Positions 1-64,000 of a stretch of 64,000 bases of DNA are shown here, in pieces. A program made the translations under genes and the position numbers. Source of the DNA: an uncultured Flavobacteriaceae bacterium (lineage in GTDB: Bacteria > Bacteroidota > Bacteroidia > Flavobacteriales > Flavobacteriaceae); the NCBI GenBank assembly GCA_947504035.1, contig CANNGA010000004.1, positions 1-64,000 of the forward strand, given 5' to 3'. The notes under the pieces were generated by a model. The model was not told the origin of the DNA and did not search any database. It worked only from the letters and a program-made list of their open reading frames with translations. Numbering within the stretch: the first letter of the stretch is position 1; each line of letters begins with the position of its first letter.

Positions 1-74
1 GACAAGAAGCTCTGCGAATATGAGATCATTTGCTTAAAGTTATAGAAATTAACAAACCTAAAAATCAGCAAGCC

Positions 75-215
75 CTATGTAGTAGGGGTGTTTTTGTGAC
101 ATACTAAAGCATTTTCTATAGGAACGCCGTTAGTGTTTTGGATAATTCCAGTGATAGTTTGCGCATTACATATGTATATGTTAAAAAAAAGCATAAGTAA
201 AGCAATAGAGCGCAT
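75..215 (-). pseudogene. Decayed N-terminal fragment of a second PL14-like lyase gene
   Basis: On the minus strand an open stretch of 46 codons starts at the ATG at 215 and stops at TAG (77-75). It reads a signal peptide (MRSIALLMLFF...NAQ) followed by TITGIIQNTNGVPIENALVC. This matches the start of the intact lyase next door, which has the same MRS signal-peptide start and a PIENALVCH block at the same distance from the start. After the stop no further family sequence can be followed with confidence before the window edge. I read it as the 5' remnant of a duplicated or related gene with the same carboxypeptidase-regulatory-like leader. Whether more of it survives left of the window is unknown. 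Confidence 0.7.
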
Positions 216-431
216 AGTATAGAGGGTTAGAATAGTTCGTGTTTTAATGAAAACATCAAGGGTTTCAAATTAAATACGACTTTTAGTGCGATTTGGATGA
301 TTACTACAACAAGATTATGATGTAGTATGAGACGTTTTTGGCCTCATATAAGTACATGTCTTGCATTCTTAGGGCGTATAATTCTATGCGTAAGGGTAAG
401 ATAATCAAAAATGTATATGTTTTTATATGAG

Positions 432-466
432 AAAAAGGCAAACATTTTATAAGTGTTTGCCTTTTT
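432..466 (-). terminator. Intrinsic terminator of the PL14-like lyase
   Basis: A perfect 13-bp inverted repeat (432-444 with 454-466, core GGCAAACA/TGTTTGCC) has a 9-nt loop and A/T tracts on both sides. It sits 24 bp past the lyase stop codon and can work in either direction. Confidence 0.8.
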
Positions 467-489
467 AATAGGTTTCGTGCTTTGTTTTA

Positions 490-1863
490 TTATTTAACAA
501 TGAGTTTAGAGGTTGTATTTTCGGTATGAAGTATGTAACTGCCTTTAGCAATAGTACTAAGATCTATAGTGCTACCATTCCCGCGGGCTATTTCTATACC
601 AAGAAAACTGTAGACACGCCATGCATTAGCTGTACTTAAAGTAAAAATGCCATTACGACTAGGGTTAGGGTATACTGCGGATTTAGAGATAGGCTGCGTT
701 GTTTTTGTACGTTCTGTTTTTGCATAAGTACGCCATGCGTTAATGCGTTGCTCAGAAACCCTAAACTCATCAAACCAAGCGAAAATATCTTCCGTAGGGG
801 CGTAGTCTGACAGGTCGGACCCTCCTAAAAAAGCACTTAGTAAAATAGTATTAATAGTAATGTCTTCTCTAGAAGTGCCTTTAGGACGGTAGTTGTTAAA
901 AACAGAAGCATTCATGACGTTAAAATTAGCGCCATCGACCCAGCCTTCAAATAGGCCATCATTGCTACCAGGTGTTTCAAACTTATAATGTAGCTCAATG
1001 TTGTGCCAACCAGAACCTCTTAAGAAAGGCGTATACTCAAAATTACAAATGCCCTTACCGTTTTTTACTTTTTCTCCCCAAAAACGTTCATCGTCACTGG
1101 CATTAAACTTATTATCTGGAAGTTCCATATAAAATTGAATGCTCCCTCCTTTGCGCCACATGATGCGTCCTTTCCAGCGGTCGTTTCTAGAGTTAAAGGT
1201 AGAGCCACCTAGGCTTGGCAGTTTTCCACCGCATTTGTTAAATTGAAAGTTGTCACTAAATTTAATCCAGTACGATAGATAGAGGTCTTCAGATTTAAAA
1301 GTGTTAGATTTAAAATTACCAGCTAAATCAATTCTGGTATCTACACCAGAGTCGCTAGTTTTAAGTTTGTTTTTAGGAAAGCGTACCTTAAGCGATACGC
1401 CATTAGGGTCTCTACTTTCGTTGTAATCTACGGTGGCGCGATTAGAACCTGATTTGCCATCGTAAAATCCCTTGCTGTAAGAAAGATTAAAATCTTCTTT
1501 TAGTTCGTTTTTTGAGTAACGGTTACCTTCTCTCAAATGGTCGAAACTAATGTGGAATACATCCGTTGTTAATAAAGGATCTTCATTTAAAGTGATAATA
1601 GCATTAGTAGTGCTGTTCACCTTAGTCGTTTTTAAGGTTTCGAAATGTAGTGCTGCGACTCTAAGTGCTGTGTTTAAATTGCCCGAAATTGCATATTGTC
1701 CGTTTGCATTTGTTTTGGTGAAAACAGATGGTGCATTGCTATGGCAAACTAATGCATTTTCTATGGGGTTGCCTTGTGCGTCTCTAACACTTCCTTTAAG
1801 TGTTTGAGCCGTTACAGTAATGGTGGTGAACATTAAAGTAACATTTAAAATTAGTGATCTCAT
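490..1863 (-). CDS. Secreted PL14-like polysaccharide lyase with T9SS sorting domain
   Basis: Length 457 aa. Residues 1-19 form a signal peptide. Residues about 22-92 are a CarboxypepD-regulatory-like beta domain (GSVRDAQGNPIENALV). Residues about 100-375 resemble the polysaccharide lyase family 14 fold: LYLSYWIKFSDNFQF followed by CGGKLPSLGG is the family's characteristic strand pair, and a concanavalin-like beta-jelly-roll continues to FDEFRVSE. Residues about 395-457 are a type IX secretion C-terminal domain (YPNPSRNGIFTL ... ending KLIVK), so the protein is probably exported and anchored or released at the cell surface. PL14 members cleave uronic-acid polymers such as alginate by beta-elimination; the substrate here is not deducible. 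A related decayed 5' fragment lies just downstream. Confidence 0.75.
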   Translation of the reverse strand: MRSLILNVTLMFTTITVTAQTLKGSVRDAQGNPIENALVCHSNAPSVFTKTNANGQYAISGNLNTALRVAALHFETLKTTKVNSTTNAIITLNEDPLLTTDVFHISFDHLREGNRYSKNELKEDFNLSYSKGFYDGKSGSNRATVDYNESRDPNGVSLKVRFPKNKLKTSDSGVDTRIDLAGNFKSNTFKSEDLYLSYWIKFSDNFQFNKCGGKLPSLGGSTFNSRNDRWKGRIMWRKGGSIQFYMELPDNKFNASDDERFWGEKVKNGKGICNFEYTPFLRGSGWHNIELHYKFETPGSNDGLFEGWVDGANFNVMNASVFNNYRPKGTSREDITINTILLSAFLGGSDLSDYAPTEDIFAWFDEFRVSEQRINAWRTYAKTERTKTTQPISKSAVYPNPSRNGIFTLSTANAWRVYSFLGIEIARGNGSTIDLSTIAKGSYILHTENTTSKLIVK

Positions 1864-1884
1864 AGTTTTGTGGTTTTATTTTTA

Positions 1885-1892
1885 CAAATTTA
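1885..1892 (-). promoter_or_regulatory. Candidate -7 box for the PL14-like lyase
   Basis: Read on the minus strand this is TAAATTTG, which fits the Bacteroidota TAnnTTTG consensus, 21 bp before the ATG. No TTG lies at the canonical 19-bp spacing, so the assignment is weak. Confidence 0.35.
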
Positions 1893-2202
1893 TTGAAAAT
1901 AACACCTCAATATTGCTAATTTCGCAATGCTAAAACTGAATGCATACTCGTTTTGGACTTAAAAAACGCACTATGATGTACTTTAACATGCATTTTTTAA
2001 TTGTTTTATGATTTTATTTTTTTAGATACAAAATACAAATGCTATTGTGTTTTTAAGTTTGTGTTAATGTATTGATATTGTGTGTGTTTAGATCGGTTAA
2101 GGCTTTTGTTTGCACTATAAATGGCGTATGCGATAGTTACAGGTTTTATACTATTTCCTATCATTTTTTTGGAAATATAAGTGAACAGTGAAGCACGTAC
2201 TA

Positions 2203-2230
2203 GATATTATTTTGATATCAAAATAGTATC
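2203..2230. promoter_or_regulatory. 28-bp palindrome, candidate operator
   Basis: The inner 18 bp (2208-2225, TATTTTGATATCAAAATA) form a perfect palindrome, and the symmetry extends to 28 bp with one T-G mismatch. It directly abuts the ATG of the decayed SPFH gene, whose former operon partner is an Arc-type DNA-binding protein. It may be the operator of that protein; this is inference. The rest of the 367-bp gap 1864-2230 is AT-rich and shows no gene. Confidence 0.4.
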
Positions 2231-3051
2231 ATGATAGAAAGCAAGATTCAATTTAAAACAACTAATGGGGATACTATGTTTTTTGTACTATTAGTAACTA
2301 TTATATGTACGATTTTAAGAGGTGTATATTGCGAAAATAAGCGTTTTATACTCTTATTAAAGCCAATAGACTGCATTGTAAAGGCGTTTTTTATAGTTAC
2401 GACTCACACTTGCAGGGTTTTAGTTCTATTTGGTGCCTACAAGAGGTTGGTTAGGGATCATGGGGTTCACTGGGTACTGCCATTTTATGCCAAACAGCGT
2501 ATATCTTTATGTGCTCGAAATTTTTACAGTGAAAAAGTGAAAGTGAATGATAAAATTGGGAATCTAATTATGATTAACGTAATTTTGGTGTGTAAGTGGC
2601 AGACACGTACAAATCGGCTTTCGACGTTGATGACTATAAAGCTTTTGTTAAAGTGTAAATCGATGCTGCTGTACGAAAGTTAGAATGCAGCTACCGCTTA
2701 CCTTAAGATCTAGAATGGATGCGGTAAATGAGGTTTTAAAGCAGAGAATCACAGCGCATTTAGCTATTGTAAGCATACGTGTTATGGAAGCGCGAATAGG
2801 GTATTTGGCTTGTGCACCTGAAATAGCGAATGCGATGTTAAAACGCCAGCAAGCTATAGCTATTGTGGCAGTACGTAAAAAAAGTAGAAGGTACAGTTGG
2901 CATGGTAGAGGATGCTTTAAGCAAATTATCTGTCGATAATATTATAGACTTTGATGCTGTTAAAAAACGGCTATAGAGAATAACTTGATGGTGGTATTGT
3001 GTGGTGATAAAAACTGTACCTGTAGTGAATGCAGGAACTTTAAATTCGTAA
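2231..3051 (+). pseudogene. Broken SPFH/band-7 (stomatin-like) membrane protein gene
   Basis: Pieces of one SPFH-domain protein can be read in order in three frames. The first is 2231 to about 2594 (TM segment MFFVLLVTIICTIL, then VLFGAYKRLV, ISLCARNFYSEKVKVNDKIGN). A shifted frame follows (DTYKSAFDVDDYKAFVKV, an in-frame TAA, then DAAVRKL). The next is about 2698-2880 (MDAVNEVLKQ, VMEARIGYLACAPEIANAML, KRQQAIAIVA). Another shift gives VEDALSKLSVDNIIDFD, then LMVVLCGD, and finally VPVVNAGTLNS ending at TAA 3049-3051. At least four frameshifts and one nonsense codon are needed. Intact SPFH proteins form oligomeric membrane scaffolds; this copy cannot be functional. Confidence 0.88.
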
Positions 3052-3058
3052 TTGTGTT

Positions 3059-3244
3059 GTGAGTAAGAGAAAATCATTTGTCCTTAGAATAGACCCAGAA
3101 ACCTTTAAAGAGATCGAGAAGTGGGCAGATGATGAATTTAGGAGTGTTAATGGACAGCTCGAATGGATTATAAGTAAAAGCTTAAAAGAAGCGAAACGCT
3201 TGCCTAAAAAACCAAAAGGCACTACAACGCGTAGTGATGACTAA
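3059..3244 (+). CDS. Arc-family (ribbon-helix-helix) small DNA-binding protein
   Basis: Length 61 aa, starting at GTG, 7 bp after the end of the SPFH pseudogene. The N-terminal SFVLRIDPETFKEIEKWADD followed by SVNGQLEWIISKSLKEA is the ribbon-helix-helix pattern of Arc-like proteins: an N-terminal beta strand that reads DNA, then two helices. A basic tail follows (KRLPKKPKG). In flavobacteria a protein of this type commonly follows an SPFH gene (known pairing; neighbour function inferred). The reading frame is intact although its partner is destroyed. Relatives usually start with ATG, so the GTG may be a degraded start and expression is uncertain. Confidence 0.75.
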   Translation: MSKRKSFVLRIDPETFKEIEKWADDEFRSVNGQLEWIISKSLKEAKRLPKKPKGTTTRSDD

Positions 3245-3259
3245 ATGCACTAAGGAACA

Positions 3260-3931
3260 TTAGAGTTGAAGCGCTAGTGAGTTGTTTTTTTGTATTTTAA
3301 TAGAATTTATAATGGCATATAAAGCCTCTTTTTCATCTTCAGTAGCATAGGTTATAACAAAAGAAAGGCTAAACCCTTTACTTACGGTGGATATATATTC
3401 CTGTAAGATGGTTTTTCCATCAAAATGGAGTTGGGTTTCCATAACATGAAATACAGCGTTGCTTATAGTGCGTTCAGCTATTTTAGAATTGAAACTGTAT
3501 TGCATTTCGGTTTTTTGCATAAGCTTTTTGGCATGAAAAAGATAGTCTTTACCTGTGTGAATTGCATTAAAGTTTTTAGTGTTTTCAGCTATAGCCATAA
3601 AGGAAGGATTAAAGGCGACAGAAGATCCAATATCATATTTAAAAACAGTGAGCAAGTAAGCTGTATTAATTTGTGAAGCTTTTATTATGGCCTTAAAGTC
3701 TTCATTTTCTACAGATGCAGTTGTGCCATGCTGTTCAATAAGTGTGTTAATTTGTTCTTTGTTTTGTACCGTCCAATTGGGATTAAACGAAATTTCCATA
3801 TCGAAATACGCGTTTTTATACAAGCCGTTTTCTATGTTGCCGTAATCGAAATTCTCAGGAAGCTTTTCTTTTGTTTCAGAACAGCTTAATACAAGTAGTG
3901 TAATAGTAAACAAGTAGATGATGTGTTTCAT
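3260..3931 (-). CDS. Lipoprotein of unknown function
   Basis: Length 223 aa from the ATG at 3931. A longer frame exists upstream, but this start gives a clean lipoprotein signal (MKHIIYLFTITLLVLSC) with lipobox LVLSC and Cys17. The rest is a mixed alpha/beta periplasmic domain with no motif I recognise: AYFDMEISFNPNWTV near the start and a C-terminal KGFSLSFVITYATEDEKE segment reminiscent of small stress or uptake-associated lipoproteins. The tail IQKNNSLALQL is unremarkable. It stands alone between the Arc-like gene and ruvX. Likely anchored in the inner leaflet of the outer membrane. No function assigned. Confidence 0.7.
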   Translation of the reverse strand: MKHIIYLFTITLLVLSCSETKEKLPENFDYGNIENGLYKNAYFDMEISFNPNWTVQNKEQINTLIEQHGTTASVENEDFKAIIKASQINTAYLLTVFKYDIGSSVAFNPSFMAIAENTKNFNAIHTGKDYLFHAKKLMQKTEMQYSFNSKIAERTISNAVFHVMETQLHFDGKTILQEYISTVSKGFSLSFVITYATEDEKEALYAIINSIKIQKNNSLALQL

Positions 3932-4255
3932 AGCTTTTAAAACCGTTGGCGTATGCATTTTACAAAACTGCCTTGTTTTGCATACGAGACTTGTTGGCCT
4001 ATCTATTAAGAGTATGCAATGGTGTTACTAGAAGGCTCTTTTTTGAGAGATACGCTAAAATTTTTAATGGTATTTGGGATGATAAGATACTAAATTTTTG
4101 CTCACCTTAGCTATAAGTTTGCGTTGTTTTTAAGCCTATTAGCACTTTATAGATATTTAAAGACGGTTTTATTGAAGACTAAATTCTAAATTTTATAAAC
4201 ATAGTTAGCAGGGAATTCATATCTAAAAAGAGGATTTCTTTTGGTTGGAAAACTC
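3932..4255. other. Intergenic stretch without a gene
   Basis: About 320 bp of AT-rich DNA between a minus-strand lipoprotein gene and ruvX. I see no gene and no strong hairpin; it should hold the two divergent promoters. Confidence 0.5.
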
Positions 4256-4263
4256 TATTTTTG
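4256..4263 (+). promoter_or_regulatory. -7 box of ruvX
   Basis: TATTTTTG matches TAnnTTTG. It ends 7 bp before ATG 4271 and 13 bp before ATG 4277, implying a leaderless or nearly leaderless mRNA. Confidence 0.5.
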
Positions 4264-4276
4264 CAGAAAGATGAAC

Positions 4277-4687
4277 ATGGCTCGAATATTAGCAATAGAT
4301 TATGGAAGTAAGCGCACAGGAATCGCAGTAACCGACGAATTGCAGCTTATTGCATCTGGATTAACTACCGTAGCAACCTCTGATGTGTTAAACTTTTTAA
4401 AGGATTATACGTCTAAAGAGCCTGTAGAACTGTTTGTGGTAGGGGAACCTAAACAAATGGATAATTCGGCATCCCAAAGTGAGGGTCTTATTTTAGAGTT
4501 TCTAAAAAAACTAGAGAAGACGCTACCTCAAATACCTGTTAAGCGTGTAGACGAAAGGTTTACATCTAAAATGGCATTCCAAACGATGATCGATAGTGGT
4601 TTAAAGAAAAAACAAAGGCAAAATAAAGCTTTAGTAGACGAAATAAGCGCCACACTTATCCTTCAAAGCTATTTATATTCGAAATAG
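4277..4687 (+). CDS. ruvX: Putative pre-16S rRNA nuclease / Holliday-junction resolvase-like YqgF
   Basis: Length 136 aa from the ATG at 4277 (MARILAIDYG); an ATG at 4271 would add two residues. The RNase H-like fold is recognisable: Asp in AIDYGSKRTGIAVTD, the conserved VVGEPKQMDNSAS strand-turn, KRVDERFTSKMA, and the C-terminal Asp in VDEISATLILQSYL, the acidic residues that bind metal in this family. YqgF/RuvX is a conserved cytoplasmic nuclease implicated in 16S rRNA 5'-end processing. It is followed after 66 bp by def, which has its own -7 box; the ruvX-def-DUF5606 order is familiar in flavobacteria. Confidence 0.92.
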   Translation: MARILAIDYGSKRTGIAVTDELQLIASGLTTVATSDVLNFLKDYTSKEPVELFVVGEPKQMDNSASQSEGLILEFLKKLEKTLPQIPVKRVDERFTSKMAFQTMIDSGLKKKQRQNKALVDEISATLILQSYLYSK

Positions 4688-4724
4688 TTTTTTCTTCTAT
4701 ACCCTTAATGCAACCCAAGTATTG

Positions 4725-4732
4725 TATTTTTG
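4725..4732 (+). promoter_or_regulatory. -7 box of def
   Basis: TATTTTTG fits TAnnTTTG, 21 bp before the def ATG. No TTG at the ideal spacing. Confidence 0.45.
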
Positions 4733-4753
4733 CAAAAATAATTAAGTCTTAAA

Positions 4754-5344
4754 ATGATTTTACCAATTGTAGCATACGGAGATCCTGTATTAAAAAAGAA
4801 AGGATCTGATATTTCAAAAGAGTATCCAAAGTTAGATGAACTGTTAGAAAACATGTTTGAAACCATGTATAATGCCAGTGGCGTTGGATTAGCAGCACCT
4901 CAAATCGGTCTACCCATACGTTTGTTTTTAGTGGATACTTCTCCTTTTGCCGAAGATGAAGATTACAGTGAAGAAGAGCGGTTGCAATTAGAAAATTTTA
5001 AAAAAGTGTTTATAAATGCTAAAATCATTAGTGAAGAAGGTGAAACTTGGCCTTTTACAGAAGGGTGTTTAAGTATTCCAGATATTCGTGAGGATGTGTT
5101 TAGACAACCTAAAATAAAAGTAACCTATTGTGATGAAAATTTTGAAGAACATACTGAAGAATTCGAAGGCTTAATAGCACGTGTAATTCAGCATGAATAC
5201 GATCATATTGAAGGTGAATTGTTTACGGATAAGCTTTCGAGTTTAAAGAAAAGATTGCTAAAAGGCAAACTGTCTAACATCTCTAAAGGAAAGATACGCG
5301 TAGACTATAAGATGCGTTTTCCTAACCAAAAAAAGAGACGATAA
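4754..5344 (+). CDS. def: Peptide deformylase
   Basis: Length 196 aa, typical for the Bacteroidota enzyme. It removes the formyl group from the N-terminal methionine of nascent proteins in the cytoplasm. All three metal-site motifs are present: GVGLAAPQIG at 43-52, EGCLSIP at 103-109 with metal ligand Cys105, and HEYDH at 147-151 with both His ligands and catalytic Glu148. The insertion around residues 65-80 (EDEDYSEEERLQ) is acidic and is common in this phylum. The C-terminal tail is basic (MRFPNQKKRR). It lies between ruvX and the DUF5606 gene on the same strand. Confidence 0.97.
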   Translation: MILPIVAYGDPVLKKKGSDISKEYPKLDELLENMFETMYNASGVGLAAPQIGLPIRLFLVDTSPFAEDEDYSEEERLQLENFKKVFINAKIISEEGETWPFTEGCLSIPDIREDVFRQPKIKVTYCDENFEEHTEEFEGLIARVIQHEYDHIEGELFTDKLSSLKKRLLKGKLSNISKGKIRVDYKMRFPNQKKRR

Positions 5345-5400
5345 TTTTTGGTTTAGGCTTTAAAAATAGGATATTTGCTTCACTAAAAAAATAAAACTAA

Positions 5401-5823
5401 ATGGGCTTAGAAAAAGTATTAGCTATATCAGGTAAACCTGGGCTTTATAAATTAGTAACTCAAACACGTGGTGGATTTGTTGCAGAATCGTTAATTGATA
5501 ACAAACGTTTATCTATAAGCTTGCAGAGTAATGTGAGTGTTTTAAGTGAGATTGCAATTTATACGCTAAGTGAAGAAATACCTCTGTATAAAGTTTTAGA
5601 TAAAATTAGAGTAAAAGAAAATGGGAATAGCGCTAGTGTAGGGCCAAAAGAAGGCAAAAACAAACTAGAAGCTTATTTTTCTGAGATCTTACCAGATTAT
5701 GATGAAGATAGAGTATATGCAAGTGACATAAAAAAAGTTATACAATGGTATAACTTATTACAAAAACATGACATGTTGAATTTACTTGATGATGAGAAAT
5801 CATTAAGTGAAGAAGAAGAATAG
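5401..5823 (+). CDS. DUF5606 family protein
   Basis: Length 140 aa, a family seen mostly in Bacteroidota. The N-terminal half (LEKVLAISGKPGLYKLV, TRGGFVAESLIDNKRL) looks like a small SH3-like beta barrel with a glycine-rich turn. The C-terminal half is helical (KKVIQWYNLLQKHDML) and ends in an acidic tail (DDEKSLSEEEE). No signal peptide, so cytoplasmic. It follows def after 56 bp and is closed by a strong terminator, so it probably belongs to the same transcription unit. The molecular function of the family is not established to my knowledge. Confidence 0.85.
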   Translation: MGLEKVLAISGKPGLYKLVTQTRGGFVAESLIDNKRLSISLQSNVSVLSEIAIYTLSEEIPLYKVLDKIRVKENGNSASVGPKEGKNKLEAYFSEILPDYDEDRVYASDIKKVIQWYNLLQKHDMLNLLDDEKSLSEEEE

Positions 5824-5830
5824 AATGTTA

Positions 5831-5857
5831 AAGCCTCCTTTTAAAGGAGGTTTTTTT
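5831..5857 (+). terminator. Intrinsic terminator after DUF5606 gene
   Basis: CCTCCTT (5834-5840) pairs with AAGGAGG (5844-5850) around a 3-nt loop, followed by seven T. Confidence 0.85.
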
Positions 5858-5916
5858 ATGCTTGTTTGTAAGTATTGTGTCTAGAGTACGACTCTTTCCT
5901 TATAACAAAACACTCC

Positions 5917-6582
5917 ATGAATTCCCTCTGGTTTTTTGAAGATATAAATCTATTTAAAGTATTGTGTCCCCACAAGTTTAAATCTTACAGGGAGGAACAT
6001 CAATTTGATCTTTATAAGAAAAACGATTATATCTATTATGAAAAAGATGCGGCCAATAAGGTATACCTCATTCAAAACGGTAAAGTAAAAATAGGGTATT
6101 ATGATGAAGCAGGAGAAGAAGTTGTAAAAGCGATATTGAGTAAGGGGGAACTTTTTGGTGAAAAAGCCATTTTAGGAGAACTTAAAAGAGACGAATTTGC
6201 GCAGTCTGTTGACAATAAAACGACTATTTGTCCCATAGGTATAGAAACGATGTATCGCTTGATGCGAGACAACGAAACATTTAGCCTTAAAGTTTTTAAG
6301 TTTATAGGATTTAAATTAAAACGTTTAGAGCGACGTTTACAGCTATTGTTATGCAAGGACACCAAAACACGTTTAATGGAGTTTTTGGACGAATTGTGCA
6401 CAGATTATGGCTATAATTGTGAACAAACAGGTGATAAAGTAATACCGCATCCTTATACGCAAAAGGACATTGCTTCATTAATAGGAGCGTCAAGACCTAC
6501 ATTAAACATTCTCCTAAACGAATTAAAGGAAAAGAATATTATAGCATTTTCCAGAAGAGAAATTCGTATCTATCAAAATTAG
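5917..6582 (+). CDS. Crp/Fnr-family transcriptional regulator
   Basis: Length 221 aa from the ATG at 5917 (MNSLWFFEDINLF); an upstream GTG would add 14 residues that lack family character. The N-terminal two thirds form a cyclic-nucleotide-binding-like beta barrel (KNDYIYYEKDAANKVYLI, NGKVKIGYYDEAGEEVV, LSKGELFGEKAI). A dimerisation helix follows (LKVFKFIGFKLKRLERRLQLLL). The C-terminal winged helix-turn-helix reads YTQKDIASLIGASRPTLNILLNELKEKNII, with recognition helix SRPTLNILL. There is no N-terminal Cys cluster for an Fe-S centre, so it is not a classical Fnr. The effector is unknown. Monocistronic, closed by the bidirectional terminator at 6797. Confidence 0.88.
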   Translation: MNSLWFFEDINLFKVLCPHKFKSYREEHQFDLYKKNDYIYYEKDAANKVYLIQNGKVKIGYYDEAGEEVVKAILSKGELFGEKAILGELKRDEFAQSVDNKTTICPIGIETMYRLMRDNETFSLKVFKFIGFKLKRLERRLQLLLCKDTKTRLMEFLDELCTDYGYNCEQTGDKVIPHPYTQKDIASLIGASRPTLNILLNELKEKNIIAFSRREIRIYQN

Positions 6583-6796
6583 TTGATTATATTTTAATCA
6601 TGGATAAGAAATTCTATAACGAATTGAATTTCAACACCTATAAAAACGGGCACTTCTCTCTGTTTTTTAATTTGATCTTAATGGTATTACGTTAAAATTA
6701 ATCCATAAAATAGCCGTGTTACATTGTCCTTGAAAGTTATATAATAGCGTGACAATGTCTAATTTGAATGGAAGAACAGAATTGCCTCATAACATA

Positions 6797-6834
6797 ACAA
6801 AAGCATGATCTTTATTTTAAGATCATGCTTTTGT
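6797..6834. terminator. Bidirectional terminator between convergent genes
   Basis: A perfect 16-bp stem (6797-6812 with 6819-6834; core AAAAGCATGATCTT) and a 6-nt loop lie between the convergent Crp/Fnr and DUF349 genes, with T tracts usable from both sides. Confidence 0.88.
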
Positions 6835-6859
6835 TGTAATGTTATTATACTAAGACGCG

Positions 6860-8800
6860 TTAATAAAATGCTTTTATTTTATGAAGTTTAGAAGTCCATA
6901 ATTTTAAAGCATCTTTATGCTTGGAGATGTTAGATTTTACTTCTTTTACTAAAGGATTATCGTCCTTTACGTTCGTAAAGAATTGTAAATTGTTTTCTAA
7001 CTGATTGATTTGACTTTTAACTTCATCTATTTTTTTACGAATAAAAATAGATTCATTATCTAAACTTCTATGATTATCATCATTAGAGTTAAGGGACTGT
7101 AACTTCGACTCAAACTTAAGCATCTCAACTTCAGTTTTATTGATATCCAATTGAGAGAATAAGGCATCTATAGCTTTATTGAAATTGCCATCAATAAAAC
7201 GTTTGTCATTAGGTACTCTGCCTAAGTTTTTCCAAGCTTCGATATAAGACTTTATCGTTTTTAAGTCGGCGTCCTTTTCTTTAGAGAGTTCTACCGTTTT
7301 TAATTCTTCTAGAAGGCTTTGCTTTTTGGTAAAGGCCTCTAATAGTTCTTTATTGGCTTCGTTACGTTTTGAATTTATACGATCGAAATAGTAATTACAA
7401 GCGGCTTTAAATTGCTTCCAGATTTTATCACTATCTTTTCTAGGAACATGACCTATTTTTTTCCAATCGTTTTGGATCTTTTTCATCAACGGTGTTGTGG
7501 CTTCAAAATCCTCACTGTCCTTATTGTCTTCAGCTATTTTAACAAGGTCTCGCTTTTTTTGTAAGTTGTTAAATTGCTCTTTCTTTAAATCTTTATAAAA
7601 AGCATTTTTTTGTCTATTAAAACGTCTAACAGCATCTTTAAACTTGGCCCAAGTGGCTTCGTTTACTTTTAAAGGGACTTTACCAATATTAAAGAAGGTT
7701 TCGCGAAGTGCTTCTATTTCTTTAATCTTTTTTTGCCAAGCATTATGGGTGCTCGTAGGGAGTGCCACAATGGTTTCAATAGCATTTATAACCTCTTGTT
7801 TCTTTTCAAGATTTTTCTCGTAAACTTTATCAATTTCTTTATAGTAAACTTGGCGTTTATCATTAATAATCTTAGTAGAAGCTTTAAAGCGTTCCCAGAT
7901 GGCTTCTCGATGTTCTTTTCCTACAGGCCCTAGCTCTTCTTTCCACATTTTGTGCAATTCCTGTAATTCTCTAAAGGCACGAATGGCGTCATCATCTTGC
8001 GCTAATTCTTCAGCTCGCGCTATAATCTGTAATTTTTTTTCTAAGTTATGCTTAAAATCAAGATCTCTTAAATCGCGATTTAAATGCAAAAAGTCATAAA
8101 AAATTTCAACGTGATGGTGGTAACTATTCCAAGCGTTATTGTATTTATCTCTAGGAATTGGCCCTGTAGTTCTCCAGCGCTCTTGAAGTGCTTTAAAATG
8201 TTTGTAGGTCGTATTAATATTTTCTTCTACACCTATTAAACCTTTAAGTTCTTCTATGATGTCTAACTTTTTTTGAAGGTTTGATTTTAAATCTTGTTCA
8301 ATAGCTTTGTGATGTGCATTTAATTTTGCCCTGTAAGTTTTAGAGGCTTCTTTAAAGCGTTTTTGAACAGGTGTTGAATAGTAAAAATCAATCTCATTAC
8401 CGCCTTCATTTAGAAAGTCGGCTTTCTTTTCGTCAAGTACAACATTAAATTTAGTATTAAATTCATGTTTTATAGTATCGACATGTTTTTTTATCGCCTG
8501 TACCTTCTCGTTAGTAATAAGCTTTTCGAATTCATTGACCAATGCCTCTAAATCCATTGTGTCATAAGCTTTAAAAGCTATGGTATGACGTTCTTTATTT
8601 CCTTCATCTTCTGCGTCTTCAGCATTAGAGGCATCAATTTCATTTATAGTAACATCGTCCACAGGTGTAGGTGTACTCTCTGTAGCGATGGTGTCTTCAG
8701 CTTTAGGAGTACTTGTGTTTTCCTCTACTGTATTCGTTTCGGTGATTTGTAAATCATCACTTTTGTTATCTGCATTGTGCAGTTCATTTAGCTCAGACAT
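6860..8800 (-). CDS. DUF349 repeat protein
   Basis: Length 646 aa, cytoplasmic (no signal peptide). Residues 1-75 are an acidic, Thr/Glu-rich disordered leader. The remainder is almost wholly helical and holds about five DUF349 repeats, recognisable by recurring W..(L/I)G.(V/I)P....D..W..F motifs: RWRTTGPIPRDKYNNAWNSY, MWKEELGPVGKEHREAIWER, TFFNIGKVPLKVNEATWAKF, DWKKIGHVPRKDSDKIWKQF and AWKNLGRVPNDKRFIDGNFN. Long coiled-coil stretches separate them. The family is very widespread in Bacteroidota; its biochemical role is unclear. It sits alone, convergent with the Crp/Fnr gene. Confidence 0.9.
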   Translation of the reverse strand: MSELNELHNADNKSDDLQITETNTVEENTSTPKAEDTIATESTPTPVDDVTINEIDASNAEDAEDEGNKERHTIAFKAYDTMDLEALVNEFEKLITNEKVQAIKKHVDTIKHEFNTKFNVVLDEKKADFLNEGGNEIDFYYSTPVQKRFKEASKTYRAKLNAHHKAIEQDLKSNLQKKLDIIEELKGLIGVEENINTTYKHFKALQERWRTTGPIPRDKYNNAWNSYHHHVEIFYDFLHLNRDLRDLDFKHNLEKKLQIIARAEELAQDDDAIRAFRELQELHKMWKEELGPVGKEHREAIWERFKASTKIINDKRQVYYKEIDKVYEKNLEKKQEVINAIETIVALPTSTHNAWQKKIKEIEALRETFFNIGKVPLKVNEATWAKFKDAVRRFNRQKNAFYKDLKKEQFNNLQKKRDLVKIAEDNKDSEDFEATTPLMKKIQNDWKKIGHVPRKDSDKIWKQFKAACNYYFDRINSKRNEANKELLEAFTKKQSLLEELKTVELSKEKDADLKTIKSYIEAWKNLGRVPNDKRFIDGNFNKAIDALFSQLDINKTEVEMLKFESKLQSLNSNDDNHRSLDNESIFIRKKIDEVKSQINQLENNLQFFTNVKDDNPLVKEVKSNISKHKDALKLWTSKLHKIKAFY

Positions 8801-8974
8801 TTAGAAAATGTTTAGGTTCGTATTCTTTACGATTTAAAGATACTAACAACTCTAGTATTTACAAAACAGTAACCTTGTTTAATTTATATTAAAATGAAAG
8901 CATTTTACAGGGGAAAAAGTGAGGAACTGTGTTTAATAGCATTAGGAATGGTAATTCACTTTGTATAAAAAGTC

Positions 8975-8982
8975 TAACTTTG
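8975..8982 (+). promoter_or_regulatory. -7 box of the truncated haemoglobin gene
   Basis: TAACTTTG fits TAnnTTTG and ends only 4 bp before the ATG at 8987, which implies a leaderless transcript. Confidence 0.5.
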
Positions 8983-8986
8983 GGGT

Positions 8987-9376
8987 ATGGAAAAACCAGA
9001 TATAAATTCTCGGGAGGCAGTGGCGCGACTGGTAAATGCTTTTTATACTAAAGTGCGACAAGATGCTGTTTTAGGACCATTTTTTAATACTACCATTACA
9101 GATTGGGAAGGGCATATGGAAACGTTAACCACCTTTTGGATGTCTAGTTTGTTTATGAAAACGCGTTACACAGGAAATCCTATAGCGGTGCATGTTGCGG
9201 TTGATAAGGCTTTTGACCATTGCATTTCAGAAACTCATTTTGGTTTATGGCTTAATTTATGGATTGAAACGATAGACGAATTATACCAAGGGGATTATGC
9301 AGAAAACGCTAAGCGTCGTGCCAGAAAAATGGCAACATTTATAAATTTAAAGGTATATGAGGCCCGAAAAGGTTAG
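8987..9376 (+). CDS. Group III truncated haemoglobin
   Basis: Length 129 aa, normal for the family. It binds haem in a 2-on-2 globin fold and in other bacteria takes part in oxygen or nitric-oxide chemistry. Visible landmarks: AFYTKVRQDAVLGPFF with the B10 Tyr20, the conserved HMETLTTFW with Trp51, YTGNP ahead of the probable proximal His69 (by alignment from memory with Campylobacter Ctb), and HFGLWLNLWIETID on helix G. AKRRARKMATFI closes the fold. It is cytoplasmic and monocistronic, convergent with the HlyIII gene. The physiological ligand cannot be inferred from sequence. Confidence 0.92.
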   Translation: MEKPDINSREAVARLVNAFYTKVRQDAVLGPFFNTTITDWEGHMETLTTFWMSSLFMKTRYTGNPIAVHVAVDKAFDHCISETHFGLWLNLWIETIDELYQGDYAENAKRRARKMATFINLKVYEARKG

Positions 9377-9431
9377 GGGAGACTCCAATGCATATAACGT
9401 TAAGAGGTATAAAGCGGATTTAAATTAGAGC

Positions 9432-10061
9432 TTATCTTATGATATGATTTAAAATCATAAAAAAATGACATAAGGCACCAACTAAAACAAAAACATGCCA
9501 AATAACATGGTTATAGGGAATTTTTTCTATGGCATAAAAAATAATACCAAAAGTATAGGCCAATCCCCCTGAAATTAGTAGTGTTATAGCCTTAGGGGAA
9601 ACTAGGGATGTTAGCGTGTTGAAATCGAATACAATAAGCCAGCCCATGGCCAAATACAATAGAGTTGAAAATGTTCCTAATTGTCCTGTAAAAAAGACTT
9701 TTAGAATAACACCAAATGCAGCTATGCCCCAAACAGTATATAAAAGTGGCCATCCTAAGCTGTCTTGTAATGTAATAAGTAGCACAGGAGTATAAGTACC
9801 TGCTATAAGAAGGTAAATACTAATATGATCGAATATTCTAAAGTAATGTTTTAAACGCTTATTTTTGGTTGCGTGGTATAATGCAGATGCTGTAAATAAG
9901 GTGATAAAAGAGAGCCCATATATACAAATACTGATAAGACTATAGTTCGATTTACCCGAGTTAGAGGAGACGAGCCAAACCAAACCAACACATCCAAAGA
10001 GCGCACCTAACGCGTGGGTATATGTATTTAGTTTTTCTTCAAGAGGCGACTGTAAACGCAT
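9432..10061 (-). CDS. Hemolysin III / PAQR-family membrane protein
   Basis: Length 209 aa with seven predicted transmembrane segments. Family signatures: EEKLNTYTHALGALFG near the N-terminus (first conserved His), SALYHATKN and RIFDHISIYLLIAGTYTP in the middle, and IWHVFVLVGALCHFFMI at the C-terminus. These Ser/Asp/His residues form the presumed zinc site of PAQR proteins. Related HlyIII/YqfA proteins are inner-membrane; the haemolysin name comes from one Bacillus homologue and need not apply here. It lies 2 bp downstream of the DUF4294 gene and is probably co-transcribed with it. Confidence 0.92.
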   Translation of the reverse strand: MRLQSPLEEKLNTYTHALGALFGCVGLVWLVSSNSGKSNYSLISICIYGLSFITLFTASALYHATKNKRLKHYFRIFDHISIYLLIAGTYTPVLLITLQDSLGWPLLYTVWGIAAFGVILKVFFTGQLGTFSTLLYLAMGWLIVFDFNTLTSLVSPKAITLLISGGLAYTFGIIFYAIEKIPYNHVIWHVFVLVGALCHFFMILNHIIR

Positions 10062-10063
10062 GT

Positions 10064-10747
10064 TTAGGGGGCTTCCTTCTTTTTATTGTAAACCCACTTA
10101 TCTGTTAAGTCAAAGAAGTTTATGTCTAAGGCAGAGCGTTGGTATTTTAAGGCACCGCTTCTAAAGTTCCTTTGTAAAACATCTTCAATAAGATAATCTT
10201 CTTCGACGTTCCAAGGGTCAAATTCTTGTTTTAAGGAGATGTCAAACATAGAAGCCGTAGTATTGTACCAAAATGCACGCCATCCATTTCTTAGTTCTTT
10301 CACCAGATCGAATGTTGTTCTGCCTGTTTGCCGGTGTATTAATTTTACAAGTATTTGCCCTTCTGTACGTGTTAATTTTTTTAATTCATCAGAAAACTCA
10401 CCTTCAATATATTTTTGAACACTTTTTGTATGCCGTTTTCTATGGCGTTCTTTAGTTATACTTTTTAATTCTGTCGTTAAAGAGTCTAAGCGTTCTGCTG
10501 CTAATTTAGCATAAGGGTATACTTTTAAAGTTTTACGTCGTAGAATTAAATACCGTATGCGTTCTTTTTTATTGTCGAACTTGAGTCGGTGTAATAACAT
10601 TACTTCATCTAAGTCAATAGACGTTTTAGGAATAGAGTCCCCCTGAATGAAAAGATAGATTACCCTTGTTGAATCTTTTTCAATTTCGCCTTCTTGTGCA
10701 AACATGAGGAAGGGTAATAGAATGAATATGTATTTTATGTAGTTCAT
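10064..10747 (-). CDS. DUF4294 protein, secreted
   Basis: Length 227 aa. The signal peptide is MNYIKYIFILLPFLMFAQ. The mature part matches the Bacteroidota DUF4294 family: DEVMLLHRLKFDNKKERIRYLILRRK is cut short here, then VYPYAKLAAERL, KKLTRTEGQILVKLIHRQTG, and LVKELRNGWRAFWYNTTASMF. The many Arg/Lys pairs in the middle (KERHRKRHTKS) are typical. Likely periplasmic; function unknown. It is divergent from the M42 peptidase gene and 2 bp upstream of the HlyIII gene on the same strand. Confidence 0.88.
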   Translation of the reverse strand: MNYIKYIFILLPFLMFAQEGEIEKDSTRVIYLFIQGDSIPKTSIDLDEVMLLHRLKFDNKKERIRYLILRRKTLKVYPYAKLAAERLDSLTTELKSITKERHRKRHTKSVQKYIEGEFSDELKKLTRTEGQILVKLIHRQTGRTTFDLVKELRNGWRAFWYNTTASMFDISLKQEFDPWNVEEDYLIEDVLQRNFRSGALKYQRSALDINFFDLTDKWVYNKKKEAP

Positions 10748-10848
10748 TTCAAAGGGTCTTAAAACAGCAATAGTACCAAAATTAATAATTTACATCCAGT
10801 TATTCGGTTAACATTAATATTATTATTTTAGTGCAAAATATTCAAAAC

Positions 10849-11940
10849 ATGACGAAACAAAGTATTTTAAACGAAAAATCTTTAGAATTTTTAGAAAAAT
10901 ATTTAAATAATGCCGCACCTACAGGCTATGAATGGGAAGGACAAAAGATCTGGATGGACTATTTAAAGCCCTATGTAGACGAATTTATAACAGACACTTA
11001 TGGTACTGCGGTAGGTGTAATTAACCCCGATGCAAAGTATAAAGTAGTGATAGAAGGCCATGCCGATGAAATTTCATGGTATGTAAACTATATAAGCGAT
11101 AATGGTCTTATTTACGTGATTAGAAATGGCGGAAGTGACCACCAAATCGCACCAAGTAAAGTCGTTAACATTCATACTAAAAATGGTATTGTAAAAGGCG
11201 TTTTTGGTTGGCCTGCTATTCATACAAGGAATAGAGCAAAAGAAGAACCACCAAAGCCAGACAATATATTTATTGATTGTGGTTGTGCGACCAAAGAAGA
11301 GGTAGAAGCTTTAGGTGTACATGTGGGCTGTGTGATTACTTATCCAGATGAATTTCATATTTTAAATGGTGACAAATTTGTATGCCGTGCTATAGATAAC
11401 CGTATGGGAGGCTTTATGATTGCCGAAGTAGCACGTTTACTTAAGGAAAATAAAAAGGAATTGCCTTTTGGATTGTATGTTACTAATGCTGTACAAGAAG
11501 AGATTGGTTTACGTGGTGCTGAAATGATTACGCAAACTATAAAACCTAATGTTGCTATTGTAACCGATGTGACTCATGATACTACTACGCCTATGATTGA
11601 AAAGAAGAAAGAAGGGCATTTAGAGATGGGAAAAGGACCAGTAGTAGCTTATGCACCAGCAGTACAACAAAAATTAAGAGATTTAATTACAGCTACAGCA
11701 GAAGACAAAGAGATTCCTTTTCAACGCTCTGCACTGTCTAGAGCAACAGGAACAGATACCGATGCTTTTGCATACAGCAATGGAGGGGTAGCTTCTGCAT
11801 TAATTTCATTACCATTACGTTATATGCATACCACTGTAGAAATGGTACATCAACAAGATGTGGAAAATGTTATTAGGTTGATTTATGAATCGCTATTAAA
11901 AATCAAAGCAGGAGAAACGTTTAGTTATTTCGAATCTTAA
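10849..11940 (+). CDS. M42-family metallopeptidase (glutamyl aminopeptidase-like)
   Basis: Length 363 aa from ATG 10849; a GTG 18 bp upstream is possible but less likely. M42 enzymes are large tetrahedral cytoplasmic aminopeptidases with two metal ions. The ligands and catalytic residues are all in place: GHADE (His71, with Asp73), AIDNRMGGF (bridging Asp183), QEEIGLRGA (catalytic Glu217, ligand Glu218), VTDVTHD (Asp240) and RYMHTTVE (His327). It is the last chromosomal gene before the tRNA-Arg that hosts the island and has its own promoter region, divergent from the DUF4294 gene. Confidence 0.95.
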   Translation: MTKQSILNEKSLEFLEKYLNNAAPTGYEWEGQKIWMDYLKPYVDEFITDTYGTAVGVINPDAKYKVVIEGHADEISWYVNYISDNGLIYVIRNGGSDHQIAPSKVVNIHTKNGIVKGVFGWPAIHTRNRAKEEPPKPDNIFIDCGCATKEEVEALGVHVGCVITYPDEFHILNGDKFVCRAIDNRMGGFMIAEVARLLKENKKELPFGLYVTNAVQEEIGLRGAEMITQTIKPNVAIVTDVTHDTTTPMIEKKKEGHLEMGKGPVVAYAPAVQQKLRDLITATAEDKEIPFQRSALSRATGTDTDAFAYSNGGVASALISLPLRYMHTTVEMVHQQDVENVIRLIYESLLKIKAGETFSYFES

Positions 11941-11967
11941 ATTTTTATTGAAATTATAAAAAATAGC

Positions 11968-11997
11968 TTGTTTTATAATTAAGATATATTATATTTG
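11968..11997 (+). promoter_or_regulatory. Consensus Bacteroidota promoter of tRNA-Arg
   Basis: TTG at 11968-11970 lies exactly 19 bp from TATATTTG at 11990-11997, a full match to the TTG-N19-TAnnTTTG promoter of this phylum. It is 43 bp upstream of the tRNA. Confidence 0.8.
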
Positions 11998-12040
11998 CAC
12001 CGCTTTAAGCATTATATTTGAAGCATTGTTTAAATATAAT

Positions 12041-12114
12041 GGGCTCTTAGCTCAGCTGGATAGAGCACCTCCCTTCTAAGGAGGCGGTCGAAGGTTCGAA
12101 TCCTTCAGGGCTCA
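12041..12114 (+). tRNA. tRNA-Arg(TCT)
   Basis: The 74-nt cloverleaf can be drawn by eye: acceptor GGGCTCT/AGGGCTC (G-T pairs included), D stem GCTC/GAGC, anticodon stem CCTCC/GGAGG with loop CTTCTAA (anticodon TCT, reading AGA), T stem GAAGG/CCTTC with loop TTCGAAT, discriminator A. CCA is not encoded. Its 3' 14 nt form most of the island's attachment core, so integration preserved the gene. The serine recombinase reads antisense through it up to 12047. Confidence 0.96.
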
Positions 12115-13681
12115 CTAAAGCGGATTTTTTATCAAACTGGATAAAATTTCCGCTTTTTTTATTCCCTATATTACTCGTCATTTCTGGGATTAGCGAGAAA
12201 AATGAATTTACTCTAGTGGTTCGAACTTGGTCTAATTCGTGATTATAGAAGATTCCGTCAGGAAATAGCATTTGCTGAAAAACTTTTTTATTCTCCAAAG
12301 TAGAAGATTCCCATAACGGTAAGACATTGGTAGATGTTTTGGTAACAAAATTGATTACTTTTTTGAGGTTCGAACTGTATCCACTTGTTTTTTCAACTTC
12401 TTGTTCAATTTCAAAATATTCTTTTTTGTATTTAGAACTGTATTTATCATAAAGCTGTCTATCTATTTCGCCAATAACAAATCGTTCTTCGATATTCTCT
12501 AATTTCTTTTTAAGTGTATTTAGGTTGGTTTTTAAAATCTTTTCATTCTCTGTTTTTGACTTAAAAAACACACCCATTTGTTCTTCTAGTTGAACCTTGA
12601 TAATTTCTAGTTCTTCTTTTTCAATCTTAAAAGAAGCAAGTGCTTTATTAAACAATTCGTGCATTGCTTTGGCACTACGATTTACTTTACATCCTTTTGT
12701 GCGACACTTGTAGTAATATAGATTTTTATTTTTCACTAAATAACCCGTCATTCCTTTTCCACATTTTTCACATTTTGTAAAAATTTTTAAGGGTAGGTTA
12801 TCGTTGTCTTTATTATGTACAAATCCGTGTATGCGTTTTTCTTTTCTAATATTATGAACTTTTAAAAAAAGTTCTTTAGAAATCATAGCTTCATGATTTC
12901 CTTGAATTACTTGGTCTGGAATCATTTTACTTGTGATTAACCCACAATAGAAAGGATTTGAAAATAAATCGTTTAAACGTTTCTCTGATAGGTTAATTCC
13001 CATCTTTTTTAAACGTCTTACAATTTCTACGTTTGGTAATTGGCTGTAAGCTTTCCATTCAAAAGCCTTTTTTAGCAGTTTTCCTTCTTCATTAACCACT
13101 AATTTACGTTCTGTAGCTTTTCCTTTATTTAAGTCCTCATACCCTCTAGGAACAGCCCAAACCCAATATCCTTTTAAGAGTAGTTCTTTCATTCCTGTAA
13201 CGGTTTTATCTCTTCTTAATTCATTATCCATTTGTCCGAAGAGGAAAAATATTTTTTGCTGAAAAGAACCAGACGGAGTAGTTGGGTCAAGTTCTTGTGT
13301 AATTGCTAATGTAATAACACCATACTTTTTAAGTAGTTCTTCAGCAATTGATGCTCCATTAATCCCCGAACGTGAAAATCGTTCGTAAGAATACACAATA
13401 ATATAGTTGATGTTTTTAGAGCGTTTTACAAACTTTAATAATTGATTAAACTCTTTTCTGTCATCTGTTTTTGCAGATTCGTATGTACCGCCAAAATATC
13501 CAACAACATTTAGGTTTCGTCTTTGTGCATATAAATCACAATGCTTTTTTTGAGAAGCTAAACTGGTATTATCCTCTTGATCGCTGGAGGAAACCCGAGT
13601 ATAAATAACAGCATTATTACCTTCTTGAAATTTTTTGGGAGCTTTGGGAGCGAATTGTTTGAAAAGAGTTAAGTTATCCAT
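12047..13681 (-). CDS. Large serine recombinase of the island
   Basis: Length 544 aa. Residues 22-160 are the resolvase catalytic domain (AVIYTRVSSSDQ with probable nucleophile Ser31; YERFSRSG with Arg101 and Arg104). A recombinase domain follows (residues about 175-290, RRLKKMGINLSEKRLNDLFSNP truncated here to key residues LSEKRLNDLF), then a zinc ribbon (Cys304, Cys307, Cys326, Cys331) and a coiled coil (about 350-430). Such proteins insert circular DNA at attB by serine-linked strand exchange. Residues 523-527 (VSPEG) are encoded by the att core, and residues 528-544 (starting FEPSTASLEG) are tRNA antisense. The C-terminus is therefore supplied by the integration site. A 65-aa gene lies 66 bp upstream. 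Confidence 0.93.
   Translation of the reverse strand: MDNLTLFKQFAPKAPKKFQEGNNAVIYTRVSSSDQEDNTSLASQKKHCDLYAQRRNLNVVGYFGGTYESAKTDDRKEFNQLLKFVKRSKNINYIIVYSYERFSRSGINGASIAEELLKKYGVITLAITQELDPTTPSGSFQQKIFFLFGQMDNELRRDKTVTGMKELLLKGYWVWAVPRGYEDLNKGKATERKLVVNEEGKLLKKAFEWKAYSQLPNVEIVRRLKKMGINLSEKRLNDLFSNPFYCGLITSKMIPDQVIQGNHEAMISKELFLKVHNIRKEKRIHGFVHNKDNDNLPLKIFTKCEKCGKGMTGYLVKNKNLYYYKCRTKGCKVNRSAKAMHELFNKALASFKIEKEELEIIKVQLEEQMGVFFKSKTENEKILKTNLNTLKKKLENIEERFVIGEIDRQLYDKYSSKYKKEYFEIEQEVEKTSGYSSNLKKVINFVTKTSTNVLPLWESSTLENKKVFQQMLFPDGIFYNHELDQVRTTRVNSFFSLIPEMTSNIGNKKSGNFIQFDKKSALVSPEGFEPSTASLEGRCSIQLS
12101..12115 (+). repeat. Left att core (3' end of tRNA-Arg)
   Basis: TCCTTCAGGGCTCAC occurs here and again at 31409-31423, in direct orientation. 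The first 14 bases are the 3' end of the tRNA. This marks the island's left boundary. Confidence 0.85.
12117..12160 (+). terminator. Island-borne terminator serving tRNA-Arg
   Basis: A 17-bp stem with two mismatches (AAAGCGGATTTTTTATC with GATAAAATTTCCGCTTT) is followed by T. It starts 2 bp after the att core and lies inside the 3' coding end of the recombinase on the other strand. Confidence 0.7.
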
Positions 13682-13747
13682 GGTTTTAAGTGTTGAATAT
13701 CAATAACAAAGATATAGGTATTGGTAAGTTTTGTGTAAAAACCAATG

Positions 13748-13945
13748 TTAAATAATATTTTGATCTTGTACATTGATAGCTTCTAATACGAGTAAAGAAA
13801 AGGTTTCAGCGTTTTTAATAAGCTGATTATATCCTTCAGGAGATATGTTTCTATACTTAGGAATTTGACGTATTTTTTCTATAGGTAATCGTTTCTTAAC
13901 CCTCTGAGTAGCTTGTTCTATATTTTCCTTATTAATATGTTGCAT
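13748..13945 (-). CDS. Small hypothetical protein upstream of the recombinase
   Basis: Length 65 aa, starting MQHINKENIEQATQRVKKRL and ending in EAINVQDQNII. It is highly charged and predicted helical, with a YRNISPEGYNQLIKNAETFS segment. No signal peptide or membrane segment. It precedes the recombinase by 66 bp on the same strand and could act as an accessory factor or directionality partner. That role is inferred from position only; I do not recognise a named family. Confidence 0.5.
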   Translation of the reverse strand: MQHINKENIEQATQRVKKRLPIEKIRQIPKYRNISPEGYNQLIKNAETFSLLVLEAINVQDQNII

Positions 13946-14488
13946 AGGTTCATAAATAGAAGCACGTTCTTTACTTCTTTTTATAAACTTATAGCTTTGG
14001 TAGGCTGTAATTTACTAACAAATAAAATCGTCTTTATTTGTCGTTAATTGTCTGATTTTATTATAATAGCGTCAGGGATTTACATCTGGAATTTTAAATT
14101 TTAAGGGGTTTGTAATAAATGAAGCTTTTATCATTTTTCGGGACAACGAAAAACGAGCAGGATATAAGTAGTTCTAATTTGAAAATTGTTGCTTTTTTCG
14201 TTTAACTGTCTGTACACTCAAACACAAAAACTTCCAAAAGAACTGCTAGATATCCTTATGGAACTTGTAAAGACTATACAAGTTTTAGAAAATAATAAGG
14301 TATCTACTTCCTTGAAAATACGAGTATTTTACTACGTCGTATACACACCTAATTATCTCCTAAAAGTCTTGACAAATTCCACTTCATTCATTTTGTTATG
14401 AATGGAAAACCAAACTAATACCCCCCTTAAAATTATTTTTAAAAAAACACAACTTATTTTTTACTGGTGAATAACAATATCACATTAT

Positions 14489-14676
14489 AACTAGTTAGCT
14501 AGTTGTACTACTGTATAGTAAGCCATACTTTCATCTGTTTGCACGATTTACTAGTTAACTAGTAGGACTCTCAGCTATAAATATTTCTGTATAGCCAGTC
14601 ATACAGATGTTTGAGTGGATGACTAGCTAGCTGACTAAACGGCTAACTGTATCGCCGTATGTCTGGCTATACGGCG
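14489..14676. repeat. Cluster of short palindromes and hairpins
   Basis: Within 190 bp lie AACTAGTTAGCTAGTT (14489-14504, near-palindrome), ACTAGTTAACTAGT (14550-14563, perfect), CTGTAT...ATACAG (14587-14606), AGCTAGCT (14625-14632), and CGCCGTAT...ATACGGCG (14653-14676, perfect 8-bp stem, 8-nt loop). GTATAGCCAGTCATAC and GTATGTCTGGCTATAC are inverted copies of each other with one mismatch. No open frame explains this. It may be a replication, partition or transfer control region of the mobile element. The surrounding gap 13946-15278 has no gene I can support. Confidence 0.55.
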
Positions 14677-14892
14677 TTACGGCAATACATCAAGAAAAAC
14701 AGCTCTTTCGTTCCATTTCTCTTAACGATTTCATTTAGTTGTACCTAATGGCTTTGGGTGTCTTGTTTTATCTCTGAATATCATAGTGTTATTGTCATTT
14801 ATCCATTTTTAATTTGTAGTGAGCAGTTTTAGGGTAGGTGATATCGCATCATTACATTAAAATCCATTAGAAAACTGTTCAGCGGAACAGAG

Positions 14893-14947
14893 CAAGTTGT
14901 GTAATGAGTGCCTCAAAAATGCTTTTGTGCCTCTCATTACAAACTTG
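14893..14947. other. oriT-like long inverted repeat
   Basis: CAAGTTGTGTAATGAG (14893-14908) and CTCATTACAAACTTG (14933-14947) are inverted copies with one extra base, separated by 24 nt. Inverted repeats of this size next to mobilisation genes often mark origins of transfer in Bacteroidota elements. No relaxase is present in the window, so the role is inferred. Confidence 0.4.
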
Positions 14948-15278
14948 TCCTACGGAGTTTAAAATCCCTCCGAAGTCGAGGATTTTTGAATATATATTGG
15001 TTTTTTGAAATAAGAGCGAAGATATTTTCGCACGAAAAATTCATTATAATTAAAATAAAAACCTAAATGGTTATTATTTTAGACAGAAAAAGTATTAAAG
15101 AAAGACATTTTTCTAGCTATATAAAGATGATTATTAATAGTGAAAAAGTATCAAAAAATAGAAAAATGATTACTATAATTTAAAATTAGTAAGAATATGC
15201 AGGCTTACCAAACTTAAAAACACGCATAATGTATTCGATTCGAAAAGGTTTAGAAAATGAATAAAAATATATTAATTC

Positions 15279-15902
15279 TTATAACTTCTTAACTCTTAGT
15301 TTTTCAATTTCTTGAACAGTTAACCCAGTAGAAAAAGCAATCGTTTCATTATCAACTCCTTTTCTTTTAAGTTGTTTGGCTATTTCTATTTTCTCTTGTC
15401 GTTTCGCAATCTTAGAAGCTTCTTCCTTAATGCGTCGCTCTAATTCATATTTAGGCACATACTTTGTGCTTTTCTCTAGTTTCTCTAGCAAGCCAGTATC
15501 TTTAAAACTTAAATAACTTTTATAGGTAATAATTAAATGATCTATTACGGGAGTATTTACAATTAGCCCTACTTGTATTAATTTGTCGGTAATATCTTTG
15601 TCTGCATCAGAGGGAGTGAGTTCTCCGCTAGGGTGGTTATGACACAGAATGATTTTTACTGCTCGTTTTTGTAATGCTAAACTAAATACCTCCATTGGTT
15701 CAGCAAGTGTTTTGTTTATTGTCCCTAAACTGATTAATTCAATGAATAAAATACGATTATTATTCTCTAAACCAATTACCCAAAAGTGCTCTCGGTTTTG
15801 GTCTATTTTACCTTCACGGAGCAAAATCTTTTGCATGATTCCGTAAAGGTCGTCTGAGTTTAAGATTTTTATTTTTTCGGCTTCGGTTAAATTAATATCC
15901 AT
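15279..15902 (-). CDS. RadC-like JAB-domain protein with extra C-terminal tail
   Basis: Length 207 aa. Residues about 30-145 are the RadC/MPN domain typical of Bacteroidota mobile elements, with a complete JAMM metal motif: His88, His90, Ser98, Asp101 in CHNHPSGELTPSDAD. Despite the RadC name, a DNA-repair role is not proven for this family. Element-borne relatives are normally about 150 aa. Here residues about 150-207 add a charged helical tail (ELERRIKEEASKIAKRQEKI, then NETIAFSTGLTVQEIEKL) like the C-terminus of PD-(D/E)XK 'Rpn-type' transposase proteins. No partner gene is close by. Confidence 0.85.
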   Translation of the reverse strand: MDINLTEAEKIKILNSDDLYGIMQKILLREGKIDQNREHFWVIGLENNNRILFIELISLGTINKTLAEPMEVFSLALQKRAVKIILCHNHPSGELTPSDADKDITDKLIQVGLIVNTPVIDHLIITYKSYLSFKDTGLLEKLEKSTKYVPKYELERRIKEEASKIAKRQEKIEIAKQLKRKGVDNETIAFSTGLTVQEIEKLRVKKL

Positions 15903-16213
15903 AAAATCAAAATTATAATTTTAAATTTAAAAATATAAGTTCTCATACATGCTTTTTTTTATTAAAAAGCTTAATTCTTTAAGATGGCTTATTGTTTGGT
16001 TTACAGTTGATAAAATAAATAGAGCCGTTCAAGAGAAGATTACATTACATCAATTAACTTTAGATTGCGTATCAGTATCTATCACTTTTTCCTGTATGAT
16101 TACTAAATGATGGTAAATCAATCTAGTGAAATGAAAAGTAATGACCATTCAAATTGCAACCATTAAATAAGAATCCTGAAATTATTTGCACAACCATTGC
16201 ATCAAAAAAGTAT
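15903..16213. other. Intergenic stretch without a gene
   Basis: About 310 bp between the divergent RadC-like gene and the metal operon. I see no gene; only the -7 box at its right end stands out. Confidence 0.5.
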
Positions 16214-16221
16214 TATCTTTG
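16214..16221 (+). promoter_or_regulatory. -7 box of the plus-strand metal operon
   Basis: TATCTTTG fits TAnnTTTG and ends 5 bp before the ATG at 16227, so the first gene is probably leaderless. Confidence 0.5.
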
Positions 16222-16226
16222 TTTGG

Positions 16227-16544
16227 ATGAAATTTTTAGCTTCCATATTAGCTATAACAATGTTAGCATTATCTACAATGCCTTGTTCTGATGGTCAAAA
16301 TTTTGAAGACCAACAGCACGAAGAAATTAGTGCAGAACATAATCACCAAGAAGATAGTGATGATTCTTGCCCAATGACTTGTATTTGTAATTGTTGCGGT
16401 ATGTCAATAACTTATGAGCCTTTAGCAACATATGAGTTATTGAGTTTTTATAAAATTTCTACTCAATTAATTTCTACTTATCAATCAAATTATAGATTTG
16501 ATTTTCATTCTAATATTTGGCAACCGCCACAAGTAATTAGCTAA
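16227..16544 (+). CDS. DUF6660-like small exported Cys/His protein
   Basis: Length 105 aa from ATG 16227; an earlier start would break the signal peptide. The signal sequence is MKFLASILAITMLALSTMPC. The mature part is acidic and metal-ligand-rich: EDQQHEEISAEHNHQEDSDD is followed by CPMTCICNCCGMS with five Cys. It resembles the DUF6660 family found beside TonB-dependent receptors in flavobacterial metal loci (recognised from memory). Probably a periplasmic or outer-membrane-associated metal-binding accessory of the receptor encoded 47 bp downstream. First gene of the operon. Confidence 0.75.
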   Translation: MKFLASILAITMLALSTMPCSDGQNFEDQQHEEISAEHNHQEDSDDSCPMTCICNCCGMSITYEPLATYELLSFYKISTQLISTYQSNYRFDFHSNIWQPPQVIS

Positions 16545-16591
16545 AAAAACGATTTTAAATAAACTATTTAGTTAATTACAATTATAATTCA

Positions 16592-18778
16592 ATGAATAAA
16601 TACTTATTGAGCATAAAGCTCGTATTAATACTTTGCCTATCGTTAAAGGCACAAACATCAGACATACAAATAAAAGTCATCACAGAGGCTGAAAACGAGC
16701 CTCTAATGGGTGCTACAGTTTACTTTGAAGCATTAGAAAAAGGGGCTGTAACCAATTTTAATGGTATTGTAGAATTTACAGAAATACCAGATGGTCAACA
16801 TCAAATAATAATTTCCTTTTTAGGTTTTGAAACATTTGAAACCACAATTCAAGTTCCAAGTAAAACAGAATTAATATTTAAACTAAAAGAAGGAGGTAAT
16901 GAATTGGATGAAGTTGTACTTAAATCTACAAGAAGTACAAGAACTGTTCGAAAAATACCAACGCGTATAGAGTTTATTGGTGCAGAGGAATTAGGCGAGA
17001 AAGCAATAATGAACCCTACTAATATTTCTATGGTACTTCGTGAAAGTACAGGAATACAGATGCAACAAACATCATTAAGTAGTGGGAGTACAAATATTCG
17101 TATTCAAGGATTGGATGGTAGGTACACACAGCTTTTAAGAGATGGGTTTCCATTATATGGTGGTTTTTCAAGTGGATTAAGTATTTTACAAATACCACCT
17201 TTAGACTTACAACAATTTGAGATTATTAAAGGAAGTTCATCAACACTTTATGGTGGAGGTGCTATTGCAGGATTAGTAAATATGGTATCTAAAACACCAG
17301 ACGAAGAACCTGCATTAGACATAATGCTCACGCAGACACAAGCATTAGGAAGTACAGCCAATGTATTTTATAGCAAACGAAATGAAAAATTCGGTGTTTC
17401 ACTTTACGGCTCTGGTCACTATCAAAAAGCGTATGACCCAGAAGATGATGGTTTTAGTAATTTACCAAAAACGACATCAATTTCATTTAATCCTAAATTA
17501 TTTTATTATCCATCAGATAAAACAACACTTTGGTTTGGATTAAACGGAACGTATGATGATAGAATTGGCGGAGATATTACCAAAATTGAAAATGGTGAAG
17601 ATGGTATTCATCAATACACAGAAGAAAACAACTCAAAACGATTAAGCAGTCAATTTGTGTATCAAACACAACTAGATTCTGTTAGTTCATTAGAGTTTAA
17701 AAATAGTGTCTCTTTTTTCGATAGGAATTTAACAGTTCCTGATTTTAATTTTGATGGTAAGCAAACAAACACTTTTACTGAAGTCTCTTATAGCACAACA
17801 TCAGATAAAACGGATTGGATAGTTGGAGCTAATCTATATACCTCAAATTTTGATGAAAATGATAACGCACCATTACAGCGTGACCAAAAAGATGTGACCT
17901 TTGGAGCATTTGCAAATAATATTTACGACATATCGGATAATTGGATATTGGAAACAGGATTAAGAGCAGATTACAATACTGATTTCGGTTTCTTTCCACT
18001 TCCAAGAATTTCATTACTTTATAAAACCAATAGTTGGTTTTCAAGTAGAATTGGTGGAGGTTTAGGGTATAAGATTCCAGATATTTTTACAGAAGAAGCA
18101 GAGTATATTAACTTTGAAAATGTGCTTGCAATAGATAAATCTACAGTAGATGCAGAACGTTCTTATGGTGTTAATTTTGATTTGAATTATCAAACTCGTC
18201 TATCTGATGAGATTGGTTTTTCTGTAAATCAATTATTCTACGTGACTGCAATAAATGATGGATTGCTTTTAAATTCAAAAGATAACGGATTATTTCAATT
18301 TGAAAATGCACCAGATGAAATATTTAGTAAAGGAGCAGAAACAAATATAAAATTTACATATAAAGACTTTAGATGGTTTTTAAACTATGCGTTTATTGAT
18401 ACCAAACTAAATTATTTACCTGGTAATCCACAGAAGCCATTAACCGCAAAGCATAATGCAGGTAGTGTTTTAATGTACGAATCTGATAAGTGGAGAATAG
18501 GTTATGAAACCTACTATACTGGAAAACAATTTTTATCTAATGGAACAGAAACCACAGATTTTGTAACCATGGGTTTATTGGTTATGCGTAATTTTAAATT
18601 AGGAAGTGTATTTGTAAATTTTGAAAACTTTACAGATAGAAGACAAAGCAGGTTTTCACCTTTGGTTTTACCACCGCACCAAAATCCTGTTTTCCCAGAA
18701 ATATATGCGCCTACAGATGGTTTTATTTTTAGTGTAGGGCTTATTATTAAACCATTTGGAAACGAAGACCACGATTAA
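16592..18778 (+). CDS. TonB-dependent outer-membrane receptor
   Basis: Length 728 aa. Signal peptide (MNKYLLSIKLVLILCLSLKAQ cleaves near residue 21); CarboxypepD-regulatory-like domain (about 25-105); plug domain (about 120-235; LDEVVLKSTRST, NIRIQGLDGRYTQLLRDGFP, GSSSTLYGGGAIAGLVNM); then a 22-strand barrel of the usual length ending GLIIKPFGNEDHD, with a His/Asp-rich extreme C-terminus. Size and the missing SusD partner point to an ion or siderophore-type receptor, not a glycan importer. Its position between a Cys-rich exported protein and a Fur-like regulator suggests a metal substrate; which metal is unknown. Confidence 0.9.
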   Translation: MNKYLLSIKLVLILCLSLKAQTSDIQIKVITEAENEPLMGATVYFEALEKGAVTNFNGIVEFTEIPDGQHQIIISFLGFETFETTIQVPSKTELIFKLKEGGNELDEVVLKSTRSTRTVRKIPTRIEFIGAEELGEKAIMNPTNISMVLRESTGIQMQQTSLSSGSTNIRIQGLDGRYTQLLRDGFPLYGGFSSGLSILQIPPLDLQQFEIIKGSSSTLYGGGAIAGLVNMVSKTPDEEPALDIMLTQTQALGSTANVFYSKRNEKFGVSLYGSGHYQKAYDPEDDGFSNLPKTTSISFNPKLFYYPSDKTTLWFGLNGTYDDRIGGDITKIENGEDGIHQYTEENNSKRLSSQFVYQTQLDSVSSLEFKNSVSFFDRNLTVPDFNFDGKQTNTFTEVSYSTTSDKTDWIVGANLYTSNFDENDNAPLQRDQKDVTFGAFANNIYDISDNWILETGLRADYNTDFGFFPLPRISLLYKTNSWFSSRIGGGLGYKIPDIFTEEAEYINFENVLAIDKSTVDAERSYGVNFDLNYQTRLSDEIGFSVNQLFYVTAINDGLLLNSKDNGLFQFENAPDEIFSKGAETNIKFTYKDFRWFLNYAFIDTKLNYLPGNPQKPLTAKHNAGSVLMYESDKWRIGYETYYTGKQFLSNGTETTDFVTMGLLVMRNFKLGSVFVNFENFTDRRQSRFSPLVLPPHQNPVFPEIYAPTDGFIFSVGLIIKPFGNEDHD

Positions 18779-18780
18779 TC

Positions 18781-19194
18781 ATGAAAACAATAGAACAACT
18801 ATTAGAGTCAAAAAATATACGTGTTACCGCAATGCGATTATTAATTTATAAGTTTCTTGCTGAAAAAAAGGTAGCAGTAACATTGAGTGATATAGAAAAT
18901 GCATTTGAAAAAGCAGATAGAACAACACTTTATAGGACTATTAAGACTTTTGAAGAGAAAGTCATTGTTCATCAAATAGACAATGGTACAGGAATTACCA
19001 AATATGCGTTATGCGAAGAGGGATGTAATTGTGATATAAAAAACGATTTGCATCTACATTTTCATTGTAATAATTGTAATGAAACCATTTGCTTAACAGA
19101 CCATAAAATACCTCAAATAAAGGTTCCTGACGGTTTTGTTTCAGAAAATGTAAACTTGGTTGTAAAAGGTATATGTGATAAGTGTAGTGGATAA
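18781..19194 (+). CDS. Fur-family metalloregulator
   Basis: Length 137 aa, 2 bp behind the receptor gene. N-terminal winged helix (LLESKNIRVTAMRLLIYKFL; recognition helix DRTTLYRTIKTFEE). Dimerisation domain with regulatory-site residues HLHFHC (His91, 93, 95) and two CxxC pairs (Cys96/Cys99 and Cys132/Cys135), the structural zinc site of Fur/Zur proteins. The spread of Cys (also CEEGCNCD at 78-84) resembles Zur-type more than iron Fur. It probably controls this operon in response to zinc or a related metal; inferred from its position. Confidence 0.9.
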   Translation: MKTIEQLLESKNIRVTAMRLLIYKFLAEKKVAVTLSDIENAFEKADRTTLYRTIKTFEEKVIVHQIDNGTGITKYALCEEGCNCDIKNDLHLHFHCNNCNETICLTDHKIPQIKVPDGFVSENVNLVVKGICDKCSG

Positions 19195-19250
19195 CAAATG
19201 CACTTCCATTGCACTTACTATTAAATTACTTTTATCCAAAATTAGTGGAT

Positions 19251-19613
19251 ATGAAGTTTAATACTAAAATACCTAAACATATCAAACAGGCGTATAACGA
19301 AGAATTAAAACAATACAGTTTCTGTTTAGAAAATAAGCGTTTTGGTAATGCTTGGTTTCATTTAGAACGCAGTCATATAATAGGACAGTCTTATCCTATA
19401 GAACATACCTATTCACATTGGCTAATGCTAAAGTTTGGATTTAGACAAAAAGATACTAAAGAAGTATTCGGTCAAATTATTAGATTGCTTGTTGGTGGTT
19501 GGAAATCATTTATAAATCACGTTCCTCTTGGTAATACAGGTGGCGCAAACGTACCACCATTAAAACGTATGCCTATTCCAAATGACATTGAAAAATTATT
19601 AGATATAGAATGA
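19251..19613 (+). CDS. DUF3703 family protein
   Basis: Length 120 aa from ATG 19251 (MKFNTKIPKHIKQAYN); a start 42 bp upstream adds residues foreign to the family. Family features: FGNAWFHLERSHIIGQSYP, EHTYSHWLMLKFGFRQKD, and a basic C-terminal segment VPLGNTGGANVPPLKRMPIP. DUF3703 proteins recur in mercury/heavy-metal operons; the His-rich centre (HLERSHIIG, EHTYSHW) could bind metal. Cytoplasmic. Its stop overlaps the start of merTP by 4 bp, so the two are translationally coupled. Confidence 0.85.
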   Translation: MKFNTKIPKHIKQAYNEELKQYSFCLENKRFGNAWFHLERSHIIGQSYPIEHTYSHWLMLKFGFRQKDTKEVFGQIIRLLVGGWKSFINHVPLGNTGGANVPPLKRMPIPNDIEKLLDIE

Positions 19614-20203
19614 AAAATAAATTAGCGATTACAAGTATCCTAACAGCAATCACAGCTTCATTGTGTTGCATCACACCTGTTTTGGCATTAATTGCAGGAA
19701 CAAGTGGTGTAGCTTCAACTTTTTCTTGGATAGAACCATTTAGACCTTACTTAATAGGGCTAACTATATTAGTTCTTCTCTTTGCTTGGTATCACAAATT
19801 AACACCAGAAAAAGAAATCGACTGTGAATGTGAAACGGATAAAAAACCAAAATTTATTCAGTCAAAAACCTTTTTAGGCATTGTAACAATATTCGCAATA
19901 GTGATGTTGACATTTCCATACTACTCAAGTATATTTTATCCAAACAGCGAAAAACAAATCATAGTAGTCGATAAATCAAATATCAAAACAACAGAGTATA
20001 AAATAAGCGGAATGACCTGTGCCAGTTGTGAAGCACACGTAAACCACGAAGTAAATAAACTTAACGGAATTATAAACTCAAAAACATCATACGAAAATGG
20101 TAACGCAATCATTGAGTTTGACAAAACAAAAACAAATGAAGCGGAAATTGAGAAAGCAATTAATTCTACGGGTTATAAAGTAACTGACAAAAAAGAAAAT
20201 TAA
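19610..20203 (+). CDS. merTP: MerT-MerP fusion mercuric/metal transporter
   Basis: Length 197 aa. The N-terminal membrane part has a MerT-like first helix with the vicinal pair Cys19-Cys20 (SLCCITPVLALIAG) and a cytoplasmic loop with CEC (72-74). A further TM helix (FLGIVTIFAIVMLTF) leads to a C-terminal HMA domain (residues about 128-192) with GMTCASC, metal ligands Cys137 and Cys140. In known MerTP proteins the HMA part passes Hg(II) to the membrane cysteines for import. No mercuric reductase is encoded in this window, so the ion may instead be Zn, Cd or Pb handed to the adjacent ATPase. Confidence 0.9.
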   Translation: MKNKLAITSILTAITASLCCITPVLALIAGTSGVASTFSWIEPFRPYLIGLTILVLLFAWYHKLTPEKEIDCECETDKKPKFIQSKTFLGIVTIFAIVMLTFPYYSSIFYPNSEKQIIVVDKSNIKTTEYKISGMTCASCEAHVNHEVNKLNGIINSKTSYENGNAIIEFDKTKTNEAEIEKAINSTGYKVTDKKEN

Positions 20204-20409
20204 TGAAAACCATATTAAAATCGGAAATCACTTGCCCTAACTGCGGATATAAAAAAGTGGAAGATATGCCTACTAACGCTTGTCAATTCTTTTACGAGTG
20301 TGAGCATTGTAAAACGGTTCTAAAACCAAACGAAGGAGATTGTTGTGTGTATTGTTCTTATGGAACAGTTCCTTGTCCACCAATTCAACAAAACAAAAGT
20401 TGTTGTTAA
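20203..20409 (+). CDS. Small Cys-rich 'GDCC' zinc-ribbon-like protein
   Basis: Length 68 aa with 11 Cys. An N-terminal CPNC (11, 14) and CEHC (33, 36) make a zinc-ribbon-like pair; GDCCVYC (46-51) and PCPP follow, and the protein ends CC. The start codon shares one base with the merTP stop, so it is coupled to it. Related small proteins with the GDCCVxCSYGT signature accompany MerTP and P1B ATPases in Bacteroidota (recognised as a pattern, function not known to me). A soluble metal buffer or chaperone between MerTP and the ATPase is plausible. Confidence 0.8.
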   Translation: MKTILKSEITCPNCGYKKVEDMPTNACQFFYECEHCKTVLKPNEGDCCVYCSYGTVPCPPIQQNKSCC

Positions 20410-20419
20410 AACTAACTTG

Positions 20420-22372
20420 ATGAAAAAAAAGAAAGTCAATTTAAGAGGTTTAAAACCAAATTCAGAAGAACAACATTCTCACGATGATGGTCACGACCAC
20501 GGAGATGGTAGTGCATTCAAAACATACATTCCTGCTATTATAAGTTTTGTTATGTTAATTGTAGGTATCGCTGTAGATTATTTTGATTCCATTCCTCAAT
20601 TTAAAGGATGGATTCGATTAGTTTGGTACACTTTAGCATATATTCCAGTTGGATTTCCTGTAATCAAAGAAGGATGGAAAAGTCTTATAAAAGGCGATGT
20701 TTTTACCGAGTTTTTTTTAATGTCTATTGCTACAATTGGTGCATTTATAATTGGTGAATATCCAGAGGGTGTTGCAGTAATGTTATTCTATGCGGTAGGT
20801 GAATTATTTCAAAATGCAGCAGTAAACAAAGCAAAAGGAAACATTAAAGCACTATTAGATGTTAGACCAAAAGAAGCCAATGTGTATCGTGATGGTGACT
20901 ATATAAGTGTGTCGCCCGAAGATGTAAATATTGGAGAAAAAATTCAAATTCGAGTAGGTGAAAAAATCCCTTTAGATGGTAAGTTGTTATCCTCAAAAGC
21001 ATCATTAAATACTTCAGCTTTAACAGGTGAGAGTAAACCAGATTCTGTTTTAAAAGAAGCTAAAGTATATGCAGGGAGTATCAATTTGGATAGTGTTATT
21101 GAAGTTGAAGTAACCAATAAGTTTGAAGATAGTTCAATTGCCAGAATATTAGACTTGGTTCAAAACGCTACTGCACGTAAATCTAAAACAGAATTATTCA
21201 TCAGACAGTTTGCACGTATTTATACGCCAATTGTAGTTTTTTTAGCTATAGGTGTTACTTTTCTTCCTTACTTTTTTGTAGATGATTATGTTTTTAGAGA
21301 TTGGCTTTACAGAGCATTAATTTTCTTGGTGATTTCTTGCCCTTGTGCATTGGTGATTTCTATTCCGTTGGGTTATTTCGGTGGACTGGGAGCAGCTTCA
21401 AAAAATGGCATTCTATTCAAAGGTGCTTCATTTTTAGACGCCATGACCAGAATTAACACGTTGGTAATGGATAAAACAGGAACAGTTACCAAAGGTGTTT
21501 TTAAAATAAAGAAAGTCAAAGCTATTGGTTGGGAAGAATCCGAATTTATGAAATACCTGATGGCTATGGAAGAACAGTCAACCCACCCTATTGCAAAAGC
21601 CATTATGGAGTATAAAGAGAATGGAGATGGCTATGAAGCAAAAGAAGTTTCAGAAATTGCAGGTAAAGGCTTAAAAGGAATAGTAAACGGTAAGACTGTT
21701 TTAGTAGGAAATAAAGCTTTGATGAATACAAATGACATAGATGTTCCAACTGAAACAGATTCTATTGTAGAATCAATAGTGTTGATGGCAATAGATAATA
21801 ACTTTGCAGGTTATGTGGTCATAGCTGATGAATTAAAAGAAGATGCTAAACAGACAATAACAGAATTACAAAAAGTTGGTATCAATAAAATAATGATGCT
21901 TTCGGGTGATAAAGACTCTATTACTCAACAAGTCGCCAAAGAGTTAAATATCGAAAATGCTAAAGGTGGATTATTACCAGAAGATAAATTAAACAAAGTT
22001 GAAATTTTAAAGAAAAATCCTGAAAACAAAGTGGCTTTTATTGGTGATGGTATTAATGACGCACCTGTTTTAGCAGCAAGTAATGTTGGTATTGCTATGG
22101 GTGGTTTAGGTAGTGATGTGGCTATTGAAACAGCAGATGTCATTATTCAAACAGATCAACCTTCTAAGGTAGTTAGAGCTATTAAAATAAGCCGTTCAAC
22201 TCGCAAAATAGTGTGCCAGAATATTATATTGGCTTTTGGGGTCAAAGTAATTGTTTTAATTTTAGGTGCAGGTGGTTTAGCAACGATGTGGGAAGCTGTT
22301 TTTGCAGATGTAGGAGTAGCATTATTAGCAATCTTAAATGCAATTAGATTACAACGAATGAGTTGGAGATAA
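20420..22372 (+). CDS. Heavy-metal-translocating P1B-type ATPase
   Basis: Length 650 aa from ATG 20420; an upstream GTG would overlap the Cys-rich gene. It exports metal ions across the inner membrane using ATP. Motifs: His-rich N-terminal leader (HSHDDGHDHGDG) in place of an HMA domain; actuator loop TGESKPD; transmembrane ion site CPC at 307-309 within ISCPCALVIS; phosphorylation Asp351 in DKTGTVT; STHPIAKAI; GDGINDAPVL. The CPC type with these flanks fits the Zn/Cd/Pb (ZntA/CadA) group. Fourth gene after the Fur-like regulator in a tightly packed operon. Confidence 0.93.
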   Translation: MKKKKVNLRGLKPNSEEQHSHDDGHDHGDGSAFKTYIPAIISFVMLIVGIAVDYFDSIPQFKGWIRLVWYTLAYIPVGFPVIKEGWKSLIKGDVFTEFFLMSIATIGAFIIGEYPEGVAVMLFYAVGELFQNAAVNKAKGNIKALLDVRPKEANVYRDGDYISVSPEDVNIGEKIQIRVGEKIPLDGKLLSSKASLNTSALTGESKPDSVLKEAKVYAGSINLDSVIEVEVTNKFEDSSIARILDLVQNATARKSKTELFIRQFARIYTPIVVFLAIGVTFLPYFFVDDYVFRDWLYRALIFLVISCPCALVISIPLGYFGGLGAASKNGILFKGASFLDAMTRINTLVMDKTGTVTKGVFKIKKVKAIGWEESEFMKYLMAMEEQSTHPIAKAIMEYKENGDGYEAKEVSEIAGKGLKGIVNGKTVLVGNKALMNTNDIDVPTETDSIVESIVLMAIDNNFAGYVVIADELKEDAKQTITELQKVGINKIMMLSGDKDSITQQVAKELNIENAKGGLLPEDKLNKVEILKKNPENKVAFIGDGINDAPVLAASNVGIAMGGLGSDVAIETADVIIQTDQPSKVVRAIKISRSTRKIVCQNIILAFGVKVIVLILGAGGLATMWEAVFADVGVALLAILNAIRLQRMSWR

Positions 22373-22493
22373 TTTAAAATTACAATCAGAACATTATCTT
22401 AGGACTAACAATTGAACTAATAGATTTGAACATAGAGTATAGTTTTAAAAACTGAACCATGAACAAATTTTTTATTTCCGAATTAAAATTTTA

Positions 22494-22577
22494 TTATTTA
22501 ATTCCACTATTCATAAAACTCACTATAATCTCAAAATCTTCAAGAAGAAAGTTCGATACTTCTTCCGTTGGACTCAC
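22494..22577 (-). repeat. Scar of a recombinase 3' end (attR-like) inside the island
   Basis: On the minus strand this reads VSPTEEVSNFLLEDFEIIVS followed by FMNSGIK and a stop. The copy at 31334-31423 reads VSPEGEVSNFLFQDFEIIVS then FINCKSSRF and a stop. Both are short, stand without the rest of the gene, and are followed on the plus strand by an intrinsic terminator. They look like two related recombinase C-terminal tails left at the right ends of two integrated elements. Confidence 0.65.
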
Positions 22578-22610
22578 AAAAAGAGATAAATTTAATATTT
22601 ATCTCTTTTT
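22578..22610 (+). terminator. Intrinsic terminator after the internal scar
   Basis: AAAAAGAGATAAAT (22578-22591) pairs with ATTTATCTCTTTTT (22597-22610). It sits directly behind the scar, just as a different terminator follows the right att site at 31424. Confidence 0.65.
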
Positions 22611-22712
22611 ATTTCACTGAATATCAGTTGTTTATAGTAGGTGATTCGATACTTATCTTATCTGCTTTGTTTTATTTTTTTTGACTTAAGATATTGTTTT
22701 TCATGGTTTTAT

Positions 22713-22725
22713 GGTTCGAATCCTT
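22713..22725 (+). repeat. tRNA T-arm-like fragment (possible attL scar)
   Basis: GGTTCGAATCCTT matches 12093-12105 of tRNA-Arg over 13 bp. On the minus strand the context reads SDFKGFEP then a stop, echoing the SPEGFEP of the integrated recombinase tail. No full cloverleaf can be drawn. T-arms are alike in many tRNAs, so the origin is uncertain. The remainder of the 374-bp gap 22373-22746 holds no gene. Confidence 0.4.
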
Positions 22726-22746
22726 TAAAGTCTGAAAATAATATTT

Positions 22747-23175
22747 TTAATGAATTTCTTTTTTCACTTCACTATATTGATTCATAGCCATTTCATGGTC
22801 GTATTTACAACACCCAGGTAAACCGTCGTAAGCATCTATATCACCTGCCACTTTTTCGGTATCGTAACCTGAAGCTGCAATTGCTTTGTGAATTGCCATT
22901 GCATCGGTTTTCGAATCATCAAAAGAAACATCTATTTTCTTTTTATCGACATCCCAATTGGCACTTGCAACACCTTCAACACCGTTAGCTGCCTTTTCGA
23001 TAGTGCTTTTACACATACCGCAATTTCCTCTTACACCAAAAGACAACTCTTTCATTGCCATATCTTTAGATATTTCAGTAGTTGTTGTAGTTTCTGTTTC
23101 TTTTTTGGTTTCGTTTTTACAACTTGTTAAACCTAACGCTGCTATTACAGCGATACTTAAAATTACTCTCTTCAT
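22747..23175 (-). CDS. HMA-domain lipoprotein
   Basis: Length 142 aa. Lipoprotein signal MKRVILSIAVIAALGLTSC with Cys19, a Thr-rich linker, then a heavy-metal-associated domain (about 42-110) with GNCGMC (Cys52, Cys55) as the metal pair. A C-terminal GLPGCCKYDHEMAM segment adds two more Cys and a His. Probably a periplasmic copper(I) or related metal carrier feeding the efflux pump. Last gene of the minus-strand cus operon, 20 bp after cusB. Confidence 0.88.
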   Translation of the reverse strand: MKRVILSIAVIAALGLTSCKNETKKETETTTTTEISKDMAMKELSFGVRGNCGMCKSTIEKAANGVEGVASANWDVDKKKIDVSFDDSKTDAMAIHKAIAASGYDTEKVAGDIDAYDGLPGCCKYDHEMAMNQYSEVKKEIH

Positions 23176-23195
23176 TGTTTAAAATTTAATTGTTA

Positions 23196-24968
23196 TTATT
23201 CTATTATTTGTTTTACTTCTCCACAGGTTAGCATTGCATCACCAAAATATGGATTGATTACTTTTTCTTCTTTGCTCAACCAAAACGCACCCTTGTTATT
23301 ATCTGCCATTGGACAAAATTCTAAATAGACTTTTTCATTTACACCAAATAGTTGAACAGCATTGATTAGATGTGATGACAAATGCTTGAAATGGTCTCTT
23401 TGTGCTTTTATATCGGACGCTTTAGAAATAGAAGTTGTAGAAGATTTAATTTCCTTTTCTAATGACATCCAATGTTTATGCGCCTTATTATCTGATAACA
23501 ATTTCATATCTACTTTGGTTAAATTGTTTAGTAAAGTAGATGCGCTTGTTGAAGCACTTTTTGAATCTTCTTTTACTAAAGCATCTTTTAAATTGATATA
23601 CTCATTGTAAACACTATTTAACTGTTGTTGAAATTTCTCTGATACTTCCAAACGTTCATTCATATTGGTGTGGTCTGTTTCTTTGTTGGATGAATTGTTA
23701 TCCATACCTAAATGACCTTCGTGACCAGTCATTACTTTACCACCATCTTTATTCATCATTGATTTCTTGCCTTGTAATTGTGCTGCTGCATCAACCGTAA
23801 AGGCTCCGTTAGTCACTATTTCATTTCCAACAAATAAACCTTCTACAACTTCATATTCATTACCAATTTGATTGCCTAATTTAATTTCACGCATTTCAAA
23901 AATAGGTTGGTCAGGATTTGTTTTAAGATACACCACAGAACGCTCACCTGTCCATAACACAGCAGATGCTGGAATAGATAAAGCTTCTTTATTTTCATTC
24001 TTAACACCATCAATATTTGCGGTTACAAACATTCCTGGTTTAAATACATCATCCTTGTTGTTTAGAACCACACGCAAGGTTACTGTTCTTGTTTTTGTGT
24101 TTAAAACTGGGTCTATAAAATCGACTTTACCTCTAAATTCTTTATTAGAATAGGCATTGGTTGTAATCATTACTTCCTGTCCTTTTTCAAACAAATCAAT
24201 CTGATTTTCATACACATCAAAATTTCCCCAAACTGTGTTTAGATTGGCAATTTTTAATAAAGGTTGACCTTGTTTAATATAATCACCTTGCTCTACCAGT
24301 TTTTCTGCGACAGTTCCTGAAACTGTTGCATACACAGGAAAGTTTTCCTTCACTTTTTGGGTTTCTTCAATCTGATTGATTTGATTTTCAGAGAGCTTCC
24401 AAAGTTTTAATTTATTACGCACTGCTTTGTATAACGCAGGTTGTGATTCTTTTAAAGATGCTGCTGTAATGAGTTCTTGTTGTGCTGCATACAATTCTGG
24501 CGAATAAATAGTTGCCAATAATTTACCTTTACGGACTTCTTCGCCAGTAAAACTCACATTTAAACGTTCAATTCTTCCAGAGAAATAACTGACTTGTACT
24601 GCATTGGCTTCTTCATTTTCAGCAATTTTACCAGATAGTTTTATGGTATTGCCTTCTAGATTGCCTTTACCAACAACAGTTGTTTGGATATTTGCCAGAG
24701 CCATTGCATTTTCAGTCAGTTTAAATTCGTCTACTGCCAAACCATCAGCGCCAGCTTCTGAAGGAATTAAATCCATACCACAAATGGGGCAATCTCCTGC
24801 TTCTGGTTGCATAATCTGTGGATGCATTGAACAGGTCCACATTTGATTGGTTTCTGTAACTGCATCGTGATTATGGTCTGTTTCGTCTTTTGATGAGCCA
24901 CCAAAGAGTATCCACCCTAAAAGTAGACCTACAGCTAATATTCCAATATATATTATATACTTTTTCAT
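23196..24968 (-). CDS. cusB: CusB-type RND periplasmic adaptor with metal-binding and DUF3347 domains
   Basis: Length 590 aa, longer than a plain CusB (about 400). N-terminal anchor (MKKYIIYIGILAVGLLLGWI), then a heavy-metal-binding domain WTCSMHPQIMQ...GDCPICGMDL (Cys46, His49, Cys60, Cys63). The adaptor core spans about 85-400 (barrel-sandwich, short helical hairpin, beta barrel, membrane-proximal domain; GTVAEKLVEQGDYIKQGQPL). A Met/His linker follows (TGHEGHLGMDNN), and about 435-590 is DUF3347-like, containing FCPMADNNKGAFWLS. It links CusA to CusC and passes metal to the pump. Overlapping or abutting neighbours show one operon. Confidence 0.93.
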   Translation of the reverse strand: MKKYIIYIGILAVGLLLGWILFGGSSKDETDHNHDAVTETNQMWTCSMHPQIMQPEAGDCPICGMDLIPSEAGADGLAVDEFKLTENAMALANIQTTVVGKGNLEGNTIKLSGKIAENEEANAVQVSYFSGRIERLNVSFTGEEVRKGKLLATIYSPELYAAQQELITAASLKESQPALYKAVRNKLKLWKLSENQINQIEETQKVKENFPVYATVSGTVAEKLVEQGDYIKQGQPLLKIANLNTVWGNFDVYENQIDLFEKGQEVMITTNAYSNKEFRGKVDFIDPVLNTKTRTVTLRVVLNNKDDVFKPGMFVTANIDGVKNENKEALSIPASAVLWTGERSVVYLKTNPDQPIFEMREIKLGNQIGNEYEVVEGLFVGNEIVTNGAFTVDAAAQLQGKKSMMNKDGGKVMTGHEGHLGMDNNSSNKETDHTNMNERLEVSEKFQQQLNSVYNEYINLKDALVKEDSKSASTSASTLLNNLTKVDMKLLSDNKAHKHWMSLEKEIKSSTTSISKASDIKAQRDHFKHLSSHLINAVQLFGVNEKVYLEFCPMADNNKGAFWLSKEEKVINPYFGDAMLTCGEVKQIIE

Positions 24969-24969
24969 T

Positions 24970-25707
24970 TTAAAAGATGTTTAATAACATTAATATTGCC
25001 ATTACAATCATAATAGCATTTTCAATAAAAGTGGCTTCTGTCATAGGTAATTTTAAAGCAGTACCTAAACACGCACATTGTATTGATTTTTTGTCCAATA
25101 ATGTTTTTGTTACTCCAATAGTTGTTATCCCTAATACTATTAGTGTAATTTTTAAGGCTATATTGATTTCAAACCGCATTAAAAACATTAGTCCTAAAGC
25201 TGTTTCAATAAATGGATAAACTTTCCCATAAAAAGGAACACGTTTAGCTAAAGGGTCGTACATACGGAAGGATTCAGGAAAACCTTTTAAATCTAACATC
25301 TTGAAAAAACTAAAAACAATGTAGAATAAGCCCATAAAGTCGAGCATAAACGCACTCCAACTCCAATTTTTATAATGTAATAATATACTTGCTGTTGCTA
25401 TATAAAAGATGATTAGCAATAGTGGTTTGAGTTGTTGTAATTTGCTTTTTTCTTCTTCAATTTCAAAAGTTGAAGATTGCGTAGAAGTAAAAACATTTTT
25501 TACCTCTTTTTGAGTTATGGTATATTTTGATGCTAAGGATTTTTGAAGTTCTACAATATCAATATGTTTATCCATAGTTATTGTTGCTTCTTGATTTTCA
25601 AGATTAACTTCGACATCGGAAACATCATCTATATCTCTTAAACTTTTTTCTACAGATGCTTTACAACTGCCACAGGTCATTCCTTTTATTATATATATAT
25701 GTTTCAT
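24970..25707 (-). CDS. HMA domain fused to MauE/DoxX-like membrane protein
   Basis: Length 245 aa. Residues 1-66 are a cytoplasmic-type HMA domain with GMTCGSC (Cys12, Cys15). Residues about 95-245 hold four transmembrane helices of the MauE/DoxX-like type, with QCACLG (a CxC pair) between the third and fourth. Fusions of this kind recur in Bacteroidota copper/silver operons. A role as an inner-membrane metal-transfer or redox partner of the efflux system is inferred. It lies 1 bp upstream of cusB and 4 bp downstream of cusC. Confidence 0.85.
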   Translation of the reverse strand: MKHIYIIKGMTCGSCKASVEKSLRDIDDVSDVEVNLENQEATITMDKHIDIVELQKSLASKYTITQKEVKNVFTSTQSSTFEIEEEKSKLQQLKPLLLIIFYIATASILLHYKNWSWSAFMLDFMGLFYIVFSFFKMLDLKGFPESFRMYDPLAKRVPFYGKVYPFIETALGLMFLMRFEINIALKITLIVLGITTIGVTKTLLDKKSIQCACLGTALKLPMTEATFIENAIMIVMAILMLLNIF

Positions 25708-25711
25708 TTGT

Positions 25712-26929
25712 TTACTGAATTAAATAGTTGATAATTGTACTTTGCACATAGTAAGTCTTCACAGATTCTATTTGGTTCATTTGAAACTTTAGTTGCAACT
25801 CTTGAATATCCAAAACATCATTAAAATCAATCGTTCCTGTTTCATAGCTTTTGATTAAAATATCTTCTGCATCTTTAGCTTGCTTTAAGTTTTTGGTTTG
25901 GGTAGCATAACTTATTCTTGCAGAAATGCGTTCGTTAATCGCTTTGTCTAAAAGAGTTTCCAATGAATTTAAACGTTCCTGTTTTTGAGCAGTAATTTCC
26001 TGCTGTTGCAACTCATTTTGTTTGGTTTGGGATTTATATTTCTTATTGAAAATTGGTATGGACACTGACACCATTGGCATTACAATATCTTTTCCGTTGT
26101 TACTAAAATCCATATTTGGTCTTTCAGCAACATTGATATAATCTAACCCAAAACCAATCATTGGACTGCTTTCTTTTTGATTTAATAATTCTGATTGCTC
26201 TATGGATTGATAGAGTTTATCATATTTTAGTAATTCAGGATGTAATGCTAAATTTTCAGAAGTAATATCAAAGTCTTCTGAAGGTATCAGTAAACTATCT
26301 ACCACATTCACAGTAACATCATTATCTCTATTCAATAAATTATTGAAGTTAGTTTGTTCTGCTAAAAATTGTTGTTGCAATACATCTTTTAATTGTTGCA
26401 TTTCGTTTTGACGCATTTGCAATCGCAACACATCTACTGCGGATGCTTTACCAACTTCAACAGAAGTTAATGCCAACGTCTCATAAGTTTCTAATAGTTT
26501 GATGTTTTCAGTTAAGACTTCTTGCTTTGCTTTGTTGGCGTATAGATTATAATAGGATTGTGATACCGAAGCTATTAGTTTTCGCTTTGCGATAACAATG
26601 TCTTCGTATTTAGCATCCGCTAATGAACTCACGTAATTTTCTCTCGAAGTAATAGTCCCAAACCACGGTAACATTTGTTTTGCTGACACTTTAAAGCGTT
26701 GCGCACCTGTTCTTGTTTCTGGCTCACTTACAAAATAGCCTACACCAAATTCGGTATTGGGAATGGTATTCACTTCGTTTACTTTTTCAGAAGCTCTTTT
26801 GTATTGTAACTCGAACTTTTGAATTTCTGGATTGTTTGATTCTGCTTCTTGAATGTAGGATTGAAGCTCTTGTGCTTTCGCGAAAGCGGAAACAAACAAA
26901 ATGCTGATTATTAGAATTATATTTTTCAT
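25712..26929 (-). CDS. cusC: CusC/TolC-family outer-membrane efflux protein
   Basis: Length 405 aa. Signal peptide MKNIILIISILFVSAFAKAQ. Two long alpha-helical repeats of the OEP fold: first half LQSYIQEAESNNPEIQKFEL, EVGKASAVDVLRLQMRQNEM; second half ETGTIDFNDVLDIQELQLKF. This is the outer-membrane duct of the tripartite pump. The start codon overlaps the cusA stop in an ATGA arrangement, so expression is coupled. Confidence 0.92.
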   Translation of the reverse strand: MKNIILIISILFVSAFAKAQELQSYIQEAESNNPEIQKFELQYKRASEKVNEVNTIPNTEFGVGYFVSEPETRTGAQRFKVSAKQMLPWFGTITSRENYVSSLADAKYEDIVIAKRKLIASVSQSYYNLYANKAKQEVLTENIKLLETYETLALTSVEVGKASAVDVLRLQMRQNEMQQLKDVLQQQFLAEQTNFNNLLNRDNDVTVNVVDSLLIPSEDFDITSENLALHPELLKYDKLYQSIEQSELLNQKESSPMIGFGLDYINVAERPNMDFSNNGKDIVMPMVSVSIPIFNKKYKSQTKQNELQQQEITAQKQERLNSLETLLDKAINERISARISYATQTKNLKQAKDAEDILIKSYETGTIDFNDVLDIQELQLKFQMNQIESVKTYYVQSTIINYLIQ

Positions 26930-29900
26930 TTTGATGTTCTTTTAAGTTGAACTTCTGCTTTCCAGCTGTACAATACTGGTACAACAAACAAAGTGATTAA
27001 GGCAATGAGCATTCCACCGAAACTTGGTATTGCCATAGGAATCATAATATCGCTTCCTCGTCCAGTGGATGTAAGTATTGGTAATAATGCTAAAATCGTG
27101 GTCGCTGTAGTCATTAAACAGGGTCTGATTCGTTTTTCACCTGCTTCAACTACTGATGCTCTAATTTCCTTTTTATTATCTGGTGTGTTTCTATCAAATG
27201 TTTGGGTTAAATAAGTTGCCATTACTACACCATCATCGGTTGCAATACCGAAGAGTGCAATAAACCCAACCCAAACTGCTACACTTAAATTAATAGGATG
27301 CATCTGGAATAAGTCTCGTATATTTTCCCCAAAGAAATTGAAGTTTAAAAACCAACCTTGGCCATAGAGCCATATCATTATAAAACCACCTGCAAACGCT
27401 ACTGCAATACCTGTGAATACCATTAGTGATGTCCCTATAGAACGGAATTGGAAATACAGAATTAAGAAAATGATTGCCAAGGCTAAAGGCACAACAACCG
27501 ACAAAGTTTTTTCTGCTCTTAACTGATTTTCATACGTTCCTGTGAATGCATAGTTGATTCCTTTTGGTACAATTAGCTCACCAGAATCTATCTTTTCTTG
27601 GATTAGTACTTGTGCATTTTCAACAACGCTTACTTCTGCAAAACCATCCATTTTATCGAATAGCACATAACCAACTAAAAAGGTATCTTCACTTTTAATG
27701 ACTTGTGGACCTTGTTCGTATCGAATGGTTGCCAATTCACTTAAAGGCAGAGGACTCCCTTTTTCAACAGGGACGTAAATTTGTTGTAAATCGGTAGGAT
27801 TTGCTCGTAACTCTCTTGGATAACGTACGCGCACACCATAACGCTCTCTACCTTCAACGGTTTGGGTTAATACCATTCCGCCAACTGCAATTTTAAGTAC
27901 ATCTTGTACATTTTGTATTGAAATACCATAACGTGCAATTTTTTCTCTATCAATATCAATTAACAAATAGGGTTTCCCTACTATACGGTCTGCAAAAACA
28001 GCTTCTTTTTTAACACCTTCAGCTTGTTTTAAAATGTCTTCCAATTGTACGCCAAATGCTTCAATCTGCTTTAAATCTTGACCTTTCACTTTGATTCCCA
28101 TTGGCGCACGCATTCCTGTTTGCAGCATTACCAATCGGGTTTCAATAGGTTGTAGTTTTGGTGCAGAAGTGACACCAGGTAGTTTGGTGACTCTTACAAT
28201 TTCATTCCAAATATCGTCGGGTGACTGTATTTCTGGTCGCCAATTGCGATAGAACTCGCCATTGTCATCTTCTATTAATTGAAACCTTTTTACCGAGCTT
28301 AAAGTGACATTTTCAGAATTATTTGGATTTGCAATAAATCGCCCATCTTTTAACTCAAATAAACCATCATCATTGACTTTATAGCGTTGGCGTTGTCCTT
28401 TTTCATTCAGCATATATTCTGGTTTGTACTGAATGATATTTTCATACATTGATAGCGGTGCTGGGTCTAAAGCTGATTCTGTTCTACCTGCTTTACCAAC
28501 TACGGTTTCAATCTCTGGAATACTGGCTACTGCCATATCTAATTGTTGTAAAACCCGTTTATTTTCTTCTACACCAGAATGTGGCATCGAGGTTGGCATT
28601 AGTAAAAAAGAACCTTCTTTTAATGATGGCATAAACTCTTTACCTGTATTTTTCATAATGAAAAAACCTGCAATTACAATAGCTGTTGGTACTGATAGAA
28701 AGAGCAACTTATTATCTAAACACCACCTTAAAATGCGTGTGTAGTATTTGATAAATAAAGAGAAAACACCCAATAACCCAAAGCAAATAACACTAACGAA
28801 AATGAGATTCCAAAAAATGCTTTTATCAACGCCTAATGGTCTCCAATATTCGGCTAATAAGAATACTATTGCTGATGCTGAAATAATAATATTAATAAGG
28901 TTAGCTTGTTTGTCTGTTATCTTATTTTGAAGATTGAAAAGTGCTGTAATTCCAAAAGCTATTAATACCAACCCTAACCAATACCCATAAATAATTGCAG
29001 CGATACCTAATGCTATTAAAACACCATTTAAAACATATTTAAAAGTGTTTTTAATGCTTTTCTTTCGGAATAAGAATGCAGCAAATGGTGGGATTAAAAA
29101 TAAAGCTACAATTATAGATGCTGTTAATGCAAAAGTTTTTGTGAATGCTAATGGTCTGAATAATTTTCCCTCCGCTCCAATCATCGTAAATACGGGAATG
29201 AAACTAATAATGGTGGTCATTACTGCGGTAACGATTGCGCCAGATACTTCAGCGGTTGCGTTGTAAACTACCGTATTAATGGATTGTTTTCCATCATCTT
29301 CATCTAAATGCCGAATGATGTTTTCTGAAAGTATGACACCAACATCGACCATCGTTCCAATAGCAATAGCAATACCAGATAATGCGACAATATTAGCATC
29401 GACACCAAAGAGTTTCATCGCTATAAACACCATTAAAACTGCTACTGGTAGTAGTCCAGAAATTAGTACTGAAGCACGAAGATTAAACACCATAATGATT
29501 ATGACCAAAATGGTTATAAGTATTTCTAAAGTCAATGCTTCGTTAAGTGTGCCTAATGTTTCTTGTATCAGTTCTGTTCTGTCATAAAAAGGCACTATGG
29601 TAACTTGTGATGTTCTACCATCCGCTAATACTTTTGAAGGTAACCCTGCGCTTAACTCATTAATTTTTTCCTTTACGTTATTAATGACTTCCATTGGGTT
29701 CGCGCCATAACGAGCAACAACAACAGCACCAACAACCTCTGCACCTTCTTTATCTAATAAGCCACGTCTGGTTGCAGGACCTAATGAGACTTTTCCAATA
29801 TCCTTTATCCTAATTGAAGTATAATCTTCTGAAGTGACTACTGCATTTTCGATGTCTGAAATGGATTTTACATACCCCAAACCACGAACTAAATATTCGA

Positions 29901-30633
29901 CTTGGTTAATTTCCAAAGTTTGTGCACCTATGTCCTTATTGCTTTCCTTAACTGCTTTTACAACGTGATGCAATCCAATATTATATTGACGCATTAATTC
30001 TGGATTAACATCCACTTGGTACTCTTGAACATAACCACCAATAGAAGCAACCTCTGAAACACCACTTGCAGAGGACAACGAATACTTTACATAGTAATCC
30101 TGAATACTGCGTAACTCTTGCAAATCCCAACCACCAGTTACATTTCCGGTTTCATCACGACCTTCAAGCGTGTACCAAAATATTTGTCCTAATCCTGTGG
30201 CATCGGGACCCAAAGCAGGATTAACACCTTCGGGTAATAAACCACTTGGTAAGGAATTGAGTTTTTCGAGAATACGACTTCTACTCCAATAAAATTCTAT
30301 GTCTTCTTCAAAAATTATATAGATACTGGAAAAACCAAACATCGAAGAACTACGTATGGTTTTAACTCCCGGAATTCCCAAAAGTGATGTGGTTAGCGGG
30401 TAGGTAATTTGGTCTTCTATATCTTGTGGCGAACGACCATCCCATTTGGTAAAAACGATTTGTTGGTTTTCCCCTATATCCGGTATGGCATCTACAGCCA
30501 CGGGATTGCTTGGTAAGAATCCTGTATCCCAATTGAAAGGTGCGTTGACTGTTCCCCAACCTATAAAGAGAACTAATAATAAAACTGCTACGAGTTTATT
30601 TTCTATTAAAAATTTGATGCTTTTATTTAGCAT
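26926..30633 (-). CDS. cusA: CusA/CzcA-type heavy-metal RND efflux pump
   Basis: Length 1235 aa from ATG 30633 (MLNKSIKFLIENKLVAVLLL); an in-frame ATG 57 bp upstream lacks family support. This inner-membrane proton antiporter drives metal through CusB/CusC. Landmarks: AVDAIPDIGENQQIVFTKWDG near the N-terminus (key residues D/IGENQ), the PEGV porter segments, TM4 region GIAIAIGTMVDVGVILSENI with an Asp for proton relay, the Met-rich PTSMPHSGVEENK loop, and C-terminal GIATDDGVVMATYLTQTF. About 190 residues longer than E. coli CusA; two insertions are visible, extra TM helices around residues 530-640 and a loop near 770-830. Confidence 0.94.
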   Translation of the reverse strand: MLNKSIKFLIENKLVAVLLLVLFIGWGTVNAPFNWDTGFLPSNPVAVDAIPDIGENQQIVFTKWDGRSPQDIEDQITYPLTTSLLGIPGVKTIRSSSMFGFSSIYIIFEEDIEFYWSRSRILEKLNSLPSGLLPEGVNPALGPDATGLGQIFWYTLEGRDETGNVTGGWDLQELRSIQDYYVKYSLSSASGVSEVASIGGYVQEYQVDVNPELMRQYNIGLHHVVKAVKESNKDIGAQTLEINQVEYLVRGLGYVKSISDIENAVVTSEDYTSIRIKDIGKVSLGPATRRGLLDKEGAEVVGAVVVARYGANPMEVINNVKEKINELSAGLPSKVLADGRTSQVTIVPFYDRTELIQETLGTLNEALTLEILITILVIIIMVFNLRASVLISGLLPVAVLMVFIAMKLFGVDANIVALSGIAIAIGTMVDVGVILSENIIRHLDEDDGKQSINTVVYNATAEVSGAIVTAVMTTIISFIPVFTMIGAEGKLFRPLAFTKTFALTASIIVALFLIPPFAAFLFRKKSIKNTFKYVLNGVLIALGIAAIIYGYWLGLVLIAFGITALFNLQNKITDKQANLINIIISASAIVFLLAEYWRPLGVDKSIFWNLIFVSVICFGLLGVFSLFIKYYTRILRWCLDNKLLFLSVPTAIVIAGFFIMKNTGKEFMPSLKEGSFLLMPTSMPHSGVEENKRVLQQLDMAVASIPEIETVVGKAGRTESALDPAPLSMYENIIQYKPEYMLNEKGQRQRYKVNDDGLFELKDGRFIANPNNSENVTLSSVKRFQLIEDDNGEFYRNWRPEIQSPDDIWNEIVRVTKLPGVTSAPKLQPIETRLVMLQTGMRAPMGIKVKGQDLKQIEAFGVQLEDILKQAEGVKKEAVFADRIVGKPYLLIDIDREKIARYGISIQNVQDVLKIAVGGMVLTQTVEGRERYGVRVRYPRELRANPTDLQQIYVPVEKGSPLPLSELATIRYEQGPQVIKSEDTFLVGYVLFDKMDGFAEVSVVENAQVLIQEKIDSGELIVPKGINYAFTGTYENQLRAEKTLSVVVPLALAIIFLILYFQFRSIGTSLMVFTGIAVAFAGGFIMIWLYGQGWFLNFNFFGENIRDLFQMHPINLSVAVWVGFIALFGIATDDGVVMATYLTQTFDRNTPDNKKEIRASVVEAGEKRIRPCLMTTATTILALLPILTSTGRGSDIMIPMAIPSFGGMLIALITLFVVPVLYSWKAEVQLKRTSK

Positions 30634-30742
30634 TGGCTTTGATAATTTAACAATTAGACATTGGTGTTTGGAAAACACCGAATACAGCAAATTATCCTTA
30701 CGACATTGCTGTCATAGGATAAAAAAGTCTATTGTTTAAAAA

Positions 30743-31156
30743 TCAAATTAAGTATGTCTCGTCAATCTTGTAGAGTTGCCTGACGACGAGTGGTGGTTTG
30801 TATTCTTCGTAAGTAGATACATTATTGTCTAAACCTTCAAAAAGGTTAATATAAGTATAAACAAATGAAGCTATAAATAGGTGTTGCTCAAACGTAATTT
30901 TATCAACTTGCAGTTGTAGTTCATCTTGACCTTCAAATGCTAATTGTTCATCATTACAACAATTTTTCTTGGTAATAGAACACCCTTCAGTAGATGGTTT
31001 ATCCATTTCCATTCCGCAACCTTTGGCTTTTTGAAATATGGCAGTTTCTACTAAAGTATCTCCACAATAATGCATATTCACAGTAAATGACATTGTAGAG
31101 AATAACACTACTAAAGCCATTGCTAAAGACATTATTTTATGAATTATATTTTTCAT
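30743..31156 (-). CDS. HYC_CC_PP family protein
   Basis: Length 137 aa. Signal peptide MKNIIHKIMSLAMALVVLFS. The family name's three signatures are all present: MHYCGD (His29, Tyr30, Cys31), CC at 66-67 in KKNCCNDE, and PP in EYKPPLVV near the C-terminus; Cys47 and Cys59 add ligands. Small exported proteins of this kind precede cus-type operons in Bacteroidota and probably bind copper or silver in the periplasm (inferred). First gene of the six-gene minus-strand operon, 109 bp before cusA. Confidence 0.9.
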   Translation of the reverse strand: MKNIIHKIMSLAMALVVLFSTMSFTVNMHYCGDTLVETAIFQKAKGCGMEMDKPSTEGCSITKKNCCNDEQLAFEGQDELQLQVDKITFEQHLFIASFVYTYINLFEGLDNNVSTYEEYKPPLVVRQLYKIDETYLI

Positions 31157-31333
31157 CTATGAAGCAAAGATACAATTTTTAAAAAATTAAAATACAGAAT
31201 AAGTTTTTGAGATATACCAAATGAATAAAGAGTGGCTAAATTTAATTGTCCTCCTCTTTTCTTTAAGCTCAAAAAGATAGAGAGAAAGAAGTGATTCTAT
31301 TTTTTTATCTAAATACTTTATAGTATTCTGAAA

Positions 31334-31423
31334 TCAAAAACGTGAACTTTTACAATTAATGAAACTCACTATAATCTCAAAATCTTGAAATAAAAAGTTC
31401 GATACTTCTCCTTCAGGGCTCAC
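31334..31423 (-). repeat. Right att site with orphaned recombinase tail (attR)
   Basis: Positions 31409-31423 repeat the 15-bp tRNA core exactly. Continuing on the minus strand past the core, codons read EVSNFLFQDFEIIVSF then INCKSSRF and TGA at 31336-31334. In the excised circle this tail would be joined in frame to the recombinase at codon 527, replacing the tRNA-derived end. Right boundary of the island. Confidence 0.8.
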
Positions 31424-31458
31424 AAAAATCCTCACTATTTATTTAGTGGGGATTTTTT
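31424..31458 (+). terminator. Probable original terminator of tRNA-Arg
   Basis: AAAAATCCTCACTA pairs with TAGTGGGGATTTTTT (one mismatch) and starts at the first base after the right att core. It would have terminated the tRNA before the island inserted. The rest of the gap to 31764 holds only an unsupported 61-codon frame. Confidence 0.65.
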
Positions 31459-31764
31459 GTTTTTAGACCACTAAATGAGGAATCTGATAGTGTCCCTCTG
31501 TATATGCATTGTATAACATTCAATAAAAGAAAAATTGCTCATAAGATATTTTTTAACTTTGTTAATTATGATGTTTTGCAGATATTAAAACTTTTGATAA
31601 ACGGAAGATTCAAAATCATAAAAAAAGATAGTGTAAGCCTTGAATTAATAATTGAAAGATTTAAAAGACTACGACGCACTAATCTATAGAACTAAAGATA
31701 TTTGAACTTAATGTTAGTACGAAAATTGAAATTTTGCTTAAATTAATGAAACTTATTATTAAAA

Positions 31765-32443
31765 ATGAAAAGTATAATTAAAATATTGATTCTCTTCGTG
31801 ACTTATACCTCTTTTGGCCAGGATATTAGTGCTAAATATTCTATTTTGATTAAAGAGATAATTACAAAAAGAGATGCTTTTATGTTTGAATATGAAAATT
31901 CAAATTCTATAAAAAAGGACTCTATAATCCTTGATGCTCGCAATTATTTGATTCATACAATGGCTACTGAATTATTTCCTTATTGGTATGGAACAAAATG
32001 GGATTTTAATGGAACTACAAGGATTCCAAGAAAAGGAAGAATTGCATGTGGCTATTTTGTAACTAATGTATTGACTGATGTAGGGTTTAATATTCCAAGA
32101 ATAAAATGGGCACAGTCTGCATCAGAAGTGTTTATCAAAAAATTGGCAAACAATAAAGTTAAAAGGTTCACAAACGAACAAATCGCCAATGTTGAAAAAT
32201 ATCTTATTAATTCTGGAAAATGGACTTTATTTAGTCGGTCTTGATAACCATACGGGGTTTATTTATGTAAATAATAAAGAAGTTCGCTTTATTCATGCAG
32301 ACTATTATGAACCAGAAAAAGGTGTTGTATCCGAAAAACTAGGTGCAGAGAGCCCTATTACTGATTCCGCATATAGAGTAATTGGAAAGCTAATGTCTCG
32401 AAAAATGATTCTTTCCTGGATAAACAAACAGGCAATTAATTAA
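31765..32443 (+). pseudogene. Frameshifted secreted protein with possible Cys/His hydrolase fold
   Basis: Two overlapping frames make one protein of about 225 aa. The first (31765 to about 32220) has signal peptide MKSIIKILILFVTYTSFGQ and the segments PYWYGTKWDFNGT, GRIACGYFVTNVLTDVGF and RIKWAQSASEVFIKKL. It then needs a one-base shift near 32215-32230, after which NGLYLVGLDNHTGFIYVNN continues to INKQAIN. The conserved Cys in ACGYFV and the His in DNHTGFI resemble the Cys-His layout of NlpC/P60-like hydrolases; the family is not certain. Either a true frameshift or a sequencing error at this point. Confidence 0.7.
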
Positions 32444-32445
32444 AT

Positions 32446-32493
32446 ATGAACACAACTATTGCTTTTTCTACTGGTTTGACTATTGAGGAGGTG
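32446..32493 (+). pseudogene. Fragment of a PD-(D/E)XK-transposase-type C-terminus
   Basis: Sixteen codons read MNTTIAFSTGLTIEEV and then stop. This closely matches NETIAFSTGLTVQEI in the tail of the RadC-like protein at 15.3 kb and the C-termini of Rpn-type transposase/nuclease proteins. Too short to be a gene; a leftover scrap. Confidence 0.45.
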
Positions 32494-32608
32494 TAAAAAT
32501 TAAAGGTTAAAAACTATAATGTTTTTTAAGAGTAAAAAAGACTAAATGGCCTGCTTAATAAGGCTCATGATATATTCAATTTTTGAGTCGTTTTTTAAAT
32601 GAATTTCA

Positions 32609-32790
32609 GACACTATCCTAAAAAGTGCGTAAGTTCAAAATTTCAGGACTAGGTTATTTATAACTTAATCCTGTTTTCAAATATAGCTAAAAATTGATTT
32701 AGTATCACTCCCCAATTCCTGATGGGCATTGTCCATTTTTTAGTACTTTCTCTGAGATGTTTGAAGCTGTTTTTTTGTTTTATCTTGATT
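32609..32790 (-). mobile_element. IS256-type insertion sequence remnant (3' end)
   Basis: On the minus strand about 110 bp encode the C-terminus of an IS256-family transposase: FKHLRESTKKWTMPIRNWGV followed by ILNQFLAIFENRIKL and a stop at 32660-32658. Positions 32609-32637 beyond the stop (starting GACACTATCCTAAAAAGTG) look like its terminal inverted repeat. No upstream transposase or second repeat remains. The rest of the gap 32494-32949 holds no gene. Confidence 0.75.
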
Positions 32791-32949
32791 TGTGTTTTTT
32801 GTTGTAAAGGTCATGTTGCGAATGGGGTAGTGGTTTGAACTGCCTTAGCAGCATTGAAGAAAAAGTGTAACTGAAGCATTCTCGTGCGTGAGAAACAAAG
32901 GTAATTCCACGCGTTAGTATTGTTTTATAAAGTGTTTTTAGATTGCATT

Positions 32950-34515
32950 TTAGAAAGAAATTTTCACTAACCTTTTGTCTTTTTTTGTGCTTCCAAGAAT
33001 AATGATTTCTGATTTATCATTGTTTAAGGTACCATTACTTACTTGGTAGATAATTTCTGATTCGGCTGGCACCAATACATCGTAATCTAGAACACCCTCT
33101 GAGTCAAGAGATATAACATATATATTAGGAGTTTTTTTATTATATTCTCCAAATTGAATTCGCCCATCAGAGATTTTTTTTATTTCTTCTGATGCATTTA
33201 TCAAATGATAAATTTTACCATTTCTTGAGATTGATCTAAACGATGAGTAATTTATCCCCCTTTGTGCTTTATTAATATTTCTTGCCCACAATAATCTTCC
33301 TTCTTGCGAAATTTTACAGGATACGATATCATTGAAATAATGTTTTATAGAAGTCTTTGTTGAATTAGCCGATGAAATTATAACAACTTTATGTTCTTCA
33401 GCATTTATGATTACATCTCCATTTTCATTCATAAACGCACTTCTAAACTCTAAATTATAAAGTTCTTTTTTTCTGTTTTTATCGCCATATTTATCAGCTA
33501 GAAATTGCTCTGAAAAGGGTTGAAAATATGCCCCTTTAGATTTCAATGTTGATGGATCGATAGCATACAATGAAACTCCTTTGTAGCGTGACTCTTTTTT
33601 ATCAGAATAAAAACCAACACAAGATAATCTTCCATGATCTTTTATAATTTTTAAAGATCCGATATGCTGGTTTTGGGTATCTAAAATCAATTGTGATTCC
33701 CCCTCATTGTCTAGTTTATATAATTCATAATGATAATTTATATCTTTCTTGGATTTTTTGTTAGTTACTTTAGAAATAAAGTGTAAAGAACCATTGGTAT
33801 CATCTAAGTGTAAATCATTAATTTTAAAGAATTTCTTTTTAATTTCTTTTTCAAAAGTATGCTCGGAAACAGGTTTAAATTGATTATCAAAAATATATGA
33901 ACGAAGTTTTATTGTTTTACCAAGTATAGGACGCACCACTATAGAAAAAAAGTGTTGTTTTTTAGAAAAAGAAATTTCTGCAATATTTTCTTCGTTTGAC
34001 CAATCTGAGCTCGCATTAAAAAGATTATTCAATTTAATGGCTTTATAATATGATTTTAAAGGATAATTAAAAAAGTCTTTAAATTCTGTTTCATTAATTT
34101 GAATTAGTGTGTTTTTTTTGAAATTAAATTCACTTAATTCAGATGTTAAAACAATAAAATCATATGATTTTTCGTTTTTAAACGATTTTATGATATGAAT
34201 TTTATTATTTGAAACCATCATACCTTTGATAAGGTTGCCATCATCCTCTAAAGTATAACTTTTGATAAGTTTTAATTGACTATCATAGTGATCGATATAG
34301 TGACCTAAAAGCTTATCTCCAAATAATTTATGAAAGGATCTTAATACAACTAGTCCTCCTTTACCATCTGATTTGGAATCTTGAAGTATTGTGGTTTTTT
34401 TATCATCTTGAAAAATCTCACTTTTGATAACTTTTAAACCAAATTTATTCTCTTGAGCTATTCCTACCTGAGTAAGTAGTATCAGTATTAATAAAGTAAG
34501 TAGCCGTTTTTTCAT
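32950..34515 (-). CDS. Secreted protein of unknown function, beta-propeller-like
   Basis: Length 521 aa. Signal peptide MKKRLLTLLILILLTQVGIAQ. The mature part is rich in short beta strands with many Lys, Ser and Asn and has no Cys pair or catalytic motif I recognise. Recurrent blocks such as GGLVVLRSFHKLFGDKLLGHY, GSLHFISKVTNKKSKKD and NGDVIINAEEHKVVIIS suggest a six- or seven-bladed propeller (inference). It ends KKDKRLVKISF with no T9SS sorting domain, so it is probably periplasmic or exported by another route. Isolated between an IS remnant and a REP region; no operon partner. Confidence 0.65.
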   Translation of the reverse strand: MKKRLLTLLILILLTQVGIAQENKFGLKVIKSEIFQDDKKTTILQDSKSDGKGGLVVLRSFHKLFGDKLLGHYIDHYDSQLKLIKSYTLEDDGNLIKGMMVSNNKIHIIKSFKNEKSYDFIVLTSELSEFNFKKNTLIQINETEFKDFFNYPLKSYYKAIKLNNLFNASSDWSNEENIAEISFSKKQHFFSIVVRPILGKTIKLRSYIFDNQFKPVSEHTFEKEIKKKFFKINDLHLDDTNGSLHFISKVTNKKSKKDINYHYELYKLDNEGESQLILDTQNQHIGSLKIIKDHGRLSCVGFYSDKKESRYKGVSLYAIDPSTLKSKGAYFQPFSEQFLADKYGDKNRKKELYNLEFRSAFMNENGDVIINAEEHKVVIISSANSTKTSIKHYFNDIVSCKISQEGRLLWARNINKAQRGINYSSFRSISRNGKIYHLINASEEIKKISDGRIQFGEYNKKTPNIYVISLDSEGVLDYDVLVPAESEIIYQVSNGTLNNDKSEIIILGSTKKDKRLVKISF

Positions 34516-34756
34516 TATAGTCTCCCTTGATCAATTGTTACTTTTCAAATTTATTAATATTTATGAATAAAAAAGAAGCTACTATAAATAAATTTACAAC
34601 AAAACACCAAAGATTTTCATTGAAATAGCTTCTTCAACTCAAATACGTAAACTAAAAGCTAGGGACAAAGATCTTATAGTCATAGATTAAAAATCAGAAT
34701 ATAAGGGTGTTGATAATAAGTGTCATTTTTTTGAATTTTACCTTCAGATTTAACCA

Positions 34757-34932
34757 CCTGATGGCGCTAGTTTGTCCACGTAACGGCTACCGCAAGTTTG
34801 TAACTTGTGGCGGTAACAGTGAGGAAATAAAGAAGAGAATAAAAGCTTTTACGGATACATAAGGGCTTTTTTATTGAGCGAGTTTTTGGACTTTCTTTTT
34901 AGTGACAAAGAGGTCAATTAGTTTTTTAATAG
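34757..34932. repeat. REP-like repeat unit, copy 1
   Basis: A degenerate direct repeat of about 170 bp, matched by 35030-35201: both begin CCTGATGGCGC, contain a hairpin with AAGTTT(G/A)TAACTT at its tip, then CAGTGAG and AAAAGCTTTTACGGA. The hairpin here is 34789-34814 (ACCGCAAGTT...AACTTGTGGCGGT). The right part overlaps the 3' end of an HTH-regulator-like remnant. Confidence 0.7.
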
Positions 34933-35029
34933 TGGTTCTGTCGTCCTCATTCATGAGTTCCACTTCCTTAAATTGCTGTAACAGTTCATTATCGTCAATA
35001 ACGTTCTCTGCTTTATCGTTTAACGAGCC
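34871..35029 (-). pseudogene. C-terminal fragment of an HTH-regulator-like gene
   Basis: Minus-strand codons read ...LNDKAENVIDDNELLQQFKE, then VELMNEDDRTTIKKLIDLFV and TKKKVQKLAQ with a stop at 34873-34871. This looks like the helical tail that follows the HTH domain in small XRE-family regulators of flavobacteria; the HTH part is missing. A second scrap of the same end (KKKIQKLAQ, stop 35136-35134) lies in repeat copy 2, so the gene end was duplicated together with the repeat. Confidence 0.55.
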
Positions 35030-35201
35030 CCTGATGGCGCGAGTTTAACACGCACTGGCTATCGCAAGTTTATAACTTGTAGCGGTAACAGTGAGAAAAA
35101 ATAAAAGCTTTTACGGAAACGAAAAGACTTTTTTTATTGCGCAAGTTTTTGGATTTTCTTTTTTGAAATAAAGACTATCGATTAATTTTTTAAAGAACCC
35201 C
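35030..35201. repeat. REP-like repeat unit, copy 2
   Basis: Diverged direct copy of 34757-34932. Its hairpin is at 35061-35086 (ATCGCAAGTT...AACTTGTAGCGGT). It carries a second, frameshifted copy of the same regulator 3' end (IQKLAQ). Confidence 0.7.
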
Positions 35202-35215
35202 CCAGAGTCCTGCTA

Positions 35216-35235
35216 GCGCTAGTATTTACTAGTGC
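35216..35235. repeat. REP-type palindrome before the transposase gene
   Basis: GCGCTAGTATTTACTAGTGC forms a 9-bp stem (one G-T pair) with a 2-nt tip, 62 bp before the RAYT start. REP palindromes flanking the transposase gene are the known layout of REP/RAYT systems. Confidence 0.55.
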
Positions 35236-35297
35236 CGTTACGAGTAAGAATAACAAAGAGCTATGCTGAGACGTATAGCTTTTTGTATTTTAGGGCT

Positions 35298-35796
35298 ATG
35301 AGCAGGAAGTACAAATTTCATAACAAAGGCAGTCTATATTTTGTAAGCTTTACCACGATAAATTGGACAGATGTCTTTACGAGAGAGTTCTATTTTAATG
35401 TATTACGAGAAAGCGTAAACTATTGCAGAAAAGAAAAGGGCATGGAATTATATCGTTACTGTTTTATGCCAAGCCATTTACATTTAATATTCAAGTCGGC
35501 AAACGAACAGCCATCATAACTATTAAGAGATTTTAAACGTCATATATCTAAAAAAGTAATAAAAGCTATAGAAAGCAATTCAGAAGAAAGCCGTAAAGAG
35601 TGGTTGTTGTAGATGTTTAAACGAGCAAGGAGAAAAGAACGCTACAACAAGCAAATACCAATTTTGGCAGCACGATAACAAACCCATAGCGCTATGGAGC
35701 GAAAACGTTATCAAACAAAAAATAGATGATATCCATAACAATCCAGTAGCAAATGGTTTTGTAACCAACCCAATAGATTAGAAGTGCACGAGTGCC
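35298..35796 (+). pseudogene. REP-associated tyrosine transposase (RAYT, Y1_Tnp), broken
   Basis: From ATG 35298 the frame reads MSRKYKFHNKGSLYFVSFTT, then the HUH motif in YCFMPSHLHLIFK. A TAA stop at 35517 replaces an expected codon; the frame then continues LLRDFKRHISKKVIKAIE until TAG at 35610, where relatives have Trp. A frameshift near 35645 is needed before KYQFWQHDNKPIALWSENVI and DDIHNNPVANGFVTNP, then another stop. Position 2 of the usual YIHNNP catalytic block reads Asp. RAYTs are single-strand transposases that move REP sequences; this copy is dead, although its REP-like repeats remain next to it. Confidence 0.85.
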
Positions 35797-36186
35797 TAAA
35801 ATTACATGTTCCACAACAAGTCTAGATTGTATTTTATGCCTTTTGTTGTGGTAAGCGGGTTAGATGTATATTGGCCGATATATGTATTCTACTGTCTTGG
35901 CAGATCCTTTAAACCTAAAAAAGGACAATATTGTTTTATGTAGGCGACTGTTTTGTAGCCTAATTGTAAATTATAATTTAGTATTGCCAAAAGGTATTCT
36001 GGCGTATTTTTTGTGACCTGTGTTGTCGTAGCGTCTTCTATCAATCAAATATACGTTTAGGCGTAATTAAACGCGAAGTACTCGTTATTGGTAGTTTAGA
36101 TAGTGTGCTACTTATAAAAGGCGTGAAAATTATAGAAACCTTATATAAATAAAGGTAAAACCTTATGCCATGTTTGGATTTAAAAT
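35797..36186. other. Intergenic stretch without a supported gene
   Basis: About 390 bp. An in-frame run near 36078-36152 (REVLVIGSLDSVLLIKGVKI) could be a scrap of an old gene but is too short to identify. Otherwise nothing visible. Confidence 0.4.
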
Positions 36187-36194
36187 TATTTTTG
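36187..36194 (+). promoter_or_regulatory. -7 box of the MORN-repeat protein gene
   Basis: TATTTTTG fits TAnnTTTG, 27 bp before ATG 36222. Confidence 0.5.
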
Positions 36195-36221
36195 CATAAA
36201 GTCTTCCATATTAAGAAAATT

Positions 36222-36995
36222 ATGAAAAAAATACTGTGGTTGGTGTCTCTTGCTTTTGTGTGCGTCGCATTTGGACCAGATTTACAAAAAAAAGTGATAC
36301 GTACTAGTGATGGTTTTGATGTGGAATGTTATATTTCTCCAACAAAGTTAAAACGGTACAATTCTAAAAAAATGTACCATTGGTTCAGATCGGGAAGATT
36401 GCATCAAACTGTGGCCAGTGCTGGTGGTTATGTATTGCATAAAGAGTATTTAAAATACTACAGGTCTAATCAAATTGCAGAGGAGGGAACGTTTAGTTAC
36501 GGCCTTAAAGTAGGCGCTTGGAGAACATGGCATGAAAATGGCATTCCAAAAACAATAGAACATTGGAGAAATGGTTATAGAGATGGAAAATTTATAGCTT
36601 ACGATTCCCTAGGAAAAACAACACTTACAGGAGCGTATACATATAATTTGAAATCGGGATATTGGATAGACCATATCACCAAAGACAGTACATATTACAA
36701 AGGCGAAGATAGTTTTAAAGAGAGACCATTAAACTTAATAGAACGTACATTAAGAAAAAAAGACTCTTTAGAGAAAGTTGAAATAAAACGCGAAAGAGTC
36801 GCGCAGCGCTATAAAGATTCTGTGGGTAGAGTAGAACGTAAAGTGGCACGACGTTTAAAGCGCAAGAACGATTCTATAGCACGCGTTAAGCAAAAAGCAG
36901 ACAAGCGTACTCAAAAACGTCTTGATTCTATAAATAAAAGTAAAGCTCCAAAAACGAGTGTCCTGGATAAAATATTTAAGAAGAAAGCGAACTAG
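36222..36995 (+). CDS. Exported MORN-repeat (YwqK-like) protein with 18-residue basic tandem repeat
   Basis: Length 257 aa from ATG 36222; the in-frame start 57 bp upstream spoils the signal peptide MKKILWLVSLAFVCVAFGPD. Residues about 80-160 hold MORN_2-type repeats (EEGTFSYGLKVGAWRTWHENG, then YRDGKFIAYDSLG and GAYTYNLKSGYWIDH). Residues 181-238 form an exact-period repeat: Asp-Ser pairs at 181, 199, 217 and 235, 18 residues apart, separated by Arg/Lys-rich helix. Eighteen residues are five helical turns, so the Asp-Ser pairs lie on one face. Role unknown; basic tail may bind envelope polymer or nucleic acid (inference). Confidence 0.75.
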   Translation: MKKILWLVSLAFVCVAFGPDLQKKVIRTSDGFDVECYISPTKLKRYNSKKMYHWFRSGRLHQTVASAGGYVLHKEYLKYYRSNQIAEEGTFSYGLKVGAWRTWHENGIPKTIEHWRNGYRDGKFIAYDSLGKTTLTGAYTYNLKSGYWIDHITKDSTYYKGEDSFKERPLNLIERTLRKKDSLEKVEIKRERVAQRYKDSVGRVERKVARRLKRKNDSIARVKQKADKRTQKRLDSINKSKAPKTSVLDKIFKKKAN

Positions 36996-37095
36996 TTAAA
37001 AATTAAATGGTGTCAACTGTGACGTACTAACGGTTAGGTTGCTTTTATAATAAGGAGACGTCTAATAAAAAAAAGCCTTATACAAGTAATAGATT

Positions 37096-37127
37096 AAAAG
37101 GTAGTGTTTTATAATGCTGCCTTTTTG
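37096..37127 (+). terminator. Intrinsic terminator after the MORN-repeat gene
   Basis: AAAAGGTAGTG pairs (with G-T pairs) with TGCTGCCTTTT around TTTATAA, followed by T. About 100 bp after the stop codon. Confidence 0.6.
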
Positions 37128-37216
37128 TTAAAAAGAAAACGGCCTAAAAAAGCTTTTTAAATAGATGGTTCTTAATACAAGATGTTCCAGTGTGATATTA
37201 GTCTTTATTAACGTAT

Positions 37217-37240
37217 AAAGCCTAGCATATGCTAGGCTTT
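37217..37240 (-). terminator. Intrinsic terminator of purA
   Basis: AAAGCCTAGCATATGCTAGG continues to CTTT as a perfect 24-bp palindrome, 29 bp past the purA stop. Confidence 0.75.
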
Positions 37241-37269
37241 AGATGAATTAGTAGTATATGTTTTAAATC

Positions 37270-38544
37270 TTAAGATCTAAAAATCGTTTGTTTTCTATCT
37301 GGACCTACAGAAACAATAGTAATAGGGGTTTCTAATTCTTTTTCAAGAAACTGGATGTAGGCGTTTAAAGCATCTGGCAATTGAGAAGCTTCAGACATTC
37401 CTGTTAAATCTTCACTCCATCCTTTAAAATCGGTATAGATAGGTGTTACGTTCTCCGGCTCTATATTGTACGGTAAATGCTTAATCGTTTCACCTTTGTA
37501 CTTGTATGCGGTACATACCTTAAGCGTTTCGAAACCAGAAAGTACATCGCCTTTCATCATCATTAACTGAGTTACTCCGTTAACTTGACAAGCGTATTTT
37601 AAAGCGACCAAATCTAACCAACCACAACGTCTTGGACGTCCTGTAGTAGCTCCAAATTCATGCCCCACTTTTGCCATTGTAGCACCGTCGTCATCAAATA
37701 ATTCGGTAGGGAATGGGCCAGAACCCACACGAGTTGTATAGGCTTTAAAAATACCGAAGACCTCACCAATTTGGTTAGGGGCAACGCCTAAACCTGTACA
37801 GGCACCAGCAGCTGTTGTATTACTAGAGGTTACAAACGGATAGGTTCCGAAATCGATGTCTAATAAAGAGCCTTGAGCGCCTTCTGCTAATATGGTTTTG
37901 TTTGCTTTTTGTGCTTGGTATACATACTCTTCAGAGTCTATAAACGTTAACGATTTTAAAACGTCTACAGCCGCAAAGAAATCGGCTTCTAACTCGTTTA
38001 AGTCGTATTCTATTTTTGCATCGTAATACGCAATCATAGATTCGTGCTTATCGGCAAGCGCTCTATAGCGTTCTTTCCAATCGCTTAATTCTAAATCGCC
38101 CACACGAATACCGTTTCTACCTGTTTTGTCCATGTATGTTGGACCAATACCTTTTAAAGTAGAGCCAATTTTAGCTTTTCCCTTAGCGGCTTCGCTTGCG
38201 GCATCTAGTAAACGGTGTGTTGGTAATATAATATGTGCTTTTCTTGAAATTAATAAGGACTTTCTGTAATCGACATCCTGTTCTTCAAGTTTATCTAATT
38301 CTTTTTTAAAAATAACAGGATCTATAACAACACCATTACCGACTAAGTTTGTCGCATCATCATGAAAAATTCCTGAGGGAATGGTATGTAAAACATGTTT
38401 TTTACCATTAAAAACCAAAGTGTGTCCAGCATTGGGACCCCCTTGAAAACGTGCTATGATATTGTAATTATTAGTTAATACGTCAACAATTTTTCCTTTG
38501 CCTTCGTCTCCCCATTGTAGTCCTAGTAGTAAATCTACTGCCAT
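37270..38544 (-). CDS. purA: Adenylosuccinate synthetase
   Basis: Length 424 aa, normal. It joins IMP and aspartate with GTP to give adenylosuccinate, the first step from IMP to AMP, in the cytoplasm. GTP/active-site loop QWGDEGKGK with catalytic Asp13, and GGPNAGHT with His42. IMP-binding GSTLKGIGPTYMDKTGR, NGIRVGDL and the late GATTGRPRRCGW block are intact. It follows the fur gene by 12 bp on the same strand and is probably co-transcribed with it and rsh. Confidence 0.98.
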   Translation of the reverse strand: MAVDLLLGLQWGDEGKGKIVDVLTNNYNIIARFQGGPNAGHTLVFNGKKHVLHTIPSGIFHDDATNLVGNGVVIDPVIFKKELDKLEEQDVDYRKSLLISRKAHIILPTHRLLDAASEAAKGKAKIGSTLKGIGPTYMDKTGRNGIRVGDLELSDWKERYRALADKHESMIAYYDAKIEYDLNELEADFFAAVDVLKSLTFIDSEEYVYQAQKANKTILAEGAQGSLLDIDFGTYPFVTSSNTTAAGACTGLGVAPNQIGEVFGIFKAYTTRVGSGPFPTELFDDDGATMAKVGHEFGATTGRPRRCGWLDLVALKYACQVNGVTQLMMMKGDVLSGFETLKVCTAYKYKGETIKHLPYNIEPENVTPIYTDFKGWSEDLTGMSEASQLPDALNAYIQFLEKELETPITIVSVGPDRKQTIFRS

Positions 38545-38556
38545 TGTATTATAAAA

Positions 38557-39030
38557 TTAGTTAGTGTCTTCCTGATCGGTTTCAGGAGATTTTCGATTTC
38601 CGTAAAAATAAAGTGAATGGTTATTTATTTCAATATTGAAAACTTCTTCAATAGTTTTCTTAATAGACTGAATTCTGGGATCGCAGAATTCTATAACCTC
38701 GCCAGTATCTGTTAAGATCACGTGGTCATGCTGTCTGTCAAAATATGATTTTTCGTAATGGGCTTGGTTTTGACCGAATTGATGTTTTCTAACCAAACCA
38801 CATTCTAAAAGTAATTCTATAGTATTATAAAGTGTTGCACGCGATACCCTATACTTTTTATTTTTCATATTAAGGTACAGCGATTCGATATCAAAATGTT
38901 CTGTGCTATTGTAAATTTCTTGTAGAATAGCATAGCGCTCAGGTGTTTTCCTGTGCCCTTTTGTTTCTAAAAAGGTTGTAAATACGTTTTTTACAATCTC
39001 TTGATTTTTATTTTCTGTAGTCGAATCCAT
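38557..39030 (-). CDS. Fur-family transcriptional regulator
   Basis: Length 157 aa. Winged helix at about 20-85: [20 protein letters not shown] and recognition segment [20 protein letters not shown]. The dimerisation domain keeps [15 protein letters not shown] and [10 protein letters not shown] but lacks the C-terminal CxxC pairs of the island's Fur-like protein, so it has no obvious structural zinc site. Placement between rsh and purA is conserved in flavobacteria. Which metal or signal it senses cannot be told from sequence; PerR-like and iron-type Fur are both open. Confidence 0.9.
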
Positions 39031-39055
39031 AATTGCGAGGCAAATTTACACTTTT

Positions 39056-41275
39056 TTAAATTCTGGAAACCTTATCGATACCATTAATTTTTTTAAGTTT
39101 CTCTAATATGCGTTTTAATATGGCTTTATTTTTAACCACAAGCTTTATTTTGCCAGAAAACAGCCCGTCATCAGTCTCAAAACTAAGACTTTTCATGTTA
39201 ACGTGCATATTGTTAGATATTACAGCAGTAATGTCACTAACTAAGCCTAATTGATCTATACCCGAAATTGTAATTTCGGTAGCGTAATCCTGTTGTGTAG
39301 AGTCTATCCACTTGGCAATCATAATGCGATAGGCGTAATTAGACTGTAAACTTAAAGCATTAGGACAATTGTGTTTGTGCACTTTTATACCTTCCGATAC
39401 GGTTAAGAAGCCAAAAACATCATCCCCAGGTATAGGGTTGCAGCAATTGGAAATTTTATAATCTAACTTTTCCTGTTCCTTACCAAATACAAGAGAATCG
39501 AAATTTGAAGTAATTTCGTCCTTTTCTAACTCTTCTTTAGAGATGGATTGCTTTCTGGTTATTTTATTTTTAAAGAAGCTCATAAGAACATTAGTTCTAG
39601 ATGAGGCAAAGTCTTTAAGCATAATATTGTCTATAGAACCAATACCAACACGGTAAAACAGATCTAAACTTGTTTTTAAATTAAAATGACGAACCAGATC
39701 GTTTACCGAAGATTCGTTAAGCGTAATTTTAAGTTGTTTTAATTTACGTCTTAATATTTCTTTACCTTCTTCGCCTACCAGTTTGCGGTCTTCTCGTAAT
39801 GCCGATTTTATTTTGGCTCTTGCTCGTGCTGTAGTGGCGTAGTTTAACCAGTTGGCATTTGGTTTTGCACTGCTAGAAGTCACGACTTCTACTTGGTCGC
39901 CACTTTTTAATTCATGACTTAAGGGCACGAGTTTATTATTTACTCTGGCGCCACGGGTGTGCATACCTACTTCGGTATGGATATGAAATGCAAAATCTAA
40001 AGAAGTGGCCCCCTTAGGTAGCGATTTAAGTTCCCCTTTGGGCGTAAATACAAAGATTTCTTGCGAATAGAGGTTCAATTTAAATTGTTCTACAAAATCA
40101 ACCGCATTCATCGTTGGGTTTTCTAACGCCTCTTGAAGTCTGTTAATCCAACTTTCTAAATTGTCTTCTTTTTCGTCTTGTTGTTTGTATTTGTAGTGTG
40201 CTGCATAACCTTTTTCGGCAATTTCATTCATGCGCTCACTGCGTATCTGTACTTCAACCCAATTGCCTTTAGGGCCCATTACGGTAATGTGTAATGCTTC
40301 ATAACCAGTGCCTTTAGGCGATGAAATCCAATCGCGCAAACGTAGAGGGTTTGGTCTAAAGTGATCTGTAACAATAGAATATATTTTCCATGCTAAGAAT
40401 TTTTCGTTGTAATCGTCACTTTCGTAAATAATGCGAATGGCGAATTTATCATAAACCTCATCGAAAGTCACGCCTTGATTTAGCATCTTCCGACGTATCG
40501 AAAATATAGATTTAGGACGCCCTTTTATGGTATAAGTGAAGTCTTCTTTGTCTAAAGATTTTCTAATAACATCGCTAAACTGTTCGATATAAAGATCTTG
40601 CTCCTCTTTACTTTCCTTAATTTTGGTAAGGATGTCATTGTAAACTTCAGGTTCTGTATATTTAAGTGCTAAATCTTCTAAGTCTGTTTTAATATTATAC
40701 AACCCAATTCTATGCGCTAGAGGGGCATAGATATAGAGGGTTTCCGAAGCAATTTTCACCTGTTTGTCGGGGCGCATGGCATCCATGGTCTGCATATTGT
40801 GCAAACGGTCTGCCATTTTAATAATGATAACCCGTACATCATCATTTAAAGTTAAAAGCATTTTTCGGAAATTCTCGGCTTGTAACGAGACGTCCATGTC
40901 TTTTTCTTTACTTAAAGATGATATTTTGGTGAGCCCATCTACAATACGCGCTACCGTCTCCCCAAAGAGCTGTTCGATATCATTAATACCATAATCATCA
41001 GAATCTTCTACAACATCGTGTAATAAGGCAGCAGCAATAGAAGTGGCGTCCAGTCCAATTTCTTCAGCTACAATTTTAGCGACTGCAATAGGGTGAAAAA
41101 TATAAGCTTCTCCAGATTTGCGACGCTGCGTTTTATGAGCATCTAAGGCGACCTCAAATGCTTTTCTAATAAGTTTTTTATCCTCGGTAGAAAGTGTAGT
41201 ATAGCTTACCTTTAAAAGGTGTTTATACGCATTGGTAATGGCTGCGTTTTCTTTTTCGATGTCTTCTTCGGTCAT
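39056..41275 (-). CDS. rsh: Bifunctional (p)ppGpp synthetase/hydrolase (RelA/SpoT type)
   Basis: Length 739 aa. It makes and degrades the stringent-response alarmone (p)ppGpp. The hydrolase HD domain is intact: His61 (FHPIAVA), His86-Asp87 (LLHDVVEDS) and Asp156 (MADRLHNM). The synthetase domain has RPKSIFSIRRKM, KFAIRIIYES, PLRLRDWISSPKGTGYEALH and VEVQIRSERM. The TGS domain (IFVFTPKGELKSLPKGATSL), a helical and zinc-finger-like region (NCCNPIPGD) and a C-terminal ACT domain (ITISGIDQLGLVSDITAVIS) follow. Both activities are therefore plausible. First gene of the rsh-fur-purA set. Confidence 0.96.
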   Translation of the reverse strand: MTEEDIEKENAAITNAYKHLLKVSYTTLSTEDKKLIRKAFEVALDAHKTQRRKSGEAYIFHPIAVAKIVAEEIGLDATSIAAALLHDVVEDSDDYGINDIEQLFGETVARIVDGLTKISSLSKEKDMDVSLQAENFRKMLLTLNDDVRVIIIKMADRLHNMQTMDAMRPDKQVKIASETLYIYAPLAHRIGLYNIKTDLEDLALKYTEPEVYNDILTKIKESKEEQDLYIEQFSDVIRKSLDKEDFTYTIKGRPKSIFSIRRKMLNQGVTFDEVYDKFAIRIIYESDDYNEKFLAWKIYSIVTDHFRPNPLRLRDWISSPKGTGYEALHITVMGPKGNWVEVQIRSERMNEIAEKGYAAHYKYKQQDEKEDNLESWINRLQEALENPTMNAVDFVEQFKLNLYSQEIFVFTPKGELKSLPKGATSLDFAFHIHTEVGMHTRGARVNNKLVPLSHELKSGDQVEVVTSSSAKPNANWLNYATTARARAKIKSALREDRKLVGEEGKEILRRKLKQLKITLNESSVNDLVRHFNLKTSLDLFYRVGIGSIDNIMLKDFASSRTNVLMSFFKNKITRKQSISKEELEKDEITSNFDSLVFGKEQEKLDYKISNCCNPIPGDDVFGFLTVSEGIKVHKHNCPNALSLQSNYAYRIMIAKWIDSTQQDYATEITISGIDQLGLVSDITAVISNNMHVNMKSLSFETDDGLFSGKIKLVVKNKAILKRILEKLKKINGIDKVSRI

Positions 41276-41317
41276 CTAATAAAAGTAATATAATCGCCTG
41301 TAATAGGCAATACAGAT

Positions 41318-41896
41318 TTAAGAAATTTTATTTAGGAAAGCAATAAGTTGCGCTGTGGCTTTACCACGGTGTCCAATAGTGTTTTTTTGCACCAATTCCA
41401 TTTCTGCAAAGGTAGTTTCAAAGCCATGGGGTTTAAAAATAGGGTCGTAACCAAAACCTTTATCACCTTGTAAAGACGTCGTAATTTCACCCTTACACAG
41501 TCCTGTAAATTGATGGGTTTGGCCTTGTAGGCTTAAAGCAATTACGGTTTTAAACTGCGCTGTTCTATCGGTATGGGGCTTTAAATTTTCTAGCAACAAG
41601 GCCATATTATCAGAAGCAGCTCTTTGGGGGCCAGCATAGCGTGCAGCGTATACACCAGGGGCACCATCTAAAGCGTTAACTTCTAAACCTGTATCATCTG
41701 CAAAGCAATCGTAGCCATAGTGGGTTTTTACATAGGCTGCCTTTTGCAAAGCATTACCTTCTATCGTATCCTGAGTTTCTGGAATATCTTCTAAACAATT
41801 GATGTCTTTTAAACTTAAGAGTTTGATATGCTCTGGTATAAGGGCTTGAACTTCTTTAAGTTTATTGGCGTTATTGGTGGCGAAAACGAGTTGCAT
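41318..41896 (-). CDS. rdgB: Non-canonical purine NTP pyrophosphatase (RdgB/HAM1)
   Basis: Length 192 aa from ATG 41896 (MQLVFATNNANKLKEVQAL); a start 21 bp upstream adds residues not seen in the family. It hydrolyses ITP/XTP and their deoxy forms to keep them out of nucleic acids. Motifs: ATNNANKLKE (substrate phosphate grip), FADDTGLEVNALDGAPGVY (catalytic Asp pair), GDKGFGYDPIF and the C-terminal HRGKA. Cytoplasmic. The next gene on the strand is the DCC-family protein 43 bp upstream. Confidence 0.96.
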   Translation of the reverse strand: MQLVFATNNANKLKEVQALIPEHIKLLSLKDINCLEDIPETQDTIEGNALQKAAYVKTHYGYDCFADDTGLEVNALDGAPGVYAARYAGPQRAASDNMALLLENLKPHTDRTAQFKTVIALSLQGQTHQFTGLCKGEITTSLQGDKGFGYDPIFKPHGFETTFAEMELVQKNTIGHRGKATAQLIAFLNKIS

Positions 41897-41939
41897 GCGT
41901 TCTGTTTTTAGCGTCAAAAATAAGTCTATTTTTCAGATG

Positions 41940-42323
41940 CTAAAAACTTATGGTACAACTCTTAGATTTTCCAAACCATTTTAAACGATTGCGAGATGCT
42001 GTTTTATAGATATAGTCTCTAAACAGTCTTGGTATAAAGGCTAATAAGGCAGAAACGCGTTGCCATTTTGGAATTTTAGAAGTGATTTTTAAAAAACCAT
42101 CAGAATGCGTTTTTAAACCATCTTGGTCTATCAGTATTACAGTTTCTAGCTGCTGCGTAGGGAAGCCATGCATGCGCAATAAGTTTTGACCATGGGGCGA
42201 TTGAAACGGAATAAAATGAAACAAGTGCTGCGGTGCAAATTTTAAAAGCCACCCTACAACACCATTGCAAAGATTACATTCGCCATCAAAAATAATAAGT
42301 GCTTTGGTTGGTTGTGATTCCAT
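41940..42323 (-). CDS. DCC-family thiol-disulfide oxidoreductase (DUF393)
   Basis: Length 127 aa. The family signature is at the N-terminus: IIFDGECNLCNGVVGWLLKF, with Cys17 and Cys20 forming a CxxC-like pair after the DG(E)C motif. Further family blocks are FIPFQSPHGQNLLR, DGFLKITSKI and RDYIYKTASRNRLKWFG. Predicted thioredoxin-like fold; substrate unknown. Located just upstream of rdgB on the same strand and probably co-transcribed. Confidence 0.9.
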   Translation of the reverse strand: MESQPTKALIIFDGECNLCNGVVGWLLKFAPQHLFHFIPFQSPHGQNLLRMHGFPTQQLETVILIDQDGLKTHSDGFLKITSKIPKWQRVSALLAFIPRLFRDYIYKTASRNRLKWFGKSKSCTISF

Positions 42324-42477
42324 AATAAATTGATTTTGTTACTATTGTAGACGTTTAAAAGCACCGTAGCTTTCATCTGTCATAGAATTTAGGGTTTTTT
42401 TATGATTTTAGAGCAGGCTATAGAGGCTGTAAAATTGTATATTAGACCTAACAATTAAATTTTAATACAGACCAATT

Positions 42478-42777
42478 ATGACAGTGAATTTTCAATATGT
42501 AGGCGTAGATGTGAGCGAGAGTCTTTCGGCATTTACCAAAGAGAAATTAGAGAAATTATTTAACCGCTATGAGTTTTTAATTAGTGCGATGGTCTATTTT
42601 AAACAAGAAGGCAACAACTCAGACACAGGTAAAATATGCAATATAGAATTGAGTTTGCCAGGACCGCGAATTTATGCCACGTCGGATGAACACAACTTTG
42701 AAGTTGCTGTTCGTGAAACCATAAGCGATTTAGAACGACAACTTAAAAAACGTAAAGAAGTGTATAAAGTACATTAG
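42478..42777 (+). CDS. hpf: Ribosome hibernation-promoting factor (short HPF)
   Basis: Length 99 aa, the short form without a dimerisation domain. The beta-alpha-beta-beta-beta-alpha fold can be followed: VNFQYVGVDVSESLSAFTKEKL, MVYFKQEGN, CNIELSLPGPRIYATSDE, NFEVAVRETISDLERQLKKRKE. It binds the small ribosomal subunit in slow growth and blocks translation (known for the family). It converges with rlmH, whose stop is 2 bp away. Confidence 0.92.
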   Translation: MTVNFQYVGVDVSESLSAFTKEKLEKLFNRYEFLISAMVYFKQEGNNSDTGKICNIELSLPGPRIYATSDEHNFEVAVRETISDLERQLKKRKEVYKVH

Positions 42778-42779
42778 GA

Positions 42780-43253
42780 TTAGCGATGGTGGTAGGGTTC
42801 ATTTTTTAAAATAGTAAACCCTCTATAGAGTTGCTCTATAAAAAATAAACGTACCATTTGATGGGAAAATGTCATTTTAGATAATGCTATTTTCCCATTC
42901 GCTTTTTGGTATACGTCCTGAGAAAAACCATAAGGCCCCCCAATCACAAATACCAAGCGTTTTATCCCAGAATTCATATGCTTTTGTAAGTAACCAGAAA
43001 AGGCTACAGAATCCATTGTTTTGCCATTTTCATCTAAAAGAATCAAAACATCGGCAGGCATTACCTTTTTTAAAATAAGATCACCCTCTTTTTGTTTCTG
43101 TTCGTTCTCACTTAAGTTCTTAACCTTTTTTAGGTCAGGAATGAGTTCTAATTCAAACTTAATATAATGCTTAAGCCGCGCTTTATAAGTGTCTATTAAG
43201 GTGTTAAGCGCCTTGTCATCGGTTTTGCCTATGGCCAAAAGTGTAATCGTCAT
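42780..43253 (-). CDS. rlmH: 23S rRNA pseudouridine-1915 N3-methyltransferase
   Basis: Length 157 aa, the standard SPOUT enzyme size. It methylates pseudouridine 1915 in helix 69 of 23S rRNA using S-adenosylmethionine. The knotted SAM site is visible: ILLDENGKTMDS, VFVIGGPYGF (GGPYG at 105-109), SKMTFSHQMVRLFFIEQLYR and the C-terminal NEPYHH. All are intact. Convergent with hpf. Confidence 0.96.
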   Translation of the reverse strand: MTITLLAIGKTDDKALNTLIDTYKARLKHYIKFELELIPDLKKVKNLSENEQKQKEGDLILKKVMPADVLILLDENGKTMDSVAFSGYLQKHMNSGIKRLVFVIGGPYGFSQDVYQKANGKIALSKMTFSHQMVRLFFIEQLYRGFTILKNEPYHHR

Positions 43254-43339
43254 ACTGCAAAATTACAATTTCATTTTTTACGATATTTATATTTTTAGGC
43301 ATTAAAACTAAAAAATTCGTAAATTAATATTCCATTTGC

Positions 43340-43347
43340 TATTTTTG
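43340..43347 (+). promoter_or_regulatory. -7 box of nadC
   Basis: TATTTTTG fits TAnnTTTG, 17 bp before the nadC ATG. Confidence 0.5.
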
Positions 43348-43364
43348 CTCAAAATTTCTCTGAC

Positions 43365-44225
43365 ATGATTACCAAAGAATATTTCGAAAACGAAGTCTCC
43401 TACATTATTGAAAACGCTATAAGAGAGGATGTTGGCGATGGCGATCACAGCTCTTTAGCCTGTATTCCAGAAAATGCAAGAGGTAGAGCAAAGCTTCTTG
43501 TAAAAGACAAAGGTGTTATTGCAGGTGTTGCATTTGCAAAACGCGTCTTTAATTACATAGATAAAAGCTTACGTGTAGACATTAAGATCGAAGATGGTAC
43601 AGAGGTGTCTTATGGAGATGTTGTGCTCTATGTAGAAGGATCTTCACAGTCTATTTTAAAAGCAGAACGTACGGTTTTAAACGCCATGCAACGCATGAGT
43701 GCTATTGCGACAAAAACAAGAAATTTTGTAGACTTATTAAAGGGGACTAAAACCAAAATTTTAGACACGCGTAAAACCACACCAGGGATTAGAGTGTTAG
43801 AAAAGTGGGCGGTAAAAATTGGCGGAGGTGAAAACCACAGATTTGCATTGTATGATATGATCATGCTTAAAGACAACCATATTGATTTTGCTGGTGGCAT
43901 TACAAAAGCTATAGATATGACTAAAGATTATCTTAATAGCACAGGCAGAGACTTGCAGATTATGGTGGAAGCAAGAGACTTAACCGAAGTAGAAGAGATT
44001 TTAAAAAGTGAAGGCATCTTTCGTATTTTGATCGATAATTTTGATTATGAAGATACCAAAAAGGCTGTTGAAATGATTGGTAATAAGTGTCTTACAGAGT
44101 CCTCTGGAAATATCAATGAAGCTACGGTGCGTCATTATGCAGAATGTGGTGTCGATTATATTTCTTGTGGCGCTTTAACCCATTCTGTACACAATATGGA
44201 TTTAAGTTTAAAGGCTGTAAATTAA
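43365..44225 (+). CDS. nadC: Nicotinate-nucleotide pyrophosphorylase (carboxylating)
   Basis: Length 286 aa. Quinolinate phosphoribosyltransferase: quinolinate and PRPP give nicotinate mononucleotide in NAD synthesis. Recognised by NAIREDVGDGDHSS, LNAMQRMSAIATKT, ILDTRKTTPGIRVLEKWAV (substrate-binding Arg/Lys), MIMLKDNHI, and VEARDLTEVEEIL with C-terminal GVDYISCGALTHSV. Complete and of normal length. Cytoplasmic. Its own -7 box is at 43340. Confidence 0.97.
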   Translation: MITKEYFENEVSYIIENAIREDVGDGDHSSLACIPENARGRAKLLVKDKGVIAGVAFAKRVFNYIDKSLRVDIKIEDGTEVSYGDVVLYVEGSSQSILKAERTVLNAMQRMSAIATKTRNFVDLLKGTKTKILDTRKTTPGIRVLEKWAVKIGGGENHRFALYDMIMLKDNHIDFAGGITKAIDMTKDYLNSTGRDLQIMVEARDLTEVEEILKSEGIFRILIDNFDYEDTKKAVEMIGNKCLTESSGNINEATVRHYAECGVDYISCGALTHSVHNMDLSLKAVN

Positions 44226-44436
44226 TAACAGTTAAGTCCTATAACCTTTTTTAGGGGTTTAGAAACAGGTTAACGCGACATACAAAACGATTTCTTGTCA
44301 TCTTACGAACTTTTAACGCGCACTAAAATACATTTTAGAGTCAGATTTAAATGCTTAAATTTGCCTAAAGAGTATTCATAATACAAGGCTACTGTGATGC
44401 CTATAGCCTGTAGCAGTTTTAAAACGCATGTAATTA

Positions 44437-45378
44437 ATGACGAAACCGATTGAAGACAAACTAGATAAAATTCCTGTAATACGCATCCTAGTTCAGTTTT
44501 TAAAACGCTTTAAACTACCAGGGCTAGAAGGCTTATCCTTTTACGATTTAATAGAATTGTATGTTATAGGTATTGCAAGAGGTGCGTTAACTGCACGGGC
44601 TAGTGCGATAGCTTTTAGTTTCTTTACAGCATTATTCCCTTTTTTGTTATTTGTACTTATTGTTATTCCTTACATTCCTATAGAGGGCTTTAAGGTAGAG
44701 TTTCTAGAATTTTTAGAATCTTTTTTACCACCAACAACATCCGATTTTTTCTTTGATAATATTTTTGGAAATATAGAGCAAAACAAAAGGGGAGGACTTT
44801 TATCTTCGGTTTTTGTACTGTCTATAGCCTTAATGGCTAATGGTGTTAATGCTGTGTTTTCTGGTTTTGAAAGTTCTTATCACGAACAATTAACACGTAA
44901 TGTGTTTAAACAATACATTTTTGCGTTAGGAATTGCTTTAATATTGGCCCTGTTATTAATCATCACTATAGCTGTTTTGGGATATTTTGAAATCTATGTG
45001 ATACAGGAAATATTAGAAGCCTTGCGTGATAGGGAATACGATGTAGATGCCGATGGAGTGTTGTGGTACAACATTGCCAAATACATCTTTTTTGTTATCA
45101 TGGTGTATTTAGCAACAGCAACCTTATATTATTTTGGCACCCAAGAAGGGCGGGACTCTAAGTTTTTATCGGTTGGTGCTTTATTTACAACGTTCTTAAT
45201 TATTTTAACGTCTTTTTTGTTTGGCGTTTATATAGAAAATTTTAGCCAGTACAATAAACTATACGGTTCTATTGGTGCCCTTTTAATCTTGTTACTTTAT
45301 TTGTGGTTAAACGCCAACATCCTCCTGTTAGGATACGAGCTTAATGCCTCTTTAAACAAGCTAAGAAAGCAAAAATAA
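44437..45378 (+). CDS. YihY/BrkB-family inner-membrane protein
   Basis: Length 313 aa with about six transmembrane helices. Family blocks: LTARASAIAFSFFTALFPFL in TM1, LLSSVFVLSIALMANGVNAV, the paired TM region around 155-180, LYYFGTQEGRDSKFLSVGAL, and the C-terminal YGSIGALLILLLYLWLNANI. The old name 'virulence factor BrkB' and the 'ribonuclease BN' label are historical; the function is not established. It lies 3 bp upstream of priA and the two are probably co-transcribed. Confidence 0.9.
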   Translation: MTKPIEDKLDKIPVIRILVQFLKRFKLPGLEGLSFYDLIELYVIGIARGALTARASAIAFSFFTALFPFLLFVLIVIPYIPIEGFKVEFLEFLESFLPPTTSDFFFDNIFGNIEQNKRGGLLSSVFVLSIALMANGVNAVFSGFESSYHEQLTRNVFKQYIFALGIALILALLLIITIAVLGYFEIYVIQEILEALRDREYDVDADGVLWYNIAKYIFFVIMVYLATATLYYFGTQEGRDSKFLSVGALFTTFLIILTSFLFGVYIENFSQYNKLYGSIGALLILLLYLWLNANILLLGYELNASLNKLRKQK

Positions 45379-45381
45379 GCG

Positions 45382-47832
45382 ATGACGTATTTTATAGATG
45401 TAATAGTCCCTATTCCTTTACAAAAACTGTTTACCTACCGTATAACAGAAGCAGAGGCCACATTTTTGCAAAAAGGCATGCGGGTATCTGTACCCTTTGG
45501 AAAAACTAAAATGCATACAGGTATTGTACACCGTATTCATAACGAAGGGCCTACAGCCTATGAGGCTAAAGATATTCATCAAATATTAGATGAGACTCCG
45601 TTAGTTACAGAGATACAGTTAAAATTTTGGGAATGGATTTCTAGTTACTACATGTGTACTATGGGCGACGTTATGCGCGCAGCATTACCCAATGCTTTTA
45701 TTTTAGAAAGCGAAACCATGCTTACTAAAACCAATGTAAAGTTAGACGAAACCCGCTTAAAAGATGATGAGTTTTTAGTGTATGAAGCCTTACACCATCA
45801 GTCGTCTTTAAAGGTGCAAGACGTCATGCAGATTTTAGATAAGAAAAGCGTACTTCCTGTTATTAAACGGCTTATTGAAAAAGAAGCCGTAGCGGTAGAA
45901 GAAGAGGTTTTCGAAAAATACAAACCCAAATTGGTGCGTTATGTTAAGTTAAGTGCTCATTTTTCTTCTGAAGTGCGTTTGCAAGAACTCCTAGGGGATT
46001 TAAGTCGCGCCCCTAAACAACGCGATGTGGTGATGACGTTGTTTTCGATGGCTGCCAAAACGCAAAAACCTGTTAAGGTTTCAGAGTTAATCGCAGAAAG
46101 CGGTGCTTCAACCTCTATAATTAAAGCTTTGATAGATAAAACGGTGCTTGAAGACTATGTGATTCAAACAGATCGTATTCATTATACAGGTGGCGCGAAT
46201 GCCGCGTCTAAAACGTTAAATGTACATCAAGAGCAAGCATTGTCGGAGATAAGAACAACCTTCGAAACACAGCACACCACCTTATTGCACGGGGTGACAT
46301 CTTCTGGAAAAACCGAAATTTACGTCAAGCTTATAGAGACCGTTTTAGAAACAGGCCGTCAAGTCCTGTATTTACTGCCAGAAATTGCGCTAACCACCCA
46401 ATTGGTGAGTCGTTTGCAGAATTATTTTGGCGAAAAGGTCGCCTTATACCACTCCAAATATTCTTCTCACGAGCGGGTTGAGGTTTGGAATAATGTGTTG
46501 CAAAATACAGCTAAAGCCCAAGTTATACTGGGGGCACGTTCATCTGTGTTTTTACCGTTTAAAGCCTTGGGATTGATTATTGTCGATGAAGAGCATGAGC
46601 AATCCTTCAAACAGTTTGACCCTGCACCGCGCTACCACGCCCGCGATGCTGCTATTGTACTAGCGCATATGCATGGTGCTAAAACACTTTTAGGCTCGGC
46701 AACACCAAGTTTAGAAAGTGCTTTTAATGCACAACAAAAACGTTATGGACTAGTGTCTTTAAAGCAGCGCCATAATAATGTGTTGATGCCCGATATAGAA
46801 TTGGTGGATATTAAAGATAAGTACAAGCGCAAGTTAATGCGAGGCCATTTTAGTGACCGTTTGTTGGAAGAAATGGCAGTGACTTTAGAGGAAGGACATC
46901 AAATTATATTATTTCAAAACCGGCGTGGGTTTTCTCCAATAATAGAATGCAACACCTGTGGTCATGCCACACAATGTCCTAACTGCGATGTAAGTTTAAC
47001 TTACCACCAATACCGCAAACAATTGCGTTGCCATTATTGCAGTTACCATACTGCTATGCATAAACAGTGTGAAGCCTGTGGCAGTCCAGAGTTAGATAAT
47101 AAAGGTTTTGGAACCGAACAAATAGAAGAAGAGGTAAAAGTGGTATTTCCAAAGCATAAAGTAGCCCGTATGGATTTAGATACGACGCGGGGTAAATACG
47201 GTTATGAAAAGATCATTACAGCTTTCGAGCAGCAAGAGGTCGATATTTTGGTAGGCACACAAATGCTAACCAAGGGGTTAGATTTTAGAAATGTGAAATT
47301 GGTAGGGGTTATGAATGCCGATACCATGCTTAATTTCCCTGATTTTAGAGCACACGAGCGCAGTTTTCAGCTTATCACACAAGTATCGGGTAGAGCGGGG
47401 CGTACCGATACACGGGGAAAGGTTTTGGTACAAACGTATAATCCGTATCATAACATACTGCAGCAGGTTGCTTCTAATGCTTATGGCGCCATGTATAAAG
47501 AGCAAATGGACGATCGTTTTAATTATAAATACCCTCCTGTTTACAAGCAAATCAAAATAACTTTAAAGCATAAGGATTACAATAGGGTAGAGCAGGCGTC
47601 TTTATGGTTAGCGAAGTCCTTACGACAGGTTTTTAAAGAACATGTTTTAGGCCCAGAGTCGCCAGCGGTAGCTCGTATACGCAATCAGTTTTACAAGAAT
47701 ATTTTAATTAAAATACCGAAAGACCAGTCTTTAGCAAAAACAAAAAAAGCCATTATTAGAATTAATAATAGCTTTTCAAGCATTAAAGAGTTTCGGTCAG
47801 TTAGAATACTATTAAATGTTGATAATTATTAA
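45382..47832 (+). CDS. priA: Primosomal replication restart helicase PriA
   Basis: Length 816 aa. It binds stalled forks and reloads the replicative helicase. The 3'-end-binding domain is at the N-terminus (VIVPIPLQKLFTYRI). The superfamily 2 helicase core has Walker A GVTSSGKTEIY, LLPEIALTTQL, DEEH in IIVDEEHEQSFKQ, and SATPSLES. Four CxxC pairs form the two zinc sites (CNTC, CPNC, CHYC, CEAC). The C-terminal helicase half reads ILVGTQMLTKGLDF and VSGRAGR. Complete, 3 bp after the YihY gene. Confidence 0.97.
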   Translation: MTYFIDVIVPIPLQKLFTYRITEAEATFLQKGMRVSVPFGKTKMHTGIVHRIHNEGPTAYEAKDIHQILDETPLVTEIQLKFWEWISSYYMCTMGDVMRAALPNAFILESETMLTKTNVKLDETRLKDDEFLVYEALHHQSSLKVQDVMQILDKKSVLPVIKRLIEKEAVAVEEEVFEKYKPKLVRYVKLSAHFSSEVRLQELLGDLSRAPKQRDVVMTLFSMAAKTQKPVKVSELIAESGASTSIIKALIDKTVLEDYVIQTDRIHYTGGANAASKTLNVHQEQALSEIRTTFETQHTTLLHGVTSSGKTEIYVKLIETVLETGRQVLYLLPEIALTTQLVSRLQNYFGEKVALYHSKYSSHERVEVWNNVLQNTAKAQVILGARSSVFLPFKALGLIIVDEEHEQSFKQFDPAPRYHARDAAIVLAHMHGAKTLLGSATPSLESAFNAQQKRYGLVSLKQRHNNVLMPDIELVDIKDKYKRKLMRGHFSDRLLEEMAVTLEEGHQIILFQNRRGFSPIIECNTCGHATQCPNCDVSLTYHQYRKQLRCHYCSYHTAMHKQCEACGSPELDNKGFGTEQIEEEVKVVFPKHKVARMDLDTTRGKYGYEKIITAFEQQEVDILVGTQMLTKGLDFRNVKLVGVMNADTMLNFPDFRAHERSFQLITQVSGRAGRTDTRGKVLVQTYNPYHNILQQVASNAYGAMYKEQMDDRFNYKYPPVYKQIKITLKHKDYNRVEQASLWLAKSLRQVFKEHVLGPESPAVARIRNQFYKNILIKIPKDQSLAKTKKAIIRINNSFSSIKEFRSVRILLNVDNY

Positions 47833-47915
47833 ATCTTCATTCTAACCACACACAATAGTTGTTGATAATAATAGCGATTGTTTTTGTAGGTTGGCCACAA
47901 CCGAAATGTGATCTA

Positions 47916-48611
47916 CTAAATATTGTTTAACGCATCTACTAGTTGCGTTTTTTTGTTTCTACTAAGAGGGATTTCATAAGCACCAACTTCAACATTTTTA
48001 CTGTTAAAGCGGTCTATCTTGTCAAGATTGACAATATAGGATTTGTGAATACGTAAAAACTTATTCTCTGGCAATTCTGCCTCAAAAGCTTTCATCGTAG
48101 ATAGCACTACTAAACTTGTTTCTTCTGTTACAAGTTTAACATAGTCCCCAAGTGCTTCAATCCACTTAATGTCTTTAATGTATACCTTACGTTTCTTAAG
48201 GTTACTTTTAACGAAGATATGTTCGCCTTCTTCTTCATGAAAATCGAGCGTTAATTTATGTTGCTCGAGTGCTTTTTCAACAGAAGTGTTAAAACGGTCT
48301 CTTGTTATAGGTTTGTGTAAGTAATCGGTAGCATCGTAATTAAATGCTTTAAAAGCATATTCTGTTTTACCGGTTACAAAAATAATTTGTGGTTTCTTAT
48401 TTAATACGTCTAAAAGTTCAAAACCATTTAGCACTGGCATTTCAATGTCTAAAAAGATTAAGTCTACTTGATGCGTATTTAAACCATTCTTTGTTTCGAG
48501 AGCACTACTATACTCAGCAATTAAGTTTAGTGAAGGGTGATTTTCGACTAACTTAACTATAGAGAGACGTTGTATTGCTGAATCGTCTACTACTACACAG
48601 TTTAAAGTCAT
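47916..48611 (-). CDS. LytTR-family response regulator
   Basis: Length 231 aa from ATG 48611 (MTLNCVVVDDSAIQRL); a longer frame upstream lacks receiver-domain similarity. The receiver domain has the acidic pair Asp9-Asp10, phosphoacceptor Asp55 (LIFLDIEMP), Thr in IFVTGKTEYA and Lys in YLHKPI. The C-terminal LytTR DNA-binding domain includes IKWIEALGDYVKLVTEE, KFLRIHKSYIVNLDKID and EIPLSRNKK. No histidine kinase gene is adjacent, so its partner is encoded elsewhere. It is divergent from the rpsF operon. Confidence 0.93.
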   Translation of the reverse strand: MTLNCVVVDDSAIQRLSIVKLVENHPSLNLIAEYSSALETKNGLNTHQVDLIFLDIEMPVLNGFELLDVLNKKPQIIFVTGKTEYAFKAFNYDATDYLHKPITRDRFNTSVEKALEQHKLTLDFHEEEGEHIFVKSNLKKRKVYIKDIKWIEALGDYVKLVTEETSLVVLSTMKAFEAELPENKFLRIHKSYIVNLDKIDRFNSKNVEVGAYEIPLSRNKKTQLVDALNNI

Positions 48612-48772
48612 AACATTATATATTATTTCGGTTAAGATATCGACAATAGTACGATATTTTCCGCTAAAAACCAAAAATCATCGGTAAACTGTTTGTTTTA
48701 ACATTTCTTTAACAGATGAAATGGGAAAGAAAATATGTTGTTGGAAAGTAGTGTAATATAATAAAAAATTCT

Positions 48773-48780
48773 TATTTTTG
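48773..48780 (+). promoter_or_regulatory. -7 box of the rpsF operon
   Basis: TATTTTTG fits TAnnTTTG, 33 bp before the rpsF ATG. Confidence 0.55.
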
Positions 48781-48813
48781 CAGCCAATTTTTAATAATTA
48801 AAATAGATTTTTT

Positions 48814-49152
48814 ATGAATCATTATGAAACTGTTTTCATCTTAAATCCCGTTTTATCTGAAGATCAGATAAAGGAAACAGTAAAGAAATACGAAGATTTT
48901 CTTGTTTCTAACGGCGCTAAGATGATATCCAAAGAGAACTGGGGGCTTAAGAAGCTAGCGTACCCTATTCAAAACAAAAAAAGTGGTTTTTACCACTTAT
49001 TCGAGTACCAAGTACCTGGAGAAGCAATTGGACCTTTAGAAGTAGAGTTTAGACGTGACGAGCGTTTTATGCGTTACTTAACTGTAGCTTTAGACAAGCA
49101 TGCTGTGTCTTGGGCAGAGCGAAGAAGAGAAAAACTTAAAGTAAAAGCGTAA
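48814..49152 (+). CDS. rpsF: Small ribosomal subunit protein bS6
   Basis: Length 112 aa. Characteristic bS6 start [20 protein letters not shown], then [20 protein letters not shown] and [20 protein letters not shown]. It binds 16S rRNA as a pair with bS18, whose gene follows after 2 bp. First gene of the rpsF-rpsR-rplI operon, the usual bacterial order. Confidence 0.98.
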
Positions 49153-49154
49153 TT

Positions 49155-49454
49155 ATGGCAACATCTATAGAACAACAATCTAAAGGAAAAAAAGACGGCG
49201 AAATTAGATATTTAACGCCTCTTAATATAGAGACTAACAAACAAAAGAAATATTGTCGTTTTAAGAAATCGGGTATCAAGTATATCGATTATAAAGATCC
49301 AGATTTCTTATTAAAGTTTGTAAACGAGCAAGGTAAAATTTTACCAAGACGTTTAACAGGGACATCATTAAAGTATCAAAGAAAAGTGTCTGTTGCTGTA
49401 AAAAGAGCACGTCATTTAGCTTTAATGCCATACGTAGCGGATTTATTAAAATAA
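49155..49454 (+). CDS. rpsR: Small ribosomal subunit protein bS18
   Basis: Length 99 aa, with a basic, Gly/Lys-rich N-terminal extension common in Bacteroidota. Core: [59 protein letters not shown]. It forms a heterodimer with bS6 on the platform of the 30S subunit. Middle gene of the operon. Confidence 0.98.
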
Positions 49455-49467
49455 AAATAGCATAACA

Positions 49468-49917
49468 ATGGAACTTATATTAAGACAAGACGTTGAAAAT
49501 TTAGGATTTAAAGACGATGTTGTAACAGTTAAGAACGGTTATGGTAGAAATTTTTTAATTCCTCAAGGCCAAGCTGTTTTAGCAACGCCTTCTGCTAAAA
49601 AAGTTTTAGCAGAAAACTTAAAGCAAAGAGCTTTTAAAGAAAAGAAAATAGTTGATGATGCAAATACAACTGCCGAGGCATTGAAAGCATTAGAGATTAA
49701 AATCGCTTCTAAAGTTGGTTCTGGAGACAAATTATTTGGCTCTGTAAACAACATCGACGTGGCTGCTGCTTTAGAAAAAGCAGGACACGCTATCGATAAG
49801 AAATTCATCTCTGTAGCAGGTGGTAACGTGAAGCGTTTAGGGAAATACAATGCTGTAATTCGCTTACATAGAGAAGTGTCTGCAGATTTAGAGTTTGAAG
49901 TAGTAGCGCAAGCTTAA
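49468..49917 (+). CDS. rplI: Large ribosomal subunit protein bL9
   Basis: Length 149 aa. N-terminal rRNA-binding domain MELILRQDVENLGFKDDVVT, VKNGYGRNFLIPQGQAVLAT; long connecting helix rich in Lys/Ala; C-terminal domain VGSGDKLFGSVNNIDVAAAL. Complete. Last gene of the operon, followed by a strong terminator. Confidence 0.98.
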   Translation: MELILRQDVENLGFKDDVVTVKNGYGRNFLIPQGQAVLATPSAKKVLAENLKQRAFKEKKIVDDANTTAEALKALEIKIASKVGSGDKLFGSVNNIDVAAALEKAGHAIDKKFISVAGGNVKRLGKYNAVIRLHREVSADLEFEVVAQA

Positions 49918-49943
49918 TACTTTAATACCTTAAACTCATTTTA

Positions 49944-49979
49944 AAAAAACCGTTTAGAAATTGATCTAAACGGTTTTTT
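49944..49979 (+). terminator. Terminator of the rpsF operon
   Basis: Perfect 15-bp stem (49944-49958 with 49965-49979; core CCGTTTAGA/TCTAAACGG), 6-nt loop, T run. Confidence 0.9.
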
Positions 49980-50004
49980 GTTATAAAATATTTAATTTTA
50001 ACGT

Positions 50005-50475
50005 ATGAAATACAGACGATTAACAAAAGAACAATTCGAAGAATTACATCAAGAATTTATAAATTTTCTAGCCACCCAATCCATTACAGCCGACGAGTGG
50101 GCCAACTTAAAAGTGAACAAACCAGAGTTGGCAGAAATGGAGCTGGATGTGTTTAGTGATTTAATTTGGGAAGGTGTCTTAAACCAAGCGTCCTATTTAG
50201 AGCATTTTGCACCGCAACACATGTATTTATTTCATTTAGACGAGGCGAATATGCATGCTATAGTGGTAAATGTTAAGAACGATGCTATAGACATTACAAC
50301 AAAAGAAGGCTATAACTGGTTGCGTGACCATTTAATGGATGATAGCGTCGAGTTTTTACAGGCCGACAAAGCCTATAGCGACGATAAGAACGCCGATAAA
50401 TTTTCTATGATAGAACAAGGCGCCTCCATCACCAAAGGCGAACTATATCACTATTTTCACAACATCATCAATTAA
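50005..50475 (+). CDS. DUF6495 family protein
   Basis: Length 156 aa, cytoplasmic, acidic. Family sequence pattern from memory: MKYRRLTKEQFEELHQEFIN, FLATQSITADEWANLK, ELDVFSDLIWEGVLNQASYL, then EHFAPQHMYLFHLDE. A GASITKGELYHYFHNIIN block ends it. Mostly helical with no catalytic motif visible. Found in flavobacteria near ribosomal genes; function unknown. Confidence 0.8.
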   Translation: MKYRRLTKEQFEELHQEFINFLATQSITADEWANLKVNKPELAEMELDVFSDLIWEGVLNQASYLEHFAPQHMYLFHLDEANMHAIVVNVKNDAIDITTKEGYNWLRDHLMDDSVEFLQADKAYSDDKNADKFSMIEQGASITKGELYHYFHNIIN

Positions 50476-50578
50476 GGTTTTGCTACAGCACTGCATTTAG
50501 ATAAACACGAGGCTTTTTAGACTTTAAAAGCAGAGATTTTTTCTGCCTAAAAAGTAAGCCCTGCTATGTGCAATTATT

Positions 50579-50586
50579 TATTTTTG
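50579..50586 (+). promoter_or_regulatory. Candidate -7 box upstream of hisS
   Basis: TATTTTTG fits TAnnTTTG, 70 bp before the hisS ATG. A weaker TGCTTTTG lies at 50637-50644, nearer the start. Confidence 0.4.
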
Positions 50587-50656
50587 CAATTCCTTATACC
50601 ATTAGGACACTTTTGTTACACATTAAAACCAATACCTGCTTTTGCAGACCTTAACT

Positions 50657-52027
50657 ATGGCTCAGAAACCAAGTATACCGAAAGGCACTAGAGATTTTAA
50701 CCCAGAAGATGTTGCGAAACGCAACTATATTTTTAACACCATACGTGGTGCATTTCAAACCTTTGGTTTTCAGCCTATAGAAACACCAAGTTTTGAGAAT
50801 TCCGATACTTTAATGGGGAAATACGGTGAAGAAGGAGATCGTTTAATTTTTAAAATTTTAAATTCTGGAGATTATTTAGCGAAAGCAAATACAAGTGCTT
50901 ACGAGGCTAAAGATGCTACTAAATTAACGGCTAGTATTTCAGAAAAAGCATTGCGTTACGATTTAACGGTACCATTTGCGCGTTATGTGGTGCAGCACCA
51001 AAACGAGATTGAGTTTCCTTTTAAACGCTACCAGATCCAACCTGTTTGGCGTGCAGATCGTCCGCAGAAAGGCCGTTTTAGAGAGTTTTTTCAATGTGAT
51101 GCAGATGTGGTGGGCAGTACCTCTTTATGGCAAGAAGTAGAATTTGTACAGCTTTACGATAGCGTATTTTCTGCGTTAAAGCTAGAAGGCGTAACGATTA
51201 AAATTAATAACCGAAAAATACTATCTGGTATTGCAGAGGTGATTGGTGCGAGTGATAAGTTAATCGATTTTACAGTCGCTTTAGACAAATTAGATAAAAT
51301 AGGAGAAGACAACGTAAAAGCAGAAATGCTTGCTAAAGGCGTGCCGCAGTCTGGTATAGATAAACTACAGCCTTTATTTTCGATATCGGGAGATTTTGAA
51401 GCTCAAATTAAAAGCTTAGCAGAGATTTTAGCAACTTCAGAAGAAGGCCAAAAAGGCATAGAAGAACTAAGCTTTATAAACGAGGCCATTTCACAATTAG
51501 GGTTGGAGACAGCACGATTAGAACTGGATGTAACCTTAGCTAGAGGTTTAAATTATTATACAGGGGCCATCTTTGAAGTCGCAGCACCAGAAGGTGTGAA
51601 AATGGGATCTATAGGCGGTGGTGGCCGTTACGACGATCTTACAGGTATTTTTGGGATGAAACAGATGAGTGGTGTTGGTATTAGTTTTGGTTTAGATAGA
51701 ATTTATCTGGTATTAGAAGAATTAGGCCTATTCCCAGAGACTGTTTCTAAAACTGTAGAAGTGCTTTTTATAAACTTTGGAGCTGCCGAAGCTTTATTTT
51801 GCTTAAAAGCCATCAAATACCTAAGACAACAAGGGGTTAATGCCGAATTGTATCCTGATAAGGCTAAGATGAAAAAGCAAATGATGCATGCCAATAAGCG
51901 CCGTATTCCTTATGTTGTTCTGGTAGGTGAAGAAGAAATGAACGCTAATAGCTATACCTTAAAAGATATGAATTCTGGAACGCAGAATACATTACCTTTA
52001 GAGGAACTGTTAAACGTGTTGGCATAA
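50657..52027 (+). CDS. hisS: Histidyl-tRNA synthetase
   Basis: Length 456 aa from ATG 50657 ([20 protein letters not shown]). Class II aminoacyl-tRNA synthetase charging tRNA-His. Motif 1 region [10 protein letters not shown]; motif 2 [20 protein letters not shown] followed by FQCDADVVG; His-specific [13 protein letters not shown]; motif 3 [14 protein letters not shown] with [14 protein letters not shown]-terminal anticodon-binding domain follows ([14 protein letters not shown] ... [10 protein letters not shown]). Complete. Confidence 0.97.
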
Positions 52028-52246
52028 TTGCAAGACGAATACCAACACGAGCTGTATGTAAGTGTTTTAAACTTATAAGATAAATACTGTTGTTTTCAGG
52101 ACAGATCAGTATGGTTTTTTCTATGATATGATTTAATTTTCGGGGCTGTTCCATAGCGTATCGCTTACGTGATTTTTAGATGTATATAAACTATAGAACA
52201 GAATAGCAATTTCAAGACCTCACATTAAAAAGATGATTTATAAATA

Positions 52247-55237
52247 ATGAAGAATATGTTAAAAATTAAGAGTGTATGCATTTTAATGCTGCTGGTGTTT
52301 ATGAGCACAATAGCTTGCGAAAGTGTAACAAGCAGTACGACTAGTGGCGACTTCGAAACAACCAGAACCAAATACAATTTTAACCCAGATTGGAAATTTG
52401 TAAAGGAAAACCCAGAGAATGCACAAGATCTTGCTTTTAATGATGCGTCTTGGGCTACAGTGAGTTGTCCGCATACGTTTAACGATATAGATACTTTTGA
52501 TGATTTAAGCCATGGACATCACGACGGCGAAGATAACCATTGGCGTGGTACGGTATGGTACCGCAAACACTTTAAATTACCTGCAAAAGATGCTGGTAAA
52601 AAAGTGTTTATAGAATTTGAGTCGGTACGCCAAATTGCAGATGTTTATATAAATGGAACGCATGTAGGGCAAAACCAAACGGGCTTTATTCCTTTTGGTT
52701 TTGATTTAACACCACACCTTAAAGCAGGAGAAGACAATGTAATTGCCGTAAAAGTAAATAACGATAGAGGCGATCATTTTAGAAAAAACTTCCCTTTGGT
52801 ATGGCATCACGAACACTGGCATCCTAACCACGGTGGGATATACAGAAATGTGTTTTTACATGTCACCGATCCGTTACATATTACATTGCCTTTATATGAT
52901 AATTTAGAAACTTTAGGCACTTATGTTTATGCCGAAAATATAAGCAAAGCACAGGCAGATGTGAATGTTAATGCAGAGATTCAAAATGAATACGATACTG
53001 CTAAAAAGGTACAGTTCGAAGCCAAAATTTTTGATAATACTGGAAATCTGGTCACAGTCGCTAGAGCAGAGCAAGAGATCGCTGCGGGACAAAAATTTAT
53101 GTTTGAAACGGTAGCAAAGGTAGAGAATCCTAATTTATGGTATACCAGACATCCTTACATGTATACTGTAGAAAGTGTTTTAAAAGTAGATGGAAAGGCG
53201 GTAGATTCTTATAATACGCCCTTAGGCATACGAACATTCGAATTTAATAAAGACACAGGCTTTTCTAATAATGGAGAATATGCTAAGTTACACGGTTGGG
53301 GACAAAAACCAACCAATACCTGGGCAGGTTTAGGTGCCGCCTTACCAGATTGGTTACGCGACCACACTTATCAACTTATGGATGAAGCAGGCGGTAATTT
53401 TATACGTTGGGGACACTGTGCAGGATCTCCTGCTGAAATCGCCATGGGAGACAAATATGGCTTCGTGACTTTAATGCCTGGTGTAAGTGGCGAATCTGAA
53501 GATGAAGGCGAAACTTGGGATATTCGTATCAAAGCCTTTAAAGATATGATTGTATATTATAGAAATCATCCTTCTATAGGCATTTGGGAAGGTGGTAACT
53601 GGGCAGAAACAGAAGCCCATTATAAAGAAATTCTTAGTATTATAGACACTTTCGATCCTAAAGGGAAACGCCTTATGGGACACCGAAGAGCAGATGTTAA
53701 AAATGACTCTGAAGGTTATGTTTCTATCGAAATAGGCACAGAAGGTTGGGAACGCGAATACCCTAATCTACCAGTTGTAGAGAGTGAATACAATAGGGAA
53801 GAAGCTCCAAGACGTATTTGGGATAAACAGTCTCCAGATGACAATTTTTACAGTCATCCTAATATTGATAAAAACACATACAAGCTAAGTTCTGAAGAGT
53901 TTGCCGTAAAGCAAGCATTCCATTGGTGGACAAAGATGGGCAAAAAGGCGTATCACGTTGGTGGTGCGAATTGGATATTTACAGATGGTCCTCATGGTGG
54001 ACGTTGCCCCACAGAAGTTACCAGAGCAAGTGGAGAGGTAGATGCTGTACGTTTGCCTAAAGAAGCATTTTATGCCTTGAAAGCCATGTGGCGTCCAGAA
54101 CCTCAGGTGCATATTGTAGGACACTGGAATTACAAACCAGGTACTAAGAAAACGATGTACGTGATGTCTAACTGTGCTGCAGTTAAATTGTATGTTAACG
54201 GTAAATTAATAGGTACCGATACGAAGCCTGAAAATGGTTATGTGTATCGATTTGATAATGTCGCTTGGGAACCAGGTACAATTAAAGCCGAAGGTTTGAT
54301 AAAAGAGGCCTTAAAAACCACACAAACTAAAACCACAGCTGGAGCACCTGTAGCTTTAAAATTAACACCAATTACAGGGCCTAAAGGGTGGCTCGCTGAT
54401 GGCTCGGATGTTGCATTAATAGATATAGAGGTGGTAGATGCTAACGGTAAACGCTGTCCTTTAGCTAAAGGGCGTGTCGATTTTACAATTGAAGGCCCTG
54501 GCCTTTGGAGAGGTGGTTACAACAGTGGCAAACCTAACAGTACTAATAATTTGTATTTAGATATAGAAGCAGGTATTAACCGTGTTGCTGTGCGTTCACT
54601 TTTAAATGCAGGTACTGTAACGTTAACAGCAACGCAACAAGGCCTAAAAGCGGCAGAACTAAGCGTAACGTCGTTACCTGTAGTTCTTGAAGGTGGTCTT
54701 ACCACAGCATTACCGCAGGTTTATGAGAATGTATTAACAGAAGAGCCTCTACCTTTACATACACCTAAAATACCAACGTATGTACCAGGTATTAAAAACA
54801 GAAGTAAATTATTTACAAAGTTTAGCTATACTGGTGATGGTAAAGCGGTATTGCGTACCAATATGCATTGGGGAAAGAAGACTTACACAGATATGGAACA
54901 TAACTATACGGTGCTTCCTAAATACCTTAATGGTGCAGAATATGTAAGAACGCCTAATTCTGATAAGCGCTATTGGGCTAGAGATCAATTGCAGTTCATA
55001 GCAGGAGAGAAGATGCATATTTATGTATTGCATGATGATACCGTGCCGCGTCCAGAATTTTTACGTAACAGTTATAAAGATAATGGCGACAATGTAAAAA
55101 TAGGTAAAGTTGTCATGTCTGTTTTTCATCGTGTAGCAGAACCAGGCGAAAGTATTATTATGGCAGGGAATACAGATGGCGATGCGCCTAAAGATTGTAG
55201 AATGTATACCGTTATGGGAAAACCATTTAAGTACTAA
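52247..55237 (+). CDS. GH2-family beta-glycosidase-like lipoprotein
   Basis: Length 996 aa. Lipoprotein-type signal (MLKIKSVCILMLLVFMSTIAC, Cys24). A GH2 sugar-binding domain spans about 42-205 (RGTVWYRKHFKLPAKDAGKK; DVYINGTHVGQNQTGFIPF), then an Ig-like domain (about 210-330) and a TIM barrel (about 340-640; GGNFIRWGHCAGSPAEIAMG, YYRNHPSIGIWEGGNW, LPVVESEYNREEAP). C-terminal Ig/DUF4982-like and further beta domains follow. The nucleophile motif ESEY (Glu512 or Glu514) is present. Where GH2 enzymes have GNE (acid/base Glu) this protein reads GNW at 450-452. Probably a surface or periplasmic glycosidase of the carbohydrate region; specificity unknown. Confidence 0.85.
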   Translation: MKNMLKIKSVCILMLLVFMSTIACESVTSSTTSGDFETTRTKYNFNPDWKFVKENPENAQDLAFNDASWATVSCPHTFNDIDTFDDLSHGHHDGEDNHWRGTVWYRKHFKLPAKDAGKKVFIEFESVRQIADVYINGTHVGQNQTGFIPFGFDLTPHLKAGEDNVIAVKVNNDRGDHFRKNFPLVWHHEHWHPNHGGIYRNVFLHVTDPLHITLPLYDNLETLGTYVYAENISKAQADVNVNAEIQNEYDTAKKVQFEAKIFDNTGNLVTVARAEQEIAAGQKFMFETVAKVENPNLWYTRHPYMYTVESVLKVDGKAVDSYNTPLGIRTFEFNKDTGFSNNGEYAKLHGWGQKPTNTWAGLGAALPDWLRDHTYQLMDEAGGNFIRWGHCAGSPAEIAMGDKYGFVTLMPGVSGESEDEGETWDIRIKAFKDMIVYYRNHPSIGIWEGGNWAETEAHYKEILSIIDTFDPKGKRLMGHRRADVKNDSEGYVSIEIGTEGWEREYPNLPVVESEYNREEAPRRIWDKQSPDDNFYSHPNIDKNTYKLSSEEFAVKQAFHWWTKMGKKAYHVGGANWIFTDGPHGGRCPTEVTRASGEVDAVRLPKEAFYALKAMWRPEPQVHIVGHWNYKPGTKKTMYVMSNCAAVKLYVNGKLIGTDTKPENGYVYRFDNVAWEPGTIKAEGLIKEALKTTQTKTTAGAPVALKLTPITGPKGWLADGSDVALIDIEVVDANGKRCPLAKGRVDFTIEGPGLWRGGYNSGKPNSTNNLYLDIEAGINRVAVRSLLNAGTVTLTATQQGLKAAELSVTSLPVVLEGGLTTALPQVYENVLTEEPLPLHTPKIPTYVPGIKNRSKLFTKFSYTGDGKAVLRTNMHWGKKTYTDMEHNYTVLPKYLNGAEYVRTPNSDKRYWARDQLQFIAGEKMHIYVLHDDTVPRPEFLRNSYKDNGDNVKIGKVVMSVFHRVAEPGESIIMAGNTDGDAPKDCRMYTVMGKPFKY

Positions 55238-55263
55238 GCGTTTCTATAACAGATAAATAAAAA

Positions 55264-55294
55264 AGGAGACTGTTTGAAAAAACAGTCTTTTTTT
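55264..55294 (+). terminator. Terminator of the GH2-like gene
   Basis: AGACTGTTT pairs with AAACAGTCT around a short A-rich loop and is followed by T8. It begins about 30 bp after the stop. Confidence 0.8.
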
Positions 55295-55505
55295 TGCAGT
55301 TATGCGCCCTCTTTTAATGCATAATTGGGGTGTAACCCCAAAAAGCTGTAGCGCTGTCTTGTAATACGGTTTATGAGTTGGAATGCACAAAAAAAATAAC
55401 AGGCCTATGTTTGAAGGTATAAATAGCACATAAAGGAGGCATTATTTTACCTTGTGCATAACATCAGTATCAAGACAAAAGGAATTCCTGTAGCTACTAA
55501 AATAA

Positions 55506-55537
55506 AAAACCGCCTAAATTAATTTTTAGACGGTTTT
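55506..55537 (-). terminator. Terminator of the large T9SS protein gene
   Basis: AAAAACCGCCTAAA pairs with TTTAGACGGTTTT (one G-T/A-C irregularity) with a short AT loop. It lies about 45 bp past the stop on the minus strand. The rest of the 344-bp gap 55238-55581 holds no gene. Confidence 0.75.
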
Positions 55538-55581
55538 CTTTTTATCAGGCATTCTAAGGTTTTAGAATTTTTATTAGAATT

Positions 55582-58500
55582 CTAATTCATAACAATTTTT
55601 TTAGAAAGTTGCCCGTGGTTAGTGGTTACAGAAACAATATAGATACCAGCACTCATCTTAGGAATGCGATTGGTAATGCGTTTTTGAGTTGTAGTGTTTG
55701 CGGTATGTGTCATTAATTGGCCAACGTTATTGTATATTTTAATCGCATGCACTTCTAAGCCATTAGGATTGTGTACCATAATACTACGGTTATCATTTAC
55801 ATAATGCACCTCTAAGGTCTCTAAAGTAGAGGTGTTGGTGCTTAGGGGTTCAGAATGTTCAAAAACCAATTCAAAACGCGCATTGTAAGTCCCTTTTTCT
55901 AAGAAGACTTCAAAATTTTCAGCACGTAAATCATGATAAATGCCTGTGGTTTTGTCATGAAGAAAAAGTTCTAGATGAGGTGCCACCTGTTCTAAGGTAT
56001 CAATTTTAATGACTGCAATTCCCGCGGTATTAATTTTTACACCAAGGGCTAGTTTCTGGTCGCTATTAAAACGGTCAATGGCTTGTATTACTAAGTTATC
56101 GTTTTCGGTTACCCAATACATGTCCTCTAAATTATCTTCTATTAAACGCGCATCATAACCCAGATCGAATCCTGTAGAAGCATTCGCATCTTCACTGATT
56201 AGAATTTGACGGTAATACCCACCTGGTGCATCTAGCATGAGTTTTATTTTTTGCCGCTCATCACTAGCACTGTTTAATGTTTTTAGGTTAGAAATGCCTT
56301 TAGCAAATACAGATGTAGCGCCCCCTTCTTTTTGAAATGCGCGTTGGCTGTTGTTAAAGGAGACATGGCCTCCAGCATCTGCGATTACAAAGAAACCTTG
56401 GCCTACAGGGATGTAACGTCCTGGGGTTTTCGAGCCAGACAGTCCTGTGGCATTAATTCTAACATCATTACTTATGGCAACAATACCGCCCGCAAGTGTA
56501 TAGGTGGCGTAACCGCCTTCATAGCTTGATAATTGGTGCGAACCACCACCAAAATGATCCCAAAAGTAAAGCGTACCATCTATAATGTTACTTGCTGCTC
56601 TACCACCGCCATCACTAATATTGTCAAGAATAAATGCGTTGGCATCTATAGCAGACGGGTAGGGGTTGCCTACTAAATAATCGTTACCAGCAGATAACGG
56701 TAAACTAATAGCGCCGTTATTTGGTTTTCCTTCAAACACATAATTTTGAGTATCGGTGAGTACTCCTCCTGTATCTGCAACTCCTTTCATAGAGAAGCCT
56801 TCGCCCACATTAATTAAACTGCTGCTTTTTACCTGTACCCAAGAAGAGAAATCATTACCAATTGCATTTGTAAATTTCCATATCCAATAGTTCGCAATGC
56901 TAATATCATTGTTAGAAACGCTACCATTAAATGAATTTGAGACAAAGGTGATGTTATTAGGGGTGGCAGATATGGTGCCATTTTTTAAGATGTTATCATT
57001 GAGTCTGTAAGGCGTATTATTGCTAGCTCCATTTACAACACTAACTGGTGAGGACCAGTAATTATAGGTATAAAGGTCTTTAGTGCCTTGTTGGTCTTTT
57101 TGCAAGGTACCTGTACTTGTCACATCAAGATCGCTATTGGTGTCTTGAAGCAATTGGGATTCGCCTTCTAAATCGAGTACACCATCTAATTTTAAATGGT
57201 GAGACACGGTTAAAGCATAACCTGTATGTGTCGCATTGTCTCCCGCGATGCTTAATTTACCACCGCTATTTACGGTTATTGATAGGAGGGTTCTATTGTC
57301 TTCTTTCGATGTTGGAATAAGTGCTGTATTCGCATTATCTAAGGTGACTTCATGGTTTATGACGGCAATGTTACAATCTATAGTTTCTAAAGCGTCTAAG
57401 TAAGATACAACGCCTGGTAAATACTGTACGGTACCGTTTAACCAGGTATTAGGATCATCCCAACTTCCGTTTTGGGCTGTTTGGTAGGGGATTGGCGCGG
57501 TTTGGGCATCTAGATTATTGTAATTAATCATAGAAGCGTCATTACCATTGCTAGAAGCGTCTTTTATGCTTCCAAAGACAAGGTTACTCATGGGGTAATA
57601 GGCTAATAAATTAGACCATGGGATGCTATTAATCTCGTTACGTGTGGTGGTTGAGGGGAGCACCTTACCGTTTACGAAATTAGAGTTATTCTCTATTTCT
57701 TGATTCATTATGTAGCGAATTTGGTTTGCAGATAAAGCGGTGTTCCAAACACGCACCTCGTCTACGCTACCCTGAGTACGCTGTTGCCTGTTGATATGAT
57801 GTGCAGCACCTATTAAAAAGTGCGCATCTGAAGCTGTGGTCATCGGGTTTAATGTCGTGTCTATGTCTTCTTCAAAACCATCTATAAAAAGACGGGTTGT
57901 ATTCGAAAGTGCATCGTAAGAAGCTGCAATATGGTGCCATTCGTTTTCTGGAATGGTTGCTGAGGTCTGCAAGACATTGTTAGAACTATCATCAGGGTCT
58001 CTCCACACCATTCTAAATTGCCCATTAGAATTGATTCTAAAAGCGTAACCATGAGTATAAAAACCATCAGGATCTGTGGGGGAGTTTTGATTGAAATAAT
58101 TACGTTTAGAAATGATATCAAAGGTATCAGTTCCGGGGTTGCGTTTTACCCAGGCACTAATGGTAAAATCGGTATTGGCTAAGTCGTTAACATTCCCAGC
58201 CGTTAAATAAGCATCAGTTCCATCAAAGGCTAAAGATCGTGCTAGTGTTGCCGATTCTTGAGTGGCTCCAAAAGTAATGTATTTAGTACCTTCAAAATAA
58301 AAATCAACCTCAAGGTCTGTTCCAGAGGGCTCCATGGTTGCAGAGGTGACATTAGTGGTAAAGGCCGCATCGTCGGCAACAATCATAATATAGGTTTCTC
58401 CACCAGCATTAGCCGCAGCGACCATGGCTTCTGGTATGGCTACTTTTACGGTTGGGACAGAGTCTGTAACCACAATTTTCCATGTTCTAGAGATTGGTGT

Positions 58501-60732
58501 GGCTGTTACGCTAGTAGCCACTCCTGTACCAGCACCAAAATCTTTAGTGATGTCTGTACCTGCGGTAAGCGCACCATCATTATGGCCCCACATTAAAAAT
58601 GTTTTGTCTGCGAAGAATGCTTTTGTATTGCTACTGTTTGTATTAGCAATGGTTTTTAAGCCTATGGTAATGGCGTCTGTAGTTGCACTATTTCGAGACT
58701 GTTTCTGGTCTAAATCAGAAGCATCGTCGCGACCAATACCAGTCACATTAAAATTATGGCCTGTGTGTAAGGCTTGGTTCCAAATGATACGATTGTCTGA
58801 ATCTACGTAATCTTGAGAAGTACCGTTAGTACCTAAAGTCATCCCGTATTTTATGGCGAGATACGATTCTATTTGGTTGCGCTCATCACTTGTAATAGCG
58901 CCATTGTAAATTAAAACCTCTGCGATACCACCGTCCCATCGTCTCGATGGATTTGTAGGGTGGCTTCCTATGCCCGCAGTTATGCTGCTAGGTAAGGTAT
59001 TAAGGGCGGTGGTGGCGTTACCTTGGGACTCTCCAGCATTAAATAGTTCTGCGTTAGCATTGGCTACAAAATCGTAATTTAAAAGAAAAGGCGTATTTTC
59101 TGCAATTGTCGTACTTACGATCCCAGATGGTGTACTGCCATTAAAATAACGGCCCTGCGCAGTTGTAGTTGCGGTTTGTTCTAAGGTTACAGCACCAAAA
59201 CCACCACCATTTAAATTTAATATATTTCGGGTGGTACCAGGATAAGTGCCTTCTCCTACCACAAAAATAGACATAGTGCCATTAGAGGGGATGGTTGTAG
59301 CCATATCGTGGTTGCTACCATCAAAATCTATAGTTGGGTTAAAATTAAGGCCGTTTTCAGTATAGATGGGACGTGCCGTTCCTGTATTTTGTAAGGCATG
59401 GCGGCCATTGCCACTGCTGTCTAACCAATTTAAAACGGTATTTGTGTTTTCGGCAGGAGTACCATTAGTAGCTTCTGGGCCTTTATCGGCTTTTAGCCAA
59501 AGGTTAATGTTTGCTGTGATGGCGGCAGGACCTTTTATAGGAGGTACAAAATTAACCACTTGTAATTCGGTGCTAATCGTAGAGGTACCACTACCAGCTC
59601 TATGGGTCCACACTTCTACTTCGGTAAGTGAATTGAAACTGTAATTTTTCCAACCACGACCATATCCAGCTCCAGTACCACTGTGGTATGTAGAACCTAA
59701 GATTAGCGCTTGATTTAAATCGGTAAGACCAGCAGAAGTGATGTTTACCTGTATGCTTTTGTCGAAACCCGTATCTGTATATCTGCTTACAGAAATTTCA
59801 GAATTATTTAAAACATGAACAAAATGGCGGTTGCTACCATCGGAATCATGGGTGCTAAAGAAATTCCATTGTACAGAAGCCGTGTCTCCGCCAGGCGTTA
59901 AAGTAGGCCAGTTGTCGGCATGTGAATCATTTGTCCCAGCAGGTGCTGTATCACCACGGTGGTGGCCAAAAATAATAGCATTGTTCCAAGCGCTTACATT
60001 TGCAGTAGCTCCAGTACTACCATCTGCATCTGCATGTAGCGCAATGCTGCCACTAGCGTTGGCGACAGCGCCAGAATCGCCATGTAAAACGGTCCAGTTG
60101 TATCCTGTAAATTCTACAAGTGTAATATATACTTTAACATGAGGTGTTGCTGTTCCTCCTTTTTCGACAACAAGGTTTGTTGCACTATTAAGATAAGCAA
60201 TAGCAGTTCCAGAGTCTGCATCGTCTATTGCAGCGTTATTCATGATGCCTGTAATGAAAGGAATGCATTTGTCTTTATTGGTAATTCCAGAAATGGGTTG
60301 ATTTACCATATAGGTACCGCCATTAAGGTCTATTTCATAACGGCCTCTTACAATCATTTCGTTGGCCCCACCAGAAACACCTGTGTATTCCCATATAGAG
60401 GTGTTAAAACGGTTGTTTTCTGCGGTAGATGTACTTTCCCTGTAGTAGGTTAATGTTGAGGTGTTTGTCAGTACACGTGCACCGGCCATATCATGACCTT
60501 CCTTAGCGTTACTATTTGCATCTGGCCCCGCATGAGTTTTGCGGTTATTAGTTGCTATGGCAATAGCGTTATTAAGAGATGTAATAGGGGTAAAGGAGGT
60601 GTTTGTACCACCAGTGGCGCCAATATCATCTTGCAGATGCTGTAGTTTAAAATCTTGTGCTGTGGCTTTAAAAGTAGTGCTTAATACGACTACTAAGAGA
60701 AGGCATGTCATTGTGGGGATTTTGACTTTCAT
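55582..60732 (-). CDS. Giant T9SS-exported LamG-domain protein
   Basis: Length 1716 aa. Signal peptide MKVKIPTMTCLLLVVVLSTT, cut near residue 25. Residues about 26-400: Ala/Gly/Asn-rich domain of unknown type. About 408-650: concanavalin/LamG-like domain beginning NLWLKADKGPEA, a form seen in flavobacterial surface proteins. About 650-820: beta-sandwich linker (FLMWGHNDGALTAG). About 830-1010: LamG domain (SLAFDGTDAYLTAG, FTISAWVKR, WHHIAASYDALSNTTRLFIDG). About 1050-1620: beta-helix/sandwich region (GSWDDPNTWLNG; YNYWSSPVS). The end (about 1630-1716) is a type A sorting domain finishing QLSKKIVMN. No catalytic motif seen; a glycan-binding or adhesive surface role is inferred. Confidence 0.88.
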   Translation of the reverse strand: MKVKIPTMTCLLLVVVLSTTFKATAQDFKLQHLQDDIGATGGTNTSFTPITSLNNAIAIATNNRKTHAGPDANSNAKEGHDMAGARVLTNTSTLTYYRESTSTAENNRFNTSIWEYTGVSGGANEMIVRGRYEIDLNGGTYMVNQPISGITNKDKCIPFITGIMNNAAIDDADSGTAIAYLNSATNLVVEKGGTATPHVKVYITLVEFTGYNWTVLHGDSGAVANASGSIALHADADGSTGATANVSAWNNAIIFGHHRGDTAPAGTNDSHADNWPTLTPGGDTASVQWNFFSTHDSDGSNRHFVHVLNNSEISVSRYTDTGFDKSIQVNITSAGLTDLNQALILGSTYHSGTGAGYGRGWKNYSFNSLTEVEVWTHRAGSGTSTISTELQVVNFVPPIKGPAAITANINLWLKADKGPEATNGTPAENTNTVLNWLDSSGNGRHALQNTGTARPIYTENGLNFNPTIDFDGSNHDMATTIPSNGTMSIFVVGEGTYPGTTRNILNLNGGGFGAVTLEQTATTTAQGRYFNGSTPSGIVSTTIAENTPFLLNYDFVANANAELFNAGESQGNATTALNTLPSSITAGIGSHPTNPSRRWDGGIAEVLIYNGAITSDERNQIESYLAIKYGMTLGTNGTSQDYVDSDNRIIWNQALHTGHNFNVTGIGRDDASDLDQKQSRNSATTDAITIGLKTIANTNSSNTKAFFADKTFLMWGHNDGALTAGTDITKDFGAGTGVATSVTATPISRTWKIVVTDSVPTVKVAIPEAMVAAANAGGETYIMIVADDAAFTTNVTSATMEPSGTDLEVDFYFEGTKYITFGATQESATLARSLAFDGTDAYLTAGNVNDLANTDFTISAWVKRNPGTDTFDIISKRNYFNQNSPTDPDGFYTHGYAFRINSNGQFRMVWRDPDDSSNNVLQTSATIPENEWHHIAASYDALSNTTRLFIDGFEEDIDTTLNPMTTASDAHFLIGAAHHINRQQRTQGSVDEVRVWNTALSANQIRYIMNQEIENNSNFVNGKVLPSTTTRNEINSIPWSNLLAYYPMSNLVFGSIKDASSNGNDASMINYNNLDAQTAPIPYQTAQNGSWDDPNTWLNGTVQYLPGVVSYLDALETIDCNIAVINHEVTLDNANTALIPTSKEDNRTLLSITVNSGGKLSIAGDNATHTGYALTVSHHLKLDGVLDLEGESQLLQDTNSDLDVTSTGTLQKDQQGTKDLYTYNYWSSPVSVVNGASNNTPYRLNDNILKNGTISATPNNITFVSNSFNGSVSNNDISIANYWIWKFTNAIGNDFSSWVQVKSSSLINVGEGFSMKGVADTGGVLTDTQNYVFEGKPNNGAISLPLSAGNDYLVGNPYPSAIDANAFILDNISDGGGRAASNIIDGTLYFWDHFGGGSHQLSSYEGGYATYTLAGGIVAISNDVRINATGLSGSKTPGRYIPVGQGFFVIADAGGHVSFNNSQRAFQKEGGATSVFAKGISNLKTLNSASDERQKIKLMLDAPGGYYRQILISEDANASTGFDLGYDARLIEDNLEDMYWVTENDNLVIQAIDRFNSDQKLALGVKINTAGIAVIKIDTLEQVAPHLELFLHDKTTGIYHDLRAENFEVFLEKGTYNARFELVFEHSEPLSTNTSTLETLEVHYVNDNRSIMVHNPNGLEVHAIKIYNNVGQLMTHTANTTTQKRITNRIPKMSAGIYIVSVTTNHGQLSKKIVMN

Positions 60733-61008
60733 AATGTGTTAGGGTTTGTTGCGGAAGTTAATAGTTAGTTCAAACTTATGTAAAAATCCTACAAGATGCA
60801 AGAAAAATACGATGAAATACATTTATTTCATTATTTATTCTTACAAATTAATGTTGTTTTGTACTACAAAATAGAAAATGTGAAATGAGGTTCAACCTTG
60901 ATGTGAGCTGCGTTTCGACTTTATTTTCAGTAGGTTATGATGATGTGAAAAGCCCACATAATTATTTTTTTACCAGATGCAGTTCTAAATTAAATAACTC
61001 ACAGTCTA
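60733..61008. other. Intergenic region between divergent surface-protein genes
   Basis: About 275 bp to the -7 box of the sulfatase, 335 bp to its ATG. AT-rich, no gene or clear hairpin. It should carry both divergent promoters. Confidence 0.5.
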
Positions 61009-61016
61009 TATGTTTG
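61009..61016 (+). promoter_or_regulatory. Candidate -7 box of the sulfatase gene
   Basis: TATGTTTG fits TAnnTTTG, 51 bp before ATG 61068. No TTG at 19 bp. Confidence 0.35.
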
Positions 61017-61067
61017 TATGAAAAATCTTTCTATATTGCACTACTTAACACCTCTAAAACTATAGAC

Positions 61068-64000
61068 ATGAGAACACTTACGCGTTTATGTTTTTTGCTA
61101 TTATCCTTATGTACACCCTCTCTCTTTGCCCAAACTCCAAATGTAGTCGTCATTATTGCAGACGATATGGGATGGTCTCAAATTAGCACAGGCTTAACGA
61201 ATTTGAACCATCCTAGCGATTTTTATGAAACCCCACATCTAGATGCTATGGCCAGCCAAGGTATTGCTTTTCCTTATGGCTATGTAAATGGTGCCAATTG
61301 CGCGCCAACACGATCTGCTATCTTAAGTGGACAGTATGCTTCAAGACCCCATAATAATATTTGGGCCGTTGATAATTTGAACAGGGGCGGTAACAGCACC
61401 TTGTTAGTAGGGCCCTCTCAAGGCTTGCCTTCGGGTGTTGATGAATTGCCCACAACAGCAATTACCATTGCAGAAACGATGAAGACAGCGGGTTATGCAA
61501 CGGTGCATCTCGGGAAGTTTCATGTTGGCGAGGATGAAAGTACAAATACCACCAATAATGCGGCTACAGACCAAGGTTTCGATGTCAATTATGGTGGCGG
61601 TACAAAAGGCAACCCAGGCAGTTATTTTGCCTCTTCTAGCGCCCCCTACACGTTTAATGCTAATATAGGCCCCGAACTGGATGTTTATGCCGCTCCTTAT
61701 ACCGCAGCAGAATCTTTGGCTTTAGCGGGAGACAATTCTTTAACAGGAACCAAAAAGCATGTGACGGATGCCATGGCAGATGCTGCTATAGATTGGATGG
61801 AACTTCATAAAATCAACCCTTTCTTTATGCATTTTAGCAATTATGCCATTCATGGCCCTTTTAATACAGACAATGGAAGACCAGATTTAGTGACCAAATA
61901 CCAAGCTAAACCTCCTAGTCAAATTGGACATAATTCTATAGGGCAAGCTGCTATTGCAGAAGGTATGGATCAAACCATAGGCCGCTTGGTAGATTATTTA
62001 AAAACGACAGCAGACCCTAGAAACCCTGGTTTTATGTTATCTGAAAACACTTTAGTTTATTTTATTTCTGATAATGGAGGTGCTATCAGTTCAGACGACT
62101 CGGGGCCTTTAAGAGCGATGAAAGGCGAATTGTATGAAGGGGGGATACGCTCTATTACCATTGCATGGTCTGAAGCTTCATGGTTGGCCAATAAAGGAAC
62201 TGTAAATACGACCCCTGTTATGGCATTCGATTTGTATCCTACTATTGCCGAACTAGGTGGGGCTTCGCTTCCAGGAGCAGGCTATCCTATAGATGGTGTA
62301 AGCCAATGGCAAATGCTTACTAATGGCACGGCATTAAATAGGGAAGCGTTGTATTGGCATTTCCCAGGGTATCTTATAGATAGTAAAAGAAATCAAAGGC
62401 CTGTGTCTATTATTAGAAAAGGCGATTATAAATTAATTCATAATTATGAAACAGCTTCATATGAATTGTACAATCTTATTACCGATATAAGTGAAACTAC
62501 TAATTTGTTATCAGGGAGTCCAGATCAAGCGACCTTAACTATTGCTAACGGCATGAGTACCGATTTACAGAACCATTTGGTGGCTATTTCAGCTCCTTTG
62601 CCTACGTTTAGAAGTAATGGACAAACGGTGCCTTTGCCCTATATTATTAACACAGGAGGCAGTACACCTAATTCTACAGCAGGTTGTCAAGCTGTTAGTG
62701 GTTATCAGGCCTATTGGGATTTTGATCGTGTAAGTGCCGCCGATGATGCTTCAGACAATGCGAATCATCCAACAGCAGCCGTTGCGGCTTCTATTACTTA
62801 CGATGCGGTTGATTTTAAAGAAGGCGATCAAGCCGTTGTTTTTGCGGGTACAGATGCCATTCAATATGCTACAAATACGAGTAGTCCTAATACATTTTTA
62901 AATGCAGGAATAACAGCGCGAACAGTCATGGCGTGGGTTAAACCTAGCGGACTTTCTGGCATTCAAAACCTATATGACGAAGGCGGGAAAAATCGAGGTA
63001 TTGCTATACGACTTAACGGTGCTGTTTTAGAAACGATAGTAAGAGAAAATAATGATGCCATAGCCAATTTATTAACCGTGGCCTATCCTAATGATGGCCA
63101 TTGGCATCATGTTGCTTTAGTATACGATGGCGCTGCAACAAGCCATAGTTTATACTTAGATGGCAGTCAGGTAGCGACCAGTACTGCCGCACCATCTGCT
63201 TTAGCCGATCATTTTAGTTTTGGCGGTATAGGCGGAAAATTAAGTGGTAATGATAGTTTTGAAAATGCAACCGATGCTTATTTTACAGGTAAAATGGATG
63301 CTTTTGCCGTATATAATTTGGCAGTATCACTTCAGGATATACAAAATTCGGCTTGTATCCCACAGCAAGTTGTTGCTAATGCAGGACCAGATGTTAGCAT
63401 TTGCGAAAGCGATAGCACGACGCTAACAGCAACAGGAGGCACAAATTATGTATGGAGTACAGGTGCAACAACAGCTAGCATTACCGTAAATCCAAATGCA
63501 ACGACTACATATACAGTAACGGTCTCTGATGGAACAACATCTGCTACCGATAGTGTTACAGTAACTGTAAACACAGTACCCATAGCTAATGCAGGGGCAG
63601 ATGTGACTATAGATCAAGGCAATTCTACAACCTTAACAGCCACAGGTGGCGGCACATATTTATGGAGTACAGGCGCTACAACGGCTAGTATTACAGTAAG
63701 CCCAGTGAGTACAACAATTTACACTGTTACTGTATCCCAAAATGGCTGTAGTGCGACAGATGATGTTCAAGTTACTGTAAACGCTACAAGCGGTTGTACT
63801 TACAGTGTGTTAAATACTGAAAGTTTTGAAACAGGCTGGGGCATATGGAATGATGGCGGATCGGATGCGGCTAGAGATGGTACTGCAGCTTATGCGACAA
63901 CAGGAAGTTATAGCATGCGTTTACGAGATAATACCACTACGTCTGTAGGCACTACAGATAACCTGGATTTAACAATTTATGATGAAATAACCGTAGATTT
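61068..64000 (+). CDS. Modular S1-type sulfatase with LamG and Ig-like repeats (runs off the window)
   Basis: Open for 977 codons to the right edge. Signal peptide (MRTLTRLCFLLLSLCTPSLF, cleaved near residue 21). Residues about 24-510: S1 sulfatase with Asp32-Asp33 (IIADDMGWS), CAPTR at 78-82 (formylglycine-forming Cys78), HLGKFHVG, FFMHFSNYAIHGPF and YFISDNGGAISSDD (metal Asp-Asn). About 540-765: LamG domain (RTVMAWVKPSG, HWHHVALVYDG). Residues about 770-835 and 838-905: two near-identical Ig/PKD-like repeats (TTLTATGG, WSTGATTASITV). About 910 onward: FETGWGIWNDGGSD, start of a MAM/CBM-like domain. A T9SS tail is expected beyond the edge. Removes sulfate esters from a glycan; substrate unknown. 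Confidence 0.9.
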   Translation, partial: MRTLTRLCFLLLSLCTPSLFAQTPNVVVIIADDMGWSQISTGLTNLNHPSDFYETPHLDAMASQGIAFPYGYVNGANCAPTRSAILSGQYASRPHNNIWAVDNLNRGGNSTLLVGPSQGLPSGVDELPTTAITIAETMKTAGYATVHLGKFHVGEDESTNTTNNAATDQGFDVNYGGGTKGNPGSYFASSSAPYTFNANIGPELDVYAAPYTAAESLALAGDNSLTGTKKHVTDAMADAAIDWMELHKINPFFMHFSNYAIHGPFNTDNGRPDLVTKYQAKPPSQIGHNSIGQAAIAEGMDQTIGRLVDYLKTTADPRNPGFMLSENTLVYFISDNGGAISSDDSGPLRAMKGELYEGGIRSITIAWSEASWLANKGTVNTTPVMAFDLYPTIAELGGASLPGAGYPIDGVSQWQMLTNGTALNREALYWHFPGYLIDSKRNQRPVSIIRKGDYKLIHNYETASYELYNLITDISETTNLLSGSPDQATLTIANGMSTDLQNHLVAISAPLPTFRSNGQTVPLPYIINTGGSTPNSTAGCQAVSGYQAYWDFDRVSAADDASDNANHPTAAVAASITYDAVDFKEGDQAVVFAGTDAIQYATNTSSPNTFLNAGITARTVMAWVKPSGLSGIQNLYDEGGKNRGIAIRLNGAVLETIVRENNDAIANLLTVAYPNDGHWHHVALVYDGAATSHSLYLDGSQVATSTAAPSALADHFSFGGIGGKLSGNDSFENATDAYFTGKMDAFAVYNLAVSLQDIQNSACIPQQVVANAGPDVSICESDSTTLTATGGTNYVWSTGATTASITVNPNATTTYTVTVSDGTTSATDSVTVTVNTVPIANAGADVTIDQGNSTTLTATGGGTYLWSTGATTASITVSPVSTTIYTVTVSQNGCSATDDVQVTVNATSGCTYSVLNTESFETGWGIWNDGGSDAARDGTAAYATTGSYSMRLRDNTTTSVGTTDNLDLTIYDEITVD

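Follow-up and report, generated by a model that had tools for sequence, protein, structure and literature searches.

The window, by which we mean the whole stretch of 64,000 nucleotides analysed here from an uncultured Flavobacteriaceae bacterium (contig CANNGA010000004.1), carries a composite island next to a tRNA-Arg(tct) gene, and at the tRNA end of the island lies the gene for a large serine integrase. The reading frame of this gene crosses the att core and continues in the antisense of the tRNA (Table 1). Pfam matches in the island cargo revealed RadC (15279-15902, the ORF of at least 100 aa next to the recombinase), a TonB receptor, Fur-like and MerT-like proteins, an E1-E2 ATPase, HMA proteins, and CusB-like, OEP and AcrB-like proteins. 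Locus L235 of a congener genome, G788, lacks the island: directly after its tRNA-Arg(tct) comes a terminator with 1 mismatch in 23 bases to the right flank of the window, and over the 1115 bp that lead up to and include the tRNA 3' end the two loci are 85.7% identical. This empty site shows that the island is an insertion with the boundaries given in Table 1.

Table 1. Features of the integrated island and its attachment sites, in window coordinates
Feature	Position	Strand	Remark
tRNA-Arg(tct)	12041-12115	+	integration target, attB side of attL; empty site in L235
Large serine recombinase ORF, integrated state	12047-13681	-	544 aa; starts in island, ends in tRNA-Arg(tct)
Recombinase codons 1-522	12116-13681	-	encoded by element
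Recombinase codons 524-544 and stop	12047-12112	-	antisense tRNA-Arg; arbitrary tail of integrated form, predicted disordered
att core copy at attL	12101-12115		15 bp, common to 31409-31423
Intrinsic terminator hairpin for tRNA	12117-12160	+	element-derived; overlaps final recombinase codons
Island	12116-31423		cargo of heavy-metal type; composite, second P' arm within at 22577
Internal second P' arm	22494-22577	-	encodes VSPTEEVSNFLLEDFEIIVSFMNSGIK and a stop
Distal P' arm	31334-31423	-	GTG, then TCGAAC at offset 21; encodes VSPEGEVSNFLFQDFEIIVSFINCKSSRF and a stop
Native host tRNA-Arg terminator	31424-31466	+	displaced by island

The recombinase contains a Resolvase catalytic domain (PF00239, residues 24-171, E 3.4e-23) followed by a Recombinase domain (PF07508, residues 197-281, E 6.7e-10), and its recombinase domains are of the serine type only, none being tyrosine. 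A putative zinc ribbon (PF13408) scored 20.4 bits, under the cut-off of 25.3, but its residues C304, C307, C326 and C331 are nearly invariant. In an AlphaFold2 model of the integrated form (37 sequences; mean pLDDT 73.5, pTM only 0.35), helices 355-402 and 408-432 after the zinc ribbon are predicted to form a long coiled-coil insertion, and order extends only to about residue 498; residues 499-544, including those encoded by the tRNA, had a pLDDT <50. Residues V523-G527 are the antisense reading of 12115-12101, with codon 523 (GTG) corresponding to the final three bases of the tRNA, and the next 17 residues, FEPSTASLEGRCSIQLS, also come from the tRNA. Starting from 31423, the same frame reads VSPEG followed by EVSNFLFQDFEIIVSFINCKSSRF and a stop, 24 residues past the core. 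A preliminary description of this DNA had reported a frame that crosses the core, enters antisense tRNA-Arg and stops at 12047, with a tail of 17 residues in the chromosome and 24 in the circle; upon re-reading both frames, its coordinates and residue counts held. The PHROG family phrog_4647 matches residues 522-544 (12047-12115), which are antisense tRNA only, and is probably a family built in part on such read-through ends.

The 15-bp core occurs in the whole window only at its two copies, even with up to 2 mismatches allowed (chance expectation, 0.05 matches). In 18 gene/tail pairs of the family, the stretch common from the V codon was exactly 4 bp in 11, never less, and 14 bp at most. The 15-bp repeat described earlier is present at both ends of the island, but the family-wide common core is ~4 bp and the 15 bp shared with the 31423 end are a long case. 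Given the 4-bp common stretch, strand exchange most likely begins at the GTG of codon 523 (GTG/CAC, 12113-12115). The spacing pattern of the P' arm, the attP half that lies past the crossover, occurred twice in the window (0.02 expected). Because of the second P' arm at 22577 (minus strand), a circle could join the recombinase gene to either tail, giving a possible excising unit of 10.5 kb or 19.3 kb; the previously proposed junction between the 31.4 kb and 12.1 kb ends is possible, but the internal arm offers an alternative. Past the internal P' arm, at 22578-22612, we observed a terminator-like hairpin (AAAAAGAGATAAAT..ATTTATCTCTTTTT) unlike known recombinase gene ends.

The arrangement at the gene end is common to a family of recombinases. 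Exact peptide patterns identified 56 distinct loci in genome contigs, which together with the two full copies in the window's genome gave 58. In 45 of the 58, a tRNA or tmRNA gene was called no more than 250 nt from where the recombinase ends, always antisense (45/45), and the targets were of nine kinds (Arg 19, Met 14, Val 3, Lys 2, Phe 2, tmRNA 2, Ala 1, Gln 1, Leu 1). The frame stopped inside or beyond the antisense tRNA or tmRNA in 43 of the 58 loci, the two copies of the window's genome included, and recombinases with only ~25% identity to that of the window (L222, L223, L226, L227) likewise end antisense in tRNAs. Two loci, L023 and L035, stop short of the tRNA, and L035 has a deletion. 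Among the 13 loci without a called tRNA, L008 and L032 run to the contig end. In L011, L025, L026, L028/L029, L033 and L044, inspection by eye revealed the first part of a tRNA 3' end after the junction, from which the sequence then departs; these sites were possibly already cut by another element. A distant relative (24% identity) in a Candidatus Omnitrophota MAG (L059:5651-7246) lies near tRNA-Asn, and its end (..WLPREDSNLGPSG and a stop) looks like the other frame of an antisense tRNA T-arm. In the window's genome, a stop-ridden C-terminal recombinase fragment near tRNA-Asn (G000:C9:126280-126780; L003) probably represents an ancient remnant of such a gene end.

Among non-redundant gene ends (collapsed from 54 junctions; L008, L023, L035 and L059 excluded), 21 of 21 have codons ahead of the core that fold into a hairpin with a T-run when read in the direction of the tRNA, and these hairpins (mean -20.7 kcal/mol) were more stable than all 100 mononucleotide shuffles. 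The gene end is peptide, att arm and replacement tRNA terminator together, and since it doubles as a hairpin, that second role may be the reason why the peptide immediately ahead of the core is conserved.

On the far side of the crossover, TCGAAC starts 21 nt from the start of the GTG in 39 of 44 P' arms; on the tRNA side the offset was 16 nt in 32 of 45 loci, with four more scored as 15 through a word starting one base early and nine unscored. TCGAAC is thus 5 bp further from the crossover in the P' arm than in the tRNA T-loop, which fits the known attP/attB rule; the same 5-bp motif shift between attP and attB is reported for the LI (A118-type) integrase (PMC3783163). This shift points to the universal T-loop box as what the zinc ribbon recognizes. 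The P/B side gave no clear motif; an inverted zinc-ribbon motif sought in the P arm stayed at or below 0.6 bits per position between -18 and -26 and is not claimed.

At the distal ends of the elements, the tail that the circle would encode is a conserved peptide, V....[EQ][VI]SNFL.ED. These ends were located with the P' spacing pattern and a profile of the tail; an exact-repeat search for the distal att mostly failed because the common core is only ~4 bp. The profile matched at E<1e-6 in 24 of 37 recombinase-carrier genomes; 12 carriers had supplied its rows, and among the 25 that gave no row, 12 matched at this threshold. In a sample of the phylum, 3 of 395 genomes matched at E<1e-6 and 14 at 0.01, the three all being carriers (the window's own genome and two with coordinates equal to those of G006 and G027). 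Within the genus, only the window's own genome among 12 matched at E<1e-6, the other close carrier, G787, giving only E 7.6e-4.

Tail and gene are also linked in position. The 45 best gene places and 50 tail places with E<0.01 gave 27 same-contig pairs (23 contigs; 10 to 181 kb apart), and in all 27 the tail was 5' of the gene and on the gene's strand; weaker rows were excluded from this count, and one such pair, G037:C321 (tail E 0.079), does not fit the arrangement. A recombinase search in twelve tail-candidate genomes, 11 of them obtained via the tail profile and G333 via a junction query, gave a match in 10. Tail and best recombinase were on one contig in six, with the same arrangement in five (G580, G117, G223, G762 and G268); they were on opposite strands in G039, an out-of-sample genome, and on different contigs in G554, G258, G333 and G494. 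The tail recurs with recombinases of 25-100% identity. This recurrence across the family favours the earlier proposal, against which homologues lacking a conserved tail would have counted, and a single gene that can end in two ways, depending on its state, is supported.

Three other P' arms in the window's genome (G000:C12:122516 and 125008, i.e., L062:14516- and 17008-, and G000:C21:36163 in L189) are all preceded by AAAGCGATTTAATTAAAATT; the first two, 2.5 kb apart, suggest tandem or stripped elements. At two loci, L107 (8866-9036) and L035 (11178), we observed the end of a recombinase gene running in frame into a P' arm, most (L107) or part (L035) of the recombinase being absent; in L107, 33 recombinase-end codons continue into the tail with no stop, the closest natural trace of the fused frame. 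Both fusions are relics, left in the chromosome, of a junction like that of attP. None of the plasmid, phage or IMG/VR records and none of the 395 genomes of the order contained an intact gene with its native tail attached: the 89 plasmid and 146 phage records that match were all <60% identical, and the three pattern matches in IMG/VR included no relative by tblastn. One place suggested in those 395 genomes by a joined gene-end and tail query, G000:C21:36118, is a distal end and not a fused gene.

We consider the best explanation, with a probability of roughly 0.58, to be that the conserved tail is made only from the circle and acts there, most likely in integration or against its reversal, and that the integrated form lacks it. 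Behind this reading stand the architecture of the locus, the 5-bp shift, the positional link between tail and gene, and the conservation of the tail in the fused frame. The large serine integrase, with a gene that terminates within its own attP, would move the island; the zinc ribbon probably reads the TCGAAC box of the tRNA T-loop and the same box 5 bp further out in P', so that a single enzyme family could work on many tRNAs. On the circle, the gene would continue past the crossover, at the GTG of codon 523, to the P' arm and gain a conserved tail of ~20-33 residues. Upon integration, the tail-coding end would be left at the far side of the island and the gene would be joined to the antisense tRNA, which would give it an unstructured stretch of arbitrary length. 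Since the tail can be produced only from the circle (or a tandem copy), that is where it would act, either in integration (attP x attB) or to prevent the reverse reaction as the likeliest roles, and integration would end production of the integrating form. The chromosome would make the tail-less form, which may be excision-competent or idle.

Alternatively, the P' arm may be conserved only as a DNA half-site of attP, with an incidental frame and a tail without a role; we regard this as improbable, although it survives better than the other alternatives. The codon data bear on it directly. Among 36 non-redundant tails (from 44 of 47; SN at codons 8-9 and >16 letters required), S8, N9 and D14 were invariant, SN being required by the filter and D14 not, and identity by codon position was 0.52, 0.73 and 0.44. 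The fused frame was open over codons 10-19 in 36 of 36 tails, against 2 and 11 for the other frames, and the mean BLOSUM score was 2.06, against 0.10 ± 0.44 for permuted columns (0/300 as high), both values being raised by the way the tails were found and filtered, in that a protein profile favours conserved residues and an open frame. Quantification of differences in 19 independent profile-found pairs revealed a synonymous excess (47.7 synonymous differences in 129.8 sites, pS 0.37; 106.3 nonsynonymous in 554.2, pN 0.19; p=2.2e-5), which persisted in 17 pairs without the doubtful tails L178 and L215 (p=3.8e-6). As a control, P' arms were collected by DNA pattern alone from 1,468,298 bases, giving 13 matches, 10 of them non-redundant and nine of these tails (L156 is not). 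Here the fused frame was open over codons 10-19 in 10 of 10, versus 1 and 2 of 10 for the other frames, and the synonymous excess was not significant (4 pairs, pS 0.37, pN 0.28, p=0.23; all distinct copies, p=0.11). The 19-, 17- and 4-pair tests replace a first one on 17 tails with non-independent pairs (pS 0.33, pN 0.20). The open fused frame is well supported without the search bias, and selection on the tail less so.

A DNA constraint acts too, as S8-N9 coincide with the TCGAAC box (TCG in 31/36, AAC in 32/36) and Asp14 is GAT in 36 of 36 tails and never GAC; at Asp14 it is likely present besides a protein constraint. These codons, like the lack of a significant synonymous excess in the DNA-found set, are what a pure half-site would give. 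However, protein conservation extends past codon 20, some 60 nt, which exceeds the 24-bp half-site of the LI integrase (PMC3783163); Leu, Ile and Glu in the tail are each kept through several codons; in the DNA-found set the fused frame is the one that stays open; and the profile-found set has its synonymous excess.

Less probable still is that the tail acts as a state-dependent degradation or stability signal, the circle form being short-lived and the integrated form stable, or the reverse. The conserved part of the tail is codons 5-18, and the extreme C-terminus varies in length and sequence, a pattern that an ssrA-like tag is not known to share. The idea nevertheless has a precedent in the BPs repressor, where attP lies in the gene and an ssrA-like C-terminal tag is lost on integration (PMC4557955). 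We give slightly less weight to the possibility that nothing past about codon 498 of the element-encoded part is of importance and that both tails are inconsequential read-through. The predicted order ending near residue 498 agrees with this, as do L023 and L035, which stop before the tRNA (L035 with a deletion), and McMurdie et al. offer low-efficiency translation with a variable C-terminus as the trivial explanation for DsiB (PMC3146451); the recurrence of the tail with recombinases as divergent as 25% in identity and the codon signal in the tails argue otherwise. Very improbable is a function, for instance in excision, of the tRNA-encoded end, for which the preliminary description left room: the T-loop frame is the same in most loci and yields G[FLIV][EK]P, but that recurrence stems from tRNA sequence conservation, and the length past the motif varies, with a stop 35 to 239 nt past the tRNA end and a predicted disordered stretch.

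The preferred reading, a circle-only tail most likely used in integration or against its reversal, has several partial precedents. The closest is DsiB of Dehalococcoides, an ssrA-specific serine recombinase of ~540 residues whose 3' end always overlaps attL and which has no stop before the tmRNA; its authors proposed that it is perhaps fully functional only on the circularized element (McMurdie 2011, PMC3146451). DsiB differs in having ssrA as its sole target, where the present family uses many tRNAs, and in adjoining the small serine recombinase DsiA (PMC3146451), where the next ORF of at least 100 aa here is RadC. By the description in the available text, a conserved circle-encoded tail is unreported for DsiB and the sequences are said to diverge there (PMC3146451). 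The integrase gene of phage Mx8 also contains attP (PMC6070905, PMC4383910), and integration creates a new 3' end that is reported to alter integrase specificity (PMC6070905); however, Mx8 is grouped with tyrosine integrases in the Islander paper and uses other att sites (PMC6070905, PMC4383910). Archaeal SSV-type suicidal integrases likewise carry the target site within the integrase gene, but are tyrosine recombinases whose gene is split by integration (PMC8371274). A118/LI-type integrases share the domain order and the 5-bp zinc-ribbon motif shift between attP and attB, whereas the available text holds no report of an att site in the integrase gene or of tRNA targets (PMC3783163). Serine integration into tRNA genes is called rare, with two cases given (PMC3218068). 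Serine recombinases target a tRNA gene in phiRSM (PMC3816273) and Mycobacterium AICEs (PMC3218068), but only one tRNA each, and in phiRSM the att site lies between ORF14 and ORF15 and the integrase is described as a small serine recombinase (PMC3816273). In mycobacteriophage BPs, integration alters the C-terminus and activity of a protein whose gene contains attP, but that gene is the repressor and the mechanism a degradation tag (PMC4557955). The available parts of PMC12884075 and PMC10083194 do not mention an integrase 3'-end swap. Although att sites inside integrase genes are already known (Mx8, DsiB), the conserved circle-only tail seems new; we found no report of one in the literature searched, which left out most subscription papers.

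More tentatively, these loci may represent a widespread class of serine integrases in which an attP-encoded tail makes the protein integration-competent, integration strips the tail from later copies so that the DNA rearrangement itself is the switch, and the tRNA is chosen by T-loop reading through the zinc ribbon; we hold this generalization to be possible and no better than that. The arrangement explains serine recombinases in databases whose C-termini are antisense tRNA, and the family could be a source of integrases able to land at many tRNAs. What makes a serine integrase integrate or excise is of central interest both for mobile DNA and in tools for genome engineering, and a family where recombination decides the protein form would make the question of direction directly testable. 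In this Bacteroidota family, the swap at the tRNA could act as an intrinsic switch that sets whether the element inserts or remains where it is.
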